Shown: piece after piece, positions 1 to 64,000 of the stretch
Numbering within the stretch: position 1 is the stretch's first letter
Layout of the letters: the number at the start of each line of letters is the position of its first letter
Assembly (NCBI GenBank): GCA_029194675.1
Contig: JARFXP010000001.1
Coordinates: 1,542,501 to 1,606,500, forward strand
From: Nitrospira sp.
Lineage (GTDB): Bacteria; Nitrospirota; Nitrospiria; Nitrospirales; Nitrospiraceae
Length of the DNA: 64,000 nt
Direction: 5' to 3'
Translations under genes and position numbers: made by a program
Notes under the pieces: model-generated
Told to the model about the DNA's origin: nothing
The model's database searches: none
The model's input: the letters and a program-made list of their open reading frames with translations, nothing else

Positions 1-421
1 GTCGGTCTCTCCATCAACCCGGATGCTCGACGAACAACTCGATCGGGCGCTGGATGAAGGGTACGAGGCGTTGTCCCGAGACCCACGTCTCTTATCATTA
101 CCCGGCTCTCATGAAAAAGACATGACTCACATTGCCCAACTTCAGGTCGACAGCGCTTTGATTTTTGAACGTGTCACCAACACCCTGAAGCTGCTGGGCG
201 ATCAGTATCTTGCGCGTGTGTACCGGCTCGTCTCGCAACGTTTCCACTTAGAGGCCTGGGATGCCAGCATTCTGCGGAAATTGCAAACGCTGGACAGTAT
301 CTATGGCAAGATGTCTGATCGAGCCGGCACCAGACGGATGGAGGTGCTTGAGTGGATCATCATCATTTTAATCACGCTTTCCATCGCCCTGCCTTTTTTC
401 CCGATCAGCGGCGTGCGCTAA
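1..421 (+). pseudogene. RMD1/DUF155 family protein, internally deleted (copy A)
   Basis: This is the remnant of a paralogue of the intact RMD1 gene at 7205-8308. Bases 1-19 match the N-terminal GLSIN region (7262-7280), and base 20 onward matches 7907 onward, so 626 bp are missing. Because 626 is not a multiple of three, the upstream frame is lost. An ATG at 23 could still open a 132-residue C-terminal piece that keeps the helical domain and the final membrane helix (RMEVLEWIIIILI). The 5' end lies outside the window. RMD1-family proteins are membrane-anchored and biochemically undefined in bacteria. Confidence 0.8.
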
Positions 422-491
422 GTGGATCCTGTTCTCTCGGCTAGAATCGGTCGTTCGCAGATTGAACACGTCTATCCGGGGATAAGGTATC

Positions 492-1187
492 GTGCAGAAA
501 GTCCGCAAGCAACAGTTTCAATCTGCTCAGTCGGCACTGCGAGCGACAAACAGCGCTTCTCGTCTGATCTGCTCGTGCTTCGTGATCAGTTTTGCTCTGA
601 CGTGCATCCTGTCGCAAGACGTGACCCGAGCAGATCTCCAGTCTGAAGTGACTGTGTGGCATGAATCAGGTATGGCCGTTGCGACCAGTCCGCTGAGCGG
701 CCGGAGGGAAATCCCTCTCGGCGCTCAGGAAGTTGTGATCAGTTCCGGCACGAACGGGATCAATGGCATTGTCGTGACGTCTCGTCGGCTCTTAGGGTTT
801 TCAAGCCGTGCCCTGACCTGGGCTAAGAAAGAGCTGGATGTGAACGAAAAAGTCCTCGAACGGAAGATCCTCCCAACCTTCAGCCTCATCAGGACGGATC
901 GGCATCTGTACGGATTTCGCGGTGCTAATGGCCTGTGGCTCGAAGAAGCGTTAGGTGTGCGGGAAAAAGTGACTCGCTTCCACAGCAACGACTATGGAGT
1001 GGTCTTCATCACCAATGAGCGATTAATCGGGTTCACCCCCTTGCTCGGCGGATTCGCCTCGAAGCCATTGGATGTACATGAGCGAATCGTGGGTGTGGAT
1101 AACGAAAACGGCCTCATCCTCGTTTCCACCACCAGGCGCACACTGGTCTTCGGCAGCCGCTTGAGTGGATGGGAGGAATTCGAGTAA
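492..1187 (+). CDS. Secreted protein with four internal repeats
   Basis: A 231-residue protein of unknown function that starts with GTG after a weak GGGGATAAGG. A signal-peptide-like hydrophobic stretch (about residues 24-46) is followed by four diverged repeats of about 30-40 residues. Each has a beta-strand, a tyrosine- or leucine-glycine-phenylalanine turn and a basic/acidic strand: RRLLGF, RHLYGF, ERLIGF and RRTLVFG, usually followed by LDVNEKV-like segments. The pattern suggests a small beta-propeller or beta-sheet repeat exported to the periplasm. It sits inside copy A of the duplicated RMD1-CBS-CYTH block and has no counterpart in copy B. Confidence 0.65.
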   Translation: MQKVRKQQFQSAQSALRATNSASRLICSCFVISFALTCILSQDVTRADLQSEVTVWHESGMAVATSPLSGRREIPLGAQEVVISSGTNGINGIVVTSRRLLGFSSRALTWAKKELDVNEKVLERKILPTFSLIRTDRHLYGFRGANGLWLEEALGVREKVTRFHSNDYGVVFITNERLIGFTPLLGGFASKPLDVHERIVGVDNENGLILVSTTRRTLVFGSRLSGWEEFE

Positions 1188-1863
1188 TCGATGTCCCTAC
1201 TTTTTCACCAGATACTCAAGGCAGTTGATTTGTCAGGTTTCCAAGTAGGAGCTCCTGAACACGCAAGCATTGGCACTACTCGGCAGGCCCTTCCTAAGGT
1301 TTTAATCCAGAATTTACTGCTCCGCGACCAGTTTGTAACACAGCAGTCACACACTTGATTTAAGACCCTAGCGTCGACTGCCTCGATACTTGACTGGTAA
1401 GCCGTGTCGAACAGCATGACGTGTAGCCTCTCAACCACGTTCGGGACGAAAGGAGTTTCCCTATGGGTTTCGATGGCATCCTGAAAAGGTTTGCTGTGTT
1501 CGCCGTTATGCGGCTGCTCGGCATCAATGATTTTCGCGGCCAACTCTTAAACCCGCAAGTGACAAACCGCCGGGTTGGAGGGGCAGCTATACTCACGGCT
1601 CATCTCCATACAGCAAAGCAGGGCTCTAATGACTCCGACCTGCCCAACCGAACGCTGTATTCCTGTAGGAAATGATGTCTAACAGCTGTTAATTGCTACC
1701 TAGTCTCCTGTCCTCACGACCAGCGCATCATTCTTCACACAGAATTGGCACGATCGTAACGAGGGTGAAACAGCCATCCGATAGGCTTGCATCGTGTTCA
1801 TCAGAGGCGGAACTGCGACGAACTCCCATGTAGCTATCCCAACAGGAAAGGGGGTGAGGATCT
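1188..1863. other. Intergenic region without a convincing gene
   Basis: Several open frames of 60-112 codons exist on both strands, but none has a good ribosome site or a recognisable motif. Overlapping frames with equal claims suggest decayed sequence. Copy B has no equivalent stretch, so this is part of the insertion that separates RMD1 from CBS in copy A. Confidence 0.5.
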
Positions 1864-1956
1864 ATGATGACGTCATCGGTCGTGATCGTAGGAACGTTCG
1901 TGCTGGGCAGCCTTTTGGGCGTGCTGTTTAAGGCGTTTCATGCGGGTCGCGAGTAA
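1864..1956 (+). CDS. Single-helix small membrane protein (30 aa)
   Basis: A very short gene preceded by a strong Shine-Dalgarno (GGGGGTGAGGA) 3-4 bases before tandem ATG codons. The product is one hydrophobic helix (VVIVGTFVLGSLLGVLF) followed by a short basic tail (KAFHAGRE). No family is recognised. The good ribosome site and clean helix-plus-tail design argue that it is translated. A strong hairpin lies about 50 bases downstream. Confidence 0.5.
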   Translation: MMTSSVVIVGTFVLGSLLGVLFKAFHAGRE

Positions 1957-2006
1957 GGGAAACTTCTCGCGAGAAAAGGAGACGCAATTGTGAACGGAAA
2001 CGGTCA

Positions 2007-2050
2007 GACGAGAGTCGGAATGGGGCATGCTCGCCCCACCGACTCTCGTC
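2007..2050. terminator. Long hairpin between converging small genes
   Basis: GACGAGAGTCGG (2007-2018) pairs perfectly with CCGACTCTCGTC (2039-2050). Inside, TGGGGC pairs with GCCCCA around a 6-base loop, leaving only a two-base bulge. It lies between the plus-strand gene ending at 1956 and the minus-strand gene ending at 2216, so it may end both transcripts. No clear U-run follows on either strand. Confidence 0.5.
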
Positions 2051-2215
2051 AGGAAAAATGATTCGTCTTCAGCAATCAGACAAGATTCACCTCCGTCACC
2101 CCGACCTCTGCTTTCGCCTCGATGTTGTGCTCTGAATTGGCATCGACGTAGATTTTCACGTTCTGTTTCGCAGCCAATTCCACCTGTGATCACCCACCAA
2201 CCAACACCAATCAAC

Positions 2216-2398
2216 CTAGCGTCCTACCGACGCCGATAACCTATTGTCCACGGTCGATCGTCGCTCACTCGCGAGACGGGCGCGCTCACTCCACCGGTCT
2301 GGTTTCATGACCATGCTGAGGACGAAAATGGCAATAATGAGTAAGAAGAACGCCAGTGACACAAAGAGCAGAAAGCCGGCGCGGAGTTCGGCGATCAT
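2216..2398 (-). CDS. Small membrane protein (60 aa)
   Basis: A 60-residue protein with a nearly ideal ribosome site (AAAGGAGGAGGGACATC before ATG). Residues 8-31 form one strong transmembrane helix rich in F, L, I and V, ending in a basic juxtamembrane segment (KPDRWSERARLASERR). No known family is recognised. The C-terminal arginine-rich tail should be cytoplasmic by the positive-inside rule. Confidence 0.6.
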   Translation of the reverse strand: MIAELRAGFLLFVSLAFFLLIIAIFVLSMVMKPDRWSERARLASERRSTVDNRLSASVGR

Positions 2399-2618
2399 GA
2401 TGTCCCTCCTCCTTTACTTAGGAAAACCTGTGCCGCCACCAGGGCCATCATGCTCCTTGTGCGTCACCGCCTCATTGCCGAATCGTTAATCTCGTGTGAA
2501 CTGCCTCCTCTCCTTCTTTCCCCAGCATTTTACCGGCCTGTAATGCCCATCTAACGCCGACGCAACAGCACAGTGATAGGTTAGAGCTAATACAAAAATA
2601 ATACAAAGGAGGATCAGC
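2399..2618. promoter_or_regulatory. Upstream region of CBS gene, shared with copy B
   Basis: The last about 95 bases resemble the leader of the copy-B CBS gene (8406-8513): a TTTTACCGG..TGTAA block, then CTAAC.CCGACGCAA, and an A-rich stretch before the Shine-Dalgarno. No clear -35/-10 pair was identified. The shared leader marks this as part of the block duplication and probably holds the CBS promoter. Confidence 0.4.
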
Positions 2619-3002
2619 ATGGTCACAGTCGGTAACTTAATGCAGAAGGAACCAGTAACGGTGGACGTAGGCACCTCTGTCATCGAGGCGGCGAAACTGA
2701 TGAAAGCCTATAACGTCGAAAGTGTGCTGGTGGCCCGCCAAGCGCGGATCATCGGCATCCTAACGGAATCGGACGTCGTCAAGAAGTTCGTGGGGGCCGA
2801 GAAAGTATCCTACTTCGTGCCGGTGGAGGACATCATGAGCAGTCCGGTACTCGGCATCGAAGAGCGACGACCATTGACAGAAGCCGCCGACCTCATGGAC
2901 AAACATCGCACACGCCACCTCGGCGTGACCAAAGGCGGTGCGCTCATCGGCCTGGTGTCGGTTCGGGACTTTCTCCGACCCGTCTCCATCGACGAGTTTT
3001 AA
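2619..3002 (+). CDS. CBS-domain pair protein (copy A)
   Basis: A 127-residue stand-alone Bateman module: CBS1 at about residues 3-58 and CBS2 at about 66-122. Typical features are visible: MQKEPVTVDVGTS, GILTESDVVKKFV, DIMSSPV and GLVSVRDFLRP. Such pairs bind adenine nucleotides or S-adenosylmethionine and control partner proteins or transporters. The Shine-Dalgarno is AAAGGAGGATCAGC. It is highly similar to the copy-B gene at 8514. The ligand cannot be told from sequence. Confidence 0.9.
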   Translation: MVTVGNLMQKEPVTVDVGTSVIEAAKLMKAYNVESVLVARQARIIGILTESDVVKKFVGAEKVSYFVPVEDIMSSPVLGIEERRPLTEAADLMDKHRTRHLGVTKGGALIGLVSVRDFLRPVSIDEF

Positions 3003-3024
3003 CGACCCTACCTTTCTTGAGCCC

Positions 3025-3046
3025 GCTGCCTACGTGGCGAGGCAGC
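3025..3046 (+). promoter_or_regulatory. Conserved hairpin after CBS gene
   Basis: GCTGCCT (3025-3031) pairs with AGGCAGC (3040-3046). An equivalent hairpin with a changed loop is present after the copy-B CBS gene (8920-8940). It lies in a 175-base spacer that is conserved between the two copies. It could attenuate transcription between CBS and CYTH. Confidence 0.4.
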
Positions 3047-3178
3047 CCTTACCTGCTCTTCCATGTCGCCAGTCGCATGGGCGACCTTCCCTGGTATTCT
3101 CTGACCACCCCCTGAGCTGCATTCCCCTCTCCTCTGCGTAACACTGAAGGGTGCCGGCTTTGCCATGAGGATTCCGCG

Positions 3179-3820
3179 ATGATCCGATTGGACAAACATC
3201 TCGCTACTGGTGATCGCTCCTCCCCAATCTCATTACAACCAGAACGCGAACTGAAACTAGCCGTCGATCCTAATTTCCGCATCCCTCGACTTCCCGGAAC
3301 GCCGCTCCCCCGACGACAGCTGATCTCCACCTATTACGACACCGTTGCCTATGACTTGGCCCATGCGAAGATTACTCTTCGCCATCGAATCGAACGGGGG
3401 AAAAAGTCTTGGCAGTTGAAAATTCTCTTGGGCAATGATCGGCAGGAAGTGGAAGTGCCTGACGATCAGGGAGATCCACCGGCTTCTCTCCGCCATCTGG
3501 TGATGCTCCATTTAGGGCATCGGAAACTGTTGCCGGTCGTGAGCCTGCGAGTCAGACGGTCGGGCATCCTGGTACAACAACATCGTCATCCTGTCGCTGA
3601 AGTGACCCTCGATAATGTGACCGTGGTGAAGAATGGCTCCGTGATCCAGCGGTTCCGTGAGTTGGAAATCGAACAACGGCAGGGCGATGAGGCCGCGCTT
3701 CGTTCCCTCGAACGGCACATGCGCGAAGCCGGTGCGTCTGGTCATGATGGACAGCCAAAGTTCTTTCGTACCCTCTCCCTCGCAGCTTCCATACCCCCCG
3801 CGCAGCCCCAGCCGTTTTGA
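3179..3820 (+). CDS. CYTH-domain protein lacking CHAD (copy A)
   Basis: A 213-residue CYTH (triphosphate tunnel metalloenzyme) domain. The signature ExExK is seen as ERELK near residue 22, followed by RRQLISTYYDT and RHRIERGKKSW tunnel strands and the FRELEIEQRQG acidic motif. The family binds triphosphates or polyphosphate with a divalent metal. Copy B (9077-10564) continues into a CHAD domain, but here the reading stops just after QPQPF where the paralogue reads QPQTEAP, so CHAD was lost. The domain itself looks intact and may still work alone. Confidence 0.85.
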   Translation: MIRLDKHLATGDRSSPISLQPERELKLAVDPNFRIPRLPGTPLPRRQLISTYYDTVAYDLAHAKITLRHRIERGKKSWQLKILLGNDRQEVEVPDDQGDPPASLRHLVMLHLGHRKLLPVVSLRVRRSGILVQQHRHPVAEVTLDNVTVVKNGSVIQRFRELEIEQRQGDEAALRSLERHMREAGASGHDGQPKFFRTLSLAASIPPAQPQPF

Positions 3821-3859
3821 GTGAAAAGTTACGAAGGGCTTTTCCACAGAGCAACAGAC

Positions 3860-4216
3860 TCACAACTTCACCAAGCTGAGGTTCATGCCCACACAGACTA
3901 CCACTGCGTTAGACGAAAGCGTGCGGAGAAGCGTAACGAGTCGTTCTGGCTTCGCTCCGACAGCCAATTCTTCCCGCGTCTCGACTTTGAGAGTCGGACG
4001 GATGACCGCCCGTAACAGCCTTGCCGTATCGTAGGCTCGCACATACGGGCTCGTAAACAGGTGGGTCGGCTCACAGCCAAGTGCGGCCAACCCTTCGGCA
4101 GCCTGTCGAGCACGCCTTTTCCCTTTCTCCGTGAGAGGGCGATTCTCCTCCGCCCCTTCCCATCCATCAGGTTCCACAGCGATGCCATGACGAACCAGAA
4201 TACAGTCCTTAACCAT
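3860..4216 (-). pseudogene. Truncated SixA-type phosphohistidine phosphatase
   Basis: The N-terminal two thirds of a SixA-like histidine phosphatase: ILVRHGIA carries the catalytic RHG, then ENRPLTEKGKRRA and TSPYVRAYDTA are typical of the family. The chain ends at about residue 118 with VVCVGMNLSL, where the family has a GHEP motif holding the second catalytic histidine. That histidine and the following helices are missing. The start is taken at MVKDCILVRHG (ATG at 4216). An ATG at 4225 is also possible. Probably inactive. Confidence 0.7.
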
Positions 4217-4346
4217 CCTCGACATAGCCGAAACGAGCCAACCGCAGAGGGACAATGCAGTTAACACAAGTTTTACCTGTTCGTGATCGCTTCGGAACGA
4301 TAGTCCGTTACCCTCATGTTTGACCGGAACAGAAAGAAAGGAAGCC

Positions 4347-4844
4347 ATGTCAGCGCTGGACACGATTCGTCTGTTTGACGGTGCGATCCTATGGCGTCGG
4401 CTCTCTCATCTCGATCTCTTAGAGGTCTGGACCAGAGCCATAAAAGGGGTCCTCAGTTTGGTGATGTTGATGATCCTCACCGCCCTCACCGGCGGCGCGC
4501 TGAAGACGCTTTGGGAGATTCGACTCCTCATCGATCATTCAGCCGAGGTTGTCCTGCGCCAGGTCATCGTCAACACGCTCATGTTGCTGGCGCTCGTCGA
4601 GGTCTTCAAGACCACCGTCACCTACTTCCGGGAGGGACGCGTCAAGGTGACATTCATCGTAGATACGATCCTGGTCGTCATGCTGACCGAGGTGATCTCC
4701 CAATGGTTCAAAGGAGGAGACTGGCAAGCACTGACGGCCCTCTTAGGGATTCTGTTTGTTCTCAGCGTTGTTCGTGTCATGGCTGTTCGATGGAGTCCGA
4801 CACTAAGAACAGGGCTTCATGATGCCATGCGCTTTGATCTCTAA
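4347..4844 (+). CDS. PsiE-like membrane protein
   Basis: A 165-residue integral membrane protein with about four hydrophobic helices (about residues 33-55, 72-90, 100-122 and 130-148). Motifs such as VNTLMLLALVEVFKTTVTYFREGRVKVTFIVDT fit the phosphate-starvation-inducible PsiE family, whose function is unknown. The start follows AGAAAGGAAGCC. Its position beside CYTH and SixA-like genes makes a link to phosphate plausible, but that is inference. Confidence 0.65.
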   Translation: MSALDTIRLFDGAILWRRLSHLDLLEVWTRAIKGVLSLVMLMILTALTGGALKTLWEIRLLIDHSAEVVLRQVIVNTLMLLALVEVFKTTVTYFREGRVKVTFIVDTILVVMLTEVISQWFKGGDWQALTALLGILFVLSVVRVMAVRWSPTLRTGLHDAMRFDL

Positions 4845-4861
4845 CACTTGAGAGGTGCTCA

Positions 4862-5056
4862 ATGACTCAACAACTTGCGACTAAACTACTGGCAATCGTT
4901 CAAGAGAGGCAATGTATTCTGCTTGATGAACTCCTACTCTGCTTTCCCGAGCTCACCTGGAGTCAGGTGTTCTCGCTCGTGGATGAGCTCAGCCGTCAAA
5001 CATTGATCTGTTTGGAGCGACGTGGCTTTGAATACGAATTACGCGCGCTTTCATGA
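4862..5056 (+). CDS. Small winged-helix-like protein (64 aa)
   Basis: A 64-residue protein starting 17 bases after the PsiE-like gene with a GAGAGGTGCTC ribosome site. The pattern (helix, LLDELLLCFPELTWSQVFSLVDEL, then a strand pair ICLERRGFEYELRAL) resembles a minimal winged-helix DNA-binding fold: a recognition helix at about residues 30-43 and a beta-wing at the end. No family is assigned. It is probably co-transcribed with the PsiE-like gene. Confidence 0.55.
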   Translation: MTQQLATKLLAIVQERQCILLDELLLCFPELTWSQVFSLVDELSRQTLICLERRGFEYELRALS

Positions 5057-5258
5057 TTCGCAGCGGCACGCTCGCTCCTTGAAGATGCCTCAGCAGAGAG
5101 GAACTGCGGAAGACGAAACAGGACGCTCCGGGGTAGGTATCATGAGCCTCGAAGTAGACCTCCTCTCATTGATTCGTGAGGCTAGTTCTTTCTTCCGGTC
5201 TGGGTTGGGCATCGAGAGCTCAGCCCCTCACGCCCACCCGGAAGACAGAACAAGGATC

Positions 5259-5366
5259 GGGAGTCATTCTGTGACATGGATCGTGCGGAAGGCCCAACGG
5301 TTAGAGACAACAAAGGGGTGGGGAGTCATTTAGTGACCTGGATCGCACGGTCGGCCAGGCAGTTAG
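5259..5366 (+). repeat. Two 46-bp direct repeats, 62-bp period
   Basis: Units at 5259-5304 and 5321-5366 share GGGAGTCATT..GTGAC.TGGATCG and a GGCC..GTTAG end. In the same frame both encode SH(S/L)VTWI-R-A-like peptides followed by stops. They are probably remnants of a duplicated small gene end. The rest of 5057-5523 shows only a hairpin (CGTGAG/CTCACG, 5409-5426). Confidence 0.5.
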
Positions 5367-5523
5367 GCTTAGAGCCCGCGCTCAGGCCGCTGGGCCGACC
5401 GAAGAGCTCGTGAGAAAAGACTCACGATCTCTCCCGACCTCAATTCGGCTTCCCTTCGCTGATTCCTGTGGCGCCGGCCGATGCGGCGACGCCGGAGGAG
5501 AATCTTCAGCGATATCGGTCTGT

Positions 5524-6837
5524 TCAGAACAGATAGATGGCCTCCAAGGACAGCGTCGATTGATAGCTGGTCGCGCGTGAGCCGACTTGAAACACGTTCT
5601 GGTTGGACTTGTCGTACCGATATTCCAGCCGGGTGATGAGGGATTTGAACGGTTTGTATTGTAATGTCGAGGTGACTTCCCACAGGGTTTGCGCGACGGG
5701 CGGTGCGGGTGTCGTCGAGGTGGCCCCGAAGCAGACGTTGGCTCTCGGCTGGTAAGCCGTCGTTCCTTCGCAGGTTACAAATCCGCCGGCATCCTCAAAC
5801 AGTTCCCCGCGAAGCCGTACCCCCCATTGTTTGGTGAAATCATGGATCACATAGCCCGCCACTCCGTTCCACCGCGCATTGCCTGCCTGGCTGATCCTGC
5901 TGCTGTTCGCCTGATTCGCATAGTAAGACTCAAGGACGAGCGAAGTCTGGTCTGTCGCGTGGAAGCTGGCAAACCCCCCGACCAATAGGAGGTCCCCGCC
6001 GGGCGTCCCGCTCGCTCCAGGCCGAGGCCCGGCCAAGCCGTACAAGGTGAGTTTGACCCGTTCAGACGGAGTGATGGTCAGCGCTGATTCCACCAATGGG
6101 TCATGTTGACTGTCTGCTCGCGCCGAGTTGATGTAGCCGATCGCTCCGACCGACAGCGAGACCCGTTCCGTAATGTCATATGACACCCGCCCTCCTCGAG
6201 TCGTAAACGGCTGCCCGAGGCCGAAGAGCCACGATCTTGAATAATTGGGATTGTGCGGGCTTTCCACGACTTCGTAGCCGATCAAGGTATTGAACTGACC
6301 GAGTTGTATGTGGAGTCCATTCCCAACCGGCGCGACATACTGCACATAGAATTCCTGGAAGTCGGCCCAGGTGCTGAGCCCGACGCCACCGATGAAATCA
6401 GAATCACGGCCGGCATTGAACTTCACGCGAAACCCAGCGCGATCTTTCCAATTTCCATCGGCTTTGGCTTCCTTCTCCAACACGAACTGCGCGAGATTCG
6501 GCCGAAACTGGTTCGAATTTACGTCGAAGATACGAAGCTCATTGATGTTATTGGACGGATTATTGAAATTTTGGGTGTAAGAGCCCTCGAGATATCCATA
6601 CAACCGCAACCCCCAGTCTTCCGAGAGCAGGCGCTTCATTACCCCTTTCGGCGTGCCCTTGTGTCGGAGGGCGACGTGTTCCAGCGTTTCATCCCCCTTG
6701 CTGTCTGGTGTATCGGCCCGCGCCTCAACAAACGCAATCCCCCACATGAGGAGCAGGGTTATGAGGATGACAGCTGGACAGCGACGTAAAATAGACAACC
6801 GAAAATAGACAACCGAGTCAGGAATTGTATCGTGCAT
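5524..6837 (-). CDS. Outer-membrane beta-barrel porin (BBP2/OmpL-like)
   Basis: A 437-residue predicted outer-membrane barrel. An N-terminal signal peptide (hydrophobic VILITLLLMWGIAF, then ARA-D) is followed by GLRLYGYLEGSYTQNF, a string of alternating amphipathic strands, and a terminal aromatic (AIYLF). Motifs such as FNAGRDSDFIGG, GQFNTLIGYEV and NPNYSRSW are typical of the putative beta-barrel porin-2 family. The ATG at 6837 lies inside a dispersed repeat, so a TTG at 6798 is an alternative start. The substrate is unknown. Confidence 0.85.
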   Translation of the reverse strand: MHDTIPDSVVYFRLSILRRCPAVILITLLLMWGIAFVEARADTPDSKGDETLEHVALRHKGTPKGVMKRLLSEDWGLRLYGYLEGSYTQNFNNPSNNINELRIFDVNSNQFRPNLAQFVLEKEAKADGNWKDRAGFRVKFNAGRDSDFIGGVGLSTWADFQEFYVQYVAPVGNGLHIQLGQFNTLIGYEVVESPHNPNYSRSWLFGLGQPFTTRGGRVSYDITERVSLSVGAIGYINSARADSQHDPLVESALTITPSERVKLTLYGLAGPRPGASGTPGGDLLLVGGFASFHATDQTSLVLESYYANQANSSRISQAGNARWNGVAGYVIHDFTKQWGVRLRGELFEDAGGFVTCEGTTAYQPRANVCFGATSTTPAPPVAQTLWEVTSTLQYKPFKSLITRLEYRYDKSNQNVFQVGSRATSYQSTLSLEAIYLF

Positions 6838-7025
6838 AACCTACCGTGCCTGTTTCAGCCGGTACCTGTCCGTCGCGTCAGACATGCCAAGATGATCAAC
6901 CATGTCGTCAAGGACTGCCCTTGGCAACGATGGACTTCATGTCGGTCCGAGCATGTCATGTATAACACCATCACGTGATAGTACCGCAGTCCTTATCATG
7001 CGAATTTAAATTCTACGCCCTTTCA
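6829..7025. repeat. Diverged dispersed element, copy 1
   Basis: This stretch resembles 24083-24290 along about 200 bases. Both start with TTGTATCGTGCATA and share ATGGTC/ATGATC.ACCAT, GTCGATGTCCGAG-like and CCATC.C.TGATAG segments in the same order, with clear divergence. No complete gene is present. The minus strand of both reads a short MVDH(F/L)G..DAT..R peptide ending in MHDT, so it may be a decayed coding fragment. It occupies the porin promoter region. Confidence 0.5.
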
Positions 7026-7204
7026 GGAGTTCCGCAGTGATTCACAACTTCGGTCGCGACATGCTGGACGGCACAAGAAGCGTTGCGTCCCCCAGCGAAC
7101 CCCCTATGTCAGGCCATCATACGGCCTGCCATAGAATTAAGACGTGTTCCGGACAATCTCCCCTGATGTGAAACTGTTAAAATGATCGCGTGCGCGGAAT
7201 CGCC

Positions 7205-8308
7205 ATGCCGGAACATGTGATCATCACCAAAGGGACCTGTTTCGCCCTTTTCGCCTACGATGTCGGCCTCTCCATCAACCTGACTGATGCGGAGCGACGG
7301 ATTATCGCCGGGACGGAGCGAGGGCGACTGCGCCATAAGACCAGAGCCCCTCAGTATTTCGAGTATCGACCGGCTCCCCTGCGACTCGTTCAGGAAGGAA
7401 GCGTGTTCGACGTCAGTCAGTATCAGACCAGTCCGACGGTCGAAGCGATGGTGTATGACTTCGGGGCTGTGACCATCACCTATCGCTTCCCGATCGACGG
7501 ACCGTTCGATCGGTTACTGGATCTGAGCGAGTCGCTCTACGAGCATGAACAACTTCTGACCGAATCGCGCGCTCGCGTGGAACAGCTGCTCCAAGTGTTG
7601 GGCCCCGCAGTCGAGCGGCCGTCCATTGCGCAGGAGGTGGAAGATTACATTATTTTCTTGATTGAGTCCTCTGTACCGGAGAAGCCTCCGTTGTGGACGA
7701 GCAACGAACCTGACTTAGCTCATCTCTTGCGCGCAGAACGAACGCCGTTTTCCGAGCAAGAAGTGGCCGACGCGGTCTCCTGCCGGATCTCGTTCGGTCA
7801 ACAGGATGCTGCGATCATCGACTGGCATTCAGCGGTATTGTTCGGCAAGGAGATGGACGACGTCCGGGCGGTGCTAGAATTCGCCAACGTCGAGTTGCTG
7901 GAGATGCGAATACTCGACGAACAACTCGATCGTGCACTGGACGAAGGCTACGAAGCCTTGTCTCGAAAACCGCGCTTCCTGTCTCTGCCGGGCTCTCATG
8001 AAAAGGACATGACGCACATTGCGCAGCTTCAGGTCGACAGCGCGTTGATTTTTGAACGCGTCACCAACACCTTGAAGCTGCTGGGCGACCAGTATCTTGC
8101 GCGGGTCTATCGGCTGGTCTCGCAGCGCTTTCACTTGGAGGCCTGGGACGCGAGCATCCTGCGCAAACTTCAGACGTTGGAAAGCATTTACGGCAAGATG
8201 TCGGACCGAGCCGGCACCAGACGGATGGAGGTGCTTGAGTGGATTATCATCATTTTGATCACGCTTTCCATCGCCCTTCCGTTTCTCCCGATAGGGGTCG
8301 GTCACTGA
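7205..8308 (+). CDS. RMD1/DUF155 family membrane protein (copy B)
   Basis: A 367-residue full-length member of the RMD1 (DUF155) family. Visible features are the N-terminal DVGLSINL strand, MVYDFGAVTITYRFP, a long helical region with QLDRALDEGYEALSR and VDSALIFERVTNTLKLLGDQYLARVYR, the motif DRAGTRRMEVLEWIIIILI, and one C-terminal membrane helix. Eukaryotic members sit in the mitochondrial inner membrane. The bacterial role is unknown. The ATG at 7205 is preferred over a GTG at 7190. It starts the intact RMD1-CBS-CYTH/CHAD block. Confidence 0.85.
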   Translation: MPEHVIITKGTCFALFAYDVGLSINLTDAERRIIAGTERGRLRHKTRAPQYFEYRPAPLRLVQEGSVFDVSQYQTSPTVEAMVYDFGAVTITYRFPIDGPFDRLLDLSESLYEHEQLLTESRARVEQLLQVLGPAVERPSIAQEVEDYIIFLIESSVPEKPPLWTSNEPDLAHLLRAERTPFSEQEVADAVSCRISFGQQDAAIIDWHSAVLFGKEMDDVRAVLEFANVELLEMRILDEQLDRALDEGYEALSRKPRFLSLPGSHEKDMTHIAQLQVDSALIFERVTNTLKLLGDQYLARVYRLVSQRFHLEAWDASILRKLQTLESIYGKMSDRAGTRRMEVLEWIIIILITLSIALPFLPIGVGH

Positions 8309-8513
8309 GCGTTCCGTGTCCTCTCATCACGCGGCATCTTGTACACGATTGAGGAACCGGTACAAAGCGATTTCCCTGTTTGCTCCCCAAATCTGGGTAA
8401 GATAGTCTTCTTCCATTCGGATTTTACCGGTTTGTAACGCCATCCTAACCCCGACGCAATATATCCGCGATAGGCTTGATGTCAAATCACAAATAACAAA
8501 AAGGAGGAGCAGT

Positions 8514-8897
8514 ATGGTCACAGTCGGCAACTTGATGAAGAAGGAACCGGTGACGGTAGATGCAGGCACGTCGGTCGTCGAAGCGGCGAAACTAATGAAA
8601 GCCTGCAACGTCGAAAGTGTGTTGGTAAGCCGCCAAGCGCAGATCATCGGCATCGTAACGGAATCGGATGTTGTCAGAAAATTCGTGGGAGTCGAGAAAG
8701 CGTCCTACTTCGTGCCGGTGGAGGATATCATGAGCAGTCCTGTGCCCGGCATCGAAGAGCGACGACCGTTGACGGAAGCCGCCGATCTCATGGACAAGCA
8801 TCGCACGCTCCACCTCGGCGTGACCAAAGGAGGTGCGCTCATCGGCCTCGTGTCGGTTCGGGATTTTCTCCGACCGGTGTCGCTCGACGACTTCTAA
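8514..8897 (+). CDS. CBS-domain pair protein (copy B)
   Basis: A 127-residue Bateman module nearly identical in layout to the copy-A gene at 2619, with MKKEPVTVDAGTS, GIVTESDVVRKFV, DIMSSPVPG and GLVSVRDFLRP. The Shine-Dalgarno is AAAAAGGAGGAGCAGT. The leader is also related to that of copy A. It lies 205 bases after RMD1 and 179 bases before CYTH-CHAD, so the three may form a loose operon. The ligand is unknown. Confidence 0.9.
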   Translation: MVTVGNLMKKEPVTVDAGTSVVEAAKLMKACNVESVLVSRQAQIIGIVTESDVVRKFVGVEKASYFVPVEDIMSSPVPGIEERRPLTEAADLMDKHRTLHLGVTKGGALIGLVSVRDFLRPVSLDDF

Positions 8898-8919
8898 CGA
8901 CCCTGCCTTTCTTGAGCCC

Positions 8920-8940
8920 GCCGCCTACGAGCTAGGCAGC
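8920..8940 (+). promoter_or_regulatory. Conserved hairpin after CBS gene, copy B
   Basis: GCCGCCTA (8920-8927) pairs with TAGGCAGC (8933-8940) apart from one mismatch. It corresponds to the hairpin at 3025-3046. The stem is kept while the loop sequence differs, as expected for an RNA structure. Confidence 0.4.
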
Positions 8941-9076
8941 CCTTACCTTCGCCTCCATGTCGCCAGTTGCATGGGCGAACTGCCCTCCTATTCCCTGCCC
9001 ACCCCCTGACTTGCATTTCCCTCTCCGCTGCGTTGACACTTATAGGGTAGGTCGGCTCTGCCATGAGGATTCCACG

Positions 9077-10564
9077 ATGACTCGGTCGGACACCCATCTC
9101 GCGCCTCTTTACCGCTCAGGTTCGATTTCGTCGCAGACCGAGCATGAACTCAAGCTGGCCGTTGCTCCCGGCTTTCGCATGCCTCGGCTTCCCGGCACAC
9201 CGCTCCCCCGGCGGCAGTTGATATCCACCTATTACGACACGGCCGCCTACGACTTGGCCCATGCGTGGATTACTCTTCGCCACCGAATCGAACGGGGGAA
9301 AAAGTCTTGGCAGCTGAAAATTCCGTTGGGCGATGATCGGCAGGAGATAGAAGTGATCGACGGCGAGGCCGATCCACCGGCCTCGCTCCGCGACTTACTG
9401 ATTCTCCATCTCGGACATCGGAAACTGATGCCAGTCGTGACGATGCGCGTGTGGAGAAGGGGCTTCCTGGTGCGTCATGGCCAAGTACCCGTCGCGGAAA
9501 TCGCTCTCGACACGGTGTCAGTCGACAAGAACGGCCGCACCACCCAGCGCTTTCACGAACTCGAGATCGAACAACGGCAGGGCGACGAAGCCTCGCTCCG
9601 TTCCCTCGAACGGCAGCTGCGAGAAGCGGGTGCGTTCGATCACGACGGGAGGCCCAAGTTATTTCAGGCCCTCTCCCTCCCGGCCCGTACCTCACCTATG
9701 CAGCCTCAGACGGAGGCGCCGGTGGTCGAATACATAAAGTGGGCACTCTCTCAGCACGTCGGATGGCTCCTCGCTCATGATCCCGGCACGAGGCTTGGAA
9801 CCGAGCCTGAGAGCCTCCATCAAATGCGTGTCGCGACAAGACGCCTGCGCGCGGTGCTCCGCACAGCGCGACCCCTCCTCCTCCCTGCGTGGATGACGTC
9901 ACTGCAACAGGAGCTCAAGTGGCTGAGCGAGTTGTTGGGACCAGCCCGCGATCTCGACGTCCAGATCGCCTATTTCACGGAGGAATCTGCCGATTTGGGG
10001 GAGGGAGATCGCAAGTTGTTGGCACAATTTATCTCCCACCTGCGCACTCAACGAGCGGCCGTTCAGCAGATGGTCCTCAGCGAACTCACGAGCGCTCGAT
10101 ACTTCGAACTCATCCGGCGGCTGCAACAAGCGGCGCAGGCCCCCTCCTCGATCGTGGAGTCTTCCCTAACCGTCCGCCAACTCGCCAAGCGAGAATTCAA
10201 GAAACTGCGCAAAGCGATCTGCCGGCTAGGTCCTTCGCCATCAGACACCCGACTTCATAAGGTCCGTATCAAGGCCAAACGCGCCCGCTATGCGACGGAA
10301 CTCGCGTGCAGCTCGATGGACAAACCAGCCGGCCGGTTTATCAAGTCGACGCGCGCAGTCCAGGATCTACTGGGCATCCATCAGGATGCGATCCAAGCGG
10401 AACGTCACATTCGACAGTTTCTGAAATACTCGACGAGTGTCCGCGCCGGATTTCTCGCAGGACGCATGGCCGAGCGGCAACGGCATCGGCGAGACACCAT
10501 CCGCAAGGACATGAAACCGCTGTTCAAAACGTTACTGAAACGGGGGAAGAAGGCCTGGGGATGA
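9077..10564 (+). CDS. CYTH-CHAD domain protein
   Basis: A 495-residue two-domain protein. CYTH (about residues 15-205) has the ExExK motif as EHELK, STYYDT, RHRIERGKKSW and HELEIEQRQG. CHAD (about residues 220-490) shows the conserved basic helices LHQMRVATRRLRAVLR and HKVRIKAKRARYATEL. CHAD domains bind polyphosphate, and CYTH-CHAD fusions are thought to act on or sense inorganic polyphosphate. The ATG at 9077 follows GAGGATTCCACG exactly as in copy A, so the upstream in-frame ATG at 8957 is rejected. Confidence 0.9.
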   Translation: MTRSDTHLAPLYRSGSISSQTEHELKLAVAPGFRMPRLPGTPLPRRQLISTYYDTAAYDLAHAWITLRHRIERGKKSWQLKIPLGDDRQEIEVIDGEADPPASLRDLLILHLGHRKLMPVVTMRVWRRGFLVRHGQVPVAEIALDTVSVDKNGRTTQRFHELEIEQRQGDEASLRSLERQLREAGAFDHDGRPKLFQALSLPARTSPMQPQTEAPVVEYIKWALSQHVGWLLAHDPGTRLGTEPESLHQMRVATRRLRAVLRTARPLLLPAWMTSLQQELKWLSELLGPARDLDVQIAYFTEESADLGEGDRKLLAQFISHLRTQRAAVQQMVLSELTSARYFELIRRLQQAAQAPSSIVESSLTVRQLAKREFKKLRKAICRLGPSPSDTRLHKVRIKAKRARYATELACSSMDKPAGRFIKSTRAVQDLLGIHQDAIQAERHIRQFLKYSTSVRAGFLAGRMAERQRHRRDTIRKDMKPLFKTLLKRGKKAWG

Positions 10565-11000
10565 AAGGAATAACGGTGCTGTCAGCTAAACCGATCGATC
10601 ATATGAGCAAGTGGGGGCTGGCAAAGTCGTTCGCTCCTCGTCGGCAACAACGGTGTCCATATGGGGTATCCCTGAAGCTGGTGACATAGGAAAGGGCCCG
10701 GGAAATTCGAGACGTAGCGGCCGCGCCAGAGAGCGCAATCAATCACTTCAATCTGCACAAAACAAGATCTGCCCCTCAGTTTTACACCGAACGGGAAGAA
10801 TGCGAAGTCTCAAAGAGGAGTGTGTCTTGACAGCTCAACAACGATTGGGCAGGAGATCAAGCTTTGCATGGATTGCATTGATTCTAAAAAGCTATTCGGG
10901 GTATAGTCCGCACCAAACTCTTGACATACAGTTCGTAGCATGAACTTTCCTGCCTGTATAACTTTCCTGTCTGTATCTTGTGGATACGAATTTTGAGGTA
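10565..11000. promoter_or_regulatory. Leader of ABC-TIR operon with 17-bp tandem repeat
   Basis: No gene is seen. Just before the operon, AACTTTCCTGCCTGTAT (10943-10959) is followed directly by a second unit differing at one base (10960-10976). A TTGACA box is at 10921-10926 and a TATAGT at about 10910, but no convincing -35/-10 pair with normal spacing was found. The tandem repeat is a candidate operator for the downstream operon. Confidence 0.45.
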
Positions 11001-12008
11001 ATGGTGAAGCGCTACCATTGTTCGCTCGCCAGTTTGGTGGGAATTCTTGTTATCGTGACAGTGCTAATGCTCGTTCAAGCATGTCGGCGGGATGAGTCGG
11101 CATCGTTGAAACCCCTAACATGGGGCGGACCAAAAAACATCTCCATGATTCCCATCATTGCAGAGCGGAAAGGATTCTTTCAAGAAGCAGGCCTTCGCGT
11201 TAAAGCAAACTACGTGCAAACGGGCAAGGTAGCTATGGACGCCATAATCAGTGGGGATTTGGATTTCGGAATCATAGTGGACACCAATATTGCATTCATC
11301 AAGTTCCAGGATGGGTCTGACATCAAGGTAATTGCTAGTATTGCCGAAAAGCACGATGACGCCATTGTCGCCCGTCAGGATCGGGGTATCCAAAAACCAC
11401 AAGATCTAGAGGGAAAGACTCTGGCAATCCTCACTGGGACCACCTCTCACCGTTTCGCAGATCTGTTTGTAGACTTTTACCACCTCGACCGAAAGAAAAT
11501 ACATTTTCTCAACCTCAGCCCTCCAAGCATTCAGGCTGGGATCATTAATGGAAACATTGAAGCAGGCTCAGTGTGGCAACCCTATCGGTACAACGTCCAG
11601 CGAGAATTAGGAAACAAAGCTATTCAATTCAATGACAAGCGTATCTATACGGCCTACTCGCTCGTTGCGATCAGAGAAGGCTTGGCAAATAAAAGACGGA
11701 AGGAAATTACAACTTTTCTCCGTGCGCTGATCGAGGCTGAAGAATTTATTCGCGATCACAAAGATGAAGCCATCGACATTTTGAGCGAGGAATTGAATAC
11801 TGAGAAGAACGTACTCAAGGCTGTCTGGGACGAATATCAACTCACTGTGGATTTGGATGAAGGGTTAGTTCGAACGTTCAGGGATGAAGGTCAATGGATC
11901 ATGAGAACGCAAAAAGGTTTTGGAGGGAAAGCTGTGCCGTCATACGAAGATGTGCTTGACACCGATTTCCTTCGCCAGATTGATCCGAAGCGGATCAAGG
12001 TCACTTAG
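11001..12008 (+). CDS. ABC transporter substrate-binding lipoprotein (NMT1/SsuA/TauA-like)
   Basis: A 335-residue periplasmic binding protein with a lipoprotein signal peptide ending in the lipobox LVQAC, then a type-II binding fold of the NMT1/SsuA type. Visible are IAERKGFFQEAGL, MDAIISGDLDFGII, DLEGKTLAILTGTTSH, and helix-rich EITTFLRALIEAEEFI. Relatives bind sulfonates, taurine, nitrate, bicarbonate or thiamine precursors. The ligand cannot be assigned. The ATG at 11001 (GAGGTA just before it) is chosen, with a GTG at 10980 as alternative. First gene of a six-gene operon with TIR proteins. Confidence 0.85.
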   Translation: MVKRYHCSLASLVGILVIVTVLMLVQACRRDESASLKPLTWGGPKNISMIPIIAERKGFFQEAGLRVKANYVQTGKVAMDAIISGDLDFGIIVDTNIAFIKFQDGSDIKVIASIAEKHDDAIVARQDRGIQKPQDLEGKTLAILTGTTSHRFADLFVDFYHLDRKKIHFLNLSPPSIQAGIINGNIEAGSVWQPYRYNVQRELGNKAIQFNDKRIYTAYSLVAIREGLANKRRKEITTFLRALIEAEEFIRDHKDEAIDILSEELNTEKNVLKAVWDEYQLTVDLDEGLVRTFRDEGQWIMRTQKGFGGKAVPSYEDVLDTDFLRQIDPKRIKVT

Positions 12009-12019
12009 GGCCGACAGAC

Positions 12020-12829
12020 ATGTCAACCACCGCCTTACAAAACAAATGGGGGGACGTAACGAGCGAGAGTTCCAACCGCTGGGCGAGATTGGGTCTTGCA
12101 GTATCAGGGCCGTTGTGTTTGTTCATCGTTTGGCTAGCAGTGACAGAGTTTCAGCTTGTGCCGAAACTGCTTGTTCCACACCCGATAAACGCATTGGAGC
12201 TGCTAACCCAGATGCTCCGGAGCGGCGATATCCTCCCGGATATCTGGGCATCACTCTACCGTTGGGGAGCAGGGTACTCTCTGGGATGTCTTATTGGGGT
12301 TCCATTTGGACTTCTAATCGGAAGTTCACCTGGGCTCTATAGAGCAAGCTTCTTTTTGCTTGATTTCTTTCGTTCGCTGCCGGTGACCGCACTTTTCCCT
12401 TTGTTTCTCTTGCTGTTTGGGATTGGCAATAGTTCTAAGATCGCGATGGCCTTTGTCGCCACGGTGTTTGTCGTTATATTGAACAGCGCCTACGGGGTCC
12501 TACAAGCCAAGAAAGCGCGTCTTCGGGCGGCAAGAGTCTTTGGGGCATCGCCATGGCAAGTGTTCAAGTGGGTCGTATTTTTCGAGGCCTTGCCTCAGAC
12601 ACTCGTCGGCATGCGCACGTCGCTCTCGCTTGCCCTGATCGTGGTGATCGTGAGTGAAATGTTTATTGGCACTAGGATAGGTCTCGGGCAGCGCGTCTAT
12701 GATGCCTATACCCTCAACCTGACTGAAGAACTCTATGCCATTCTGGTCCTCACAGGAGTGTTAGGCTATTTGATAAACCGATTGTTCATTGCCGCAGAAA
12801 GACGTATCGTTTTCTGGACAGGAGAATGA
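12020..12829 (+). CDS. ABC transporter permease (SsuC/TauC-like)
   Basis: A 269-residue inner-membrane permease of the BPD_transp_1 family with about six helices. The EAA-loop is visible as RAARVFGASPWQVFKWVVFFEALP, followed by the LSLALIVVIVSEMFIG segment typical of SsuC/TauC permeases. It starts 11 bases after the binding-protein gene and overlaps the ATPase gene by four bases (ATGA), so the three form one importer. The N-terminus is slightly longer than usual. Confidence 0.9.
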   Translation: MSTTALQNKWGDVTSESSNRWARLGLAVSGPLCLFIVWLAVTEFQLVPKLLVPHPINALELLTQMLRSGDILPDIWASLYRWGAGYSLGCLIGVPFGLLIGSSPGLYRASFFLLDFFRSLPVTALFPLFLLLFGIGNSSKIAMAFVATVFVVILNSAYGVLQAKKARLRAARVFGASPWQVFKWVVFFEALPQTLVGMRTSLSLALIVVIVSEMFIGTRIGLGQRVYDAYTLNLTEELYAILVLTGVLGYLINRLFIAAERRIVFWTGE

Positions 12830-13602
12830 CCGACCGATCATCCCACATCACCATCAAGCACGCCGGTAAGACATTTGGAAGCGGAGCCACTCGGGCGCCC
12901 GTCTTGCAGAACATCTGTCTGGAGGTCAAGCGTGGCGAATTTGTCACGATTTTTGGCCCCAACGGGTCAGGCAAGACGACATTGCTGAACGTACTTGCCG
13001 GCATCGAGACATTAGACGAAGGGTCCCTCACCATAAACTCTCCCGATGGCGTACCTCGCGTCGGATACGTGTTTCAGGATTACCGGGGGAACCTGCTGCC
13101 CTGGCTGACCGTGGCCGAGAATATCGCCTTTCCTCTGAAGATCAAGAACGTTCCCAAAGCGCGCCGATCTGAAAAAGTCGAGGCCCTGTTGGACCGGTTT
13201 AATCTCAAGCTTGACCTCAATGCGCGGACCTATACGCTCTCTGGCGGACAAGCGCAGATCGCTTCAATCGTTCGCGCGCTGGTCATCGAACCGGAAATAC
13301 TTATCATGGACGAGCCGTTTTCGGCATTGGACTACCAAACCAACTTGACGCTCTACGAGAAGATGCTCTTCATCTGGCAGTCTTCGCGTGTCACGATTCT
13401 ACTCGTCTCGCATGACATTGATACTGCGCTCTATCTGGGGGAGCGGACGATCTTTCTCACCAAACGCCCTGCATCAATTGCGGGGATTCTAGAAAACAAG
13501 CTGACAGGGCCAAAAGAGTTAAGTCAGATGGCTAGCAATGATTTTTCCATCCTGAAACGACAGGCACTGGAGATTTTTCAACACGAGGCCTTGCGGAAAT
13601 AG
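12826..13602 (+). CDS. ABC transporter ATPase (SsuB/TauB-like)
   Basis: A 258-residue nucleotide-binding subunit. Walker A is GPNGSGKTT (residues 44-52), the Q-loop is YVFQDYRGNLLPW, the signature is LSGGQAQ, Walker B is EILIMDEPFSALD, and the switch histidine is LLVSHDID. All catalytic residues are present, so it should be active. It overlaps the permease stop by four bases. It energises uptake of whatever the upstream lipoprotein binds. Confidence 0.92.
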   Translation: MTDRSSHITIKHAGKTFGSGATRAPVLQNICLEVKRGEFVTIFGPNGSGKTTLLNVLAGIETLDEGSLTINSPDGVPRVGYVFQDYRGNLLPWLTVAENIAFPLKIKNVPKARRSEKVEALLDRFNLKLDLNARTYTLSGGQAQIASIVRALVIEPEILIMDEPFSALDYQTNLTLYEKMLFIWQSSRVTILLVSHDIDTALYLGERTIFLTKRPASIAGILENKLTGPKELSQMASNDFSILKRQALEIFQHEALRK

Positions 13603-13614
13603 GACTCCTTGCTC

Positions 13615-14919
13615 ATGGAGCAAGCTTCTCGTCTCAAAGCGGAGAACGCGATGAAGGCACTGAGTTCGGAAGGGTCTCCCAAATTTCTATGCAATGGCGC
13701 CGCCGTGCATTTCGTTTATTCATTTAGCATTCAAGCGAACGGGTCGTATGTTGTGGAACCAAGGGAGGTAACGAAAAATGGGCGAGGATGGAAAACGGAC
13801 CTGCCTCCCAGCCGCCTCGGTATTCTTCCCCATTTAACCTTCAAACCGCGATCCGCATGGCACGACGGTGAACAGTTTGATGGAACCGTAAGGCAAGGCG
13901 ATAAATCTTATAGGGTGAAGGTTAACATATTCACGCGGTTGTTTACGCTTGGCGGCACGTGCTGCCTGACTATTCAAACTTCAAGAAAAGACGACAATGA
14001 TCTGGATACAAATGCTGTCCTCGGTCTAATCGGTCTTGTGCGACTAAGGAAGAAAGAGGCCAAAACTCCAGGTCATAGTAAATTGTTTCTTGATGATCGA
14101 GATGAGCCATTGAAGTCGGTTTATCCTCTTTTCAGAGACTCGGTTCGCGTCAGATGCAAGGAGGCCGGGATTAATTGGTGCGAGGATGGTCAGTTCAAGT
14201 TTATCGATGCCAAGAAAGAGGTTCAAACACCGTGGGTGGTGACCGTACTAGAAGTCGATGGCAAGGTCGCAGAAGCGTTTTGCAGTTCTGGTGGCGAAGA
14301 GGCAGATCGGGCGAAAGAGAAGATGCGGAGAATTCGTGAATTCGAATCCGAAGTAGCACCCATTCTGTTCCGATCGGTGAGCAAAGAATTCCACGTTGAA
14401 CCCTGTTATCTCTCACCCCCAGCGCCGGGTATTGGCTCTGGGCTCTCCAGTGTCAATGTCGATGCTCGTCTTTTTGTCAGCATTTCACGGCGGTCCATGC
14501 TGTGTATATGTCCGGACAAAGACAAGGATCCTGCACAGTACTTTCTCCCGAGTCTATTGGATATCTGTGAGCTCATTCGAGTGCGATGGCATATGTTAAT
14601 CGTCATGAACAAGGTCGTGGATGACTTCCTAAGTCAGCTTAGTCGGGGTGGGGACCGTAGCTCTGAAACAGAGCACCACCACGAAGAGATGATGAAACTC
14701 CGCGCCTGGCTAGCGATGAACCTCGAAGACCCGGGAATTTATATCGTGGCTGGCGATGCCCTATCGCAAATCTATGATGATCAGCGGAAAACCTTTAGAT
14801 TGGACGAACTCAGAACGATGTTATTAGGGAAAATGGATTTGCTGGACAGAATGTACCGAGACGCAATGGAGTTGAGTTGGGCTCAGCATTCGCCAGGACG
14901 CCGTAGAAGGAACAAGTAG
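13615..14919 (+). CDS. Unknown protein of the ABC-TIR operon (434 aa)
   Basis: A protein of about 434 residues with no recognised family. The N-terminal half (residues about 15-150) looks beta-rich (FVYSFSIQANGSYVV, LTFKPRSAWHDGEQFDGTV, CCLTIQTS). The C-terminal 150 residues are helical. Its end (LSQIYDDQRKTFRLDELRT, then LLDRMYRDAMEL) resembles the helical part of RMD1 proteins (ARVYRLVSQRFHLEAWDAS, then LESIYGKMSDRA) but lacks the membrane helix. It begins 12 bases after the ATPase and ends 29 bases before the first TIR gene. A role linking transporter and TIR enzymes is conjecture. Confidence 0.7.
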   Translation: MEQASRLKAENAMKALSSEGSPKFLCNGAAVHFVYSFSIQANGSYVVEPREVTKNGRGWKTDLPPSRLGILPHLTFKPRSAWHDGEQFDGTVRQGDKSYRVKVNIFTRLFTLGGTCCLTIQTSRKDDNDLDTNAVLGLIGLVRLRKKEAKTPGHSKLFLDDRDEPLKSVYPLFRDSVRVRCKEAGINWCEDGQFKFIDAKKEVQTPWVVTVLEVDGKVAEAFCSSGGEEADRAKEKMRRIREFESEVAPILFRSVSKEFHVEPCYLSPPAPGIGSGLSSVNVDARLFVSISRRSMLCICPDKDKDPAQYFLPSLLDICELIRVRWHMLIVMNKVVDDFLSQLSRGGDRSSETEHHHEEMMKLRAWLAMNLEDPGIYIVAGDALSQIYDDQRKTFRLDELRTMLLGKMDLLDRMYRDAMELSWAQHSPGRRRRNK

Positions 14920-14948
14920 CGTTACCCCAAAAAAGAGCGAACGCCATT

Positions 14949-16004
14949 ATGGTTTCTGCAGATGAATACGACAAATTTCTCAAGCATTGCGAGAAGGCCC
15001 AGAAGGAAGTTAGGAAGGCACAGGGTCAATTCAGGACATACGAGACGGAGGTGCTCCACGAGCGAAGAGAGAGATTGGACCGGACCGAGGCTTGGGGCAC
15101 CATGGAGGACCTCATTCACGAAGAGTTGATGCTTCTCGTGAATCTGATGATTTTTGCGGTGAACAATCGAAAAGATTTGGATGCGAAGGAACTTACTCGA
15201 TGGTCGGATATTGTCACGAAAATAGACAGGCAGGCTCGAAAAGCGAAATCGGACTTGCCATACCGTCTCGGTCTGGCATCTACCAGGTCTTTCACTCAGT
15301 GGAAGACAGACAAGGTGGTTTTGAGAGATTTGGCGCTGAAACATTGGGGAGTCGTGGACGCCATGGCTAAAGAGAAGGAGAAACTCCCTCCTATGTTGAA
15401 GTCACACGTGGATGAGATCGAAAAAGCGCTTAAGAATGTTGGATGGCTGTTCGTAGTCTTTATCTGTTATGCGAAGGAAGATGGAAAGTACGTTAATGAT
15501 CTCTTTCGGTTCTGTCAGCCTCAACTTGAGAAGGCCAATCACCTGGTACTTTGGTTCGGCGACAGACGTTCATTTGAAGATATGCACGCTCAACACGGAA
15601 AACCATTTGACAACAGGGGAGGGCATTGGTGGGAGACGAATGTGGCTCTAAATAAATGGCACGGGCAACTGTTGGATCACATTGATGATGTCGATCTTGG
15701 TATCACTTTGGTGAGCGAACGCTTTTTCGACTTGGAATACATTAAGAAACAGGAGTTTCTCGACATCCTCCGGGATCGGCAAGAAGAAGGCATGCGCATT
15801 TTTCCCGTCATCCTCGACAAGCACAAATGGGAAGAACACCGATGGTTAAGGTCAACAGATTTCTTGCCGCATCCTGGGAAGACGGTCATGCACGACTACG
15901 GAGATGAAAAGAACCTCAGACGATTGTACTGTGAGGAGTTCGTGACGAGATTGAGGGGAATGGTGACCGATCTTTCCGATGTCGAGAAGGTCAGGCTACC
16001 ATGA
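14949..16004 (+). CDS. C-terminal TIR-domain protein 1
   Basis: A 351-residue soluble protein. Residues 1-160 are helical and charged with no known family. Residues about 166-310 form a TIR-like fold: FVVFICYAKEDGKYVNDL (strand A/helix A), HLVLWFGDR (strand B), DLGITLVSERFFDLEYIKKQE (strand D and the helix bearing the glutamate that is catalytic in NAD-cleaving TIRs, here E269), and MRIFPVILDKHKWEEHRWL (strand E). TIR domains in bacterial defence cleave NAD or make cyclic ADP-ribose signals. It overlaps the next gene by four bases. Confidence 0.82.
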   Translation: MVSADEYDKFLKHCEKAQKEVRKAQGQFRTYETEVLHERRERLDRTEAWGTMEDLIHEELMLLVNLMIFAVNNRKDLDAKELTRWSDIVTKIDRQARKAKSDLPYRLGLASTRSFTQWKTDKVVLRDLALKHWGVVDAMAKEKEKLPPMLKSHVDEIEKALKNVGWLFVVFICYAKEDGKYVNDLFRFCQPQLEKANHLVLWFGDRRSFEDMHAQHGKPFDNRGGHWWETNVALNKWHGQLLDHIDDVDLGITLVSERFFDLEYIKKQEFLDILRDRQEEGMRIFPVILDKHKWEEHRWLRSTDFLPHPGKTVMHDYGDEKNLRRLYCEEFVTRLRGMVTDLSDVEKVRLP

Positions 16005-17032
16005 AGCACCCAAATGCGATCCGTGCCGAGGTCGGGCAGCTTATTCAGTCGTGCGATCGGGTTCGAGTGCGCCTTGATGCTGCTACGGCTGAGTTGAGAA
16101 AGCGCGAACAGGATATGGAGCCAAAGCGGTTCAGATGGTGGACGGAAAGTGCTGCATGGGAGACGGTTAATACGTTACTTCGAGAAGACTTAGCCATTCT
16201 CACCCGACTTCGCGATCTGGCAGCAAGAAAGCGGCCTATAAGCAAACCCACCTTGGAACGGTGCCGGGCACTTATCGGTGATGTTGGTCGGTCGGCTTTC
16301 GATCTCGCTGAGCGTTTTCCTTCCATAATGATGCGCCAATCATTACCGGCTAGCCAGTCGCTTGCTCATGATAAAGCTGTGCTTCGTGCTTTGACGCGAA
16401 CTCACTGGGATTTAGTAGACAATCTGAGTAAGATGCCGGATGCTGTCTACGCTGAAGTAAAGGACCATATCGAATCATTGACAAGATCGCTTGAAGATGT
16501 CGGTTGGCTCTTTGTGATCTTCATCTGTTATGCACGGAAGGATGCGGCGTTTCTCAATGACCTTTTCCGCCTGAGTCAGCCTCGACTCAAGGATGATCAT
16601 GTTGTGCTGTGGTGGGATGATAAACCATTCGAGAAAAAGAGATCCCGGTACTGGTGGCAACGAAAAATCATCGGGGCGAGCGAGTGGCACAAGGAACTGA
16701 TGAACCATATTGACGACGTAGACCTTGGCATTGTTTTAGTGAGCAAGCCATTTTTTGCTTCCACGTACATCAAGAACAATGAATTGCCCAGGATGGTGAA
16801 GAAACGGAAAAAAGAAGGCATGCGCATCTTTCCCATCATTCTAGAAGGATGTAATTGGAAGAAAGAGGATTGGCTGAAGGCAACGCAATGGCTGCCCGGT
16901 AGAGGAAGAACGGTTCAAAGGGACTACTATACGGAGCCAGACCTTAAACGGCTCTACGCTGATGAATTTGTCCCCGAAATCAGAGTCATTATTGACGAAT
17001 TGTCGGACCCTGAAAAAGCCATCAGACCATAA
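16001..17032 (+). CDS. C-terminal TIR-domain protein 2
   Basis: A 343-residue paralogue of the upstream protein with the same layout: a helical N-terminal region (1-165), then TIR (about 168-305). Visible are VIFICYARKDAAFLNDL, HVVLWWDDKPF, DLGIVLVSKPFFASTYIKNNEL (candidate catalytic E261) and MRIFPIILEGCNWKKEDWL. The TIR parts of the pair are much closer than the N-terminal parts. It starts inside the stop of TIR 1 (ATGA), which implies translational coupling and a fixed ratio. Last gene of the operon. Confidence 0.82.
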   Translation: MKHPNAIRAEVGQLIQSCDRVRVRLDAATAELRKREQDMEPKRFRWWTESAAWETVNTLLREDLAILTRLRDLAARKRPISKPTLERCRALIGDVGRSAFDLAERFPSIMMRQSLPASQSLAHDKAVLRALTRTHWDLVDNLSKMPDAVYAEVKDHIESLTRSLEDVGWLFVIFICYARKDAAFLNDLFRLSQPRLKDDHVVLWWDDKPFEKKRSRYWWQRKIIGASEWHKELMNHIDDVDLGIVLVSKPFFASTYIKNNELPRMVKKRKKEGMRIFPIILEGCNWKKEDWLKATQWLPGRGRTVQRDYYTEPDLKRLYADEFVPEIRVIIDELSDPEKAIRP

Positions 17033-17064
17033 GGCTGCTGGGACTGACTTGTCATAGCACGTCG

Positions 17065-18243
17065 CTATTCTTGGAACAGGGTCCGATCCGCTTCCAATTT
17101 CCCCAAGAGAATCTCGGTCACTTCGTCACTCGGGCGCATCAGCGAGCCGGCCCGCGCATCTCGCCACAACATCTCGACACGCTGCCCGATATTGTAGCCA
17201 CTGCCACCAAAGACCTGCATGGCGAGATCGGTTGTGTGCCTTGCAGCCTCACAGCCAAGAAGTTTGCCAGCCAATGCGTCCTTGATGAGATGCCCACGTC
17301 CCTCGTCTGTCTCCAATCTTCGGGCCGTTTCCTGGATGAGGGCTCGACCGGCAGCCAACTTGGCCGATTGGGCTCCAAATCGGCTTTGCCAAAGCGACGT
17401 GTCCGCCAGTGCGGAATTTGTATGGGGGAACCAGCGGGCCTTGGCTCGTTCGATTGCCAAGGCAAAGGCCTCCTCTGCAATCCCCAGGTACAAAGCAGCG
17501 TGGCTTAGCAACAGCAGGTTGAACATGTCCGTGGCAATGTAATCGTTAGCTCGACCGGGATTGCCCATCAAGTGATCGTCTGAAACAACCGCGTTCACAT
17601 GAACAGGCCCAGAACTGCTGCCCCGCATTCCCGTGCCCCGCCACGCGTCGCGGGATTCTACACCCGCAGATCGCTCGACAAGAAACAAGCTGATTTCGTC
17701 GATGGCCGCAGTCGGATGAGCGCGCGTAGGGACAACAAAAATGTCGGCGACCTCTGCTAATGTGGCCCAGTCCTTCGTGAGACGCACTCGCCATCCGCCC
17801 TCGATCTTCTCTGCTGAACTCTTCAGAGCCCAAAAATTTGTTCCCGTGGCGCGTTCGGTTCCAGCGTAAGCCACGGTGAGTTGACCTTCGGCAACTTGTG
17901 GGAGAATGCGTCGCTTAACGTTGGCATTGCCAGTGGCCACGATCACAGACGTGGCACATAGATGCATCAGATGGCAGAGTGTTGTGCTGGGGCAAGCTCG
18001 GCCCATCTTACGAACTACTTCAAGCCACTGTGTTGGCCTAAGGGCAGGTCCTCCGTATTCCTCGGGAACAACCAGCCCAAGCAGGCCTGCCTGACGAAGC
18101 AAATCCCAATTCGTCTTTGAGAACTGTCCGCTTTGGTCCACGGCGCTGGACCGCTCGCGCAGTTGACCTAGCACCTCTTGAAACGTGACACTCGATTCGT
18201 TCTCACACTCATATTGAGCTTGTCTTAGTGCCGACGTTACCAT
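17065..18243 (-). CDS. Acyl-CoA dehydrogenase-fold flavoprotein
   Basis: A 392-residue member of the acyl-CoA dehydrogenase superfamily: N-terminal helical domain (LLRQAGLLGLVVPEEYGG), middle beta-domain (YAGTERATGTNFWALKS) and C-terminal helical domain (MQVFGGSGYN, LWRDARAGSLMRPSDE). Where classical dehydrogenases have YEGT with the catalytic glutamate, this one has LMRPSDE, as in flavin-dependent monooxygenase relatives such as DszC/SfnC. It faces the SsuABC-like operon tail to tail, so a link to sulfur scavenging is possible but unproven. The ATG at 18243 follows GGAGGTGGCC. Confidence 0.85.
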   Translation of the reverse strand: MVTSALRQAQYECENESSVTFQEVLGQLRERSSAVDQSGQFSKTNWDLLRQAGLLGLVVPEEYGGPALRPTQWLEVVRKMGRACPSTTLCHLMHLCATSVIVATGNANVKRRILPQVAEGQLTVAYAGTERATGTNFWALKSSAEKIEGGWRVRLTKDWATLAEVADIFVVPTRAHPTAAIDEISLFLVERSAGVESRDAWRGTGMRGSSSGPVHVNAVVSDDHLMGNPGRANDYIATDMFNLLLLSHAALYLGIAEEAFALAIERAKARWFPHTNSALADTSLWQSRFGAQSAKLAAGRALIQETARRLETDEGRGHLIKDALAGKLLGCEAARHTTDLAMQVFGGSGYNIGQRVEMLWRDARAGSLMRPSDEVTEILLGKLEADRTLFQE

Positions 18244-18969
18244 GGCCACCTCCACGGTATGCGATCAAGATTGACGGTCTGAAGCCTAAGGCGAATATGT
18301 TTCGATGCCTTGTAGGTATTGCTTGTCACCCTGCGGTCTTGCTCAATCTGGTCGATAGAAACCGTATTTATTCTGATGAAGTACAAAATCTTTGTCAATC
18401 TGGCGCCGCCAGAAAAGGGCGATGGCAACCATTCGGATGGCAAAACCTCGCCAGGGGGATCTCGACCAAGAAAGGAGGCACCGCCGTGACCGAGCAAAAC
18501 ATACCGATCGGAGTCGAGTCGTCGAATAACAGGAATCGGGACCCTTTGTATTGGCGATAGCGATGCAAGCGAACCGTTCGCTTGCGGATGGAAAGGGAAT
18601 ATGGCGTGGGTTTGATGCAATGGGAACAGGACGATCTAGTGTAGTGCCCCATAAGTTCCTTAACCTTCTGTTCGTGGTGATCCTGTCGAACCATGAACGG
18701 AACCAATTGAAGACGCTTGCCCTTCGACAAGCTCAAGCGGAGTGAATCTTCGGGTCGGACCTTGAATCGTGCATTCTCCTCTTTCTGAGGATTCACCATG
18801 TATCCAATTCCAATATGTATGATGCAAGTCCAGCTCCTCTTTTCTTCGCGCTGTCAGCACAGACCAACCGCGTACTTTTATAGAAAATCAGGAATTCTGT
18901 CTTCCACCTTGCGGAGCGCTTGTGCCATACTCCCATGCTACGTAATTCGACCTGTAGCGAGGTCCGGCT
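18244..18969. other. Non-coding remnant region
   Basis: No supported gene. It contains a perfect inverted repeat GCAAGCGAAC-C-GTTCGCTTGC (18565-18585) and a CTTCGACAAGCTCAAGC motif (about 18723-18739) of the kind found in dispersed extragenic repeats. Short frames on both strands lack ribosome sites. Confidence 0.45.
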
Positions 18970-19397
18970 TTGCTTCTCGTGCTCTTCCTCCTCGTGGCGT
19001 TGTGGCAGGGAACCGTGCCCAGCATGGCTCGTAGCGACGAGTCGCCTGCTTCAACTGTGCCTCGCACCCTCATTCAGAATGCCGGGCTCCTCATCACGAT
19101 GGATCCTACGCTCGGTGAAGGCCCATTGGGGACACTCGCGAACGCGGACCTGCTCTTCGCTGGAGATTCAATCGTCGCGGTGGGGAAGGGACTTTCCGCC
19201 GACGATGCGGCAGTGATAGACGCGACCAGTGTCGTTTTAACGCGCAACCGTCCAACGTTACATTCGTCTTTGTCCATGGCCGGGCCCTCAGGGCCAACGG
19301 ACAGTCTACCGGCTTGTCGGTGATGGAGGTGGTCAAGGCAGCGGAAGCCTCGGCGGCTCGTCTACAGGACGTCGTACGGAAGAAGCCCCGTAAGTGA
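18970..19397 (+). pseudogene. Amidohydrolase remnant, core deleted
   Basis: The N-terminus is a signal-like LLLVLFLLVALW segment followed by LIQNAGLLITMDPTLGEGPLG and ADLLFAGDSIVAVGKGL, the start of a cytosine-deaminase/atrazine-chlorohydrolase-type amidohydrolase. Near 19240 the sequence jumps, in another frame, to the family's C-terminal end (VTFVFVHGRALRANG, EAEAS-like AAEASAARLQD, stop at 19397). The whole metal-binding barrel, about 1 kb, is missing, so it cannot be functional. Confidence 0.75.
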
Positions 19398-19609
19398 GGG
19401 TGGCACGAAGGGTTATCAATCTATGTTCACATCTATCCACCGGTGTTCCGTCTTACCCCATGTGCCTCGGCGCGATCTCCTGGTCCCACATAGGCCGGGT
19501 CGATGACAGAAACAGGGTGGTCTGGTGCGTAAAGGATTCCTGACATCATTTCAGAATCTTGTGGTGTGTCAGCAATCGATTGCATTCATCACGTACTGAG
19601 GAGGTGACT

Positions 19610-21196
19610 ATGCCTTCGGAGGACGCGGCGTTGCATCCCATCATTTATGTTCGCGGCTATGCCATGACAAAGGGAGAGATCGACGAAACCACCGCTGATC
19701 CATTCTGCGGCTTCAATCTCGGGTCCACGGTCTTTCGCGCCACCCCGGACAAGGAGCGACCGCCCCGAAAGTTCATCTTTGAATCGCCCGTGGTCCGATT
19801 GGGATCGGATTTCGGTTATACAGATGTGTTCACCGACGGGATGGATATCGTAGACGATGGTTGGATCGGAGGCATCAGCCGGCAGTCGATCATCGTGTAT
19901 CGTTACTACGACCCGGCGTCGACCCTGCTGGGAACCGGGGAGACTCCGCCGATCGAAGACTTCGCCAAGGGCTTGAGCAATCTCATACTGCGCGTCCGAG
20001 ATCTGGTGTGCAAAGAGCCAAAGAACAATGTCACGCCTGAGCAGTTTCGATGTTACTTGATCGCCCACTCGATGGGAGGCTTGGTCTGCCGGGCCCTCTT
20101 GCAGAATCCCGCGCTTGATAAGCCGAAGGCGCGGCAATATGTCGATAAATTCTTCACCTACGCGACGCCTCACAATGGAATCGATGTGGCAGGTCTCAAC
20201 GTTCCGCAATGGCTGAGTCTCGACGACATGAACAACTTCAATCGAGACCGTATGGCCAAGTACTTGAGTTTAGAGGTTCTCTACAAGAAGACCGGACGCG
20301 TGGATTGGCTGCCTGAGACCGCGTTTCCGTCGGAAAAGGTCTTCTGTCTCATCGGAACGAATCGGAACGACTATGAAGTTGCGCAAGGACTCTCACGAAC
20401 GTTCGTCGGCCACGGCAGCGACGGGCTGGTGAGAATCGAAAACGCCTGTGTCCGTGGCGTCAAGGCCAATGGTCAACCGTCCGATTCGAGCGCCAAGGCG
20501 TTCGTCTACCGATCGCACTCGGGCTATTTCGGTATCGTCAACAGCGAGGAGTCCTACCAAAATCTCGTCCGCTTTCTGTTCGGCGACGTCCGAGTCGATA
20601 TCTGGGTTGACGTGGAAGAGATTCGGCTGCCGGAAGAGGTTCGGATTGCCGAGGCTGAGGGCAAGGAGGTGAACGCGCTGTATGAGTTCGAGGTCCTGGC
20701 CTCACCCCGCGGCAAGCTCTGGTATCTCACGCGACGGGTCGCGGAAGAGGATTCGGTCGCCTGCCTGAGCCACCAAGACTGGACCGCCTCGGCGAAGAAG
20801 AAAAAGAGCGCGCCGCTGTATCTCTCAACGATTTACCTAGCCAACCGGGCACGGGTGAACAAAGATCGACCCTCCCTGGCCTACAGCATGACATTGGGCG
20901 TCCGCGTTCCGGACTACGAGATCGAAAGGAAGTTGTGGCTGAATCAGCACTACGAGGGAGGCTATCTCTTCAGGGACTCCGCCGTCATCGAAATGGTTCC
21001 GCCTCAGACGGAGGACGCCGACTGGGTCGTCAAATATGATTGGCAAAGCGACAATCTGGGAGAAGCCACCAAGCCTGTCCCATCGCGCCTGTTGAAGGGC
21101 GGGAAACTCGAATTGCCGATCGATTTCGAAAGCAGCACAACCCCGGGCATCCGTGGAAAGCTTCGATTCATTGCCGCGGAATGGAACCCGACGTGA
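19610..21196 (+). CDS. Alpha/beta hydrolase (lipase/esterase-like)
   Basis: A 528-residue protein. The N-terminal half is an alpha/beta hydrolase: an early IIYVRGYAM strand, the nucleophile elbow AHSMGG (Ser in AxSxG, about residue 158), ATPHNG after it, and a candidate catalytic His in YRSHSGYFG. The C-terminal about 180 residues look beta-rich (WVDVEEIRLPEEVR, LYLSTIYLANRARV) and are unassigned. No signal peptide is seen. The start follows AGGAGGTGACT, so the longer upstream frame is rejected. The substrate is unknown. It stands alone between remnants. Confidence 0.8.
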   Translation: MPSEDAALHPIIYVRGYAMTKGEIDETTADPFCGFNLGSTVFRATPDKERPPRKFIFESPVVRLGSDFGYTDVFTDGMDIVDDGWIGGISRQSIIVYRYYDPASTLLGTGETPPIEDFAKGLSNLILRVRDLVCKEPKNNVTPEQFRCYLIAHSMGGLVCRALLQNPALDKPKARQYVDKFFTYATPHNGIDVAGLNVPQWLSLDDMNNFNRDRMAKYLSLEVLYKKTGRVDWLPETAFPSEKVFCLIGTNRNDYEVAQGLSRTFVGHGSDGLVRIENACVRGVKANGQPSDSSAKAFVYRSHSGYFGIVNSEESYQNLVRFLFGDVRVDIWVDVEEIRLPEEVRIAEAEGKEVNALYEFEVLASPRGKLWYLTRRVAEEDSVACLSHQDWTASAKKKKSAPLYLSTIYLANRARVNKDRPSLAYSMTLGVRVPDYEIERKLWLNQHYEGGYLFRDSAVIEMVPPQTEDADWVVKYDWQSDNLGEATKPVPSRLLKGGKLELPIDFESSTTPGIRGKLRFIAAEWNPT

Positions 21197-21225
21197 GCAT
21201 GGGATCGCGAGGCATCTGCCCCGGA

Positions 21226-21975
21226 GGATGGCTTCATTGCGTCGCGCACGGTCCGCACGAGACCTGACGGAGAAGAAGCGGCGTAGCGGCGGTCGGGCCG
21301 CAAACCGTTGTGGTCGGGGAATTTCTTTGAGGAGATGTTTGTCTCGAAATTCACCCCTCAGGCGCTCGACAAATCGCTCGGTCCCGAGGAGCACCTGTCT
21401 GCGGACCTGTTCCTAGGGTGAGGGGTGGCCGATCCCCTCTGCGACAAAGGCCCGGTACTTCCGTTGAGCCGCCGCACGCTGATGTCCGAACTGGGACAGC
21501 AGCCAGTCCACGGTCAAGAACGGCGGCACGGAGACAAGTCCCGTCGTCGTCCTGTAACTTGACCAGGGATAGGTATCGGGTTTGCGGATGGTCCTGGCAC
21601 GCACCGGATTGAGCACGACATACCAGCAGAGCTCCAGCAGGTAGCCCCCTCGGTCTACCACAATCGCTTCGAAAACGACCTTGCAGCACGCGATCAACTC
21701 GACCGTGACGACGGTTGGAGGATCGGGTATGGATGCCGTTGAGCTGACACAGGGCCCTCGACAGATTGGCCTCGGGCGTTTCCACCAGCAGGTGAAAGTG
21801 GTTATCCATCAGGCAATAGGCGTGCAGCCGAAGATGAAAGCGGGAGACGACTTTACCAAGCACTCCGAGAAAGCGTTGTCGGTCCTCATCATCCAAGAAG
21901 AGGTCCTGCCGGGCGTTGCCCCGTGCAGTAACGTGGTAGAGCGCGCGTCGGGAGGAAATGAACGACCGTCGGCGT
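21226..21975 (-). pseudogene. REP-associated tyrosine transposase (RAYT), frameshifted
   Basis: A Y1-type single-strand transposase relative spread over three frames. The N-terminal part has RRALYHVTARGNARQDLFLDD and LHAYCLMDNHFHLLVETP, the HUH motif with the conserved histidines. A middle part in another frame reads KVVFEAIVVDRGGYLLELCWYVVLNPVRA and YPWSSYR. A C-terminal part reads LLGTERFVERLRG and LKEIPRPQR. Frameshifts near 21690 and 21400 and the lack of a start codon show decay. RAYTs mobilise REP elements. Confidence 0.85.
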
Positions 21976-22699
21976 CTTCAGACCTCGGTAAGATGTTCAG
22001 ATGACGCAACGATCACAGCTCGGGTAAGAAGTTCGGATGGCTTGATAGGGATCTGACCCCTCTTGCGCTTGAACGGAGAACAGGGCGGAGAGACCGTCAT
22101 ATAGAGGCCGTCATATCTTGGAGGGCGGTTACCTTCGAGGCTTAACGTTCGAGCTAACGCCCCCGCCACGGCATGGCGCCTCCTGCGTGAGCGGACTCGC
22201 TCCTGACCTCATCGATCCTCGGCACCACGGCTCCCTCTCAGTCACGCCGCTGATGCCTCACCGGCTAAGGAAGCACAACGTTTCCTCTCTCACCGGCCGT
22301 CGGGGGAAACCTCGGGACTCCGAGCGACCATGGTGCTTACACTCGCCGCGCCTGTGGCGCGGCTTCGTCACTCACTTCTCGGCTTTCAGGCTGTTTGAGC
22401 TGAGCTACGAGCGCCGCCAACGCGTCACCTTCGCTGCCTAACAAGGTTTAGACCGACCCGCATAATCGCCGATTGGCCGAGTTCGACCCCTAGGTATAAC
22501 ACCATCGCATTTCATGATCATACGCCAGTATCGTGTGTCAGTTCAACGAGATGAAGAGCGCGAGCATTCTCATAGGCGCTTATGCGGATCGGCATAACAC
22601 CGCTCCCTGATGTCGTTCACCTCTCACGCAGCAGACTTCAGACAGCAGAAAGCCTTGTATCTTGGAGGAGGCTTCATCATGATGCGAGGCAAGACAAAA
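21976..22699. other. Non-coding stretch between transposon remnants
   Basis: No supported gene. A repeated CCGTCATAT (about 22076-22096) and scattered RYYYAAC-like motifs were seen. A short ATAACACCATCGC.T segment near 22495 recalls the dispersed element at 6829 and 24083 but is too short to call. Confidence 0.4.
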
Positions 22700-23182
22700 C
22701 CGGGCGTGGGCCCGGTCCTCACCACCACGTTGCTCGCGACCATCCCGGAGCGGGGCACCTTGACGCACAAGCAGATTTCAGCCTTGGTGGGGGGCGCCCT
22801 GCAGTCCCGATCGCGGGCTGCTGCGCGGAAAACGCCCCCTCGGGGGCGGTCGGGCGCCGGCTCGCGCGGTCCTCTCTATGGGGGCGATCGTGGCCACGCG
22901 GTTCAATCCCGTCAGTCGGGCGTTCGATCAGCGCTTGGGTGCGGCCGGAAAAGCCAACAAAGTCGCGCTGACGGCGTGCATGCGCAAATTGCTGGTCATC
23001 TTGACCGCGATGCTCAAACAGCGGCCACCCTGGCGGCAGGGGATGGAACCGGCCTGGGCGGGGGCATAGCAGGCACGGACTCGACGGAGATCGTCGTTCG
23101 TAGACCAATTGTGGGCGAAACTTTTTCACGGGTGAATCACAAAACACCCAAGTTGGCTCTTGACAGCCAAGACAGTTGCTGA
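22700..23182 (+). pseudogene. IS110-family transposase C-terminal remnant
   Basis: GVGPVLTTTLLATIPERGTL and KQISALVG (first frame), then MGAIVATRFNPVSRAF and KVALTACMRKLLVILTAMLK (second frame, 22878-23040) match the C-terminal transposase_20 domain of IS110/IS116/IS902. A frameshift near 22800 separates them. The N-terminal DEDD domain is missing. The final TTGACAGCCAAGACAGTTGC (about 23158-23177) looks like the usual IS110 3' end. Inactive fragment. Confidence 0.8.
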
Positions 23183-23199
23183 CCCTAATATTCACTACA

Positions 23200-23517
23200 T
23201 TATGCCGCTCGGTGAGTGTTTGGTCCTGCCTCTAAGGAAATCTCCATCCGGCCGCCGCAGGCACGGACAATTTTTTGCAGCGTGCGAAGTTCATAGCGAT
23301 CGTACTCCGCATTTTCATAACGGCTGATCGCCGACGCAGTAGTGCCGGTACGTTTCGCCACCTGTGCCTGGGTCAATCCTGATTCTTGGCGCAGCCGAGC
23401 GAGCTGCTCGCCGATGGTCAACTTTTGTAGCTCCTCTTCAAATCCTTTGCGAAACTTTGAATTCGCCAGCTTCCTATCCAGCCATCCTTTGCCAATTCCC
23501 ACAGCTTTAGTTTTCAT
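23200..23517 (-). CDS. XRE-family antitoxin (HigA-like)
   Basis: A 105-residue protein with a helix-turn-helix at about residues 37-90 (IGEQLARLRQESGLTQAQVA, then ISRYENAEY). The start is ATG after AAAGGAGAGTGCGAT. It overlaps the 3' end of the upstream toxin gene by 11 bases and is read in the same direction, the toxin-first order of higBA modules. It should neutralise the toxin and repress the operon. Confidence 0.85.
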   Translation of the reverse strand: MKTKAVGIGKGWLDRKLANSKFRKGFEEELQKLTIGEQLARLRQESGLTQAQVAKRTGTTASAISRYENAEYDRYELRTLQKIVRACGGRMEISLEAGPNTHRAA

Positions 23518-23908
23518 ATCGCACTCTCCTTTCAAAATCTTTCTTATAGGCTTCGGCTCGGTCGATTTCTCGCTTTGGTGTTTTGTCACCGGTCTTTCTG
23601 AATCCATGCGTCAAAATCAGCCGCCGTCCGACAAAAAAGAAACAGAGGATTCGATCAGCCTCGACTTTGAACTCGAAGAGCTGATCGGTCTCGGTTAGAT
23701 GCTTAAACTTGCGTTCATTCCAGATCTTTCCAGTGTCCCCCATGCGCACAAACAGAGCCGCGAATTTCTGCTGGGCTGCATGAGGAAGCTGATCGATCCA
23801 GTCTTCTGCTGGCATGATGCCATTTGAAGCAACGTAGAACTCGATTCGGAGGACCATGCCGTCATAGACCAGTCGGGTTAATGGTGGCTTGCTTGACGGA
23901 TAGGTCAT
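23507..23908 (-). CDS. RelE/HigB-type toxin (Gp49-like)
   Basis: A 133-residue protein of the phage-derived Gp49-like/HigB family. Visible are AEDWIDQLP, KIWNERKFKHLTETDQLFEFKV, then DRILCFFFVGRRLILTHGFRKTGDKTP with the conserved Phe-Lys-Lys-type basic tail. Such toxins cleave ribosome-bound mRNA. The start is ATG after AGGAGAAAGA. Pairs with the XRE gene immediately downstream. It is longer than typical RelE (about 95-120 residues) by a short N-terminal extension. Confidence 0.85.
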   Translation of the reverse strand: MTYPSSKPPLTRLVYDGMVLRIEFYVASNGIMPAEDWIDQLPHAAQQKFAALFVRMGDTGKIWNERKFKHLTETDQLFEFKVEADRILCFFFVGRRLILTHGFRKTGDKTPKREIDRAEAYKKDFERRVRYEN

Positions 23909-24042
23909 TCTTTCTCCTGTCAGACAATAGCATATACGCTATTAGCCTAACAAGCGGAGGGGCGACGATAGAGATGCAGTACAGGCAGCAAAGAGGTTTT
24001 CTACGCGGCTGATCTAAAACTTGAAACGCTTGGGTAGAGCAG

Positions 24043-24080
24043 AAAGAAATAATAAGGGTCAAAAGAAATAATAAGGGTCA
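24043..24080. repeat. Perfect 19-bp tandem repeat
   Basis: AAAGAAATAATAAGGGTCA occurs twice without a gap (24043-24061 and 24062-24080), directly before the dispersed element at 24083. Such TAAGGGTCA sequences often flank transposon debris, so this probably marks a former element end. Confidence 0.6.
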
Positions 24081-24082
24081 GA

Positions 24083-24290
24083 TCTTGTATCGTGCATACC
24101 CGGCTCTGCCTGCCGACGACTGGCCGTCGCATCACATAAACCAAAATGGTCCACCATTTCGGCAAAGAATGTCCATGGCGACGATAGGATTCTTGTCGAT
24201 GTCCGAGTGCTTATGCACAGCGCCATCGCCTGATAGCCCAGCGGTTCCCTGCCATGCAACCTCAAAATTGTATGCCTTTCGGCAGTACGG
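24083..24290. repeat. Diverged dispersed element, copy 2
   Basis: The counterpart of 6829-7025. The shared order of TTGTATCGTGCATA, a CGTCGC.TCA segment, ACCAT, GATGTCCGAG and CGCC.GATAG blocks shows common origin. No intact gene. The whole 23909-24479 interval has no other feature that I can support. Confidence 0.5.
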
Positions 24291-24479
24291 CAATAATCTA
24301 CGACCTCGGCAGCGAGGATGCACGGGGAAAGGTGTTGGTATCATTTCACGTCCTGTACCGTCCTCAAGACGGCATGACGAGACGGGCTGACAGGAAGCTC
24401 AAGAGCAAGACCCAAGGCGCTGCCAGCAGGAACATGGGTCGCTCTGAGCAACAGCGCAGCGGTCAGAGAATGGTCGAGC

Positions 24480-25127
24480 TTACTTCACTTTGGAGAAGTC
24501 GGCGGGAATTCTGATCTCTTTTCCGTCTTGCAGATTGACGACGAACACGGACGATGCAGTGGGGTCGAACTGTTCGTAGCCGAAGAGCGCCGTGAACCGT
24601 GACCGGAAGGCTGGGCCGCTGGTTTCGTTCTTTCTCCCCCGTTCGGCCTTGCCGATGTCGATAGGCTTGACCCGCTTCGAGCCTTGCTGCAATTCGATCA
24701 AGGCGCCCTCGGCAAAATACTCGTCATCGCCGCACAACTGCACTTCCATTTCCATGTTGGGCATGTCCATCACTTTCTGGATGAACTCCTCGGGCATGCG
24801 CACATCCGTCTTCCGCTTCTTCGATTCTGCTGCCTCTTGGCGACCAAAGGCTTCCAGTCGATACCGCTTGGTGCGAAGAACAGCGCTCGCGCCGCAGGGT
24901 TCCTTCTCCGGGTCGGCACCAACGCGGGTCGCTAAGGACGCTTCCTGAAGAACTTTCTTCACGTCTTCGGGGGAATTGGCCTTTTCCATCGGAATTCGCC
25001 CAATCTCCAGCGCTTTGTGCGCCTCGTCTGAGGACAGTTTGATATCAATCGCCCACACGCCGCTGGTCCCTGCCGCAAGGACTCCGATCAGGCCCAACAG
25101 CGACGCAATCTGTTTGCAAACAGTCAT
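24480..25127 (-). CDS. Secreted hypothetical protein (215 aa)
   Basis: Residues 1-26 form a signal peptide (MTVCKQIASLLGLIGVLAAG, cleavage near VWA-I). The mature part is charged and mixed alpha/beta with SPEDVKKVLQEA, a lone cysteine in KEPCGASAVL, and a C-terminal strand-rich region (SSVFVVNLQDGKEIRIPADF). No family is recognised. The start after AAAGGGAAGC is preferred to the longer frame. It follows maf on the same strand with a 93-base gap. Confidence 0.7.
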   Translation of the reverse strand: MTVCKQIASLLGLIGVLAAGTSGVWAIDIKLSSDEAHKALEIGRIPMEKANSPEDVKKVLQEASLATRVGADPEKEPCGASAVLRTKRYRLEAFGRQEAAESKKRKTDVRMPEEFIQKVMDMPNMEMEVQLCGDDEYFAEGALIELQQGSKRVKPIDIGKAERGRKNETSGPAFRSRFTALFGYEQFDPTASSVFVVNLQDGKEIRIPADFSKVK

Positions 25128-25220
25128 GCTTCCCTTTAATCGCGCGACATGAAGAGGTCTCAAGGACCCGGTAATCGGATGAATGTCATGCATTGTAGGT
25201 GAACCGTCATGCCTTTGCAA

Positions 25221-25853
25221 TTAAGCCGCGAACCGATTCCAGTTCGCATAGGGCTTGCGTAGATACAGGTCTTCGACATTCACAAAAAGAGGATAACCGA
25301 CCGATCGAAGCAGATGTGTCACGAGCTTCAGCGGTAATCCCACCACGGTCGTATAGTCGCCGGCGATCCGTTCCACGAGATCTCCACCGAGTCCTTGGAT
25401 GGCATAGGCTCCGGCTTTGCCTAATGATTCCTCCGATGCAACATATCGTTCATATGCATGATCGAGGTCGGCTTTCATCCGGACTTCCGCCGTGGCAACC
25501 TCCACTGACTCAATATGTCGCGCTCGGTCGCATACGGCAACGGCAGTATGGACATGATGGGAACGGTCGGCTAGACGTGCCAGCATGGCGCGTGCCTCTG
25601 CAAGATCCACCGGCTTCCCGAGTAGTTGTCCATCGAGATCGATCACGGTATCGCTGCCGAGCACAAGGGCCTGTGGTCTCACACGTGCCACAGATGTCGC
25701 CTTTTCACGCGCGAAGCGCCTGACCTGCTCGACAGGCGACAACCCGATCTCGGGTTGCTCGTGGAACTCCGACGGGCACACCTCAAAGGAAAGGCCCAAC
25801 AGTGCTAAGAGTTCCCGGCGACGTGGAGAACTCGACGCCAGCACTAGCTGCAT
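25221..25853 (-). CDS. maf: Maf-like nucleoside triphosphate pyrophosphatase
   Basis: A 210-residue Maf/Ham1-fold enzyme that hydrolyses non-canonical or modified nucleoside triphosphates to monophosphates. LASSSPRRRELL is the N-terminal substrate motif, ALVLGSDTVIDLDG carries the catalytic aspartate, LGKP and GKAGAYAIQG follow, and AGDYTTVVGLPL is the conserved end. It has a short tail of about 20 extra residues. Overlaps the DUS gene by 10 bases, so the two are translated together. Confidence 0.92.
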   Translation of the reverse strand: MQLVLASSSPRRRELLALLGLSFEVCPSEFHEQPEIGLSPVEQVRRFAREKATSVARVRPQALVLGSDTVIDLDGQLLGKPVDLAEARAMLARLADRSHHVHTAVAVCDRARHIESVEVATAEVRMKADLDHAYERYVASEESLGKAGAYAIQGLGGDLVERIAGDYTTVVGLPLKLVTHLLRSVGYPLFVNVEDLYLRKPYANWNRFAA

Positions 25854-27019
25854 CGCGAGACCAGCAGACTCGACTCATCGGCTGATTCGGCCTCGGGTAG
25901 GTCCCTGATGACTTCCGGCCGATCGTGGAAATCTGCGAGGAGGGCATGGAGTGCTTCGACGGAAGAGACGCGCACCATCTGTGCGCGAAGGGAGGCGGCA
26001 TGTGGAAAGCCTTTACAATACCAGCCTAGATGTTTACGCATACGATAGAATTGCTTTTCCCCGACCAGCGATTGGAACTGTTGCGCATGATCGAGCAGCA
26101 CGGCGAAGCGCTCGTTCAGCGAAACCTCCCCGGGATCTGGTCCGACGTCGATATCCTTCATGCCACGGGTTCGCTTGCGGGCTTGCTCTTTTGAGCGAAA
26201 GAACCACGGCGCTCCAAGTACGCCCCGCCCGACCAACACGCCATCGACACCGGTTTCACGCACTCGCACCGCGATGTCGTCAAGGCTCTGAATGTCCCCA
26301 TTCCCCAATATCAATGTTCCGGTCCCCTTCACCAACGCAACAGCGCGTCCAATGGCCGACCAGTCCGCCGTGCCTCGATACATTTGCCGGAGCGTTCGTC
26401 CATGAAGCGAGATCACGGCCGGTTGTTCCATCAAAAGCTCCTCGATCCATCCCTCAACCGTCACTGAGTCATAACCAAGTCTCGTCTTCACGGAAAGGGG
26501 TACTTGGCGCCGATGGGTTGGGCCGGTTTTGCCGCGCTGACGATTCAGCCGTTCAAACATGGCTACTCGCGCCGACGTAAAACCCGCTTCTTCAAGGGTC
26601 CGTCCCTCGGCCCAATCCTCGATTCCACGTTTAGCTGCCCGCATGATCGTGCGAGCCAGCTCTGGAGTGCGGATCAATCCGGCGCCTGATCCAGACGACG
26701 CCACGCTCTTCGACGGACAACCCATATTGATATCCAGCCCGTCGAAGCCCAGCTCGCAGACCGCCAGTGCCGCCAAATAAAAGAGATCCGGGTCTTTCCC
26801 ATAGAGCTGCGCCATAATTGGACGCTCCCTCTCGCTGTACCGTAGCGTCTCCAAGTGAATCTCCGGTCCGTGACAGACGTCATGGACGTGCGTAAATTCT
26901 GTAAAACTGACATCCGGCTTCCCCTGCTGGGCGATCACGGATCGAAAGCAGGCATCGGTCACACCATCCATTGGGGACAACCCTATGAGTGGGCGCGGCA
27001 GGCTCGGCCAAAAGTTCAT
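25844..27019 (-). CDS. dus: tRNA-dihydrouridine synthase
   Basis: A 391-residue flavoenzyme that reduces uridine to dihydrouridine in tRNA. Visible are LIGLSPMDGVTDACFR (FMN barrel start), AQLYGKDPDLF, FDGLDINMGCPS with the catalytic cysteine, VPLSVKTRLGYD, SLHGRTLRQMYRGTADW, ILGNGDIQSLDD, and GVLVGRGVLGAPWFF. The insertion around residues 130-185 is longer than in DusB. The start MNFWPSLP at 27019 lies one base after the stop of the upstream MNIO gene, so an upstream ATG is rejected. Confidence 0.9.
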   Translation of the reverse strand: MNFWPSLPRPLIGLSPMDGVTDACFRSVIAQQGKPDVSFTEFTHVHDVCHGPEIHLETLRYSERERPIMAQLYGKDPDLFYLAALAVCELGFDGLDINMGCPSKSVASSGSGAGLIRTPELARTIMRAAKRGIEDWAEGRTLEEAGFTSARVAMFERLNRQRGKTGPTHRRQVPLSVKTRLGYDSVTVEGWIEELLMEQPAVISLHGRTLRQMYRGTADWSAIGRAVALVKGTGTLILGNGDIQSLDDIAVRVRETGVDGVLVGRGVLGAPWFFRSKEQARKRTRGMKDIDVGPDPGEVSLNERFAVLLDHAQQFQSLVGEKQFYRMRKHLGWYCKGFPHAASLRAQMVRVSSVEALHALLADFHDRPEVIRDLPEAESADESSLLVSRCS

Positions 27020-27020
27020 C

Positions 27021-28508
27021 TCAGCTCTCGTACAGCAGAACGTCGGGTTCGTTGGCAAAACGGTAGGCGCACCGAAGCTCCTCGGCCTCTCTCTCGGCAA
27101 TGCCTCGCAACTCCGGCGCCACTTGATGGACAAACTCCACGAACCGGTCGACTTTCAGCAAAAAGAAATCGTAGGTTCCGGAGAAAGGCCTGGCCTCACT
27201 AAACCAAAACGCCACAAATCCATCGAGCGACACGTCGCGTGCTCTGAGTCGACGACAGGATTCTACAAACATGTCCTCCACCTTTCCTCCCCAGTGAAGA
27301 ATCTCATAAGGAAGATAGACGGAGCGATAGAAGTCTAAATCTTGGATACTGGCCTGGTCTTGGCTCCATTCCGTCCCTACCGGCTCGGTTTTCCCAGCCA
27401 GTACCTGTGCATATCGATCGTAGGCCACTCCAAGCGTTTGCTTGTCAGATATCGACCTCGGCTCTTCCGACACTGAGCGTAACTCGAAATCCGATATGGC
27501 CTGTTCGGCCTTGCCTAGCCGGGAGAACAGCGCCTCATAACGCCGGGAGAATTGGGCGAATTCATCCACGATCAATTCGACCTGTTTCGTATCCACTTCC
27601 AAGGCAAGGCCCTTCAGGCTGGTAAGCTGAGGATGACATAGTATCTGATCGAGCATCTCGAACAAGACGGTTGGAATGGGGGCGGCATGGGCATCGATCC
27701 AGGCAGGAAGCGCATCATCACCCCTACCACCCTTCAGTCGTGAATCGAGGATTCGGTGTGATTCATGAACGGCCAGACCCGCCACGTGAATCTCAACCAC
27801 ACGATCCATGGGAAACTCATTGAGAAATTCCTCGACAAATCGTGTAAGGGACATGGCTCGATGCGATCCAGAATATCGAAACACCGTCCAGAGATGGCCC
27901 ACATCCAAGACCAACCCACAGGGAGCCTGTTCGCTGATGAGCTGAAAAAACCGTGGGATGGACATCGTCCCCGCGACAAAGTACGTAAGTGGCGGCATTT
28001 CAAGCAGCACCAACGGTGTGCTCCCATTGGCCAACCGGCACTGTTGATCGAGCAGATGTTGGATCAATCGTGTATTATTGGCGACCACCTTTGCGCTTAA
28101 CGGTGTGTAGAGGGGGGGAAGATAGGTCCCGAAATAATAGCCGGCGAGATATTTTGTCGCACATTCATGATTCAGCCAGGCACTTTGCAAGAGCAGAAGG
28201 TGCCCTACTGCCTCAGAGATCCCCGATCCAAATGCCGCAGAATCGGCCATCTCTGGTTGAGTGATCCACAATCCTTCACCATGATAGGCCAGCAGACCGT
28301 CATCGACCTCTTTCTTAGTGGATGCCAAAGCCATGGGTATCGTACGGAACACCTCAAGAAAGGCAGGTGGCACTTGACGTTCTTGTAGGCTTCGCCGCAA
28401 GCTTGTGATATCCGGAGCATGAATATCGACGGAGAGCCCCAGCCCATGCACAGGAATTGCCTCGATCCGACGAAGAAACTCCCTGTGGTAAGGCCCGCTC
28501 GACGCCAT
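27021..28508 (-). CDS. MNIO (DUF692)-type protein with C-terminal extension
   Basis: A 495-residue protein. Residues about 20-330 resemble the multinuclear non-heme iron oxygenase (MNIO/DUF692) TIM barrel. Candidate metal ligands are in VLLEMPPLTYF, CGLVLDVGHLW, VVEIHVAGL, DAHAAPIPTVLFEML and LALEVD. Family members such as MbnB and BufB modify cysteine- or aspartate-bearing precursor peptides. The C-terminal about 150 residues (YDRYAQVLAGK, EILHWGGKVEDMFVESCRR) look like a fused partner domain. It leads an operon with dus and maf. The ATG at 28508 is preferred to a TTG at 28532. Confidence 0.7.
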   Translation of the reverse strand: MASSGPYHREFLRRIEAIPVHGLGLSVDIHAPDITSLRRSLQERQVPPAFLEVFRTIPMALASTKKEVDDGLLAYHGEGLWITQPEMADSAAFGSGISEAVGHLLLLQSAWLNHECATKYLAGYYFGTYLPPLYTPLSAKVVANNTRLIQHLLDQQCRLANGSTPLVLLEMPPLTYFVAGTMSIPRFFQLISEQAPCGLVLDVGHLWTVFRYSGSHRAMSLTRFVEEFLNEFPMDRVVEIHVAGLAVHESHRILDSRLKGGRGDDALPAWIDAHAAPIPTVLFEMLDQILCHPQLTSLKGLALEVDTKQVELIVDEFAQFSRRYEALFSRLGKAEQAISDFELRSVSEEPRSISDKQTLGVAYDRYAQVLAGKTEPVGTEWSQDQASIQDLDFYRSVYLPYEILHWGGKVEDMFVESCRRLRARDVSLDGFVAFWFSEARPFSGTYDFFLLKVDRFVEFVHQVAPELRGIAEREAEELRCAYRFANEPDVLLYES

Positions 28509-28676
28509 CAGTTCTCTCTTGCCGGCGATCAAAATTCGTTCCTAGTGTATGTCGTCAAACCATTGAATGACAAGGCTTTGAACCTCTCATGGCCCCTAGG
28601 GACCTTCTGCTATACTTGGCATACATTGCGGCCAGGAGGGAGGCAAATTCGTGAAGAAAGAGGACCTCGCTGAGAA

Positions 28677-29453
28677 ATGGTGGACAAGAACGATCAACAG
28701 CCAAAAGCCGCGGATCACCAGACCATTCTGGTTGCACACATGATGACACCCGGCGTAGTCCAGATTCCAGGAGATGTATCCGTCACCGAAGCGGCATCGC
28801 TCCTGGAACGCGAGCGAATGCCCTGCCTGCTGGTCAAAGATACAGAGTCTCGGTTCGGACTCATGACGCCGACCGATATTGTCAAAAAGGTCGTCGCGCA
28901 GGGCCTCGAACCCGATGACATCGAAGTCCGGACCATCATGACAAGATCGGTCCAATTTATCGAGTACGATCGAGCGATGGACGAAGCCTCGGCGCTCATG
29001 ATGTCCACCGGGACACCGATCCTGATCGTCACGAAGCAAGATCAGCCGGTCGGCGTCCTCACCGCCAGAGACCTGCTCCTTTCTCCAAAGCGATGCGTTA
29101 CGAACATCTCTGCCACCATCAGTGTCATTGAGGGAGAGGGCATGGGAGATGAACATCAGGTCTCCATCTCACAACTCAGCCATGCCGGCGCCTCGGTGGA
29201 ATCTCCCGCGCTGTTGCTGTCGGGGACCAAAATCATATTGAGCTTTTGCCTCTCTGAAATGATGAGTCCCTTGACCATTCGAGGGACCGTCTTGGATAAC
29301 GCGAGAGTTGACCCGCTGTCTGGCACAACCGGTTCCTTCATGACGTCACATCGAGGAGTAGAGATACAATTCGTTGATCTCTCTCCCGCAGACCAGTCCA
29401 GGATCAAGGCCTGGGTGCTGAGCAATCTCCCTAAATCTTTCGACCCCTCATAG
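28677..29453 (+). CDS. CBS-pair protein with C-terminal PilZ-like domain
   Basis: A 258-residue protein. Two CBS motifs (MMTPGVVQIPGDVSVTEAAS, TPTDIVKKVV, IMTRSVQFIEYDRAMDEAS and GVLTARDLLL) fill residues 20-135. A beta-barrel of PilZ type follows (VSISQLSHAGASVES, LTIRGTVLDNARVD, GVEIQFVDLSPADQSRIKAWV). The RxxxR half of the c-di-GMP motif is not obvious, so nucleotide binding by PilZ is uncertain. Divergent from the MNIO operon across about 170 bases. Confidence 0.8.
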   Translation: MVDKNDQQPKAADHQTILVAHMMTPGVVQIPGDVSVTEAASLLERERMPCLLVKDTESRFGLMTPTDIVKKVVAQGLEPDDIEVRTIMTRSVQFIEYDRAMDEASALMMSTGTPILIVTKQDQPVGVLTARDLLLSPKRCVTNISATISVIEGEGMGDEHQVSISQLSHAGASVESPALLLSGTKIILSFCLSEMMSPLTIRGTVLDNARVDPLSGTTGSFMTSHRGVEIQFVDLSPADQSRIKAWVLSNLPKSFDPS

Positions 29454-29456
29454 ATT

Positions 29457-29477
29457 CCCCCGCCTTTACAGGTGGGG
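29457..29477 (+). terminator. GC-rich hairpin after CBS-PilZ gene
   Basis: CCCCGCCT pairs with AGGTGGGG around TTAC just after the stop at 29453. No U-run follows, so it may only stabilise the 3' end. Confidence 0.4.
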
Positions 29478-29578
29478 ACATCCGGCTGGATTAGAGCGCA
29501 CCGGATCGCGGCAATCTTTGACCGATATACGATCCATTGGTACAATTTTCCGTCTCACTTACCTTTAAGAGGACCACT

Positions 29579-30634
29579 ATGAATTCAACCGGCAGACCTC
29601 CGCAGATTCGGAACCGTCCCACCTTGTCACGAGACGAGATCCTGCATCAAATCAGTGCCCTTCTCGACGGCCGCGAGGACGACCTGCATGCCGCCCTCAT
29701 GTCGGAACTTCTGACGGGGCTGCTGAAACTCCACGACGCGCGCTTAGACCTCCTGGACGTGAAAATCGTAAACCGTGCCGTTAAAGAACTTCGGCATGCA
29801 TTCAGCGTCTTCCGCGGATATCGCAACCGTCAGAAAGTCAGCATCTTCGGCTCGGCACGAACTCTTTCCGACGATCCCAATTATCAACTAGCCTACACGT
29901 TCTCCCAAGCCATCGTCCGAGAAGGATTCATGGTCATCACCGGGGGAGCAGATGGGATCATGCGGGCTGCTCAAGAGGGTGCCGGTCGTGAAAACAGTTT
30001 CGGCGTCAATATCATGCTGCCGTTCGAACAGGGGCCTAACTCCACGATCGCCGACGACCCGAAGCTGATCACCTTCAAATACTTTTTTACGAGGAAGTTG
30101 ATGTTCCAAAAGGAGGCCAACGCCATCGCGCTCTTCCCTGGCGGATTCGGCACACACGACGAGGGTTTTGAAATCCTCACGCTGGCTCAGACCGGCAAGA
30201 GTGATCCTCAGCCGATCATCTGTCTTCAGGCTCCTGGATGCGACTACTGGGATGATTGGTCGGCGTTCGTGACGAGACAACTGCTGAAGCGGAAGCTGAT
30301 CAATGAAGAAGATATGAGTCTTTTTTCAATCGTCGATTCCGCAGAAGCAGCTGTGAGCCGGATCCTCAGATTTTATCGCCGCTACCACTCCATACGTTTT
30401 GTGGGACGACAGCTGGCGATGCGACTCAAGCAGACGATCTCCCTTGAGCAGCTTGAGGAGATTCGGCAGCGATTCTCCGATCTCCTCTCCGACGGCACGT
30501 TCGAACTGCGAGGTGCTCTCGAAGAAGAGATCGATGAACCAGCCTTGCGTGACTTGCCGAGACTCGTGTTTTATTTTAATCGACGCAGTGCCGGGCGACT
30601 TCGTCACCTGATCAGTTATCTGAACGAGTTGTGA
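29579..30634 (+). CDS. LOG-family protein (TIGR00730-like)
   Basis: A 351-residue protein with a LOG (lysine decarboxylase-like) Rossmann domain at about residues 80-265. KVSIFGSARTL binds phosphate, MVITGGADGIMRAAQEGA follows, and FPGGFGTHDEGFE is the PGGxGTxxE active motif of nucleotide 5'-monophosphate phosphoribohydrolases. Flanking N- and C-terminal helical regions are as in PpnN-like long forms. It probably cleaves nucleoside monophosphates to base and ribose 5-phosphate. The start follows AGAGGACCACT. Confidence 0.87.
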   Translation: MNSTGRPPQIRNRPTLSRDEILHQISALLDGREDDLHAALMSELLTGLLKLHDARLDLLDVKIVNRAVKELRHAFSVFRGYRNRQKVSIFGSARTLSDDPNYQLAYTFSQAIVREGFMVITGGADGIMRAAQEGAGRENSFGVNIMLPFEQGPNSTIADDPKLITFKYFFTRKLMFQKEANAIALFPGGFGTHDEGFEILTLAQTGKSDPQPIICLQAPGCDYWDDWSAFVTRQLLKRKLINEEDMSLFSIVDSAEAAVSRILRFYRRYHSIRFVGRQLAMRLKQTISLEQLEEIRQRFSDLLSDGTFELRGALEEEIDEPALRDLPRLVFYFNRRSAGRLRHLISYLNEL

Positions 30635-30690
30635 GCCACCCTTCATGGCAGGCAAGGACACGATAGACACTTTTTAGTCTTGAGCTGAGC

Positions 30691-31584
30691 ATGTTATGCT
30701 CTCACAACTCTATGGGTACCGTATCTTCCGCCCCCCCATTCCATGGCTTTCCGGACATCGTCCTGTACCATGCTGAATGTTCTGATGGGTTCGGAGCGGC
30801 CTGGGCCCTCTGGAAAAAGTTTCCGAGTGCGAGCTTTTTGCCCGTCAAGCACGGCCATCCGCCCCCTCCCGATCTCAAGGATCGCCGCGTTGTGATCGTC
30901 GACTTCAGCTATGCCCGGCCGGTCTTGGAAGCCATGGCCTCCGAAACCAAGGAACTCCTTGTTCTGGACCACCATATCACTGCTGCCCGAACCTTGGATG
31001 GGTTTTCGAACGCGTACTTCGATCAAACGAAGTCCGGCGCCGTCCTGAGCTGGGAATGGGCTCACGGCACGACGGCTCCATGGCTACTTCAGTATATCCA
31101 GGACAAGGATTTATGGACCTGGGCTTTGCCGAAGAGTCGAGAAATCAACGCGGCTTTGGCCTCCTACCCGTTCGACTTCAACGTATGGGATAGCTTTACC
31201 CAATCGACGCTCGAGCATGATGGTCAAGCCATCTTACGGTACGAACATGAGCTCGTTGGGAAGCTCGCAGCACAGGCTTCGATGGTGGAATTCCAGGGTA
31301 TCGTCGTTCCTGCTGTGCAAAGCTCAATCTTGACCAGCCAGATCGGGGAGCGTCTGTCGCCCCATCATCCCTTTTGCCTGATCTGGCATGATCGCGACGG
31401 TCGTCGCTATTTCAGCATGCGTTCCCGATCCGACGGTACGGATGTCGGGAGGATCGCTGCCTCACTCGGAGGCGGAGGCCACACTCATGCTGCCGGATTT
31501 TCCGTTCCACTCGAGATCGACGGAACACCTCCGCGTGATCCCAAACTGCCTCGTGCGGTCGCGGGCCGCCGCCGAACTGAATAA
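30691..31584 (+). CDS. DHH/DHHA1-type phosphoesterase
   Basis: A 297-residue protein. Motifs include LYHAECSDGFGAAWA (first Asp pocket), VVIVDFSY, the name-giving LVLDHH, and GGGGHTHAAGF of the C-terminal DHHA1 domain. Oligoribonuclease NrnA and relatives hydrolyse short RNA, pAp or cyclic dinucleotide products with manganese. The start could be the ATG at 30691 or 30712. The C-terminal proline- and arginine-rich tail is unusual. The rhomboid gene follows 12 bases later. Confidence 0.85.
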   Translation: MLCSHNSMGTVSSAPPFHGFPDIVLYHAECSDGFGAAWALWKKFPSASFLPVKHGHPPPPDLKDRRVVIVDFSYARPVLEAMASETKELLVLDHHITAARTLDGFSNAYFDQTKSGAVLSWEWAHGTTAPWLLQYIQDKDLWTWALPKSREINAALASYPFDFNVWDSFTQSTLEHDGQAILRYEHELVGKLAAQASMVEFQGIVVPAVQSSILTSQIGERLSPHHPFCLIWHDRDGRRYFSMRSRSDGTDVGRIAASLGGGGHTHAAGFSVPLEIDGTPPRDPKLPRAVAGRRRTE

Positions 31585-31596
31585 TGTCAGACTACC

Positions 31597-32298
31597 GTGA
31601 TTCCACTCCACGACGATAATCCTACTCAACGGACTCCCATCGTCACGATGATCCTCATCGGCATCTGTATTGCCGTATTTCTCTATCAAGTGAATCTCCC
31701 TCCGCAGGCTGCGGAGCTCTTCGCATTTCAATACGGTGCCATCCCTGCCATTGTCTTCAGCCAGGCTTCGCTTCCTGAGGAAGCGGTCGCGATTCCGGCC
31801 GCCCTCACCCTGGTGACCAGCATGTTTCTTCATGGAAGCTGGATGCATCTACTCGGAAACATGCTTTACCTCTGGATTTTCGGCAATAACATAGAGGATG
31901 TGATGGGCCACACGAAATTCGTCGTCTTCTATATCTTATCCGGTATTCTCGCCGCTCTGAGCCATGCCTTTACCGACCCTTCCTCCCAAATACCGATGGT
32001 TGGTGCAAGCGGAGCGATCTCGGCCGTGCTCGGTGCTTATATACTGCTATTTCCACGGGCTCACGTCCTGGTCTTACTGCCGATGATTGGGATGACCCGA
32101 GTGGCGGCGGGCATTGTCCTCGGCATGTGGTTTATCACGCAGCTGATCAGCGGAGGCATGAGCATGGGGTCCACTGGAGGTGGCGTCGCTTTTTTCGCTC
32201 ATATCGGTGGATTCATCGCTGGTATGGCGCTGATCGGTCTCTTCAAACGGAAAGAAGTGCGTTTTTTTGCGCCTGGCCGGTCGATGTGGAGTTCATGA
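31597..32298 (+). CDS. Rhomboid-family intramembrane serine protease
   Basis: A 233-residue membrane protease with six helices. HGSWMHLLGNMLYLWIFG is the conserved HxxxxHxxxN region, GASGAIS carries the catalytic serine and AFFAHIGGF the histidine. The start is GTG at 31597 (MIPLHDDNPT is the usual N-terminus of this bacterial group). It cleaves membrane proteins near the bilayer surface. Substrates are unknown. It is in an operon with the DHH gene. Confidence 0.9.
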   Translation: MIPLHDDNPTQRTPIVTMILIGICIAVFLYQVNLPPQAAELFAFQYGAIPAIVFSQASLPEEAVAIPAALTLVTSMFLHGSWMHLLGNMLYLWIFGNNIEDVMGHTKFVVFYILSGILAALSHAFTDPSSQIPMVGASGAISAVLGAYILLFPRAHVLVLLPMIGMTRVAAGIVLGMWFITQLISGGMSMGSTGGGVAFFAHIGGFIAGMALIGLFKRKEVRFFAPGRSMWSS

Positions 32299-33086
32299 GG
32301 ACATACCTCGCAGAACCCGCAAGGATGTTCACGCAGCATCCAACGTCTCTCTCACCTTCTCGATCAATCCTGACTGACGGTAGGGTTGCTGCAGGACAAA
32401 CCGCTGGTTAATCCGATGATGTTGAATCGTTTCATCGTCGTAACCTGAGATAAACAGTGTCTTCATCGTCGGATGTTGCCTCAAGAGTCGGCGGGCAAGT
32501 TCACGTCCCTCGATTTCTGACATTACCAAGGGACTCACGGTGAGATGAACAATTCCGTTATATCGCTGTGTGAGCATAACCGCCTCGGCAGAAGAAGCCG
32601 CCTCCAAGACTCGATAGCGATAACGCTGTGGGGTCGACAGCACAAGTTTCCGTTCGATCTCGTTTTCTTCCACGAGTAGAATCGTTTCATCTCCCTTGGC
32701 CAGCATGGCTTTCGGCATCATTTCCTCCCGTGCTTCCGGCGCCGGGACCGCAGGGAAGACGACCCGGACGACGGTCCCTTGTCCTGGTCAACTGTCCACC
32801 TCCAGGGTTCCTCCGTTCCGTTTGACGATTCCGAAGACCACGGCGAGGCCAAGGCCGATGTTGGTTTCCTTGGTTGAAAACAACGGCTCGAACATATAGG
32901 CTTGGGTATCCAGGTTCATGCCGATTCCGGTATCAGTGATTTGAATCAAGATCCGAGGGGATACAGACTCAATCGGCAATGGTCGGGCTGATTTGGTGCA
33001 ATCTTCGATGGTCTTGACTTCGATGGTCAGCCGACCTCCATTCGGCATGGCATCACGTGCATTGACGACCAATTGATAAAGGACGG

Positions 33087-34098
33087 TATGCTTATTACTT
33101 TGACTCCGGTGACAGTAATTCGATGAGCGCAATGGGGCTTTTCTGTGCCGAGATGCCCAGCAACGTTTGAAAGGCGGCCATCGGGGTCTGACGCCGGTTG
33201 AAACGAACGACAAACTCGTCCCAATAGCTCGGAAGATGCTTGGGCTCGACCCCGTGATGCGTGCCGTTCAGCCACGCCTTGAGATTGCTGACTACGCGGT
33301 GGATGTGGGGAAACCGTCGCGCGGCTTGGCGAGGAGCACCGACGACGCGGATGTGATGGTGGTACTCTTCCAGGGCGGACTCCGAGTACCCACGCCAACC
33401 GGCGGTTCTTACTTGGCTGCCGCCTTCCACGTGTTGCGTCAGAAACGCCCCAGCGCCATCCCGCTGGCATCGGCACTCGGCGCAAGCCGGAGCCGGCCTG
33501 CGCGTTCTCGGCGCTTGCCCTGGACATCGGTGTAGACCAGCACTTCCACCGCACCGGCCACCAGGCTCTTCTGCGCTCCTGCGGCAACGCCACGGCCCTT
33601 CTTGCCTTTTACCGATCCTCCGATGTGTGTTTCATCCACCGCCACAAGCCCCGAGAGTTTTGTGCGGTTGTCATTGACCATCCCCTTGCGCAGCCGATGG
33701 AGCAGGTGCCAGGCGTGCTGATACCCGCCAATCCCAAGCTGTCGCTGTAGTTGCACGGCGCTGATTCCAGGAGTGTGAGTCGCAACCAAGTAGGCTGCCC
33801 AGAACCACGCTTGGATCGGGACGTGCGAACGATGCATGATCGTACCCGTGGGCGGTGCAGTTTGACGCCCGCACTGTGGGCATTCGAAGACATAGCGCGT
33901 CTGATTCAGCCACGCCTTTTTACCCGAGCATGTCGGGCAAACGAAGCCATCGGGCCACCGGCATTGAACCAGGTATTCACGGCAGGCTTCGGAGGTCGAG
34001 AATCGCTGACGGAACTCCCGCATGTTCTGAGGATAACCCAGTCGCCCCATTGCTGGAGAGTGCCCAAAGCGCTAACCGGAGTCAAAGTAATAAGCATA
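33087..34098 (-). mobile_element. IS1595-type insertion sequence (1012 bp)
   Basis: Perfect 24-bp terminal inverted repeats lie at 33087-33110 and 34075-34098, beginning TATGCTTATTACTTTGACTC. They are flanked by an 8-bp target duplication AAGGACGG (33079-33086 and 34099-34106). Eight bases is the usual duplication of the IS1595 family. The element interrupts the histidine kinase ATPase domain. Intact ends with a preserved duplication indicate a fairly recent insertion. Confidence 0.92.
33095..34050 (-). pseudogene. IS1595-family transposase, frameshifted
   Basis: The N-terminal frame (33439-34050) has a zinc ribbon (CPTCSGKKAW, CPQCGRQT) and the DDE domain start LVAVDETHIGGSVKGKKGRG. Near 33440-33480 the frame changes, and 33095-33430 continues as LTQHVEGGSQVRTAGW, IHRVVSNLKAWLNGTHHGV and YWDEFVVRFNRR, the usual C-terminal end. 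The shift separates the catalytic residues, so the copy is inactive unless programmed frameshifting occurs. Confidence 0.85.
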
Positions 34099-35396
34099 AA
34101 GGACGGTTTCCAGCCCTTCCCGATCCGCTTCGACATAGGCCGCCTGGTTGTCCAGCTGGATAGTCAGGTCAATGTGATTCGGTAAAAGACCTGCGATCAT
34201 TCTGTGTATATCTGCTAAGACAGCCTGGACGGACAATGTGTTTCGAAGGTGGAGACAATCAAGGTTCATGGCAATAAGCTGTGCCGTAAGGGTGGCAGCC
34301 TTTTCACCTACTTTAAAGAGTTCATCGGCCGATGACCTGAGGGGGTCATTCTGTTGCATATGCGATAGCATGACACCTGTTTGTTTCCCGACCACCACGA
34401 ACAACGTCCCGAATTCGTCCGCAATTCTTCCCGCGACTCGGCCAATGGCTTCCATCTTCTGTGCTTCATGAAGCTGTCGTTCAAGTCCTTGTTTGACAAC
34501 CTGCCCCTCACGGAGACCAGCATTCGCCTTTTTCAGATTTTCTTTCAGGCTACTAATTCACGCTTCAAGTTGAGTTTTGGCCGTTTCCAATTCCTCTTCG
34601 GTCCTCTTCAGCTCCTCTACATCTTTCAATAGCGAGTCCTTTTCTTTCTGTGCAACAGCCGTTCTTTCCAGTGCGACCCCATAAAACACCGCCATGACGA
34701 GAAGAACCGGGATCCCCAGCAGCTGTCCAGTAGCCATGACTCCGGTTTGCTGAACCCCCTCATAGAGCACAACCGCGTACCCAGTGCTCAAGAGCAGGGA
34801 GAGTCCGAGCAGATGAGTCAGCCGTCTGACTGACGCGCCACCAAGATAAACACAAAATAAGCAATATAGAGATCGGAACGGGCGTTTCCGGAAAGATAGA
34901 TAATGGCGGTCACTAGAAACGTATCGATGGTCACGAGTCCGGCTCTAAACCACGTGGCTCCTAGCAAAGCCTGAGCAGCATCGCGATAACGAAAATCGCC
35001 AGCCATAGTCCCATCACCAGACCGTTGCTCATCCCTCGGCTAAGGACTGACTCTCCACCGAAGAGCAATTCATACGACAAGATGATTGTGACAAGGCCCT
35101 GAAGAACCAGGTAGCGTGAGCCTGGATCAGTGAGCAACCGGTAGAGTCTAACGGATGCTGGAGTGGAATCGCTTTTGGCCAAATTTTGTCCCATGCCGTT
35201 GGCACCTCCTCTGCAATAGCATTGGAGAAACACCAAATTGTATACCTCTCTAATCAATGGTCGGTCGCGGTATTTACCGGGGCTTTTGTCTTCTTCCCGA
35301 TCCCTTCCGAACGAATTGTTGACATAATCGAACGTCGGCAGGCTGCTTACCGCCAAAGAATCTTTTCACCACCTATACAGCGAGTATTGAGCGAAC

Positions 35397-36560
35397 TTAG
35401 GCTGGCTTTAGAACGCCCTTGATGAACCTGTGAGCCAATTCTGCTGCTGCCAGAGCTTGGGGAGCGGTAAATGTTATATGTCCCATTTTTCTACCAGGAC
35501 GAATCATCCGCTTGCCGTACAGATGAAGCACAGCCCCTGCTGTTGAATGGAGTGCGTAGGCCCCTTGGCTGGATGTAACAGATTGTACGTCTTCACCGAT
35601 GAGATTCACCATGACCGCAGGGCTTAGGAGCCTTGTTTCTCCCACTGGGAGTCCACAAGTCACTCGTACCTGCTGCTCGAATTGGGATACAGTACAGACA
35701 TCCAGTGTATAGTGACCGGAGTTGTGGGGACGAGGTGCAATCTCGTTAATAAGGAGGGAACCATCTTTAGCCTGAAAGAGTTCCACGCAGAAAACCCCGA
35801 CGCCCTGTAACGCCGCTACGGCTTGTTTCGAAAGTTCCGTCGCTTTTTCAGCGATGGCAGGAGGAATGGAAGCAGGCACGCAGGTTTCTCGTAAGATGCC
35901 CCGCTCATGCCGATTCTCGGCCACTGGGTACACACAGCACGCTCCTCTCTCGCTTCGCACGACAAGAACGGAGAGTTCGGTGACATAGTCGATGAACTGT
36001 TCAAGAATCCACCGATGACTCGCCTCGGACCTTTCCAATACCTGTTCTACCTCCCTCATATCATGAGTGTCTCGGAGTACCCACTGACCTTTTCCATCGT
36101 AGCCACTTTTCGCTGTTTTACAGACAGCGGGCAGCCCGAGGCAGTCGACGGCTGAGCTCAGTTGAGGTACCGATTCGACGGCGGCGAAAGCGGGAACAGG
36201 GAGGTGTCGTGACGACAAGTATTGTTTCTGTTCAATCCGGTCCTGCAGGATCCTGAGAACAGCACCGGAAGGTCGCATCGGGCAACGCTGTTCCAGCCAT
36301 CCGCAGAGCTCCGCAGGCACATTTTCCCATTCGAGGGTCACTGCATCTACGATGCTTGCGAATTGGTCGCGGACGCCATGATCCGTGAATGGCGCCGGAA
36401 ATGAGTAGGTGGCAATTCGATGGGCAGGCGCCTCGGCATCTTGATCCCAGACAGCTACTCGGTAACCCATGCGGTGTGCCGTCCCGGCGAACATAGCCCC
36501 CAATTGTCCACCACCCAATATTCCGAGAGTGGCGCCAGGCTCAAGGATTCGCTCGGTCAC
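35397..36560 (-). CDS. purK: 5-(carboxyamino)imidazole ribonucleotide synthase
   Basis: A 387-residue ATP-grasp enzyme that carboxylates AIR with ATP and bicarbonate in purine synthesis. LGILGGGQLGAM is the N-terminal nucleotide-like motif, VCKTAKSGYDGKGQW and WILEQFIDYVTELSV form the ATP-grasp, and LLINEIAPRPHNSGH is the metal/ADP site. The GTG start at 36560 lies 10 bases after purE, which gives a normal length. The longer frame overlapping purE is rejected. Confidence 0.93.
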   Translation of the reverse strand: MTERILEPGATLGILGGGQLGAMFAGTAHRMGYRVAVWDQDAEAPAHRIATYSFPAPFTDHGVRDQFASIVDAVTLEWENVPAELCGWLEQRCPMRPSGAVLRILQDRIEQKQYLSSRHLPVPAFAAVESVPQLSSAVDCLGLPAVCKTAKSGYDGKGQWVLRDTHDMREVEQVLERSEASHRWILEQFIDYVTELSVLVVRSERGACCVYPVAENRHERGILRETCVPASIPPAIAEKATELSKQAVAALQGVGVFCVELFQAKDGSLLINEIAPRPHNSGHYTLDVCTVSQFEQQVRVTCGLPVGETRLLSPAVMVNLIGEDVQSVTSSQGAYALHSTAGAVLHLYGKRMIRPGRKMGHITFTAPQALAAAELAHRFIKGVLKPA

Positions 36561-36570
36561 AGCCGCTGAC

Positions 36571-37122
36571 TCATCTTGTGCCCTTGGCCTCGGGAGAATT
36601 GAGAATGCTCTCCGTTTGGGCCATCCGATACCTTTTGATGCGCTGAGCAATTTCAGGATGACGTCCTGCGAGAATTTGGCCTGCGAGCAGGCCCGCATTC
36701 TCGGCGCCCCCAATCGCCACGGTGGCAACTGGAATGCCTTTTGGCATCTGGACGATTGACAATAATGAATCGAGGCCGCGAAGGTTTTCTGTAGGAATCG
36801 GCACACCGATCACGGGGAGGTGGGTCTTGGAAGCCAACATACCGGGAAGGTGAGCCGCTCCTCCAGCTCCCGCAATGATGACTTCGATTCCTCGGTCATG
36901 AGCACTTTCGGCGTACTCGAAGAGGCGGTCCGGCGTCCGATGAGCAGAAACGACGAGCAGTTCATAGGGAATAGCAAGTTCGTCACAGATTGCTCCGGAT
37001 TTTTCCAGGATGGGGAAGTCGGATTTACTGCCCCCCAAGATCCCCACAAGCGGCCTACGGCTCGCGACCTCTCGGCTTGCCCTTTGCCGCGACCGGTTCG
37101 TCGCCCGCTGTATTCTGGTCAT
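36571..37122 (-). CDS. purE: N5-carboxyaminoimidazole ribonucleotide mutase
   Basis: A 183-residue class I PurE that moves the carboxylate of N5-CAIR to C4. VGILGGSKSDFPILEKS is the phosphate-binding start, VSAHRTPDRL the conserved SAHR loop, AGAGGAAHLPGMLAS and PVIGVPIP the active-site strands, and GIPVATVAIGGAENAGLLA the end. It has a basic N-terminal extension of about 24 residues. Forms an operon with purK directly downstream. Confidence 0.94.
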   Translation of the reverse strand: MTRIQRATNRSRQRASREVASRRPLVGILGGSKSDFPILEKSGAICDELAIPYELLVVSAHRTPDRLFEYAESAHDRGIEVIIAGAGGAAHLPGMLASKTHLPVIGVPIPTENLRGLDSLLSIVQMPKGIPVATVAIGGAENAGLLAGQILAGRHPEIAQRIKRYRMAQTESILNSPEAKGTR

Positions 37123-37401
37123 CGTCTACCTCTTGATCATCTCCCCTCTCCATAGAATACGTATGGGCACCTTAGCGAGTCCCTCTGACCAGGTCAAGGA
37201 GATTGAAATCTGGGCGATCACCCGGTGGATTCTACTCGCTCAAAGGCCCTCGCCCTGCACTGACCAGAGGAGGAAGGCGTCAATAGCAATTCGCTGGCTT
37301 TTAATGAGGTCGTCGCTTTAGGCGTGGTTGCGATTGCTGTGCGTTGGAAGTCACACCGGAAAATTGACGGGAATAAAACGGTTACGGCTACCGCTAACCG
37401 C

Positions 37402-37435
37402 GAAGATGGCCCAGGATATTCCCTGAGCCATCTTC
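37402..37435 (-). terminator. Terminator-like hairpin after HlyD gene
   Basis: GAAGATGGCCCAGG (37402-37415) pairs with CCTGAGCCATCTTC (37422-37435), 13 of 14 bases, loop about 6. It lies 45 bases past the stop of the minus-strand HlyD gene. A short T-rich stretch occurs further downstream on that strand. The rest of 37123-37479 shows nothing else. Confidence 0.6.
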
Positions 37436-37479
37436 AAGAAGGAGAACTCTGTGCCGTATCGATTGTACGGCACGATCGA

Positions 37480-38925
37480 CTATTTACCGCCCGGGGCCGC
37501 CACCTTGGGCGCAAACATCTCAAACACACTCGGTGACCGTTCAATATAATCCGGCGGGAAGAAGTTAAAGCGCCGCCACAGTTCGTACCAAAGAGGGACA
37601 CGATTCATGACTACCCAACCCAATACCTTTGTACCCTGCCTCACCTGAGCCTGATCCGGCCATGGCTGAGGATCATCTGGGTCAGGAACGACCCAGAACC
37701 GATAATTTCCTTTTCCATCATCGATCTGGTCAACCACCTTGATGACCCCCCCACGAGTACCAGCCATCAATGAAGGCCAGGCAGGCAATGGGATGGCCGG
37801 CACTCCAAAAAACAAGATTCGCACCTTCCGTCCAGGTTTCAAAAGGGGAGAATCCAACCCTTCGGCCGTCATTTCGATGGCTGGATCAGTGGCGAGGGGA
37901 GAAATAGTGACCAAATTGTCTCCCTGTCTGACGGTTTCGTTGACACCGACCCTAGCCATTTTGACCACAGTTCCGTCCATAGGCGCTATGAGTTTAGCGG
38001 CCTCGATTCGTTGTTGGACCCCCTGTTGCCGATACGAGATATCCGCTAATCCCTCCGTCGCCTTAGCGGCTTCAGCCACAGCATTATCACGCTGTGCGAT
38101 TGCCTCCATGAGCCGTTGCTGCACATCCGCCGTGATTTGATCACGCCCGAAGCTTAAGGCGGACCGAGCCTGCTCAGCCGCCAACAAACCGGCCTGTGCT
38201 GCCTGCAAACCAGCTTTTGTGCCGATTTCGGTCTGAATCGTTAGCTCAAGTTCCCGTTGTGAAACGAGCCCGTCTCTGACAAGTTGTCGATGCCGGTCGA
38301 CATTGAGTTGCGCCGTGACGACATCGATCTTAAGTTGTTCAACCTTCTGTTGTGCCTCTCGCACTTTGTTGTCAGCTTCCACCACTCTGGCCTCGGCCGA
38401 TGGCACGGCAGCCTGGACCAGCTTTTTCATCTCCCCAATCCTCTTATTCAGCTGATCCGCTCTGGCTAGTGCTGCCTGGCGTGTTTGTTCTAGAGCTACC
38501 TTACGCTGTTCGAAGAGAGGAAGGATCTCAGGGGCCATAAAGGTCGGGTCATAGTCCTCGAGTTCGCCGATGAGGTCGCCTTTCTTAACCTTAACTCCTT
38601 CAAAAATATGCCAAGCCTTGACACGGCCTGTAATCCGAGACTCGATCTTCTGCGGTCGGTCGTAGGGAGTATAAGCAGAAACTTTCCCATTCGCAGAGAT
38701 GGTCTGCGTCCATGGCACGAACTCAAGGACGATCAGAAAAAGCAGGAGGATTGTCAGAATTGCACGAGATGCCGTGAACATTCCTCCTGGAATCTGTACC
38801 GCTTCCCAGCATGGCAACTTGGCCAATGTGGGGCCTTGTTCGATGGTGATCGCTTCCAAGCCCACCCCTCGCTTGACCAACGCACGTTCCCCGCTGCCTT
38901 CGACACCGCGATCTAGGCTAGCCAT
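37480..38925 (-). CDS. HlyD-family membrane fusion protein
   Basis: A 481-residue periplasmic adaptor: one N-terminal membrane helix (ILTILLLFLIVLEFVPW), a lipoyl half-motif (GRVKAWHIFEGVKVKKGDLIGEL), a long coiled coil (about residues 125-310), the returning lipoyl half (AAKLIAPMDGTVVKMARVGVNETVRQGD) and a beta-barrel. The start follows GGAGGCTCC. It lies 45 bases downstream of the ABC exporter gene and should bridge it to one of the TolC proteins. Confidence 0.9.
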   Translation of the reverse strand: MASLDRGVEGSGERALVKRGVGLEAITIEQGPTLAKLPCWEAVQIPGGMFTASRAILTILLLFLIVLEFVPWTQTISANGKVSAYTPYDRPQKIESRITGRVKAWHIFEGVKVKKGDLIGELEDYDPTFMAPEILPLFEQRKVALEQTRQAALARADQLNKRIGEMKKLVQAAVPSAEARVVEADNKVREAQQKVEQLKIDVVTAQLNVDRHRQLVRDGLVSQRELELTIQTEIGTKAGLQAAQAGLLAAEQARSALSFGRDQITADVQQRLMEAIAQRDNAVAEAAKATEGLADISYRQQGVQQRIEAAKLIAPMDGTVVKMARVGVNETVRQGDNLVTISPLATDPAIEMTAEGLDSPLLKPGRKVRILFFGVPAIPLPAWPSLMAGTRGGVIKVVDQIDDGKGNYRFWVVPDPDDPQPWPDQAQVRQGTKVLGWVVMNRVPLWYELWRRFNFFPPDYIERSPSVFEMFAPKVAAPGGK

Positions 38926-38970
38926 GGAGCCTCCATTCATTTACCGGTGTTGATGTACCATTCCATCCGT

Positions 38971-40653
38971 TTACGCATGAGCATGATGCAGCATAATGCG
39001 ACGATCGGCATGATCCGTAAGATTGGGATCCGTCGACACAAAGATCACAGACCATGCTTCATCTTTAGAACACAGCCGACGCAGCACACGCTCGCGCAAC
39101 GATGGCTCAAGCGAGTGAATCAAGCCGTCAAATATGAGAACTTGTGGACGTCCTAGAATCGCCCTGGCCAGGAGAATCTGCACAATGTGGGTCGGCGAAA
39201 GGGATTCTCCCAGCGAGGAGATCTCGGACTTCACGCCGCGTGGCAAGCCCTCGACATCTTCCTCAAGTTCGGTGAATCGGAGAGCCCAGTTGAGATCATC
39301 ATAGGTGACATAGGATCGTCCCATGACGATATTTTCTTCGATCGTTCCCTTGATCAACGACAACTGAGAGTCGATCATGACACTCCGGGTTTGATTGATG
39401 GCATTAGGCTCAATATACCGAAGATCAACGCCATTGTACTGAACGACACCATTGGTCGGATTCTCGAGGCCGCCCAGCACTCTGGCCAAAGCGGTTTTTG
39501 CTCCCGTGGTTCGCGCGTAGATACCGAGCTTCTCGCTTGGTGCTACTTCCAGGTTGAAGCCATCGAAGACGGACACTCCCCCGTGAATCAAACTCACGCC
39601 TTTGCAGGTGACGCGGACCCCTTGAGTCAAATGCTTGGGAAGTGCCACGGCAGATTCGGGGGCGACGTAATCTTGCTCTTGGCTGAAGACCTCATCGAGG
39701 TGTTTCAGAGACGTGAAGAAATAGTACACATACCCCATGTTTTTGATGAGGGAATCGAAATTGAGGATGAGTGCGCCGATAACCGCCTGAACAGCGACCA
39801 ACTGCCCCAGCGTCATCTGCCCCGATGCCATGAGCCAGGCTGAGAGGGCGAGGGCTCCAGATTGTGCAACTGCTTGCCCCGCTACCGAACCAATATATTG
39901 CCGCACGAGAACAACAAATCGGGCTTTTCGAGTTTCGACATACCGATTGACAAGCTCATTCGTCTTCTGGATGAGAAATGGGCGGCTGTCGGTGGCCTTC
40001 AACTGCAATGAATTCCGCGAAATATCTTGAATCCAATGGAAGACGTCGTACTTCGCATGAGACATCGCGAGGGTTGTCTTCAGTGCACCACGAGAGAGCA
40101 CGAAAAACGTGATCCCAAACCCGGCCATGAGCAGAAGGTTGTACACGAGAAAATAGGGATGGTAGACGATCAGCACGATCATGCCGACCGTCCCACCCAC
40201 CACGACGTTCATCAGGTCGATGAGCAGAGTGGACAAAGCCCGTTGCATAAAGACCGTTTCGATAAAGTAGTTCGAAAGCTCATGTTGCGACCCTCTAAAT
40301 CGATTCCGGGGAAGCTGCTCAACCATCGCGACCGAGACTCTTGCAAAGAGTCGGCGTTGCAAGACGTCCACCGCGTAGAAATGGAAGGTCTTGAACAGGC
40401 CGACGAACAACAGCACTGCCAGCATAATGCCGGTCAGAGTCCAAATCATGACCGGCTGAACCGCGTAGGAAAATGTACTGACCAACTCCTGCACGGTCAA
40501 CGGGATGATAAGAGAAAAGAACCCAACGGCTAGGGCATAAGAAAAAATCAGACTCATGATTTTTTTCTCAGCCCGCATCGCCACGGAAAGCTGCTTCATC
40601 AGCGCCTCGAACAGGCCTTGATAACTTTCGCCCTGAGGTTCTTTCATGAGCAC
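38971..40653 (-). CDS. ABC exporter with degenerate ATPase domain
   Basis: A 560-residue type I exporter: a transmembrane domain with about six helices (residues 30-310) and a nucleotide-binding domain (about 345-555). The ATPase motifs are altered: Walker A reads ARTTGAKTA, the LSGGQ signature reads LSPTH, Walker B reads VLIFDG with glycine for the catalytic glutamate, and the switch histidine is replaced (IFVSTDP). ATP hydrolysis by a homodimer is doubtful, so it may need a partner or work differently. Operon with HlyD. Confidence 0.85.
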   Translation of the reverse strand: MLMKEPQGESYQGLFEALMKQLSVAMRAEKKIMSLIFSYALAVGFFSLIIPLTVQELVSTFSYAVQPVMIWTLTGIMLAVLLFVGLFKTFHFYAVDVLQRRLFARVSVAMVEQLPRNRFRGSQHELSNYFIETVFMQRALSTLLIDLMNVVVGGTVGMIVLIVYHPYFLVYNLLLMAGFGITFFVLSRGALKTTLAMSHAKYDVFHWIQDISRNSLQLKATDSRPFLIQKTNELVNRYVETRKARFVVLVRQYIGSVAGQAVAQSGALALSAWLMASGQMTLGQLVAVQAVIGALILNFDSLIKNMGYVYYFFTSLKHLDEVFSQEQDYVAPESAVALPKHLTQGVRVTCKGVSLIHGGVSVFDGFNLEVAPSEKLGIYARTTGAKTALARVLGGLENPTNGVVQYNGVDLRYIEPNAINQTRSVMIDSQLSLIKGTIEENIVMGRSYVTYDDLNWALRFTELEEDVEGLPRGVKSEISSLGESLSPTHIVQILLARAILGRPQVLIFDGLIHSLEPSLRERVLRRLCSKDEAWSVIFVSTDPNLTDHADRRIMLHHAHA

Positions 40654-40786
40654 CCCCAGTAATAAGTCAGAATGTGGATCATACGCCCCTTGCCGAATTT
40701 AACCACGGCTGCACTTAATCACGTTTAAAAACCTACTGCCAAGCCCATCGAATGAACTATATGGTAGTACCCATTCTTCCTACACT

Positions 40787-42382
40787 TCAGTCACGGCCAG
40801 GCAGCTTGCGACCGGACGAACCGGCGGAGATCATAGGATCGCCGTACTTGACAAGCACACTTTCAGGCAGTGGTTTCGACAGCGCCGCTCTCGCCCAGAG
40901 CATACCTCCCCTGGCCACGGCGTAGTCGGCCTGCGCTCGGTACAGCTCATAGGCCGCTGCGATCACCGCACGCTCTCGTATGTTGACGAAGAGCACACTC
41001 GTTGCTCCCATATTAAACCGGGCTCGTTCGCCTTCTTCTAAGGTCTTGGCCAAGCGCAGGGCTTCGGTTGCGGCTTTCACTCGGTCTCGGGCCCGCACAA
41101 TCGCCGAGAGCCAGTTATCAACGTCGACCGTAACTTGTCGCTCCGTGTATGCGATTTTCCATGTCAATCGTTCCTGCTGCGCTTCTGCGTGAAGGACCTT
41201 CCCTCGGGCACCCCGATTGAACAACGGCATACTGAGGAGCGCACCCAGTCGGTAGGAGAACCCTCCAAGGTAGTAGATAGCGCCCGTCACCGGCCCCCCC
41301 TCAACCGTTAGTTTTGGAAGCAGACTATTCTTCGCCAGTTTCAGTTCGATATTGTTCAATTTGAATTCAATGTAGAGATCGCGCACTTCTGGGCGATCCT
41401 CCGTGGCTTCCACCTTGTAGGCCGCCACATCCTCTTCGCTCGGCAACGGCGTTTCCCCCTGAAATTCTGGGGCCCATTCAGGGCGAGGTGTCACAGGTTG
41501 GCCGTCTTCCCAGAGAAATAGCGCAAGCTTATATTGCTCATACTCGACCTTCCGTTGCGCGGCAATGGCAGCCTCTCGACGCTGCTGAACTTCTTCTCGG
41601 GCTTCGACCACGTCGATCGGAGCGACCGCGCCGGCTTTGGCTCTCCCCTCAACCATGCGATAGCGCTCTTCCGCGACGGCCAGCGCACGCTTCACCACAT
41701 CGGCTTGTTTGACGGCAACCTGCCAATCCCAGTATTGAACGGCGGCAGCGAGATAGAGATCTTGCCGTTTCTGGGCCACCTTGACCTCGGCTTGCGGCCC
41801 GGCGAGCTCCGCCTGTTGGAACCCGGCATACTGTTCGTTGACCATGAATCCCCGCAGGAGATTGAAGGATCCGCCCATGATCAACACTTGCTGCGGATAG
41901 AACAGTTGCATGTCTTGCGGGATCCCCACCCCGGGACTTATTGGGCCACTATCTGGTACGCCGATGCCGCTCTGGCCATTGATAACACCTCTATCCCCGA
42001 AGCCGTTACGGATACCGAGCATCAGCTCGAACCCATAGGGGTGCCCGACCTTGAGAAAGGTATCGTTATAGCCAGCATTCATGATATTCCTGCCAAAAAC
42101 GTTCGTCAGATCATACGTTTCAAACCGGTCCCACTCGAGCTCGTTCCGAACCTTCGGCTCCCACGCACCCAACGCTTTCATGATTTTCGCCCGAGCCTGC
42201 GCCCGCTCGAGTCCGGTGGCCCGGAGCAGCGGATGGGTCAACTCGATCCTGGCGAACAGCTCTTCAATGGTCAGGGGAGCGGTGCGAGTCGACTGAGCCT
42301 GCAGGGCACTCGAGTCGATCACCGATTCCGCCAGCGCGGTCGCCGGCACAATCATCAACGAGCACAGCAAGAGAAGGATCAA
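40787..42382 (-). CDS. TolC-family outer-membrane efflux protein 1
   Basis: A 531-residue TolC-type channel with a signal peptide (LLLLCSLMIVPATALA), then two OEP repeats rich in coiled coil (VKVAQKRQDLYLAAAVQYWDW; FNMGATSVLFVNIRERAVIAA). The start is TTG at 42382, placed after AAAGGAGCATCCTTCC exactly as the ATG starts of its two paralogues upstream. It is the most diverged of the three. It presumably forms the outer-membrane exit for the HlyD/ABC pair downstream. Confidence 0.88.
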   Translation of the reverse strand: MILLLLCSLMIVPATALAESVIDSSALQAQSTRTAPLTIEELFARIELTHPLLRATGLERAQARAKIMKALGAWEPKVRNELEWDRFETYDLTNVFGRNIMNAGYNDTFLKVGHPYGFELMLGIRNGFGDRGVINGQSGIGVPDSGPISPGVGIPQDMQLFYPQQVLIMGGSFNLLRGFMVNEQYAGFQQAELAGPQAEVKVAQKRQDLYLAAAVQYWDWQVAVKQADVVKRALAVAEERYRMVEGRAKAGAVAPIDVVEAREEVQQRREAAIAAQRKVEYEQYKLALFLWEDGQPVTPRPEWAPEFQGETPLPSEEDVAAYKVEATEDRPEVRDLYIEFKLNNIELKLAKNSLLPKLTVEGGPVTGAIYYLGGFSYRLGALLSMPLFNRGARGKVLHAEAQQERLTWKIAYTERQVTVDVDNWLSAIVRARDRVKAATEALRLAKTLEEGERARFNMGATSVLFVNIRERAVIAAAYELYRAQADYAVARGGMLWARAALSKPLPESVLVKYGDPMISAGSSGRKLPGRD

Positions 42383-42407
42383 GGAAGGATGCTCCTTTGT
42401 TGCTGAA

Positions 42408-43952
42408 TCAATCGCGTCCCGGTTGTTTGTAGCCGTTCATGCCGGCCGCCGTCAGAGGGTTCCCGTACTTGGCCAACTCGCTTTCGGGCCACGGCTTCGA
42501 CAAGACTCCCCTGGCCCACAACATACCTCCACGCGCCACCGCGTAGTCGGCCTGCGCCCGATACAGCTGGTACGCCGATTCCACCACGTTGCGCTCACGG
42601 AGGTTCACAAAGAGGACGGTGGTCACGCCCATATTGAATCGGGTCCGTTCGCCCTCCTCCAGCGTCTTCGCCAACCGCAGCGCTTGCGTCGCAACCTTCA
42701 CCCGGTCTCTAGCCCGCACTTGGGCCGAGAGCCAGTTGTCCACGTCGACGCTGACTTGTTGCTCGGTGTACAGCTGTTTCAGGACCAATTGTTGCTGGTC
42801 CGCTTCTGCGGTCATGACCTTCCCACGCCCTTCCCGCTGGAACAGCGGCATCGCAAACCTCGACTGGAACGTATACCCGACTCCCACAAGCCAGTCCGCG
42901 GCCTCTGGATGTAGCCCCCCCCCAACATCCAACTGTGGGAGCAGGTAGTTCTTGGCGAGCTTGATGTCGATATTGTTCATCTTGGCTTCGATGTAGAGGT
43001 CCCTCACTTCCGGCCGAGCTTCTTTCGCCTCCACTTTATAGGCCGCGACCTCGTCGTTGGTCGGGAGCGGCGTTTCGCCCTGGAATTCCGGCGCCCACTC
43101 CGGTCGCGGCGTCACCGGCTCGCCGTTCTCCCAGAGATAGAGGGACAGTTTGTACTGCTCATACTCCACCTTCCGCTGGGCGGCAATGGCTGCCTCTCGC
43201 CGAATCTGAACCTCTTTGTTCACCTCGATCACATCGAGCGGCGTCGCCTGCCCGCCCTTGGCCAACCCTTCGACCTGGACCAAGCGCTCGTCGGCAACGG
43301 CCAAGGCGCGCTTCACAATCTCGGCTTGTTTCACGGCGACCTGCCAATCCCAGTACTGCACGGCACCGGCGAGATAGAGGTCTTGCCGTTCGTGCGCCAC
43401 CGCGATCTCCGCCTGCGGCCCCGCGAGTTCGGCCTTTTGAAACTCGGCGTACTCGTCGTTGATCATGAGGCCTCGCAGCAGCTTGAACGACCCACCGACG
43501 TTCAGTTGCTGCATAGAATAGAACATCTGGGCATCAGGGATGGCAGCATGGATGAACATCGTACGGTCATCCCCAAAGCCGTTGCGGAGCCCGCCAAAGA
43601 CCCGGAAGCCCCAGGGATGCCCGACCTCGAGCTCGGTGTCTACAAATCCCCCCGTATTCTCATCGAGGGTGCTCAGGAAATTCCAAGTCTGAAAACGAGC
43701 GACCTGCATATTTGCCTTGAACGCCGGTTCCCAGGCCCCGAGCGCCTTCAGGATCTTCGCCCGGGCTTTCATCCGTTCAACCCCGGCCGCCCGAAGCAGC
43801 GGATGCGTCAACTCGATACGGGCGAGCACTTCGTTGATGGTCAGGAGCTCGGTGCGGGCGGACTGCGCTTTCAACACGCTTGAATCGCGCACCGGTTCCG
43901 CCAGTGTCGTCACGGGAAGCCAGATCAGAATCACGAGTAATAGAGCGGCCAT
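42408..43952 (-). CDS. TolC-family outer-membrane efflux protein 2
   Basis: A 514-residue TolC-type protein with signal peptide (LLLVILIWLPVTTLA-E) and two OEP repeats. It shares with copy 3 a stretch of about 170 bases identical at the DNA level (43005-43175 and 44573-44743). The start is ATG at 43952 after AAGGAGCATCCTTCG, so the longer upstream frame is rejected. Same strand and short gaps (about 25 bases) show one transcript for all three. Confidence 0.9.
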   Translation of the reverse strand: MAALLLVILIWLPVTTLAEPVRDSSVLKAQSARTELLTINEVLARIELTHPLLRAAGVERMKARAKILKALGAWEPAFKANMQVARFQTWNFLSTLDENTGGFVDTELEVGHPWGFRVFGGLRNGFGDDRTMFIHAAIPDAQMFYSMQQLNVGGSFKLLRGLMINDEYAEFQKAELAGPQAEIAVAHERQDLYLAGAVQYWDWQVAVKQAEIVKRALAVADERLVQVEGLAKGGQATPLDVIEVNKEVQIRREAAIAAQRKVEYEQYKLSLYLWENGEPVTPRPEWAPEFQGETPLPTNDEVAAYKVEAKEARPEVRDLYIEAKMNNIDIKLAKNYLLPQLDVGGGLHPEAADWLVGVGYTFQSRFAMPLFQREGRGKVMTAEADQQQLVLKQLYTEQQVSVDVDNWLSAQVRARDRVKVATQALRLAKTLEEGERTRFNMGVTTVLFVNLRERNVVESAYQLYRAQADYAVARGGMLWARGVLSKPWPESELAKYGNPLTAAGMNGYKQPGRD

Positions 43953-43975
43953 CGAAGGATGCTCCTTGTGCCGGA

Positions 43976-45529
43976 TTAATCGCGGCCCGGTTGTTTGTAC
44001 CCGTTCATGCCCGCCGCCGTCATCGGATTTCCATACTTCGCCAAGGACGCCGTCGGCCAGGGCTGCGACAACGCGCCCCTTGCCCACAGCATCCCTCCAC
44101 GGGCCACCGCATAGTCGGCCTGCGCCCGATACAGCTGGTACGCCGATGCCACCACGTTGCGCTCACGGAGGTTCACGAATAACACGGTGGTGGCCCCCAG
44201 GTTAAACCTCGTGCGCTCACCTTCTTCCAACGTCTTGGCCAACCGCAGGGCTTCCGTCGCCACCGTCACCCGGTCTCTGGCGCGCACTTGGGCCGAGAGC
44301 CAGTTATCCACGTCGAAGTTGACTTGTTGCTCGGCATAGCGCTGTTTCAACGCCCATTGTTGCTGGCTCGTTTCCGCGGCCATGACCTTCCCACGCGCTT
44401 CCCGGTTGAACAGCGGCATCTCAGCGTGTATGCCGACCCGATACCCGATTCCGATAATCCAGTCCGTGACACCAGAGGGCGGCCCTCCTTCAAGATCCAA
44501 CGCCGGGAGCAGTTTGTTTTTGGCGAGCTTGATGTCGATATTGTTCAGCTTGGCTTCGAGGTAGAGATCCCGCACTTCCGGCCGAGCTTCTTTCGCCTCC
44601 ACTTTATAGGCCGCGACCTCGTCGTTGGTCGGGAGCGGCGTTTCGCCCTGGAATTCCGGCGCCCACTCCGGTCGCGGCGTCACCGGCTCGCCGTTCTCCC
44701 AGAGATAGAGGGACAGTTTGTACTGCTCATACTCCACCTTCCGTTGCGCGGTGATGGCTGCCTCTTGCCGCTTCTGAACCTCTTGGCTCGCCTCGATCAC
44801 ATCGAGCGGCGCGACCTTCCCGCCCTTGGCCAACCCTTCGACCTGGACCAAGCGCTCCTCGGCAACGGCCAAGGCGCGCTTCACTATCTCGGCTTGTTTC
44901 ACGGCGACCTGCCAATCCCAGTACTCCACGGCGCCGGCGAGATAGAGGTCCTGCCGTTTCTGCGCCACCTTGATCTCCGCTTGCGACCCCGCGAGTTCGG
45001 CCTGTTGAAACTGGGCGTTCTCCTCATTCATCATGAGGCCTCGCAGCAGATGGAACGACCCGCCGAAGTAGAATTGCTGCTGAGGATAGAAGAGCAGCGC
45101 ATCAGCGGGGAAAGCAGTGAAGTTGAGAGTGCCGCGATCCCCGATGCCGCTGCGGAACCCGCCAGCGACCGTGAAGCCCCAGGGATGCCCGACCTCGAGG
45201 ATGGTGTCGGAAAATCCCCCCGTTTGTCCATCAAATGTACGGGGAGACGTCGTGAGATTCCAAGTTTGATAACGTTCCATCTTTGTAATGTTCTTGAACG
45301 TCGGTTCCCAGGCCGCGAGCGCCTTCAGGATCTTGGCCCGGGCCTTTACTCGCTCGGCCCCCATCGCCCGAAGCAGCGGATGCGTCAACTCGATGCGAGC
45401 CAGCACTTCATCGATGGTCAGTGGAGCGGTGCGAGTCGACTGGGCCTGCACGGTCCTCGAGTCGATCGCCGGTTCCGCCAGTGCGGTCATTGGCAGGAGA
45501 GTCACAATGGCCAATACCAGAGCAATCAT
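43976..45529 (-). CDS. TolC-family outer-membrane efflux protein 3
   Basis: A 517-residue TolC-type protein, first of the three in transcription order. It has a signal peptide (MIALVLAIVTLLPMTALA-E) and OEP repeats with VKARAKILKALAAWEP and RARDRVTVATEALRLAKTLEEGERTRFNLG. The start is ATG at 45529 after AAAGGAGCATCCCTC. Divergent from the NhaR-type regulator at 45672, which probably controls this operon from the 142-base gap. Confidence 0.9.
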   Translation of the reverse strand: MIALVLAIVTLLPMTALAEPAIDSRTVQAQSTRTAPLTIDEVLARIELTHPLLRAMGAERVKARAKILKALAAWEPTFKNITKMERYQTWNLTTSPRTFDGQTGGFSDTILEVGHPWGFTVAGGFRSGIGDRGTLNFTAFPADALLFYPQQQFYFGGSFHLLRGLMMNEENAQFQQAELAGSQAEIKVAQKRQDLYLAGAVEYWDWQVAVKQAEIVKRALAVAEERLVQVEGLAKGGKVAPLDVIEASQEVQKRQEAAITAQRKVEYEQYKLSLYLWENGEPVTPRPEWAPEFQGETPLPTNDEVAAYKVEAKEARPEVRDLYLEAKLNNIDIKLAKNKLLPALDLEGGPPSGVTDWIIGIGYRVGIHAEMPLFNREARGKVMAAETSQQQWALKQRYAEQQVNFDVDNWLSAQVRARDRVTVATEALRLAKTLEEGERTRFNLGATTVLFVNLRERNVVASAYQLYRAQADYAVARGGMLWARGALSQPWPTASLAKYGNPMTAAGMNGYKQPGRD

Positions 45530-45671
45530 GAGGGATGCTCCTTTCACATCGGGTGACGGACGGCGCCCACAGTAGCAATCTCCCGTTCGCTTTTCAAAAT
45601 AGATAAAACGGATTGGAGTTATCGGCAAATCCGATGTATAGTGTCATCTCTCATTCGAGGCCTAGGACCAT

Positions 45672-46571
45672 ATGGATTGGCTGAACTATCACCATCTTTT
45701 GTATTTCTGGTCCGTCGCCAAGCACGGGACCGTGACGAAAGCCTGCGAAGAACTCCGTCTGGCGCAACCCACGATCAGCGGACAGATCCACCTCTTGGAA
45801 CATACGTTGGGAGAAAAGTTATTCGTACGAACCGGCCGCCGCCTGGCGCTGACGGAGATGGGCCAGCTTGTGTTCAAGTACGCGGAGGACATCTTCGCGA
45901 CCGGTCAAGAGCTGATGAACACGGTCAAAGGGCATGCGAACGGACAACCGGCTCGGTTGATCGTCGGCATCGCGGACGCAGTCCCAAAACCGCTGGCAAC
46001 CCGACTTCTCAAATCAGCGCTGAAACTCTATCGGCCGATTCGCTTAATCTGTCAGGAAGATACACTTGGCCAACTGTTGACCGATCTGTCATGCCATCGA
46101 TTGGATCTGATCATCGCTGACACACCTGCCCCATCAAGCAGCAAAGAACACACCTACAGTCATCCTTTGGGAGAATCGGGAGTATCGCTGTTTGCGACGG
46201 CCAAGCTGACGGCACAATATCGTCGGGGTTTTCCGCAGTCGTTAAGGGGTGCACCCATCCTCCTCCCCGCATCCAATACCGGGCTTCGACGACTGCTCGA
46301 CCAATGGCTGATCAACCATGGGCTGCATCCGAACATTGTAGGTGAGTTCGATGACAGTGCGACCTTAAAGGCATTCGGCCAGGACGGATATGGGATCTTT
46401 CCCGGTGTGTCCGTGATGGAGAAGGAGATCTGCCGCCAATATCGGGTGCAGGTGGTTGGGCAACTGGAGGTTCTCACACAGCATTTCTACGCGATCACTG
46501 TAGAGAGACGGCTTAAGCATCCGGTCGTCCTTACTCTCGTCCGGACTGCGCGGCAAGAACTGCTTGGCTGA
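45672..46571 (+). CDS. LysR-family regulator (NhaR type)
   Basis: A 299-residue transcriptional regulator. The winged helix-turn-helix is at residues 1-65 (MDWLNYHHLLYFWSVAKHGTVTKAC, LAQPTISGQIHLLE). The opening WLNYHHLLYFW is the hallmark of NhaR-like members, which in enterobacteria respond to sodium. The effector domain follows (LIVGIADAVPKPLA, FDDSATLKAFGQDGYGIFP). The gene is divergent from the TolC operon. Inducer unknown here. Confidence 0.9.
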   Translation: MDWLNYHHLLYFWSVAKHGTVTKACEELRLAQPTISGQIHLLEHTLGEKLFVRTGRRLALTEMGQLVFKYAEDIFATGQELMNTVKGHANGQPARLIVGIADAVPKPLATRLLKSALKLYRPIRLICQEDTLGQLLTDLSCHRLDLIIADTPAPSSSKEHTYSHPLGESGVSLFATAKLTAQYRRGFPQSLRGAPILLPASNTGLRRLLDQWLINHGLHPNIVGEFDDSATLKAFGQDGYGIFPGVSVMEKEICRQYRVQVVGQLEVLTQHFYAITVERRLKHPVVLTLVRTARQELLG

Positions 46572-46585
46572 CGCCATTCACGACC

Positions 46586-47314
46586 TCACGATGAGACCCA
46601 ACCTGCGTGATACCGTCCCACGGCTTGCATAAGTTGTTCGCGCTCTTGACTCGTGAGTTCCTTCCATTCACCGACGCCTAGCCCTTCGGCGGTAATATGC
46701 ATAATCCTCGTTCGGTGCAGCTTGGTCACGCGATAGCCAAGCGCCTGGCACATACGCCTGATCTGCCGGTTCCGTCCCTCCGTTAAGATAATGCGAAACT
46801 GATCACGCCCGGCGCGTCTCGTCCGACAGGGCTTCGTCCTGCTTCCAAGAATAACCACGCCCCGTGACAGCTGATGCAAAAACGATTGGTCAAGCGGATG
46901 ATCGACCTGCACCAGGTACTCTCGTTCGTGCCCGAATTCGGTGCGGAGGATTTCGTTCACGATGTCGCCGTCGTTCGTCAGCAAGATCAGACCGGATGAA
47001 TCTTTATCGAGGCGCCCGATCGGGAAGATCCGTTCCGGATGCCCAATCTCAGCGATAATATTCCGGGGGATATGCGATTCGCTCGTTGTCGTGACGCCGA
47101 CCGGCTTATGATACTTGATATAGAGATTCGCTTTGCCCCAGGGGATCACACAGCCTTCCCGGGCGATGATGTCATTGGACGATACCTGGTCGCCGAGCTT
47201 CGCCACCCGGCCGTTGATCGTGATAACGCCCGACTCAATGAGACCGTCTGCCTCGCGCCGGGAACAGATCCCATGTTCCGTGAAGAACTTATTGATGCGA
47301 ATGGATTGCGCCAC
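46586..47314 (-). CDS. rluF: RluF/RluB-type rRNA pseudouridine synthase
   Basis: A 242-residue enzyme. An S4 RNA-binding domain (INKFFTEHGICSRREADGLIESG) is followed by the RsuA-type catalytic domain: HKPVGVTTT, FPIGRLDKDSSGLILLTNDGD with the catalytic aspartate, VILGSRTKPCRTRR, and ILTEGRNRQIRRMC. The sequence order resembles RluF, which acts on 23S rRNA U2604, more than RluB, but target choice is uncertain. Stand-alone gene, tail-to-tail with the regulator. Confidence 0.85.
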   Translation of the reverse strand: MAQSIRINKFFTEHGICSRREADGLIESGVITINGRVAKLGDQVSSNDIIAREGCVIPWGKANLYIKYHKPVGVTTTSESHIPRNIIAEIGHPERIFPIGRLDKDSSGLILLTNDGDIVNEILRTEFGHEREYLVQVDHPLDQSFLHQLSRGVVILGSRTKPCRTRRAGRDQFRIILTEGRNRQIRRMCQALGYRVTKLHRTRIMHITAEGLGVGEWKELTSQEREQLMQAVGRYHAGWVSS

Positions 47315-47350
47315 GTCAAGACGGGAGCGATGGACGTGTGATGCCGACCG

Positions 47351-48283
47351 TTAATACACGCGCCGGCCAGCTTTGATGCGACCCAGTATACGATAGATCA
47401 AACGCGCGATGGAAAATTGCGGCGCCACGAATCCTTCGATAGGAGCGATCTCGCTGACATCCATGCCGACGATACCAGGTCCGTTGGCCAGTGCCGTGAT
47501 GAGATTGAGGGTATCATACCACCCGAGGCCACCCGGCTCGGGAGTGCCCAAGGCGGGAACGATCGACGCATCCAGCCCATCGCAGTCGAATGTCAGGTAC
47601 ACGGGCGTTCGGCAGGCCGCAACCACGTCAGGTATCCAGCTCGATGCTTTGCCTTCGTACGGGCCGGATGGATCCAGGATGGTGGCTGCAAAAAACGTCT
47701 TGATGCGGGCCGTGGCATCGATACGAGCGACCTCTTCTCGGCTGATCGACCGAATACCCACTTGTACCAAGGATAAGCCGTCTTCCACCACCCGCGCCAT
47801 GACGCTGGCATGGCTGAACGGATTGCCTTGATAGGCATCCCGGAGATCTCCATGGGCATCGATCTGCACAACGGTCATCCGCGGATATCGTTTCGCATGG
47901 GCTCGAATCGCTCCCAATGCCCCAGTGTGTTCGCCCGTCAGCATAATTACAAACCGTCCGGTTCCTACGTGCGGTGAGACGAACGCTTCGATCGCGTCGA
48001 CGGCCGCGCGATCGACATTCCCGTTGAGATCTAACGGTGAAGCCGTTGCGATTCCGCCCCATTCTCGAAATGGTTCACATCCGAGTTGTTCGTCGTAGAA
48101 TTCGACCTGGGCGGAAGCTTCAAGGATAGCCGAGGGGCCACGGTCCGACCCACGGATATAACTGGAACTGTGTTCGTAGGGAACCGGCAGCACATAGACA
48201 CCCGCGTGGTCCGGGTGACACCAGGGCTCGTCGATCCCCAAAAAGTTGTGATTCGGCCCTTCCCAACCGACGGGAAGCGTCAT
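47351..48283 (-). CDS. speB: Agmatinase (ureohydrolase)
   Basis: A 310-residue ureohydrolase that converts agmatine to putrescine and urea. The binuclear manganese site is visible in GEHTGALG, QIDAHGDLRDAYQGNPFSHAS and LTFDCDGLDASIVPALGTPEPGG. VLPVPYEHSSSY is the usual N-terminal strand. It lies 66 bases after the arginine decarboxylase on the same strand, which completes the arginine to agmatine to putrescine route. Confidence 0.93.
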   Translation of the reverse strand: MTLPVGWEGPNHNFLGIDEPWCHPDHAGVYVLPVPYEHSSSYIRGSDRGPSAILEASAQVEFYDEQLGCEPFREWGGIATASPLDLNGNVDRAAVDAIEAFVSPHVGTGRFVIMLTGEHTGALGAIRAHAKRYPRMTVVQIDAHGDLRDAYQGNPFSHASVMARVVEDGLSLVQVGIRSISREEVARIDATARIKTFFAATILDPSGPYEGKASSWIPDVVAACRTPVYLTFDCDGLDASIVPALGTPEPGGLGWYDTLNLITALANGPGIVGMDVSEIAPIEGFVAPQFSIARLIYRILGRIKAGRRVY

Positions 48284-48349
48284 GGGCGATCTTCCCTCGG
48301 CGGGACCAACGGCTGAGACGATATGAATACAGCCAAGACCGATAAGCCT

Positions 48350-48919
48350 CTACTTGCGAGAACGGGCGGGCACATTCTCCGGCGGGATGAAAACAGCCAG
48401 CGCGATGACCGTGGTCCACTTACCCTTTTTCCCGACGGCTGATTGGGTGATGTTCAGGGTTCTCACGATTTTTCCACCCATTTTAAAGACCTGCTCGCGC
48501 TCTTTCCAGGCCACGTTCGGATCGAACTCGACACCCAAGGTCGTCGCAAGCATCTGCGCTGCGAGATCTTCCGTATACTCTCCGGTCTCCTCATCTGTTT
48601 CACCATGGGCATGGTGTTCCGATAAATAGCCGTATGTGCCCCGGTCTGTGGGCTTCGCAAGGCCGACCGACGCCGAGATGAGCCGGTTCCGTTCATTCGT
48701 TTCCGAACGCGCCATGACACAAAACGTGATTTCACCCGGTTTCAGCAGCTTCTCTCCGCGCTTCCGAGGGATGATTTTACAATGGGGAGGAAGGATGGAC
48801 GACACGCTGACGAGGTTGCAGTAGGCCACACCGGCGCTGCGCAGCGCCTCTTCGAAGGAGGCCAACTTTTCCTTGTGGACCCCCACACCTCGCGTTAAAA
48901 ACATATGCGTAGGTACCAT
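48350..48919 (-). CDS. pdaD: Pyruvoyl-dependent arginine decarboxylase
   Basis: A 189-residue proenzyme. Self-cleavage is expected at the serine of [11 protein letters not shown] (about residues 40-42), which gives a beta chain and an alpha chain with an N-terminal pyruvoyl group. [27 protein letters not shown] and [15 protein letters not shown] are typical PvlArgDC motifs. It decarboxylates arginine to agmatine and is followed by speB. Common in archaea and some bacterial phyla. Confidence 0.93.
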
Positions 48920-49073
48920 CGTCTCCCCTTTCGTCAGGTAATCGGCCTGCCTGGTTGTTCGGAGTTATTTGGCGACGTGTTCCAAAGCGGCCAGCTGGAC
49001 AAAACATCGGACCAAATCAATGACCGTATCGGGCGCCTGTTGTAGCAAGATTGGACCGGCTTCGCAATATCTG

Positions 49074-50528
49074 CTAGACACTTTTTTCGGGGAAGTGGTG
49101 TGGGTCTTTCAGATTCATGATGAGCATCCGCGGCTCCGTCATATCCTCCATCGCGGCACGAACGCCCTCCCGTCCTAACCCGGAATCTTTCACGCCGCCG
49201 TAGGGCATATGGTCGGCCCGGAACGTCGGAATCTCGTTTGCCAACAGGGCTCCGACCTCCACGTGGCGAAAGGCGTAAAAGATCTTGTTGATGTCCTGCG
49301 TAAAGATGCCGGCCTGCAATCCGTAGTCCGATTGATTGAGCAGCGCCACGGCCTCGCTGAGCTGCCGATACGGCGTGACGGTGACAACCGGCCCGAACAC
49401 CTCCTTGCAGGAAACCTTCATGTCGGGCTTCACATTCGACAGCACCGTGGCCTCAACAAGCGATCCCATCCGCTTCCCGCCCAACAGGACGCGCGCTCCG
49501 TCCGCGACAGCTTCGCCGATCCAGTTCTCCACCCGCTGAGCGGCTGCCTGATCGATGAGGGGACCGACGCTCGTCGTCTCATCGGCAGGATCTCCCACTT
49601 TCAGCCGAGCGACATGCATCAGCAACTTGGTCGTAAACACATCGGCTACCGAATGGTGGACGAACACCCGCTGCACTGAAATGCAGGTCTGACCGGCATA
49701 CCCAAATCCACCTACCGCGCAACGCTGAGCGACAAGCTCAAGATCGGCATCGGGCTCGATGATCACGCCTGCGTTGCCCCCGAGTTCGAGCGTGACTTTT
49801 TTCTTTCCACACTTGGCCTTCAACGTCCATCCCACCGACGCGCTGCCGGTGAAACTGAGCAATTTGAATCGTGGATCGACCACCATCCGCTCGGCGAGAA
49901 GGTTATCGCACGGCACCACATTGAGCCCACCCGGAGGAACTCCCGCCTCTAAGGCGATCTCTCCCAGGAGCAGCGCGGTCAACGGCGTTTGAGGGGCAGG
50001 TTTGATGAGAATCGGGTTGCCGGACGCGAGGGCCGGCGCCACCTTGTGCGCCACGAGATTGAGCGGAAAGTTGAACGGTGTGATGCCGAGAATCGGACCG
50101 ATCGGAAAACGTCGAAGCAGGCCAAGATGCGTATCAGAGCCGGGGGTCCAATCGAGCGGTACCACCTCGCCCGGAATCCGTCGTGCCTCTTCAGCTGCCA
50201 CCGTGAAGGTTTGGATTGCCCGGCTGACTTCCCGCTTCGCGTCGGTGATCGGCTTACCGGCCTCGGCTGTGATGGTCTGTGCGAACTCCTCGCGACGTCG
50301 ATAGAGCAACGCCGCGATCTGTTGGAGCATGTTGTATCGAGCATGTCCCGGAAGCTGCCCCATGGTAGCAGTCGCACTGGAAGCTGACGCGATGGCCTGT
50401 TCGACATCGGACTCGGTCGCTTGCGCAACCTGAGCCACGAGCTTCCCGGTGAACGGATCTACGACCGAGGCCGAGAGTTCGCCTGACTTCCATTGGCCAT
50501 GAACGAGGAACGGACGGGATGCCTGCAC
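49074..50528 (-). CDS. NAD(P)-dependent aldehyde dehydrogenase
   Basis: A 484-residue ALDH. GPILGITPFNFPLNLVAHKV is the cofactor-binding region, FTGSASVG the nucleotide loop, VTLELGGNAG has the general-base glutamate, and GFGYAGQTCISVQRV the catalytic cysteine. The open frame extends upstream into the zinc-ribbon gene without a good start. The GTG at 50528 gives the normal family length. The substrate is unclear. The neighbourhood would allow a polyamine-derived aldehyde, but this is inference. Confidence 0.88.
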   Translation of the reverse strand: MQASRPFLVHGQWKSGELSASVVDPFTGKLVAQVAQATESDVEQAIASASSATATMGQLPGHARYNMLQQIAALLYRRREEFAQTITAEAGKPITDAKREVSRAIQTFTVAAEEARRIPGEVVPLDWTPGSDTHLGLLRRFPIGPILGITPFNFPLNLVAHKVAPALASGNPILIKPAPQTPLTALLLGEIALEAGVPPGGLNVVPCDNLLAERMVVDPRFKLLSFTGSASVGWTLKAKCGKKKVTLELGGNAGVIIEPDADLELVAQRCAVGGFGYAGQTCISVQRVFVHHSVADVFTTKLLMHVARLKVGDPADETTSVGPLIDQAAAQRVENWIGEAVADGARVLLGGKRMGSLVEATVLSNVKPDMKVSCKEVFGPVVTVTPYRQLSEAVALLNQSDYGLQAGIFTQDINKIFYAFRHVEVGALLANEIPTFRADHMPYGGVKDSGLGREGVRAAMEDMTEPRMLIMNLKDPHHFPEKSV

Positions 50529-50563
50529 TGGAAGGCTCGCTGGAGTCTCTGATGAGGTTGGTA

Positions 50564-50836
50564 TTAGTCCGCCGCTTCGACCGACGCAGCGGCTTCGGCG
50601 GCAGGTTGAACAACCAAGGCTGCTTCTTGTGCGGCAACGGCTTTGGCAATTAATTCTTCCGTACCCCAATCGCGGATCGCCTCCAAGGTAAATCCCTCGT
50701 AGGTCGACACACCGTGACAAGACGGACAGTCCGGCATCGGAACTTTTCTGTAGAAGACTTCTGTGAGACACGACATACAGACCCAGAAGTCGTCATCACG
50801 GTGGGAGACGGGCCAGAAGGATTGCATCGAAGTCAT
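50564..50836 (-). CDS. Small zinc-ribbon protein (90 aa)
   Basis: A 90-residue protein with one CxxC knuckle at WVCMSC and another at PDCPSCHG, about 20 residues apart, which should bind zinc. The C-terminal third is alanine- and glutamate-rich (helical). The start follows TAGGGTGTCCAT. No named family. It is the first gene before the aldehyde dehydrogenase, with about 35 bases between them. Confidence 0.75.
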   Translation of the reverse strand: MTSMQSFWPVSHRDDDFWVCMSCLTEVFYRKVPMPDCPSCHGVSTYEGFTLEAIRDWGTEELIAKAVAAQEAALVVQPAAEAAASVEAAD

Positions 50837-50935
50837 ATGGACACCCTACCTTAGATTATACCAAGAGAACTATCGTACCTACGTGCCGATGTCAACATGA
50901 AGCGCGAAGACACACTCCGCTCCGGCGCAATTCTG

Positions 50936-51577
50936 CTATTTTTTGTCGCTCGCCAGAAGTCGATCGATTTCTTCTGCGAACATCTCGAATGGGAATGCTC
51001 CGGGGATCGCAACCGCCGGCTCCTTTTCCGTCGGCTCGGCGGCCGTCCGCACAAGGATGAACCCAGGGGTTCCGTGAAACCCCCACTGATTGGCTTCCTG
51101 GCGATCTTCGAAAATCAGCTTCGTATACCGCCCGTCGTTCATACACCGTTCAAATGCAGGTCGATCCAAGCTCAATGCCGCGGCATGTCGTAAATACACC
51201 TGCTTGTCCAGCTGTCCCCCTTCGGAAAACAACCGATCATGCATCGCCCAATACTGACCTTGGGCACCGGCACATCGCGCCGCCACCGCCGCATCCAGCC
51301 CAGCCCCTTGGTCGCCACGCGGAAAATCCCGGTAAACAAATCGCACTTTCCCAGTATCGACGTACTGAGCCTGAATCCGTGGCCACGTACGCTTGAAAAA
51401 TTTCAAGCAATAGCCGCACGTGAAATCAGAGTATTCGATCAAGGTCAGAGGTGCATTGGCCTGTCCTCGCATTCGCACATCGGCTTCGGATGCATTTCCG
51501 CCGAAGACGGAGGACGACCAGAGGAGGCCGCTATAAACCATCAGCTGAACCCACCGTTGTCCAGTCGTCCAGTTCAT
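50936..51577 (-). CDS. DsbA-like thiol-disulfide protein
   Basis: A 213-residue exported thioredoxin-fold protein. An N-terminal signal segment (LMVYSGLLWSSSVFGG) precedes APLTLIEYSDFTCGYCLKFF with the CxxC active site CGYC. An inserted helical domain follows, and FHGTPGFIL holds the cis-proline. This resembles DsbA/BDSF thioredoxin_4 proteins that oxidise or reduce periplasmic disulfides. Its start overlaps the stop of the DHS-like gene by four bases. Confidence 0.87.
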   Translation of the reverse strand: MNWTTGQRWVQLMVYSGLLWSSSVFGGNASEADVRMRGQANAPLTLIEYSDFTCGYCLKFFKRTWPRIQAQYVDTGKVRFVYRDFPRGDQGAGLDAAVAARCAGAQGQYWAMHDRLFSEGGQLDKQVYLRHAAALSLDRPAFERCMNDGRYTKLIFEDRQEANQWGFHGTPGFILVRTAAEPTEKEPAVAIPGAFPFEMFAEEIDRLLASDKK

Positions 51578-52680
51578 GAACGGCGACTCACACCAGCTCG
51601 CTTCTTTTCGAGAAGCCCCATCATCAACAATGGCCAGACGACCGTCGCATCGCTCAATACTTCAGCGAATCGCCCACCATCCTTCGGTGCCACAAATTTC
51701 CCCCAAGAAAGTCCTTCTTGATACGTACAGCCGCTGAGCCCCCCCCAGTAGTCCGGCTCGGGGCAAATTCTCACCCCATAGTGAAATCGAGGGGGCTTCA
51801 CGTTCAGGCCCAACCGAAGATTACCGATTTCAATATACGGACCGACCTGTTGCGCCCAGTTCCGTGGAACACCTCCTCCGATCGTGAAAATTCCAAGTCG
51901 TTTAGCGGAGAGGACATGGTCGGCATAGCTGTTGAGATCGAGGTAGGGATTGAATGACGGACAGGATTGATGGATCGTTCGTAAAATGTCCAGATCTCTC
52001 CCCTGCCCTGCCTGAGATCGGGCTCGATCGACCTCACGAGCCATCGCCCACGTTCCCATGTCCAGTCCCACTTCCGAATCAGTGAACGCCGGGATATAGA
52101 CCGGTACCTTCTTCAAGTAGGCGCTCTTGAGAATTCCGTCGCCGTCTATTTCTTCCGCCAACGTTTTTCCCAGCTCCCTCGTGAGGACTTCCGATGAAAG
52201 CGGCCGATCATGATCGAGGCGCTTCAAGGTGTGCGCAACGACGTGCTCGACATAATTCAAATTCGCTTCCATCTCGAGCGTGTCGTAGACGCGATTGTAC
52301 CCTTTGCGAAAGAGCTCTTCGTCGCTCATCGACGGATCGTGTCGATAATGCGTCTTGCCGACCGACTCACTGAGGCCATGGGCCATCAACGCCCCGGTCG
52401 AGACGATGCATTGCACCATTCCTTCGTCGATCATCTTCGTGATGATCTTGCCCATCTTGGCGATCGTCATTGCGCCGGACAACGTCAGCACGACCTGGCA
52501 GTCAGGGTCCTCGATCATCGCCCAGAGCACATCGAACGCCTTGCCGACATGCCGCCCTCCGAACGCCGTCCTGCCCATGGCCTCAAGCAAATCACTGAAC
52601 GAGGTGATCTTGTCGGGATCAAGCGGTTCGAGCGCTTCCAATCCGTCTTTTGCGCCGTCACGAAATTCGCGTGGGTACAT
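51574..52680 (-). CDS. Deoxyhypusine synthase-like protein
   Basis: A 368-residue member of the deoxyhypusine synthase family. VLTLSGAMTIAKMGKII, CIVSTGALMAHGL, VPVYIPAFTDSEVG, GIFTIGGGVPRNWAQQ and EGLSWGKF, whose lysine matches the catalytic lysine of DHS, are present. Bacteria lack the eIF5A substrate, so bacterial members probably make homospermidine or another polyamine by aminobutyl transfer. This suits the nearby putrescine pathway. The ATG at 52680 after GAGGATCGC is preferred to the longer frame. Confidence 0.88.
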   Translation of the reverse strand: MYPREFRDGAKDGLEALEPLDPDKITSFSDLLEAMGRTAFGGRHVGKAFDVLWAMIEDPDCQVVLTLSGAMTIAKMGKIITKMIDEGMVQCIVSTGALMAHGLSESVGKTHYRHDPSMSDEELFRKGYNRVYDTLEMEANLNYVEHVVAHTLKRLDHDRPLSSEVLTRELGKTLAEEIDGDGILKSAYLKKVPVYIPAFTDSEVGLDMGTWAMAREVDRARSQAGQGRDLDILRTIHQSCPSFNPYLDLNSYADHVLSAKRLGIFTIGGGVPRNWAQQVGPYIEIGNLRLGLNVKPPRFHYGVRICPEPDYWGGLSGCTYQEGLSWGKFVAPKDGGRFAEVLSDATVVWPLLMMGLLEKKRAGVSRRS

Positions 52681-53172
52681 GCGATCCTCTGAGAAGTTCT
52701 CAAGTGTGCATTTGTTTATACACAACCAAGAATAGAGGCGTCAATGAAAGGATCCCACGTGTGAAAGACCGTGCAGAGTCATAGAGCTTTCGCGAGCGGC
52801 CTTTTCGGATAACTCGCACTCGAAGTGGCGTAGCGAATTGAACGGTTGGCCGCAGACTGCAGCATCAAAAAGTGGATCGCTGGAGTGGCTCCTGGTCGGG
52901 CGAGCCTTGCATTGGGAATGAATAACTCCTGGAGATGTTTGCCCGTCCGTCTCAATCAAGAGGGGGAAGGCACGAGCAATCTTGGTGTGGAGCATGAAGC
53001 CAGTGGGTTGAAGACTCTATCCGGCCGCGTTAGTTACGATAAGCGTCAAAAAGAGGGACCGGCCACATACAAAGTGCGGTATCAAAAACTGAAGGCGCTG
53101 GAGGCGTTTATCCGCCCGCTCAATGAAGAGAGGCTTCGCCTGAATAGCGGGCGGTCCACACGAAGTGCGGTG
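52681..53172. other. Non-coding flank of the tRNA fragment
   Basis: No gene is supported. A plus-strand frame across 52846-53274 runs through the tRNA remnant and has no ribosome site, so it is treated as chance. Confidence 0.5.
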
Positions 53173-53216
53173 TGGTGGTCCCAACGGGATTCGAACCCGT
53201 GTTTAAGCCTTGAGAG
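53173..53216 (-). tRNA. Displaced 3' half of tRNA-Glu(CTC), att site
   Basis: On the minus strand this reads anticodon loop CTCTCAA (anticodon CTC), 3' anticodon strand GGCTT, variable AAAC, T-arm ACGGG-TTCGAAT-CCCGT, acceptor TGGGACC, A and CCA. The 5' half is absent. Such fragments are left where integrative elements insert into a tRNA 3' end. It is therefore a likely attachment site of the element that extends to the right and carries the tyrosine recombinase at 58883. Not a functional tRNA. Confidence 0.85.
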
Positions 53217-53513
53217 GACAGAGGATACCACAGAAAATCAACAGGATGATACTTCTGGAATGTCCGATGAGTAGCAAGGATTTCCAACGAGTTACAGCAA
53301 GCGCGTCCTATATAGGACAACCATCCTCGCGTCGTTCTCTCCCCTCCCGTCGAAACCACATCGCCGAGAACATCCGGATTGCTGGACGCACGTTGTACCT
53401 CTCCGTCCACGACGCTCCAGCCCCTGCCGAGATCTTCCTTCGGGTGAAAGGGACTGACTGCACCCCCGAGACCATCGCGCTTTACGATGTAATGCCCCGC
53501 CGAGGGCGTCCTG
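53217..53513. other. Short non-coding stretch at element end
   Basis: Sequence between the tRNA fragment and the first element gene. Open frames here have no ribosome site or motif. Confidence 0.4.
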
Positions 53514-53741
53514 CTAATAGTATCCAGGCTGGCCAGGCTGGCTACGGCTATAAGGATCACGTTGTGAAGCCGGCGGAGATTCGTCGGAACGATGCTGTTG
53601 GCCCGGCTGCGACGATCCCATATTGACGTTGTCATAGCCAGGCGCGGGGCGTTGTCGACCCGAAAAAGAATCATCGGCGCAACCAGCGACCATAGCACTC
53701 GTCAGAATGGCAAAGGGCAGAGCGCATAGAAGACGAATCAT
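53514..53741 (-). CDS. Small lipoprotein (75 aa)
   Basis: A 75-residue lipoprotein. Signal peptide MIRLLCALPFAILTSAMVAGC ends in a lipobox (MVAGC). The mature part is hydrophilic and rich in P, Q, S and G (QPGQQH, SQPGQPGYY), probably disordered. The start follows AAGGAGGTTTCGT. First gene inside the presumed integrative element. No function known. Confidence 0.75.
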   Translation of the reverse strand: MIRLLCALPFAILTSAMVAGCADDSFSGRQRPAPGYDNVNMGSSQPGQQHRSDESPPASQRDPYSRSQPGQPGYY

Positions 53742-54178
53742 ACGAAACCTCCTTCGGCAGTCGGAATTATTTTGATGCATTTCTCATCCGATCAGTCTGC
53801 TGTACGTACACAATCCTCCTGCTTCAACCTTCGAAGAGTCAAGGGATCATTTGAACTCTGGATCGTTTGCCTTGCTTCCGCCACTCCCACGGCGGAACAG
53901 GATCCGGATCCACTCTCGCCCTCCCCTCTCGTTGTAACCACATCACCTAAAATGTCCGGATAGCAGATCGCTCAATCTCGGATCTAGGTGCATGCTGTAC
54001 ACCAGTAGCGCTGGTGTCCCCAACTGGATTTGAGGGCGATTTGCATACGGGTAGCGGATCCATGGCGTATCCCGTTCCAGGGCTCTGTTATAACCGCATA
54101 GTTTGTAGTTTTGTCGAGGCATAGGCCCTAGGGAGGGCCTTTAAAGCGCAGATGCTGAGGACTGTCCCTTTCTCTAGA
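53742..54178. other. Gene-free stretch
   Basis: About 430 bases with no supported gene or clear structure. The short plus-strand frame at 53772 lacks a ribosome site. Confidence 0.4.
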
Positions 54179-54589
54179 CTATTCGTAAGATGGGCGCAAT
54201 TTTTTGAGCTCGTCGACGTTCACGACTCCAATACCGAATTGGAGGGCCTGATCGACCTTTCTCATGGTGTCAGGAGAAAGATTGTATGCGTATTCAATTA
54301 CATCAACCTTTGGGACGGTATAGATCTGACTGCACTCGGTAATGATGCCAAATTCCGTATGGGATTCGCTCGGCGAAACATAAACGCTCCAAGGATATAC
54401 TCTGGGTTTATCGTTGTTCTTACACGTTGTCATGATTACTCCAACGAAGAATGGCCGTTTATGAATAATGCTTCCCTGTTGCAAGCATAGGCAATATTTT
54501 TCAATCGTGGCAGCTCGTAAAGGATCATCACTTGCAAACTTAATGCGGTAGACGCTGCCTCGGACGAAGAGGAGCGGAGTGGGGGACAT
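54179..54589 (-). CDS. MazF/PemK-like toxin candidate
   Basis: A 136-residue protein whose order of segments fits the MazF/PemK endoribonuclease fold: RGSVYRIKF at the start, RPFFVGVIMTTC, then GIITECSQIYTVPK, VIEYAYNLSPDTMRKVDQALQFGIGV at the end, as in MazF. The loop between strands 1 and 2 is longer than usual. It begins three bases after the 186-residue gene upstream, so the two are co-translated and may form a toxin-antitoxin pair. Base composition is AT-richer than the core genes. Confidence 0.6.
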   Translation of the reverse strand: MSPTPLLFVRGSVYRIKFASDDPLRAATIEKYCLCLQQGSIIHKRPFFVGVIMTTCKNNDKPRVYPWSVYVSPSESHTEFGIITECSQIYTVPKVDVIEYAYNLSPDTMRKVDQALQFGIGVVNVDELKKLRPSYE

Positions 54590-54592
54590 TAT

Positions 54593-55153
54593 TTAGTGTG
54601 TATCAAGGGTGGCGGCTCTGTTGAGTTGGCGTCTTATGGCATCTTCCGAGGGATAGTGGGAAGGATCTTCTGTGGAATCAAATAGTTCGATAGTTTGGTC
54701 AGACCGGTTCAACGCCTCCTTCTGAGCAAGGGCTATCTTAGCGCTAGCAGCTTCTGAAATTACTGATTGCCAATTCTCATCAACTAGGTAAAGGGCGGTC
54801 GCAATCTTTTCAAGCTCTTTCCCCTGCCCTTCGACCTTGGCGAATAGACGATTACAAGGGATTCGAACATAGAGCCCTGCTTGACGACTGTGAGAAATCA
54901 TCATACGAATAGCTTGATGAACCTCTAGTAATTTTGAGGAGGCATATCCAGCATGGAGCTGGTCGAAATTATATGTACCCTTGCTCTCGAACTTTTTAAT
55001 GATTGAGCCAAGAATGTATGTCAATGCAATAAGCAAAGGGCTTACGCTGATAGCTCGACGTGTTTTGTCGGCTTCTGCCTCTATCCAACGGAGCAGACCG
55101 CTGGCCGTGTCGATCTGCCCTTCGACGATATCAGCTGTGACTGATGAAGACAT
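54593..55153 (-). CDS. Unknown partner of the MazF-like gene
   Basis: A protein of about 186 residues, helical throughout, with a possible hydrophobic helix (SPLLIALTYILGSIIKKF) and a C-terminal acidic segment (ELFDSTEDPSHYPSEDAI). No family is recognised. It is longer than usual MazE antitoxins and lacks an AbrB or RHH motif. Its fixed position before the MazF-like gene suggests an antitoxin or regulator. The ATG at 55153 or a TTG at 55186 could be the start. Confidence 0.55.
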   Translation of the reverse strand: MSSSVTADIVEGQIDTASGLLRWIEAEADKTRRAISVSPLLIALTYILGSIIKKFESKGTYNFDQLHAGYASSKLLEVHQAIRMMISHSRQAGLYVRIPCNRLFAKVEGQGKELEKIATALYLVDENWQSVISEAASAKIALAQKEALNRSDQTIELFDSTEDPSHYPSEDAIRRQLNRAATLDTH

Positions 55154-55499
55154 GATTTCTAACGCAGTAATTTCTCCCTTGCACAAGCGGAGCTCTCATT
55201 TCACTCCTCTGTGTAGAATAACGAAATTGCTTGACGTATCTCCTAGGTGTGGTCCTAGGCAGCCAAGGCAAATCCTAAACTCCCATCCAAGGAGCTGTCA
55301 ACGGGCAGTATCTGTGTACTTCGGTACCCCCATCTTCCACAGGTAGCTTACCAAATGCCCTCAGGTTGGCAAGAGATTTTGAGGGCGGAAGCAGAGCACA
55401 ATAGCGTCTAACAAGCAATATTTGGCATCCCACCGTAATTATTCAAAGACATCTACTACAGGGGGTTGTCCCAGTACATGCTCAGACATGAGTAAGATA

Positions 55500-55628
55500 G
55501 AGTGACAATCGAACAGGGCAGCGAAAATATTTTGAGCGGGTCACGGAAACGCGATCGGCCACAGAATACAAAAATTGCGCTGTTCGATAAAGCTCCGCCC
55601 TTGAAAGAGGACGGAGTTTTCTTTTTTG
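55500..55628 (+). ncRNA. Structured non-coding RNA candidate with terminator
   Basis: CGAACAG (55510-55516) pairs with CTGTTCG (55580-55586), enclosing about 60 bases with further pairing potential. It is followed at once by an intrinsic terminator (CTCCGCCCT / AGGACGGAG, then TTTTCTTTTTT). No open frame fits. The terminator points along the plus strand, opposite to the neighbouring genes, so it should end a separate plus-strand RNA. I could not match it to a known riboswitch class. Confidence 0.5.
55593..55627 (+). terminator. Rho-independent terminator
   Basis: Stem CTCCG-c-CCT / AGG-a-CGGAG (55593-55616) around TTGAAAG, followed by TTTTCTTTTTT (55617-55627). A textbook intrinsic terminator on the plus strand. 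Confidence 0.85.
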
Positions 55629-55672
55629 TGGTGCGGTCGGTGGGTGGGGAGGACGTGAAGCCTTCGTTAGTT

Positions 55673-55825
55673 TTATCTAGGAGTAGGATGGGAACACTGC
55701 TTAACGCAATGAGCGGCCATCTTTTCCACGTCCGTCTGAGGCAAGGCCGCATACCTCGCCAGAGCCAATGTGAAAAGAATCCCGCAACAAAGCCCACTTG
55801 CCAAGGTCATCACAAGAACAAGCAT
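55673..55825 (-). CDS. Small membrane protein (50 aa)
   Basis: A 50-residue protein that starts at 55825 after CGGGAGGGACTCACC. A single hydrophobic helix (LVLVMTLASGLCCGILFTLALA) carries a cysteine pair, followed by a polar tail with two more cysteines (MAAHCVKQCSH). It has the same design as the small proteins at 1864 and 2216. Function unknown. Confidence 0.6.
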   Translation of the reverse strand: MLVLVMTLASGLCCGILFTLALARYAALPQTDVEKMAAHCVKQCSHPTPR

Positions 55826-55897
55826 GGTGAGTCCCTCCCGTTAAAACCACCATAATGGTCAGAATGGTGGCTGACCTCATCATTTTGTCCCGCCTCT

Positions 55898-56143
55898 TTA
55901 GGCGGCACGCGGTTCAACCGGCTCCGATTCCCAGGACAGCTCGGCAGTCTCTAGAACCGTCACGGCCTGAGGGCTTACGACGATCGGCTTGGCGTGTAAC
56001 TGACGGTGGTGCCGCATGACCGCGTCATCTCGATGGCCACAATTGAAACATCGCCAACTGCGGCTCCACATCTCGCCATAGCCCCCTTCTATATCGATCA
56101 TGTGTTCTTCCAGCATCAACCCCTGACAGCGTGTACAGTTCAT
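55898..56143 (-). CDS. Small zinc-ribbon protein (81 aa)
   Basis: An 81-residue protein with MNCTRCQG and WRCFNCGHRDD, two CxxC knuckles that should bind one zinc. The middle WSRSWRC and the C-terminal acidic part are typical of small regulatory zinc ribbons. The start follows GGAGGACTGCA, so a longer upstream frame is rejected. Confidence 0.75.
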   Translation of the reverse strand: MNCTRCQGLMLEEHMIDIEGGYGEMWSRSWRCFNCGHRDDAVMRHHRQLHAKPIVVSPQAVTVLETAELSWESEPVEPRAA

Positions 56144-56290
56144 TGCAGTCCTCCGGGTGGTGATCGCGTCGCGCATGAGTTAACCGTATCAGGTATGAGC
56201 ATTGAAGCCAGATTCTTACGAGGTACGTCGAAAGGGGGGATAGGAGGCGGAGAACATGCGTTATTGAAGTGACAAGAAACGAGCTAGTCC

Positions 56291-56465
56291 CGTGAGAAGA
56301 TTGTGGGTGAGCTGCCGGAGATGCGACATGAGACGGTGGACCTAGTGAAGAAGGCGGTCGCTGAGAATCGGCGTGCCTCTGTGCTCACCAACACTCGGTC
56401 AGAAGGCAATGCCCATTGACGATTCAGGCGTTGAGGAATGTGCTGCAGGATAGCGAGCGTTGACG
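56291..56465 (+). pseudogene. Short C-terminal remnant, possibly DUF72/YecE
   Basis: Reading from 56291: LPEMRHETVDLVKKAVAENRR, then VLTNTRSEGNA, followed after a one-base frameshift at about 56418 by LTIQALRNVLQDSER and a stop. The TNTRSEGNAPLTIQAL pattern recalls the end of short DUF72 proteins. Upstream sequence shows an in-frame stop and no further homology. Low certainty. The rest of 56144-56501 holds nothing else. Confidence 0.35.
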
Positions 56466-56501
56466 GCACCTCTTCACTCTAAGGGTTCACCCAATTCTTT
56501 C

Positions 56502-57809
56502 TTATTGGTAATTTTCAATGCAGGCAGCCCCACAAGACTTGCTGGCATCGGGCGAAGCCTTAAATTCAAACGCGCCCGCGTCATAAGCGGAGCCGGAAGG
56601 TCTGGCGTCACCAGCCATGTCGACCGATACTTCACTCAGTGGCACGCCCGCGTCTATTGCCGGTGATCCGGCCTGCAGGTGGAAATTTGGCGTCCCCGAG
56701 AGTTCCGCCGGGGCATTGACGAAATTGGGATTACCCGTGTTCACGATATTGCCCGACTCAGTATACTTGCTTTGCCAATCTGCCGTTCCGCCAATGGCAC
56801 CGACGCCTCCCGGCCCTGTCGCGTAAAACACATTGTTCTGCACAGTATGACCCCCACCACAATTATAAAAGCTGATCCCCTGGGCGCTGGTTGCAGCGGA
56901 GAGTTTCTGGCCGTTCTCATACAGGATATTGTTCATGAATCTGTTGTTGACCGCCCCGGCCTGCCATACAATGATTCCGGGTCCGTACCCGTTATAGGCG
57001 ATCGTATTGTTGGCGATCAGCCAGTGTGATGCACCGGCATAACTGGGATCCGTCTTGGTCTTGGCCCCCCCACCATAACAACCCTCATTCCGCTCACACC
57101 ATGGATACCCAGCCACTTGAATGCCCGTCGCGAGGTTGTCGTAAATCAGGTTGTTGATGACTGTCCAATTCGTTCCGGTGAGATATAGACCGTGCTCCTT
57201 GTTACAGATGGTGCCGAAGTCCCCGCGACCAGGAGCATGCAGTTTTCCGGCGGCACACCCTTCAAAATCCCCATTGTGGCTAATGATATTGCGTTCTACG
57301 AGGACGTTTTTCCCATTGCCCAAAATGCCTGACCCCTGCGCGTGATGAATCCAGTTCCGGCGAATGATGAGATCATGCGCATTGAACAGGTGAATGCCAA
57401 TCCTGCCATTGCGGATCTCGAATCCTTCAATCGCAATGTGTCCTATGGGATACTTCGCGCCGAAACGGTGCTGAATGAAAATCCGCCGCAGCGGGCCGGT
57501 GGCGGACGCGAAGTCGATAACGGGTGACTCGCCGGGTGCGCTGATCAGCCTAATGAGGGCGGATGCCGTGCCGGATCTCTTGAAATGGATCTCTCGTTCT
57601 TCCATGTACACCCCGCCCTTCACGATGGCCGTGTCGCCAGCGTCCATGCTGTCCACCGCCTGGCCAATGGTCTTCCAGGGCGCGGCTTCCGTCCCCGCAT
57701 TACGGTCGCTGCCGTTGGTGGCGACATAATACGTGGTCGGGACACCTGACCATCGGCTCGATGCACATCCGCCGAGTAGGGTGAGGATCAGAACCAAAGC
57801 GAGTCGCAT
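56502..57809 (-). CDS. Right-handed beta-helix lipoprotein
   Basis: A 435-residue surface or periplasmic protein. Lipobox LLGGC at about residues 11-15, then TYYVATNGSDRNAGTEAAPWKTIGQA, the common start of secreted parallel beta-helix proteins (DUF1565 type). Many N-rich rungs follow (NLIYDNLATGIQV, NNTIAYNGYGPGI, NNILYEN), then the choice-of-anchor tail SPAIDAG...GAYDAGAFEF-like. Related proteins are polysaccharide lyases or binding proteins. No catalytic residues can be assigned. Confidence 0.85.
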   Translation of the reverse strand: MRLALVLILTLLGGCASSRWSGVPTTYYVATNGSDRNAGTEAAPWKTIGQAVDSMDAGDTAIVKGGVYMEEREIHFKRSGTASALIRLISAPGESPVIDFASATGPLRRIFIQHRFGAKYPIGHIAIEGFEIRNGRIGIHLFNAHDLIIRRNWIHHAQGSGILGNGKNVLVERNIISHNGDFEGCAAGKLHAPGRGDFGTICNKEHGLYLTGTNWTVINNLIYDNLATGIQVAGYPWCERNEGCYGGGAKTKTDPSYAGASHWLIANNTIAYNGYGPGIIVWQAGAVNNRFMNNILYENGQKLSAATSAQGISFYNCGGGHTVQNNVFYATGPGGVGAIGGTADWQSKYTESGNIVNTGNPNFVNAPAELSGTPNFHLQAGSPAIDAGVPLSEVSVDMAGDARPSGSAYDAGAFEFKASPDASKSCGAACIENYQ

Positions 57810-57846
57810 GACGTGTCTTCCGGAGTGCCTGGACGGTCTGTGAAAC

Positions 57847-58035
57847 TCACTTCCCCTTCGGCAGCTGCCCTTTCTTTTCGAGCTCCTGAATCCGCTCCTC
57901 TGCTAAAGCCAGCAGGAAGGCCTTCACGGTACGGCGTTCTGCCAATGCGGCTTGTTTTAATCGAAATACCAAGTCCTTGGGAACGCCGCGGATGTTGATG
58001 GTGCCTTGGTGGCTCGCGGAGTCTTTCTTGGGCAT
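57847..58035 (-). CDS. Arc/RHH-like small protein (62 aa)
   Basis: A 62-residue protein. GTINIRGVPKDLVFRLKQAALAERR fits a ribbon-helix-helix (strand INIRGV, then two helices), ending in a charged tail (EERIQELEKKGQ). The start MPKKDSASH at 58035 is chosen, though the ribosome site is weak. It is divergent from the RHH gene at 58139, with a perfect palindrome between them. Confidence 0.65.
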   Translation of the reverse strand: MPKKDSASHQGTINIRGVPKDLVFRLKQAALAERRTVKAFLLALAEERIQELEKKGQLPKGK

Positions 58036-58100
58036 GAGTCCAGGATAGTACCAGCCTCCACTGGACTCCTCAAGCACCAGTTGACACGGAGATGTATCAG

Positions 58101-58120
58101 ATGATACATATATGTATCAT
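58101..58120. promoter_or_regulatory. Perfect 20-bp palindrome, probable operator
   Basis: ATGATACATA followed by its exact complement TATGTATCAT. A further TGTATCA half-site lies at 58093-58099. It stands between two divergent RHH genes, 19 bases before the plus-strand start codon, and is the likely autoregulatory operator. Confidence 0.7.
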
Positions 58121-58138
58121 TATACAGATGGAGGCTTT

Positions 58139-58279
58139 ATGAAATCTGCACGCATGAATATTTCAATACCATCAAACCTCAAGACGAAGCTCGACGCCGA
58201 ACGGAAGCGTGGCCTCAGTGCGGCGGGGCTCATCCGGCATTTGCTGGAGCAGTACTTCAAGGGCAAGAAGGCCGCGTAA
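58139..58279 (+). CDS. Ribbon-helix-helix protein (46 aa)
   Basis: A 46-residue protein: MNISIPSNLKTKLDAERKRG, then LSAAGLIRHLLEQYF. This is a complete minimal RHH fold (one strand and two helices) with a basic tail (KGKKAA). ATG at 58139 follows ATGGAGGCTTT. Such proteins repress their own operon or serve as antitoxins. It heads a plus-strand run towards the integrase. Confidence 0.75.
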   Translation: MKSARMNISIPSNLKTKLDAERKRGLSAAGLIRHLLEQYFKGKKAA

Positions 58280-58303
58280 CTATCAACCAACAAGGAGGAT
58301 CAC

Positions 58304-58663
58304 ATGGCGAAGAACGCGTTAGCACTCGTTCGCAACGGGTCCAAGCCAAAGGTAGAACCATCGGCGCCACATCAATTCCGAGAGTGTCCGATTTCCGAGG
58401 AGTGGTTGTTTCAGGGAACCGATGAGGTCGGGCGCGAGGGGTGGTTTCTGCGGTTAACTATCAGTGGCCTGTACCCGCGCCGCGTGGGCCCGTTCTCTAG
58501 CCAGGAGGAGGCCTTGGAACTCCTGGAGGACTTCCTCTACGAAGTCACTCTAGGCCCGCTTCTCGATGAGGTTGAAAACAAAATGCGCAACCCTCAGGTC
58601 TGTGTTGCGGAAGGGATTCCTCGACTAACCGCGACGGTCGAAGGCACGAGGGCTACTCGATGA
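58304..58663 (+). CDS. Hypothetical protein upstream of integrase (119 aa)
   Basis: A 119-residue protein with a strong ribosome site (AAGGAGGATCAC). The centre has EEWLFQGTDEVGREGWFLRLTI and an acidic helix (SQEEALELLEDFLYEV). No family recognised. Its stop overlaps the next start by four bases (ATGA). Probably an element-encoded accessory protein. Confidence 0.65.
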   Translation: MAKNALALVRNGSKPKVEPSAPHQFRECPISEEWLFQGTDEVGREGWFLRLTISGLYPRRVGPFSSQEEALELLEDFLYEVTLGPLLDEVENKMRNPQVCVAEGIPRLTATVEGTRATR

Positions 58664-58869
58664 ACTTCAAACAATTTCGCAGGCCAGCGAATGGACACTC
58701 CCGCACCGCCATAGCAGGCGGGCGGATTGTCGGCGGACGCGGCTTTCGGTTGCAATCGAAACTGGGCCGAGCCATCACCTTGGATCGTCTCGAGTCTCTC
58801 CTCGCACACGCACGCCAGCCGAGTAGGGGCACACAGGGCGGCATCACCTCCACACGCGGAGCGCGATAG
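58660..58869 (+). CDS. Small basic protein before integrase (69 aa)
   Basis: A 69-residue, very basic protein (FRRPANGHSR, GGRGFRLQSKLGRAI) coupled by ATGA overlap to the upstream gene and ending 13 bases before the integrase start. Size and position fit an excisionase or directionality factor, but no motif proves it. Confidence 0.45.
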   Translation: MNFKQFRRPANGHSRTAIAGGRIVGGRGFRLQSKLGRAITLDRLESLLAHARQPSRGTQGGITSTRGAR

Positions 58870-58882
58870 AGGCCAGCAGACC

Positions 58883-59809
58883 ATGACCATCGGCGAATTC
58901 CTCACCATCTACGAACGGAACCACGTCGCGTTCCTCAAGAGCAGCCTCGGCACGAGTCGGCGATTGCAGAAGTACGTCGGGCGGCTGGGCCATGTCGAAT
59001 TAGCCGACTTGAAGCGGCTCCAGGTGATCGAGTGGTTCCACGATATCGCCAAGACCGATGGTCCTCATGGCGCGAATCTCGCCTTGCAACAGCTGCATGC
59101 GGTGTACGCGAAAGCTGACGATTGGGAGCTGTTTGCTGGGAAGAATCCAGCCTCCCGCATCAAGCGGTTTCCGAAGCTCTCTCGCCAGCGGTTTATCCAA
59201 ACCAATGAGATGCCGTATCTCCTCGCCTCGATCCGTGAGGCCAACCTACGCGATCAGGGATACTTTCTCACCTTGATCCTCACCGGCTGTCGGAGAGATG
59301 AAGCCCGCCTCATGCAATGGAAGGATGTCGATCTGGAGCGAGGCCTGTGGCATAAGCCGACGACGAAGACCGTGGTGCCTCACACCGTGCCGATTCCCGC
59401 TCGGCTGCTTGAGCTGTTTCAGCGATTCCCACGCCTCAATGAGTGGGTGTTTCCCTCTGAACCGAACAATAAGAACAAGCATCAATCGCGGCAATGGGCC
59501 GTGACCTCTGTCGAGCATGCCTGGCGCAAGATTCGGGCACGGGTCGGCCTGAACGACGTCCGGATTCACGATCTTCGGCGGACGACGGCGTCCTGGCTGG
59601 CGATTGATGGTGCGAATCTGCCGGTCATTCAGAAGGTACTGAACCATTCCTCCCTGACGTCCACCCAGGTCTACGCGCGGTTGTCGATTGAACCGGTGCG
59701 CAAGGCGCTTGACGAGCAAGCGGAGCGAATCCTCGGCACCCTCACGCCAGCTCCTACGCTCGCTCTTGGGGTGGAACCGATGGAACGGGCGCAGGAGTGG
59801 CCGGGATAA
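58883..59809 (+). CDS. Tyrosine recombinase (integrase)
   Basis: A 308-residue phage-type integrase. Core-binding helical domain (about residues 1-90), then the catalytic domain: TGCRRDEARLMQWKDVDL (first arginine), HDLRRTTASWLA (HxxR), LNHSSLTSTQVYARL with His and the nucleophile tyrosine. The start follows GAGGCCAGCAGACC. It is the probable enzyme for integration at the tRNA-Glu(CTC) fragment about 5.7 kb to the left. Confidence 0.92.
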   Translation: MTIGEFLTIYERNHVAFLKSSLGTSRRLQKYVGRLGHVELADLKRLQVIEWFHDIAKTDGPHGANLALQQLHAVYAKADDWELFAGKNPASRIKRFPKLSRQRFIQTNEMPYLLASIREANLRDQGYFLTLILTGCRRDEARLMQWKDVDLERGLWHKPTTKTVVPHTVPIPARLLELFQRFPRLNEWVFPSEPNNKNKHQSRQWAVTSVEHAWRKIRARVGLNDVRIHDLRRTTASWLAIDGANLPVIQKVLNHSSLTSTQVYARLSIEPVRKALDEQAERILGTLTPAPTLALGVEPMERAQEWPG

Positions 59810-59860
59810 GCGAAGGGACAAAGACGAGCGGGATGCGTTTGCGCCTGAAAGGAATGGTGA

Positions 59861-60067
59861 ATGATGCCACGATCCGAAATCTTGTATCAAGTGTGTGACA
59901 CGGCTCCCGATGGTCAGTGGGAACCGTTAGGCCTACTTTACAATGACAGAACACAAGCGGGACACGAGCTCAGAAGAATGAAGCGTCTTTCCCCCACGGT
60001 CTTCCTTGCACGTGTGGTGTACACACGGATCGACGCATCAGTTCCGAGGCGGCTGTGCTCCGTCTAA
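59861..60067 (+). CDS. Hypothetical small protein (68 aa)
   Basis: A 68-residue protein with AAAGGAATGGTGA before tandem ATG codons. The core WEPLGLLYNDRTQAGHELRRMKRL may form a small alpha/beta fold. Not recognised. Downstream of the integrase in the same direction. Confidence 0.55.
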   Translation: MMPRSEILYQVCDTAPDGQWEPLGLLYNDRTQAGHELRRMKRLSPTVFLARVVYTRIDASVPRRLCSV

Positions 60068-60228
60068 CAGTTGATCTTGTGGAAGAAGCGGGGTACCGTT
60101 CTGCCATTTCTTGGCGAGCGCCGACACTCGTGTATGACGATGAGCATAGAAATTTGATGAGATGAGATCTCGGAAGGGCTAAGCGTCGGCTGGCCCTTCC
60201 TCACGCGAGGCCCCATGAGGAGGGGGAT

Positions 60229-61032
60229 ATGCCTGGTTCATCTCATACACCTTCCGGTCTACCCAAAGAGTATTGGTATGATTCGGAAGGGCTTGTGGAC
60301 AGTCCATGGGAGTTTCCAACCAAGCACAGCAAGCGAGGTGAGGAACGAGTGTTTTTTCACCCCGACAGAAACAAGCAGGCCTTGCTCGGTGGAGGCACTG
60401 TTGAGGTGCAAGTATTTCTGGCGGGCAAGTGGCACTGGGTAAAGTTTGCCACTGATGGGGAGGCTTTTCTCAAGCTGTCGAAGCTTCCGGAGAGAGCTCG
60501 GACATTGCTGTTGGATTCCCTAGCCCTTGTGCCTGTTCGGGCCAATCTTCTCAAAGGCTCTGCTTCAAAACGCCCTCGAGGAAATAGTAAACGCGATGCT
60601 GACTTCTGGAGGAATATCGACTATTGGGGACCTGCCGCATCGGCATGGGCTAAGAAGGCAATCCAGCAGAAGCAAAAGACGACGGTCATCAAGCGAGTTA
60701 TGGCGCTTGCGAAGAAGTCACGGTTGCGTTGTAAAGATGCGGGCAATCTTGCCTCAGCCATATGCATCCTGGCCTGGCGAGCGATCCATGCGATAAATCC
60801 GGCAAGGTTTCCGCTTCCACGTGGGAAGGATCTTCAGAAAGCCGTGGTTCATAGAATCGCTGGTGCATTGCGTGCCGGCAATCCTGTGTACGGACCAGAT
60901 ATGGAAAAGTTTGTTCAGGCTCTGCTTCGCCAGGGGAAAAACTCGGAAGCAGTTTGTCGAGATATTATCGTGATAGGAAATCGAGAAGAGTTCGGTCCCA
61001 CTGTCAAGATGTCAGACTTTCGAATGTTCTAG
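60229..61032 (+). CDS. Hypothetical protein (267 aa)
   Basis: A 267-residue protein preceded by GAGGAGGGGAT. Residues about 60-110 carry a DUF-like strand-helix unit (VEVQVFLAGKWHWVKFATDGEAFLKL). The rest is helical and basic (KRPRGNSKRDADFWRNIDYWG, KKAIQQKQKTTVIKRVM). No family recognised. The basic character would suit nucleic-acid binding. Confidence 0.6.
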   Translation: MPGSSHTPSGLPKEYWYDSEGLVDSPWEFPTKHSKRGEERVFFHPDRNKQALLGGGTVEVQVFLAGKWHWVKFATDGEAFLKLSKLPERARTLLLDSLALVPVRANLLKGSASKRPRGNSKRDADFWRNIDYWGPAASAWAKKAIQQKQKTTVIKRVMALAKKSRLRCKDAGNLASAICILAWRAIHAINPARFPLPRGKDLQKAVVHRIAGALRAGNPVYGPDMEKFVQALLRQGKNSEAVCRDIIVIGNREEFGPTVKMSDFRMF

Positions 61033-61146
61033 CCCCTCCCTCCTTGATAATTCCTAAATCCTTATTTGCGCATCTTTAGGAATAGAAAAAGACACCGCGT
61101 ATATTTGCGTGTATAAGGCCTCCATCAACATGAGCATGGAGGCGTT

Positions 61147-61359
61147 ATGACCCATCTTCAAGAGAATCCAGCCTGTAGTTTTCTCACTACGGGAGAAGTT
61201 TCGCGCTCGCTTGGTATTAGCGCTGATCGGGTTAGACAGCTGGAGCGGTGCGGCGCTCTTCCTGCACGGCGCACAGAGACGGGCGTTCGACTCTTCGATC
61301 GCTCTGTCGTGGAAGTGTTCCGACAGCAACGCGAGCGGAATCGAGGCTCCGCGAGATGA
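61147..61359 (+). CDS. MerR-like helix-turn-helix protein (70 aa)
   Basis: A 70-residue protein with LTTGEVSRSLGISADRVRQLERCG, a MerR/excisionase-type winged helix (HTH_17), and GVRLFDRSVVEVFRQQRER as the wing and recognition tail. Ribosome site ATGGAGGCGTT. It is translationally coupled (ATGA) to the next gene. Likely regulator or excisionase of the element. Confidence 0.78.
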   Translation: MTHLQENPACSFLTTGEVSRSLGISADRVRQLERCGALPARRTETGVRLFDRSVVEVFRQQRERNRGSAR

Positions 61360-61706
61360 GTTCAGACGAGCGGCAAGACGATATCTTCGATTACCCAATG
61401 GGAGACACTTTCGTCTCGGAAACGCGCCGGCGGCCATATCGAATAGGCTTCCGGTTTCGACGCTATCCCGCAAGGCCATCAATCAAACAGCTGCTCGCCT
61501 TACCAGATCGTGAGTTTGATCGATATCTACGGAATGGCTGCCGCATGCCACATAATGTTGGGGATTTCCGCGAAGAGCTTCTCGACCTGCGTCGCCAGCT
61601 CCGCGACCTGCAGAATGAAGTTCGAGCCCTGATACCTCCCAACAGCAAACCAATTTCAGTCAGCCGTGTTGAGCGAAAGGGGTTAGATGTCTCACGCCGG
61701 GCCTGA
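61356..61706 (+). CDS. Coupled hypothetical protein (116 aa)
   Basis: A 116-residue protein starting inside the stop of the HTH gene. The N-terminal half is basic and aromatic (RRPYRIGFRFRRYPARPS). The C-terminal part is a leucine-rich coiled coil (FREELLDLRRQLRDLQNEVRAL). It overlaps the ATPase gene by 20 bases. Role unknown, presumably with replication or regulation of the element. Confidence 0.6.
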   Translation: MSSDERQDDIFDYPMGDTFVSETRRRPYRIGFRFRRYPARPSIKQLLALPDREFDRYLRNGCRMPHNVGDFREELLDLRRQLRDLQNEVRALIPPNSKPISVSRVERKGLDVSRRA

Positions 61707-62921
61707 TATCGCTGATCTGGGAAATGGGTATTCGGTGTATTGGCCTGAACGGAACGTGCGTTTTCTCTTGGAGTACATCACGCGCCAATCCGCCGGGATC
61801 TATGCAGAGTTCACCGTCATCGATGGTGAAAAGACCTTGTGCGAGGGACAACGGGTGAACTTGAACGGTGACAAAAGTCGCCTGGCGAAAAAGGTGCATG
61901 AGTACGACGGCCGCTACAAGTTCGCGGATTGGACGATCCTTATCGAATCGACCGCCGTTCTTGTGCTGCGCCGCTATCGTGAAGGTGAGCCGCCTCATCG
62001 GCTGAACGCTTATACCCGGATCGAGGCTCTCAGCTATCAGCTGAATCCGCTCGTTTTCTCTCGCAAGGTGACCATTCTCTATGGCGACGGCGGATTAGGG
62101 AAAAGTTCACTAGCCCTGTTGATCGGGCTGCTGGTGTCTGTGGGCGAAACGGTGGCCGGCCTAAGTGCGGTGCGTGGTCGAGTTCTTTTTCTGGACTATG
62201 AGGATACACTCGACGTGCACGCCCGCCGCCGGGAAGCCATTGCAGTCGGCCATCCAAACCTGAAGGCCGCCGAGCTTATCTATCAAACGCATCACGAGCC
62301 GATTTGGAACATTCTTCCGACACTGCTGCGACTTGTTCAGCTGGAGCAAATCGACTTCATCATTCTGGATGCCTGGCGGCCGCCACGTGTGGCGATGCGA
62401 GCGCCGAGGCCGCGACGAAGGCGTTTCGAGCCCTCCGGATGCTGAACCGTGGAACCCTTGTGCTGGCTCATATCCCCAAGACCAACGAGCAGCAACAGGA
62501 GGCGGGGATCTATGGAAGCGTCTTCTACAAAAACTTTGCTCGTTCGACGTGGGAATTACGGAAAGAGCAGGAAGTCGGCACCGACGAGTCGGTGTTGGGC
62601 CTCTTCAATCGAAAATCGAACCTGAGCCGGCTGCATCCGCCCATCGGGTTGCGCGTGCGGCATAACTCGACGAGCACGGCCATGTACTACGAGCCGTGTG
62701 ATCTGAGCCAAACGCTCGAATTGGAGAAAGGGCTGCCCATCGCGAGCCGGATCCGGAATTTTCTGGAAAAGGACGGCGGGCTCTATACGGCGAAGGAGAT
62801 CGCGGACGCCCTGGCGGCACCAGTTGCCACAGTTAAGAGCACGTTGTCACGCCAGAATACCCACAAGTGGCATTCGATCGGCACGGGACGAGAGACGAAA
62901 TGGACCTGCGTGACCCGATGA
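61687..62921 (+). pseudogene. RepA/AAA_25-like ATPase with single-base frameshift
   Basis: The first part (61687 to about 62385) has Walker A GDGGLGKSSLALLIG and Walker B-like VLFLDYED, then IDFIILDA. One missing base in a CC run near 62370 shifts the frame. Translation then continues at DASAEAATKAFRAL, GTLVLAHIPKTNEQQQ, and ends with a winged-helix-like SRIRNFLEKDGGLYTAKEIADAL (stop 62921). The family comprises RepA-type hexameric helicases of plasmids and mobile elements. A single C would restore it, so error or very recent mutation is possible. Confidence 0.8.
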
Positions 62922-62941
62922 ACCCCATCGGAACCGCTCAT

Positions 62942-63201
62942 CGTTGCAGATTGACCGTTGCAGACCGTTGCACCGTTGCAAAAGCCCCTAACGCCTTGTT
63001 GCGCAATGGGTTTGTCTGCAACGCGGCCCTGTGTCCGTCATCGTTGCAACTCATCGTTGCAGCCATTTCATCGTTGCAGATCGTTGCACCGTTGCAAAGT
63101 CGTCTAACGTGGCGTTCTAGAAAGAGATTATCTGCAACGGTGATCGTTGCAGGTCATCGTTGATTGCAACCCCCTCTCTTTAAGAGAGGGGAGTTGCAAC
63201 G
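62942..63201. repeat. Iteron-like array of CGTTGCA, probable origin
   Basis: Thirteen exact CGTTGCA heptamers: ten forward at 62942, 62956, 62966, 62974, 63042, 63055, 63072, 63082, 63090 and 63145, and three reverse at 63017, 63133 and 63195. Most carry a preceding T or AT. Such clusters beside a RepA-like helicase are typical of iteron origins of replication. The region has no gene. Confidence 0.75.
63164..63199. repeat. Long inverted repeat at end of iteron array
   Basis: TTGCAAC-CCCCTCTCTT (63164-63180), central T, then AAGAGAGGGG-a-GTTGCAA (63182-63199): 17 pairs with one bulged A. Its outer arms contain the iteron core. It could be a hairpin initiation structure or terminator at the origin. 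Confidence 0.7.
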
Positions 63202-63260
63202 ATGGAAGATCAACGAAGGAGAATTGTCGGTCAACAACCACAACCAGGGAGGACGAAATC

Positions 63261-64000
63261 ATGCTGACAGCCACTGAAGAGAAAATTGACCAAGACCTCA
63301 CACTCAAGGCACTGGAGACCCTGATCGACAAACGGCGACGGGCCTCCACGCTACGGGAGACCGTGAACCAGCAACACCGCGAGGTGACCGCTTGTGACAC
63401 GGAAGAGCGCAAGGCTACCCAACTCGTCGATCAGCTAGAAGGCCGAGTGAAGTCGTACTGCAAACAACTGCTGCTTGGGGCAGCCAAGGCAGGCGAGCTG
63501 CCCACACTCAAGCAACAACTGATCGAGGCGAAGGAATCTTTGTCTCGGCGCCGACAGGCGTTGCAAGAGCGAAGCGAGGACTTCTGCTTGAGTCAGGAAA
63601 CCCTGACTCAGCTCTTGACGGAGATTGGTGAGCTGTCTCGGCAACTGCGAGACGATCTTACCCGACTCTACATGCAACGGTTCCATGAACACGACACGGG
63701 CTTGTACGGGAAACGAGGACAGATCAGCTGGAAGGAAGACGAGAATTCCCCGGAAAGATACTCGCGGCAATGGCGTGGGAGAGTATTTAATTTTCTGCTC
63801 TTCAAAGGATTTGCCTCCGATGTGAATGAGAGTCAGTTGCTGCATGCCCTTGTCGCATTCTTTCGACAAGCATCTTTTTCTGTCCGGGTGGCGATCGGGT
63901 TCGTCCCCACTTCCACCAGAAGCAAGGAGCCTCTCGGTGTGGGTGAGGTGATTGCGGTTCCGAAACAACTCAGCGAGGGGGAAGCGTTTGAGGAAATTGT
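63261..64000 (+). CDS. Coiled-coil protein, incomplete at window end
   Basis: An open frame of at least 246 codons from ATG 63261 (ribosome site GGGAGGACGAAATC) to the window end. The first about 155 residues are a charged coiled coil (LKALETLIDKRRRAS, LKQQLIEAKESLSRRRQALQ, LTEIGELSRQLRDD). A mixed domain follows (RVFNFLLFKGFASDVNE, LLHALVAFFRQASFSVRVA). Family not recognised. It lies just past the iteron array and may serve replication or transfer of the element. Confidence 0.7.
   Translation, partial: MLTATEEKIDQDLTLKALETLIDKRRRASTLRETVNQQHREVTACDTEERKATQLVDQLEGRVKSYCKQLLLGAAKAGELPTLKQQLIEAKESLSRRRQALQERSEDFCLSQETLTQLLTEIGELSRQLRDDLTRLYMQRFHEHDTGLYGKRGQISWKEDENSPERYSRQWRGRVFNFLLFKGFASDVNESQLLHALVAFFRQASFSVRVAIGFVPTSTRSKEPLGVGEVIAVPKQLSEGEAFEEI

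Follow-up and report, generated by a model that had tools for sequence, protein, structure and literature searches.

In a 64,000-nucleotide stretch of a Nitrospira genome (5.2 Mb in 16 contigs, 99% complete), hereafter the window, the genes of an ABC importer run directly into those of an orphan protein, g4, and two TIR proteins, TIR1 and TIR2, an arrangement that is real and so far unique. The reading we favour, to which we give an even chance, is that this is a horizontally acquired cassette, probably read as one transcript, that combines two separate functions, an importer and a TIR module. Genes 1-3 would encode an unremarkable importer of the NMT1/SsuA/TauA class that takes up a small organic compound, sulfonate-like or other, and genes 4-6 would form a TIR module not described before, whose most likely role is anti-phage defence or cell suicide.

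All six open reading frames lie on the + strand at 10980-17032, with gaps of 11, -4, 12, 29 and -4 bases, confirming from the sequence the layout given by the first-pass annotation; they are intact over 6 kb, with no internal stops and two 4-base overlaps. Gene 1 (10980-12008) encodes an NMT1/SsuA-type substrate-binding lipoprotein (Pfam NMT1, E 5.8e-23), gene 2 (12020-12829) an importer permease (Pfam BPD_transp_1, E 9.7e-15), and gene 3 (12826-13602) the importer ATPase (Pfam ABC_tran, E 4e-29). These are followed by g4 (13615-14919), a soluble protein of 434 residues with no family match, whose start is the ATG at 13615 (an alternative TTG at 13609 adds two residues). TIR1 (14949-16004) consists of a predicted helical N-terminal domain of about 165 residues and a C-terminal TIR domain (TIR_2 at 170-295, E 3.2e-4), and TIR2 (16001-17032) repeats this architecture with a ThsB-like TIR domain (TIR_2 at 173-301, E 1.3e-8). 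No strong terminator stands out inside the six-gene run, where terminator-like matches (12) are near the shuffled expectation (8.4 +/- 2.6), and co-transcription as one unit is therefore likely; the gap of only 12 bases between the ATPase gene and g4, together with the base composition common to all six genes, also argues for a single transcription unit. The earlier statement that no described system has this composition also held, as neither PADLOC, Pfam nor NCBIfam gave a match for the set and a literature search did not return the combination.

The six genes lie within an insertion of about 8 kb (approximately 10568-18740, with the left edge at 10568-10726 and the right edge at 18256-18845) with a CYTH-CHAD gene on its left and the remnant of an amidohydrolase gene on its right. 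In two relatives, G073 and G108, the site is empty: only about 75 bp are found there, the flanks are about 90-93% identical (mostly 88-94% over the closest relatives in the window alignment), and the missing window positions run from 10565 to about 19187 in G073 and from 10565 to about 18849 in G108. A third relative, G107, carries a different insert of about 7 kb at the same site, indicating that the site is variable and that the six genes came as part of an insertion there. Their GC content is low (0.468-0.530, compared to 0.523-0.613 in 16 reference genes of the window), which makes horizontal acquisition probable. The insertion also contains an acyl-CoA dehydrogenase-family gene (17065-18255, - strand), which is on the opposite strand and outside the likely six-gene transcript. 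Its GC of 0.570 is host-like, a difference in composition that suggests joint transfer of the six genes and perhaps a separate arrival of the dehydrogenase gene. A sulfur-acquisition operon with the dehydrogenase as a partner is a possibility, but the other strand, the different GC, and an SfnB score of 89 bits against a cut-off of 430.9 speak against it.

Placement in a defence island, which the first-pass annotation had raised, found no support: the insertion is flanked by the CYTH-CHAD gene and the amidohydrolase remnant, and the only nearby PADLOC matches are weak ones given by an HTH/HigB-like pair. The remnant lies at 18970-19323, and G107 keeps a 467-residue amidohydrolase gene (L081 5154-6557, minus strand) near its own insert (L081 6766-13761), which by eye encodes a SorC-like regulator, a Sel1-repeat protein and a partial P450. 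On the other side, the full CYTH-CHAD gene (8957-10564) is preceded, at a distance of 5 kb, by a truncated CYTH-only copy (3179-3820) that is 69% identical to it; split copies occur in several relatives too. The right edge of the insertion carries a REP-like palindromic repeat (18670-18735) that has 8 more matches, full or partial, elsewhere in the genome, and a sequence 3 kb from it (21351-21896) resembles, by eye, a fragment of a REP-associated (RAYT-type) transposase gene. Four of these 8 matches are no more than 3 kb from TIR genes; enrichment near TIR genes was nevertheless rejected, the density being 0.16 per 10 kb at TIR loci and in the window alike. Farther along the window, also by eye, three tandem TolC-like outer-membrane efflux genes stand beside an HlyD/ABC exporter pair (40787-45628), and what is likely a degraded integrative element (58727-62921) holds a tyrosine integrase gene and, after it, a gene for an AAA (RepA-like) ATPase that seems to occupy two overlapping frames.

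The assignment of genes 1-3 as an SsuABC-like importer was upheld by Pfam and NCBIfam, which place an NMT1-like binding protein, a BPD permease and an ABC ATPase in one gene set. The ATPase, as previously claimed, keeps all of its motifs: Walker A GPNGSGKT, LSGGQ, Walker B ILIMDEP and the H-loop VSHD could each be read from the sequence. Every component nevertheless falls below the curated NCBIfam cut-offs of the families matched, SsuA, TauA, SaoA and SaoP among them, with scores of 112.8 bits against 163.5 for SsuA_fam (TIGR01728), 60.8 against 304 for taurine_ABC_bnd, and 73.8 against 347 for SsuC. These SsuA, TauA and SsuC scores do not support calling the set a true SsuABC (aliphatic sulfonate) or TauABC (taurine) importer, and since every component is under its threshold no substrate can be assigned. 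The binding protein is the only NMT1-family protein in the host genome (one match in an own-genome PF09084 search). Its nearest family relative (33% identity) is not part of a transporter operon; it is found among two-component genes and is followed by PAS-encoding sequence, which shows that NMT1-type proteins can be recruited for sensing. Another strong relative (E 4e-36), at L183 (G372:C99), belongs by eye to a catabolic cluster of TctABC-, FdrA- and DUF1116-type genes that holds two parallel NMT1-type ABC sets. On a Variovorax plasmid, the gene of the nearest plasmid relative immediately follows one for an acyl-CoA dehydrogenase-family protein.

TIR1 and TIR2 are paralogues that share 37% identity; by TIR_2 score, TIR1 (21.6 bits) is below the curated Pfam cut-off of 28 and TIR2 (35.8 bits) above it. 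Both retain the glutamate of TIR NADases, in agreement with the first-pass annotation: the C-helix glutamate, E269 in TIR1 (SERFFDLEYIKKQE) and its counterpart in TIR2 (SKPFFASTYIKNNE), aligns with that of other TIR proteins of the genome. The alignment also shows the TIR-fold motifs kept in both, and conservation of these features at 37% identity indicates selection on the pair. Judged from these residues, TIR1 and TIR2 likely cut NAD. The helical N-terminal domain of about 165 residues has no relative in anything searched. In an AlphaFold2 model made from a two-sequence alignment (mean pLDDT 51), this domain is helical with values mostly of 70-86 and dips to 37-53, while the TIR part is mostly below 50; Foldseek with the TIR1 model gave no match below E 0.36, none of them significant. 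TIR1 and TIR2 had no full-length relative among 175 family genomes and 396 phylum genomes, on plasmids or on viral contigs, nor in GTDB contigs by pattern scan or, for TIR2, in phages. Plasmid matches to TIR2 span the TIR part only, and the nearest of these adjoin SMC/SbcD-type, restriction or conjugation genes, not importers.

Between the importer and the TIR genes, g4 is an orphan by every search made. It had no match in Pfam, PADLOC or NCBIfam, nothing below E 0.47 in the PDB, and no relative in the 175 family and 396 phylum genomes (own genome excluded), in plasmids, in viral contigs, or in a pattern scan of GTDB contigs. Hydropathy peaks at 1.18 over 19 residues, so that there is no transmembrane segment, and domain searches found no SIR2, SLOG or macro feature. 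A single-sequence AlphaFold2 model (mean pLDDT 33.7) was unusable. A resemblance by eye between the C-terminus of g4 and a neighbouring 372-residue protein (7190-8308) was rejected, as hhalign gave E 0.37, which did not improve on shuffled g4.

Under the two-function reading that we favour, the helical N-domains of TIR1 and TIR2 would recognise a trigger, or keep the TIR domains apart until triggered; self-association of the TIR domains would then assemble the NAD-cleaving site, and the cell would be halted either by the loss of NAD or through g4, on which an ADP-ribose product would act. The importer would be dispensable for the action of the TIR module. The empty site in two relatives and the low GC common to the six genes are consistent with this scheme, as are the numerous TIR relatives of the genus, which were never accompanied by NMT1-type importers in the loci examined. 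Against it are the 12 bases between the ATPase gene and g4, the composition common to importer and TIR genes, and the fact that the sole NMT1-type importer of the genome sits here.

The step from TIR product to g4 could also be read as a Thoeris-like two-step pathway: TIR1 and TIR2 would serve as ThsB-like sensors producing an ADP-ribose-type signal, which would in turn activate g4, an effector of a new type. One unknown gene beside a pair of TIR genes corresponds to the layout of Thoeris (PMC11204291), and TIR2 matches the PADLOC ThsB1 model at E 1.4e-10. That match, however, covers model positions 34-106, or 73 of 319, and is confined to the TIR part, as is the match of TIR1 (0.0025), and g4 displays none of the SIR2, SLOG, macro or transmembrane features. 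We regard this pathway as possible but on the unlikely side.

Whether importer and TIR genes are coupled was addressed by their co-occurrence elsewhere. TIR_2 matches number 24 in this genome and 25 (G107), 20 (G073), 19 (G084) and 14 (G127) in relatives; TIR genes are very uneven across the genus, with none in many other species. We collected 56 TIR loci, 20 from the host genome and 36 from relatives, mostly of about 10-12 kb each (some end at contig ends) and containing 69 TIR ORFs, and queried them with the binding protein and permease of the window. Neither an NMT1-type binding protein nor a matching permease was present at any of the 56 loci, and neither was found near the nearest relatives of the TIR pair (0 of 20 loci). 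Conversely, the nearest phylum relatives of the permease, 27-33% identical, had no TIR gene nearby at any of 20 loci, which held their own ATPases and often a related binding protein, and no second copy of the six-gene cluster was present in any genome searched. The first-pass annotation had raised the possibility that an imported ligand, or loss of import, controls TIR activity, and had held the operon to be accidental if homologous TIR pairs mostly occur without the transporter or the transporter mostly without TIR genes; on that measure, the zero counts make the association a one-off. These counts lean toward no coupling rather than decide the matter, because no full-length relative of g4 or of the TIR pair turned up in any search and the comparison was limited to distant ones.

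Importer-gated signalling, in which an imported ligand or the transport state, relayed by g4, sets the activity of the two TIR enzymes in a nutrient-sensing suicide or defence operon, is accordingly improbable. What points to it is adjacency: the six genes are tightly arranged, share a low GC and came in a common insertion, and their importer is the only NMT1-type one in the genome. Under random gene order, a TIR gene at this short distance downstream, in the same orientation, would be expected in about one case in a hundred, a post hoc estimate that is weakened by the mobility of both gene types. The 33% identical relative of the binding protein among two-component genes, beside PAS-encoding sequence, is also compatible with a sensing role, and g4 could bridge the importer and TIR modules. 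However, no second instance of importer and TIR genes occurred in the 56 and 20 TIR loci or the 20 importer loci, g4 has no known domain for relaying a signal, and the literature search returned no description of a link between TIR proteins and an importer, so that importer control would have to be argued from a single instance. That the locus is instead passenger DNA, assembled by successive insertions and with no joint or current function, we consider quite improbable: the site is variable, the adjacent amidohydrolase is a remnant here and a whole gene in G107, and the dehydrogenase within the insertion differs in GC, but six intact, partly overlapping frames and two diverged paralogues that both keep the catalytic glutamate and fold motifs argue against it.

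To our knowledge, no link between solute import and TIR signalling has been reported so far, and control of TIR enzymes by an importer, if true, would be the first. Even if the two are not coupled, g4-TIR-TIR is a new candidate unit of defence that includes an orphan protein, and it occurs in bacteria with as many as 25 TIR genes in one genome; the predicted helical N-domain of its TIR proteins was not found in any other of the phylum genomes searched.

Compared with known systems, genes 1-3 resemble the NMT1-type importers SsuABC, TauABC and NrtABC in domain content and in all ATPase motifs, but differ in scoring below the curated thresholds of the matched NCBIfam families. The partners that define CBASS, SPARTA and retron-TIR systems (cyclase, Argonaute/APAZ and reverse transcriptase, respectively) were not detected among the six genes by Pfam or PADLOC, and no solved TIR protein structure matched the TIR pair by sequence. 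For the TIR module, the nearest comparisons are SpbK and Thoeris. In SpbK, an anti-phage protein of Bacillus subtilis, an N-terminal four-helix bundle senses a phage portal and a TIR filament cleaves NAD (PMC12847820). TIR1 and TIR2 share with it the order of a predicted helical N-terminal domain followed by a C-terminal TIR domain with the catalytic glutamate, and by analogy would be expected to cleave NAD. SpbK, though, is a single protein of 266 residues with an N-domain of about 94 (PMC12847820), while here there are two longer paralogues with N-domains of about 165 residues, an orphan partner and an importer. Thoeris consists of one ThsA effector gene and one or several ThsB TIR genes (PMC11204291); the likeness lies in one non-TIR gene beside several TIR genes and in the ThsB-like TIR core of TIR2, and the difference in the lack of a recognisable ThsA, g4 having neither SIR2-SLOG nor TM-macro architecture. 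Because g4 is without any ThsA feature, and because the N-domain is longer than that of SpbK and has no detectable sequence relative, the TIR module, as judged by sequence comparison, would belong to neither system. Together, these comparisons suggest that the locus pairs an importer of ordinary appearance with a new variation on the TIR modules already known.

Follow-up and report, generated by a model that had tools for sequence, protein, structure and literature searches.

What powers a tripartite exporter whose ATPase domain has lost the residues of its ATP site? In the textbook view ABC exporters are pumps driven by ATP, and the nucleotide-binding domains (NBDs) are taken to power tripartite ABC systems. 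In a 64,000-nucleotide stretch of DNA from the nitrite-oxidising bacterium Nitrospira sp. (contig JARFXP010000001.1 of assembly GCA_029194675.1; hereafter the window), a first-pass annotation had pointed to an ABC exporter gene with degenerate ATPase motifs, lying beside HlyD and TolC genes that looked intact, and had left it unclear how the complex is powered.

The window gene and its operon

The reading frame opens with GTG, with an ATG two codons further in. Aligned with L002-L004, canonical exporters from its own genome that keep their motifs, the window protein has no functional ATP site, as judged by motif comparison at Walker A, LSGGQ, the Walker B Glu and the H-loop His. Walker A retains its Lys and none of the three P-loop glycines in place; in Walker B (LIFDG, 506-510) the Asp is kept and Gly510 replaces the catalytic Glu; and the H-loop His is replaced by Thr. 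The first-pass annotation had reported the Walker A sequence, LSPTH at the signature position, the change of Glu to Gly and the missing His, and the alignment bears it out in every detail. Pfam still matches the NBD to ABC_tran (E 4e-8) and does not recognise the membrane domain, and neither Pfam nor NCBIfam offers a family-level name for the protein. Its best NCBIfam matches are type I secretion system (T1SS) and bacteriocin exporters, all far under cut-off, the highest, to a bacteriocin exporter model, scoring 114.2 bits (cut-off 853.3) and that to the LssB model 105.2 bits (cut-off 693.1).

Features of the window operon and of DabA/DabB genes near family members elsewhere
Feature	Position	Strand	Remarks
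HlyD-family periplasmic adaptor	37480..38940	-	30 bp downstream of ABC gene; Pfam
ABC-exporter-like protein, membrane domain and pseudo-NBD	38971..40653	-	560 aa
Degenerate NBD, residues 345-555	38989..39621	-	
H-loop remnant STDP, residues 540-543	39025..39036	-	alignment
Walker B remnant QVLIFDG, residues 504-510	39124..39144	-	alignment
Signature remnant LSPTH, residues 485-489	39187..39201	-	alignment
Walker A remnant ARTTGAKTA, residues 380-388	39490..39516	-	alignment
Membrane domain, residues 20-320	39694..40596	-	elbow helix and six membrane-domain helices in model
TolC-family outer membrane channel, copy 3	40787..42382	-	Pfam
TolC-family outer membrane channel, copy 2	42408..44087	-	start probably later than listed
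TolC-family outer membrane channel, copy 1	43976..45628	-	Pfam
Divergent LysR-family regulator	45672..46571	+	adjacency to operon conserved in window's clade
DabA/DabB near family gene, L116	5495-11728		
DabA/DabB near family gene, L117	3-6279		
DabA/DabB near family gene, L109	13978-17001		
DabA/DabB near family gene, L210	1-3911		Sphingobium pHAL16
DabA/DabB near family gene, Bacteroidota	G551:C1:791680-793902		

An AlphaFold2 monomer (30-sequence alignment; mean pLDDT 73.2, pTM 0.44) and fold matches over residues 14-559 describe a six-helix membrane domain fused to an ABC-fold NBD. Ranked by Z, the whole chain is matched best by HlyB from the HlyB/HlyD complex (8dck; Z 26.4, rmsd 7.4, 534 aligned), and residues 333-559 fit the ATPase domain of TAP1 (2ixg; Z 24.1, rmsd 2.3, 222 aligned). 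In this model the fold of the NBD appears to be kept and its chemistry gone. SbmA was absent from the 50 matches listed for either fold search, which is no evidence of a difference. The window protein thus resembles the T1SS ABC proteins HlyB, PrtD and LssB (as in HlyB-HlyD-TolC) in its HlyD and TolC partners, its membrane domain and its fold. Unlike them, it lacks working ATPase motifs and has no room for a C39-like N-terminal domain; its substrate is not recognised, and its family includes members without an NBD.

The HlyD and TolC reading frames are intact and supported by Pfam, in agreement with the first-pass annotation, and all lie on the strand of the ABC gene, with the three TolC-family frames upstream of it. 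Across the family, HlyD and TolC genes occur within 6 kb at 114 of 130 loci (135 with at least 4.5 kb of flank, less five canonical outgroups). The other 16 comprise one locus with HlyD only (L254) and 15 with neither, of which 13 are full-length second copies in genomes that have another copy and two are pieces of one broken gene. This near-universal linkage lends support to the earlier view that the complex is probably used.

The operon combines one ABC and one HlyD gene with three tandem TolC paralogues (window 40787-45628). Exactly three long TolC copies are present at 29 of the 42 loci examined, and when the copies are sorted by position they form three orthologue groups that are largely separate. 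Since TolC works as a trimer, it is possible that the paralogues form an obligate heterotrimeric outer-membrane channel.

Several neighbouring genes deserve mention in their own right. Beyond the regulator, positions 46586-52725 carry genes for a pyruvoyl arginine decarboxylase, an arginase-family (agmatinase-like) protein, an aldehyde dehydrogenase, a DsbA-like protein and a deoxyhypusine synthase-like protein; in many Nitrospira genomes the decarboxylase, arginase-family and aldehyde dehydrogenase genes, along with one for a pseudouridine synthase, adjoin the exporter. Any link to polyamines is conjecture. An open reading frame with an IS1595 transposase zinc-ribbon domain lies at 33439-34050. 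In three phyla, DabA genes, some with DabB (an inorganic carbon pump), adjoin the family operon, an arrangement that is rare overall and is accompanied by a LysR gene in L116, L117 and L210. DabA/DabB was considered as a missing partner and rejected: it is nearby in only 1 of 62 Bacteroidota and 3 of 36 Nitrospirota genomes checked, and is therefore no core part. The DabA of the window's own genome is on another contig.

Conservation and selection in Nitrospirota

A gene in which several catalytic motifs are lost could be a decaying pseudogene, and canonical motifs in its orthologues would have made it a local one. Strong homologues were found in 39 of the 59 nearest genomes (E <= 1e-25) and, in a phylum-wide draw, in 77 of 295 (E <= 1e-60); a contig search returned 52 loci, most under the name Nitrospira (N. 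moscoviensis among them, with 60% identity) and some in Bacteroidota (24-28%). Not one of 120 distinct Nitrospirota homologues (full-length, duplicates removed) has an intact Walker A, signature, catalytic Glu or H-loop His. Because these losses are common to all 120, they are beyond chance. The replacements are themselves conserved, with Gly510 in 119 of 120, Asp542 in every one and Pro543 in 117, and Gly510, His513 and Asp542 rank within the 25 most conserved NBD columns.

Selection on the domain is strong. Among 22 close homologues, dN/dS is 0.040 for the NBD and 0.069 for the membrane domain (104 of 231 pairs passed the dS filter of 0.1-1.8), compared with 0.067 for the NBD of a canonical control, the orthologues of L004 (237 pairs). 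Over all Nitrospirota the two domains are equally conserved, with a mean column entropy of 1.18 for the NBD and 1.20 for the membrane domain. With purifying selection of this strength, fixed replacements and a frame that is open in nearly all homologues, we regard pseudogene decay as practically eliminated, and it is almost certain that the gene carries a conserved pseudo-NBD. The first-pass annotation's suggested test in orthologues therefore went against a local pseudogene; fully canonical motifs occur only in distant Bacteroidota, as described below. Given that the NBD is kept and strongly selected in Nitrospirota, it must have some role.

Could that role still involve ATP? The NBD might bind or hydrolyse ATP through unusual residues, in a slow or regulatory cycle, a proposal that draws on the predicted intact fold with its TAP1 match, on the purifying selection, and on the retention of Lys386 (103 of 120 Nitrospirota proteins) and, in most, of Asp509. 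It has to contend with the joint loss of the P-loop glycines, signature, Glu and His, with the substitution of Lys386 by Arg in 15 of 120, and with the disappearance of the whole NBD in two lineages, and we judge it very unlikely. Binding of ATP by a divergent site in the Nitrospirota NBD is not excluded. That the protein does not hydrolyse ATP with its own NBD is an inference in which we place considerable confidence.

Graded motif loss and relatives without an NBD

The family extends through Nitrospirota, Bacteroidota and sphingomonads, with HlyD and TolC genes nearly always alongside. In Bacteroidota, the phylum of the genome carrying L088, 62 of 247 genomes have a member (E <= 1e-80). Motif states were called by regular expressions; the listings grew from 89 distinct sequences to 182, and removal of four canonical outgroups and the frameshifted L170 left 177. 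All four motif tests are passed by only three of these, the Bacteroidota proteins L231, L254 and L255, and three more (L253, L259 and L261) keep the Glu. Walker A alone is intact in 41, many Bacteroidota keeping it in full; all four motifs are lost in 125 and all except a weak signature match in one; and four proteins have no NBD. By this motif test, 167 of the 173 NBD-bearing proteins lack the consensus Glu and His.

Members on sphingomonad plasmids (L209, L210, L212 and L293-L295) are likewise degenerate. When plasmids were searched with the bare membrane domain, only 22 records were returned, every one belonging to Bacteroidota or to a sphingomonad-type genus; the membrane domain is thus by itself a marker of the family. 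Many Bacteroidota members, L231, L253, L254 and L261 among them, carry about 200 extra N-terminal residues, for which Pfam gave no match in the three long members scanned (L213, L231 and L254).

General relaxation of the NBD was also considered. Among Bacteroidota and allied sequences, NBD identity falls 0.17-0.25 below that of the membrane domain at 40-80% membrane-domain identity (a deficit of about 0.24 at 50-70%), whereas in the canonical control the NBD differs from the membrane domain by +0.02 to +0.05 at 70-90% identity. Relaxation thus holds for these sequences and not for Nitrospirota, where the two domains are conserved alike.

The four proteins without an NBD come from Nitrospirota (L116 in G056, 339 aa; L117 in G054, 348 aa) and Bacteroidota (L242 in G491, 349 aa; L243 in G405, 334 aa). 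All four genes stop just after the membrane domain, the next gene following about 50 bp after L116 and the L242 stop overlapping the HlyD start, and all four have HlyD and TolC adjacent. In a membrane-domain tree of 94 representatives the two pairs fall in different, well supported clades, which makes two independent losses of the NBD, in two phyla.

The segment corresponding to coupling helix 2, whose residues were placed by analogy and not by any measured contact, has changed along with this loss. Between the Nitrospirota NBD-less proteins and their NBD-bearing sisters, identity is 0.12-0.25 in this segment and 0.67-0.77 in the rest of the domain, compared with 0.50-0.67 and 0.61-0.75 for NBD-bearing sister pairs. 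Bacteroidota follow the same trend (0.08-0.38, rest 0.42-0.52). NBD-bearing pairs overall range from 0.38 to 0.71, except for two distant pairs involving the window protein (0.21 and 0.29). Against relatives at 56-60% identity, the window protein scores 0.58 in the segment and 0.57-0.62 elsewhere; since conservation there matches that of the remaining domain, the comparison suggests that its pseudo-NBD still docks on the coupling helices.

A separate gene might supply the missing domain. Queried with the NBD of the sister lineages, the NBD-less genomes yielded no family-type NBD (best 85-97 bits, 28-41% identity), while positive-control genomes that keep the domain gave 444-493 bits. We therefore rejected a separate matching NBD gene, with the reservation that a generic canonical ATPase is not excluded. 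Because the coupling segment is eroded and no matching NBD lies elsewhere, the loss looks, from these comparisons, both real and old, and looks not to have been compensated by a matching NBD. To the extent that sequence can tell, these relatives are the strongest evidence that the membrane domain may work without an NBD.

Source of energy and comparison with other transporters

Nearly all of the family has lost the parts that burn ATP and some members have dropped the NBD, which makes a different source of drive probable. The motif losses with their age and conservation, the selection on the NBD, the gene partners and the two NBD losses can be read from the sequences; how the exporter works is inferred from them. 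In the mechanism that we propose, the window gene encodes the inner-membrane component of a tripartite HlyD/TolC exporter whose ancestor was a type I-secretion-like ABC exporter. Its own NBD would not hydrolyse ATP and would stay docked on the coupling helices, where it would serve structure or gating; transport would rest on the membrane domain, as the NBD-less relatives imply; and an ion (proton) gradient, as in SbmA/BacA, would most likely drive export of an unknown substrate together with HlyD and TolC. With no transport, ATPase or proton-flux data, we consider this reading as a whole to be evenly poised between right and wrong. Its weakest step, the ion gradient, is argued by analogy, and there doubt runs slightly ahead of belief. 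The earlier statement that it is unclear how the complex is powered still stands.

Heterodimeric exporters offer one comparison. TmrAB, TM287/288, TAP and Pdr5 have changes in the Walker B Glu, H-loop and signature, as the window protein does, and Pdr5 is reported to have one site in which all four motifs are changed (PMC7756269). These transporters keep their other site canonical, whereas a window homodimer would have both sites degenerate, because the genome has one family copy (E <= 1e-60). A partner completing one canonical site, the mark of such heterodimers, was not found.

In other Nitrospiraceae genera, tandem pairs of degenerate ABC genes occur (L164-L172 and L203), some copies keeping GKTT in Walker A; in one pair, the member at L170 5983-8478 is frameshifted between membrane domain and NBD, through an assembly error or a real split. 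The pairs suggest heterodimers. A canonical partner within them was ruled out, since both copies have lost signature, Glu and His and no composite site is canonical.

It remains conceivable that ATP is used in trans, with the degenerate protein and either a canonical ABC half-transporter or some separate ATPase forming a mixed complex. Canonical exporters are present elsewhere in the window's genome, the tandem pairs hint at heterodimer formation, and there are precedents for separation: the membrane domain and NBD of YddA can occupy different operons (PMC13316013), and a SecA-like ATPase is proposed for certain HlyD modules (PMC4452313). Those modules occur with SecA_DEAD proteins and no ABC transporter (PMC4452313); they resemble the present system in having HlyD/TolC-type parts without a working ABC ATPase and differ in having no ABC membrane domain. 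No SecA-like gene was recognised beside the window operon. Nor was a canonical partner seen in the operon, where the partners that accompany the family are HlyD and TolC; the tandem pairs form no canonical composite site, the degenerate half of known heterodimers helps to form one canonical site while nothing usable is left here, and the NBD-less relatives have eroded coupling segments. We hold use of ATP in trans to be quite unlikely. As to the second ATPase that the first-pass annotation recommended looking for, the operon shows no canonical partner and the genome a single family copy, and an unlinked canonical partner is not excluded.

The closest precedent for an ion gradient is SbmA, an ABC-type membrane domain without an NBD that is proton-driven, and for SbmA/BacA (SLiPT) an origin from a full-length ABC transporter losing its NBD and coupling helices has been proposed (PMC13316013 for both points). 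SbmA and BacA are peptide importers, whereas the window family, being linked to HlyD and TolC, is presumably an exporter, and apparently belongs to another ABC lineage (T1SS-like, not YddA-like). Where SbmA/BacA lack both NBD and coupling helices, the window protein still has its pseudo-NBD and a coupling segment that is conserved; among its relatives, the four without an NBD have an eroded segment. In the window family, no glutamate ladder is recognised and intermediate states still exist. Pfam gave no SbmA/BacA family match for the window or NBD-less proteins, and no direct alignment with SbmA was made.

Residues that might carry protons give little help. No SbmA-like glutamate ladder was seen to arise with NBD loss, and most of the conserved acidic residues (29, 96, 132, 146, 210 and 300) are present in canonical family members too. 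Apart from Glu56 and His165, which alone track motif loss, no gained proton ladder was found. Glu56 is invariant in Nitrospirota; His165, in a predicted loop between membrane helices, is present in 171 of the 172 degenerate members, in 2 of the 5 whose motifs are mostly intact and in none of the 4 outgroup proteins. Direct signs of proton coupling in these sequences are weak.

The lack of a gained acidic ladder would fit a gated conduit, or a scaffold for HlyD/TolC assembly, in which the substrate moves down its own gradient without active pumping. Such a device would need no energy source, and the pseudo-NBD could serve as its plug or gate. Against this, a full exporter membrane domain is retained with strongly conserved charged residues, and SbmA sets the precedent that such domains can use protons; we think the conduit unlikely.

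Returning to gradient-driven export, we suggest, tentatively and with doubt still outweighing belief, that the family switched from ATP to a gradient with all stages still alive: an intact NBD, Walker A only, a mechanical or gating pseudo-NBD, and a membrane domain on its own, a state reached at least twice. If true, this would be an independent SbmA-like switch within an HlyD/TolC system. That an ABC membrane domain can work without ATP is already known; what appears to be new is the lineage, the HlyD/TolC export setting and the preserved intermediates. In an open-access library, from which most subscription papers are missing, searches turned up no report of the family, which does not prove that none exists.

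Several members are named 'ABC transporter ATP-binding protein' in the databases, and many such annotations in Nitrospirota, Bacteroidota and sphingomonads may be wrong names. With its graded states, the family is a natural series in which to study how primary transport becomes secondary, and it offers a defined way to test the part that an NBD plays other than hydrolysing ATP. Retention of HlyD and TolC in a family whose ATPase is disabled or discarded would show the membrane domain to be able, by itself, to drive or permit export.
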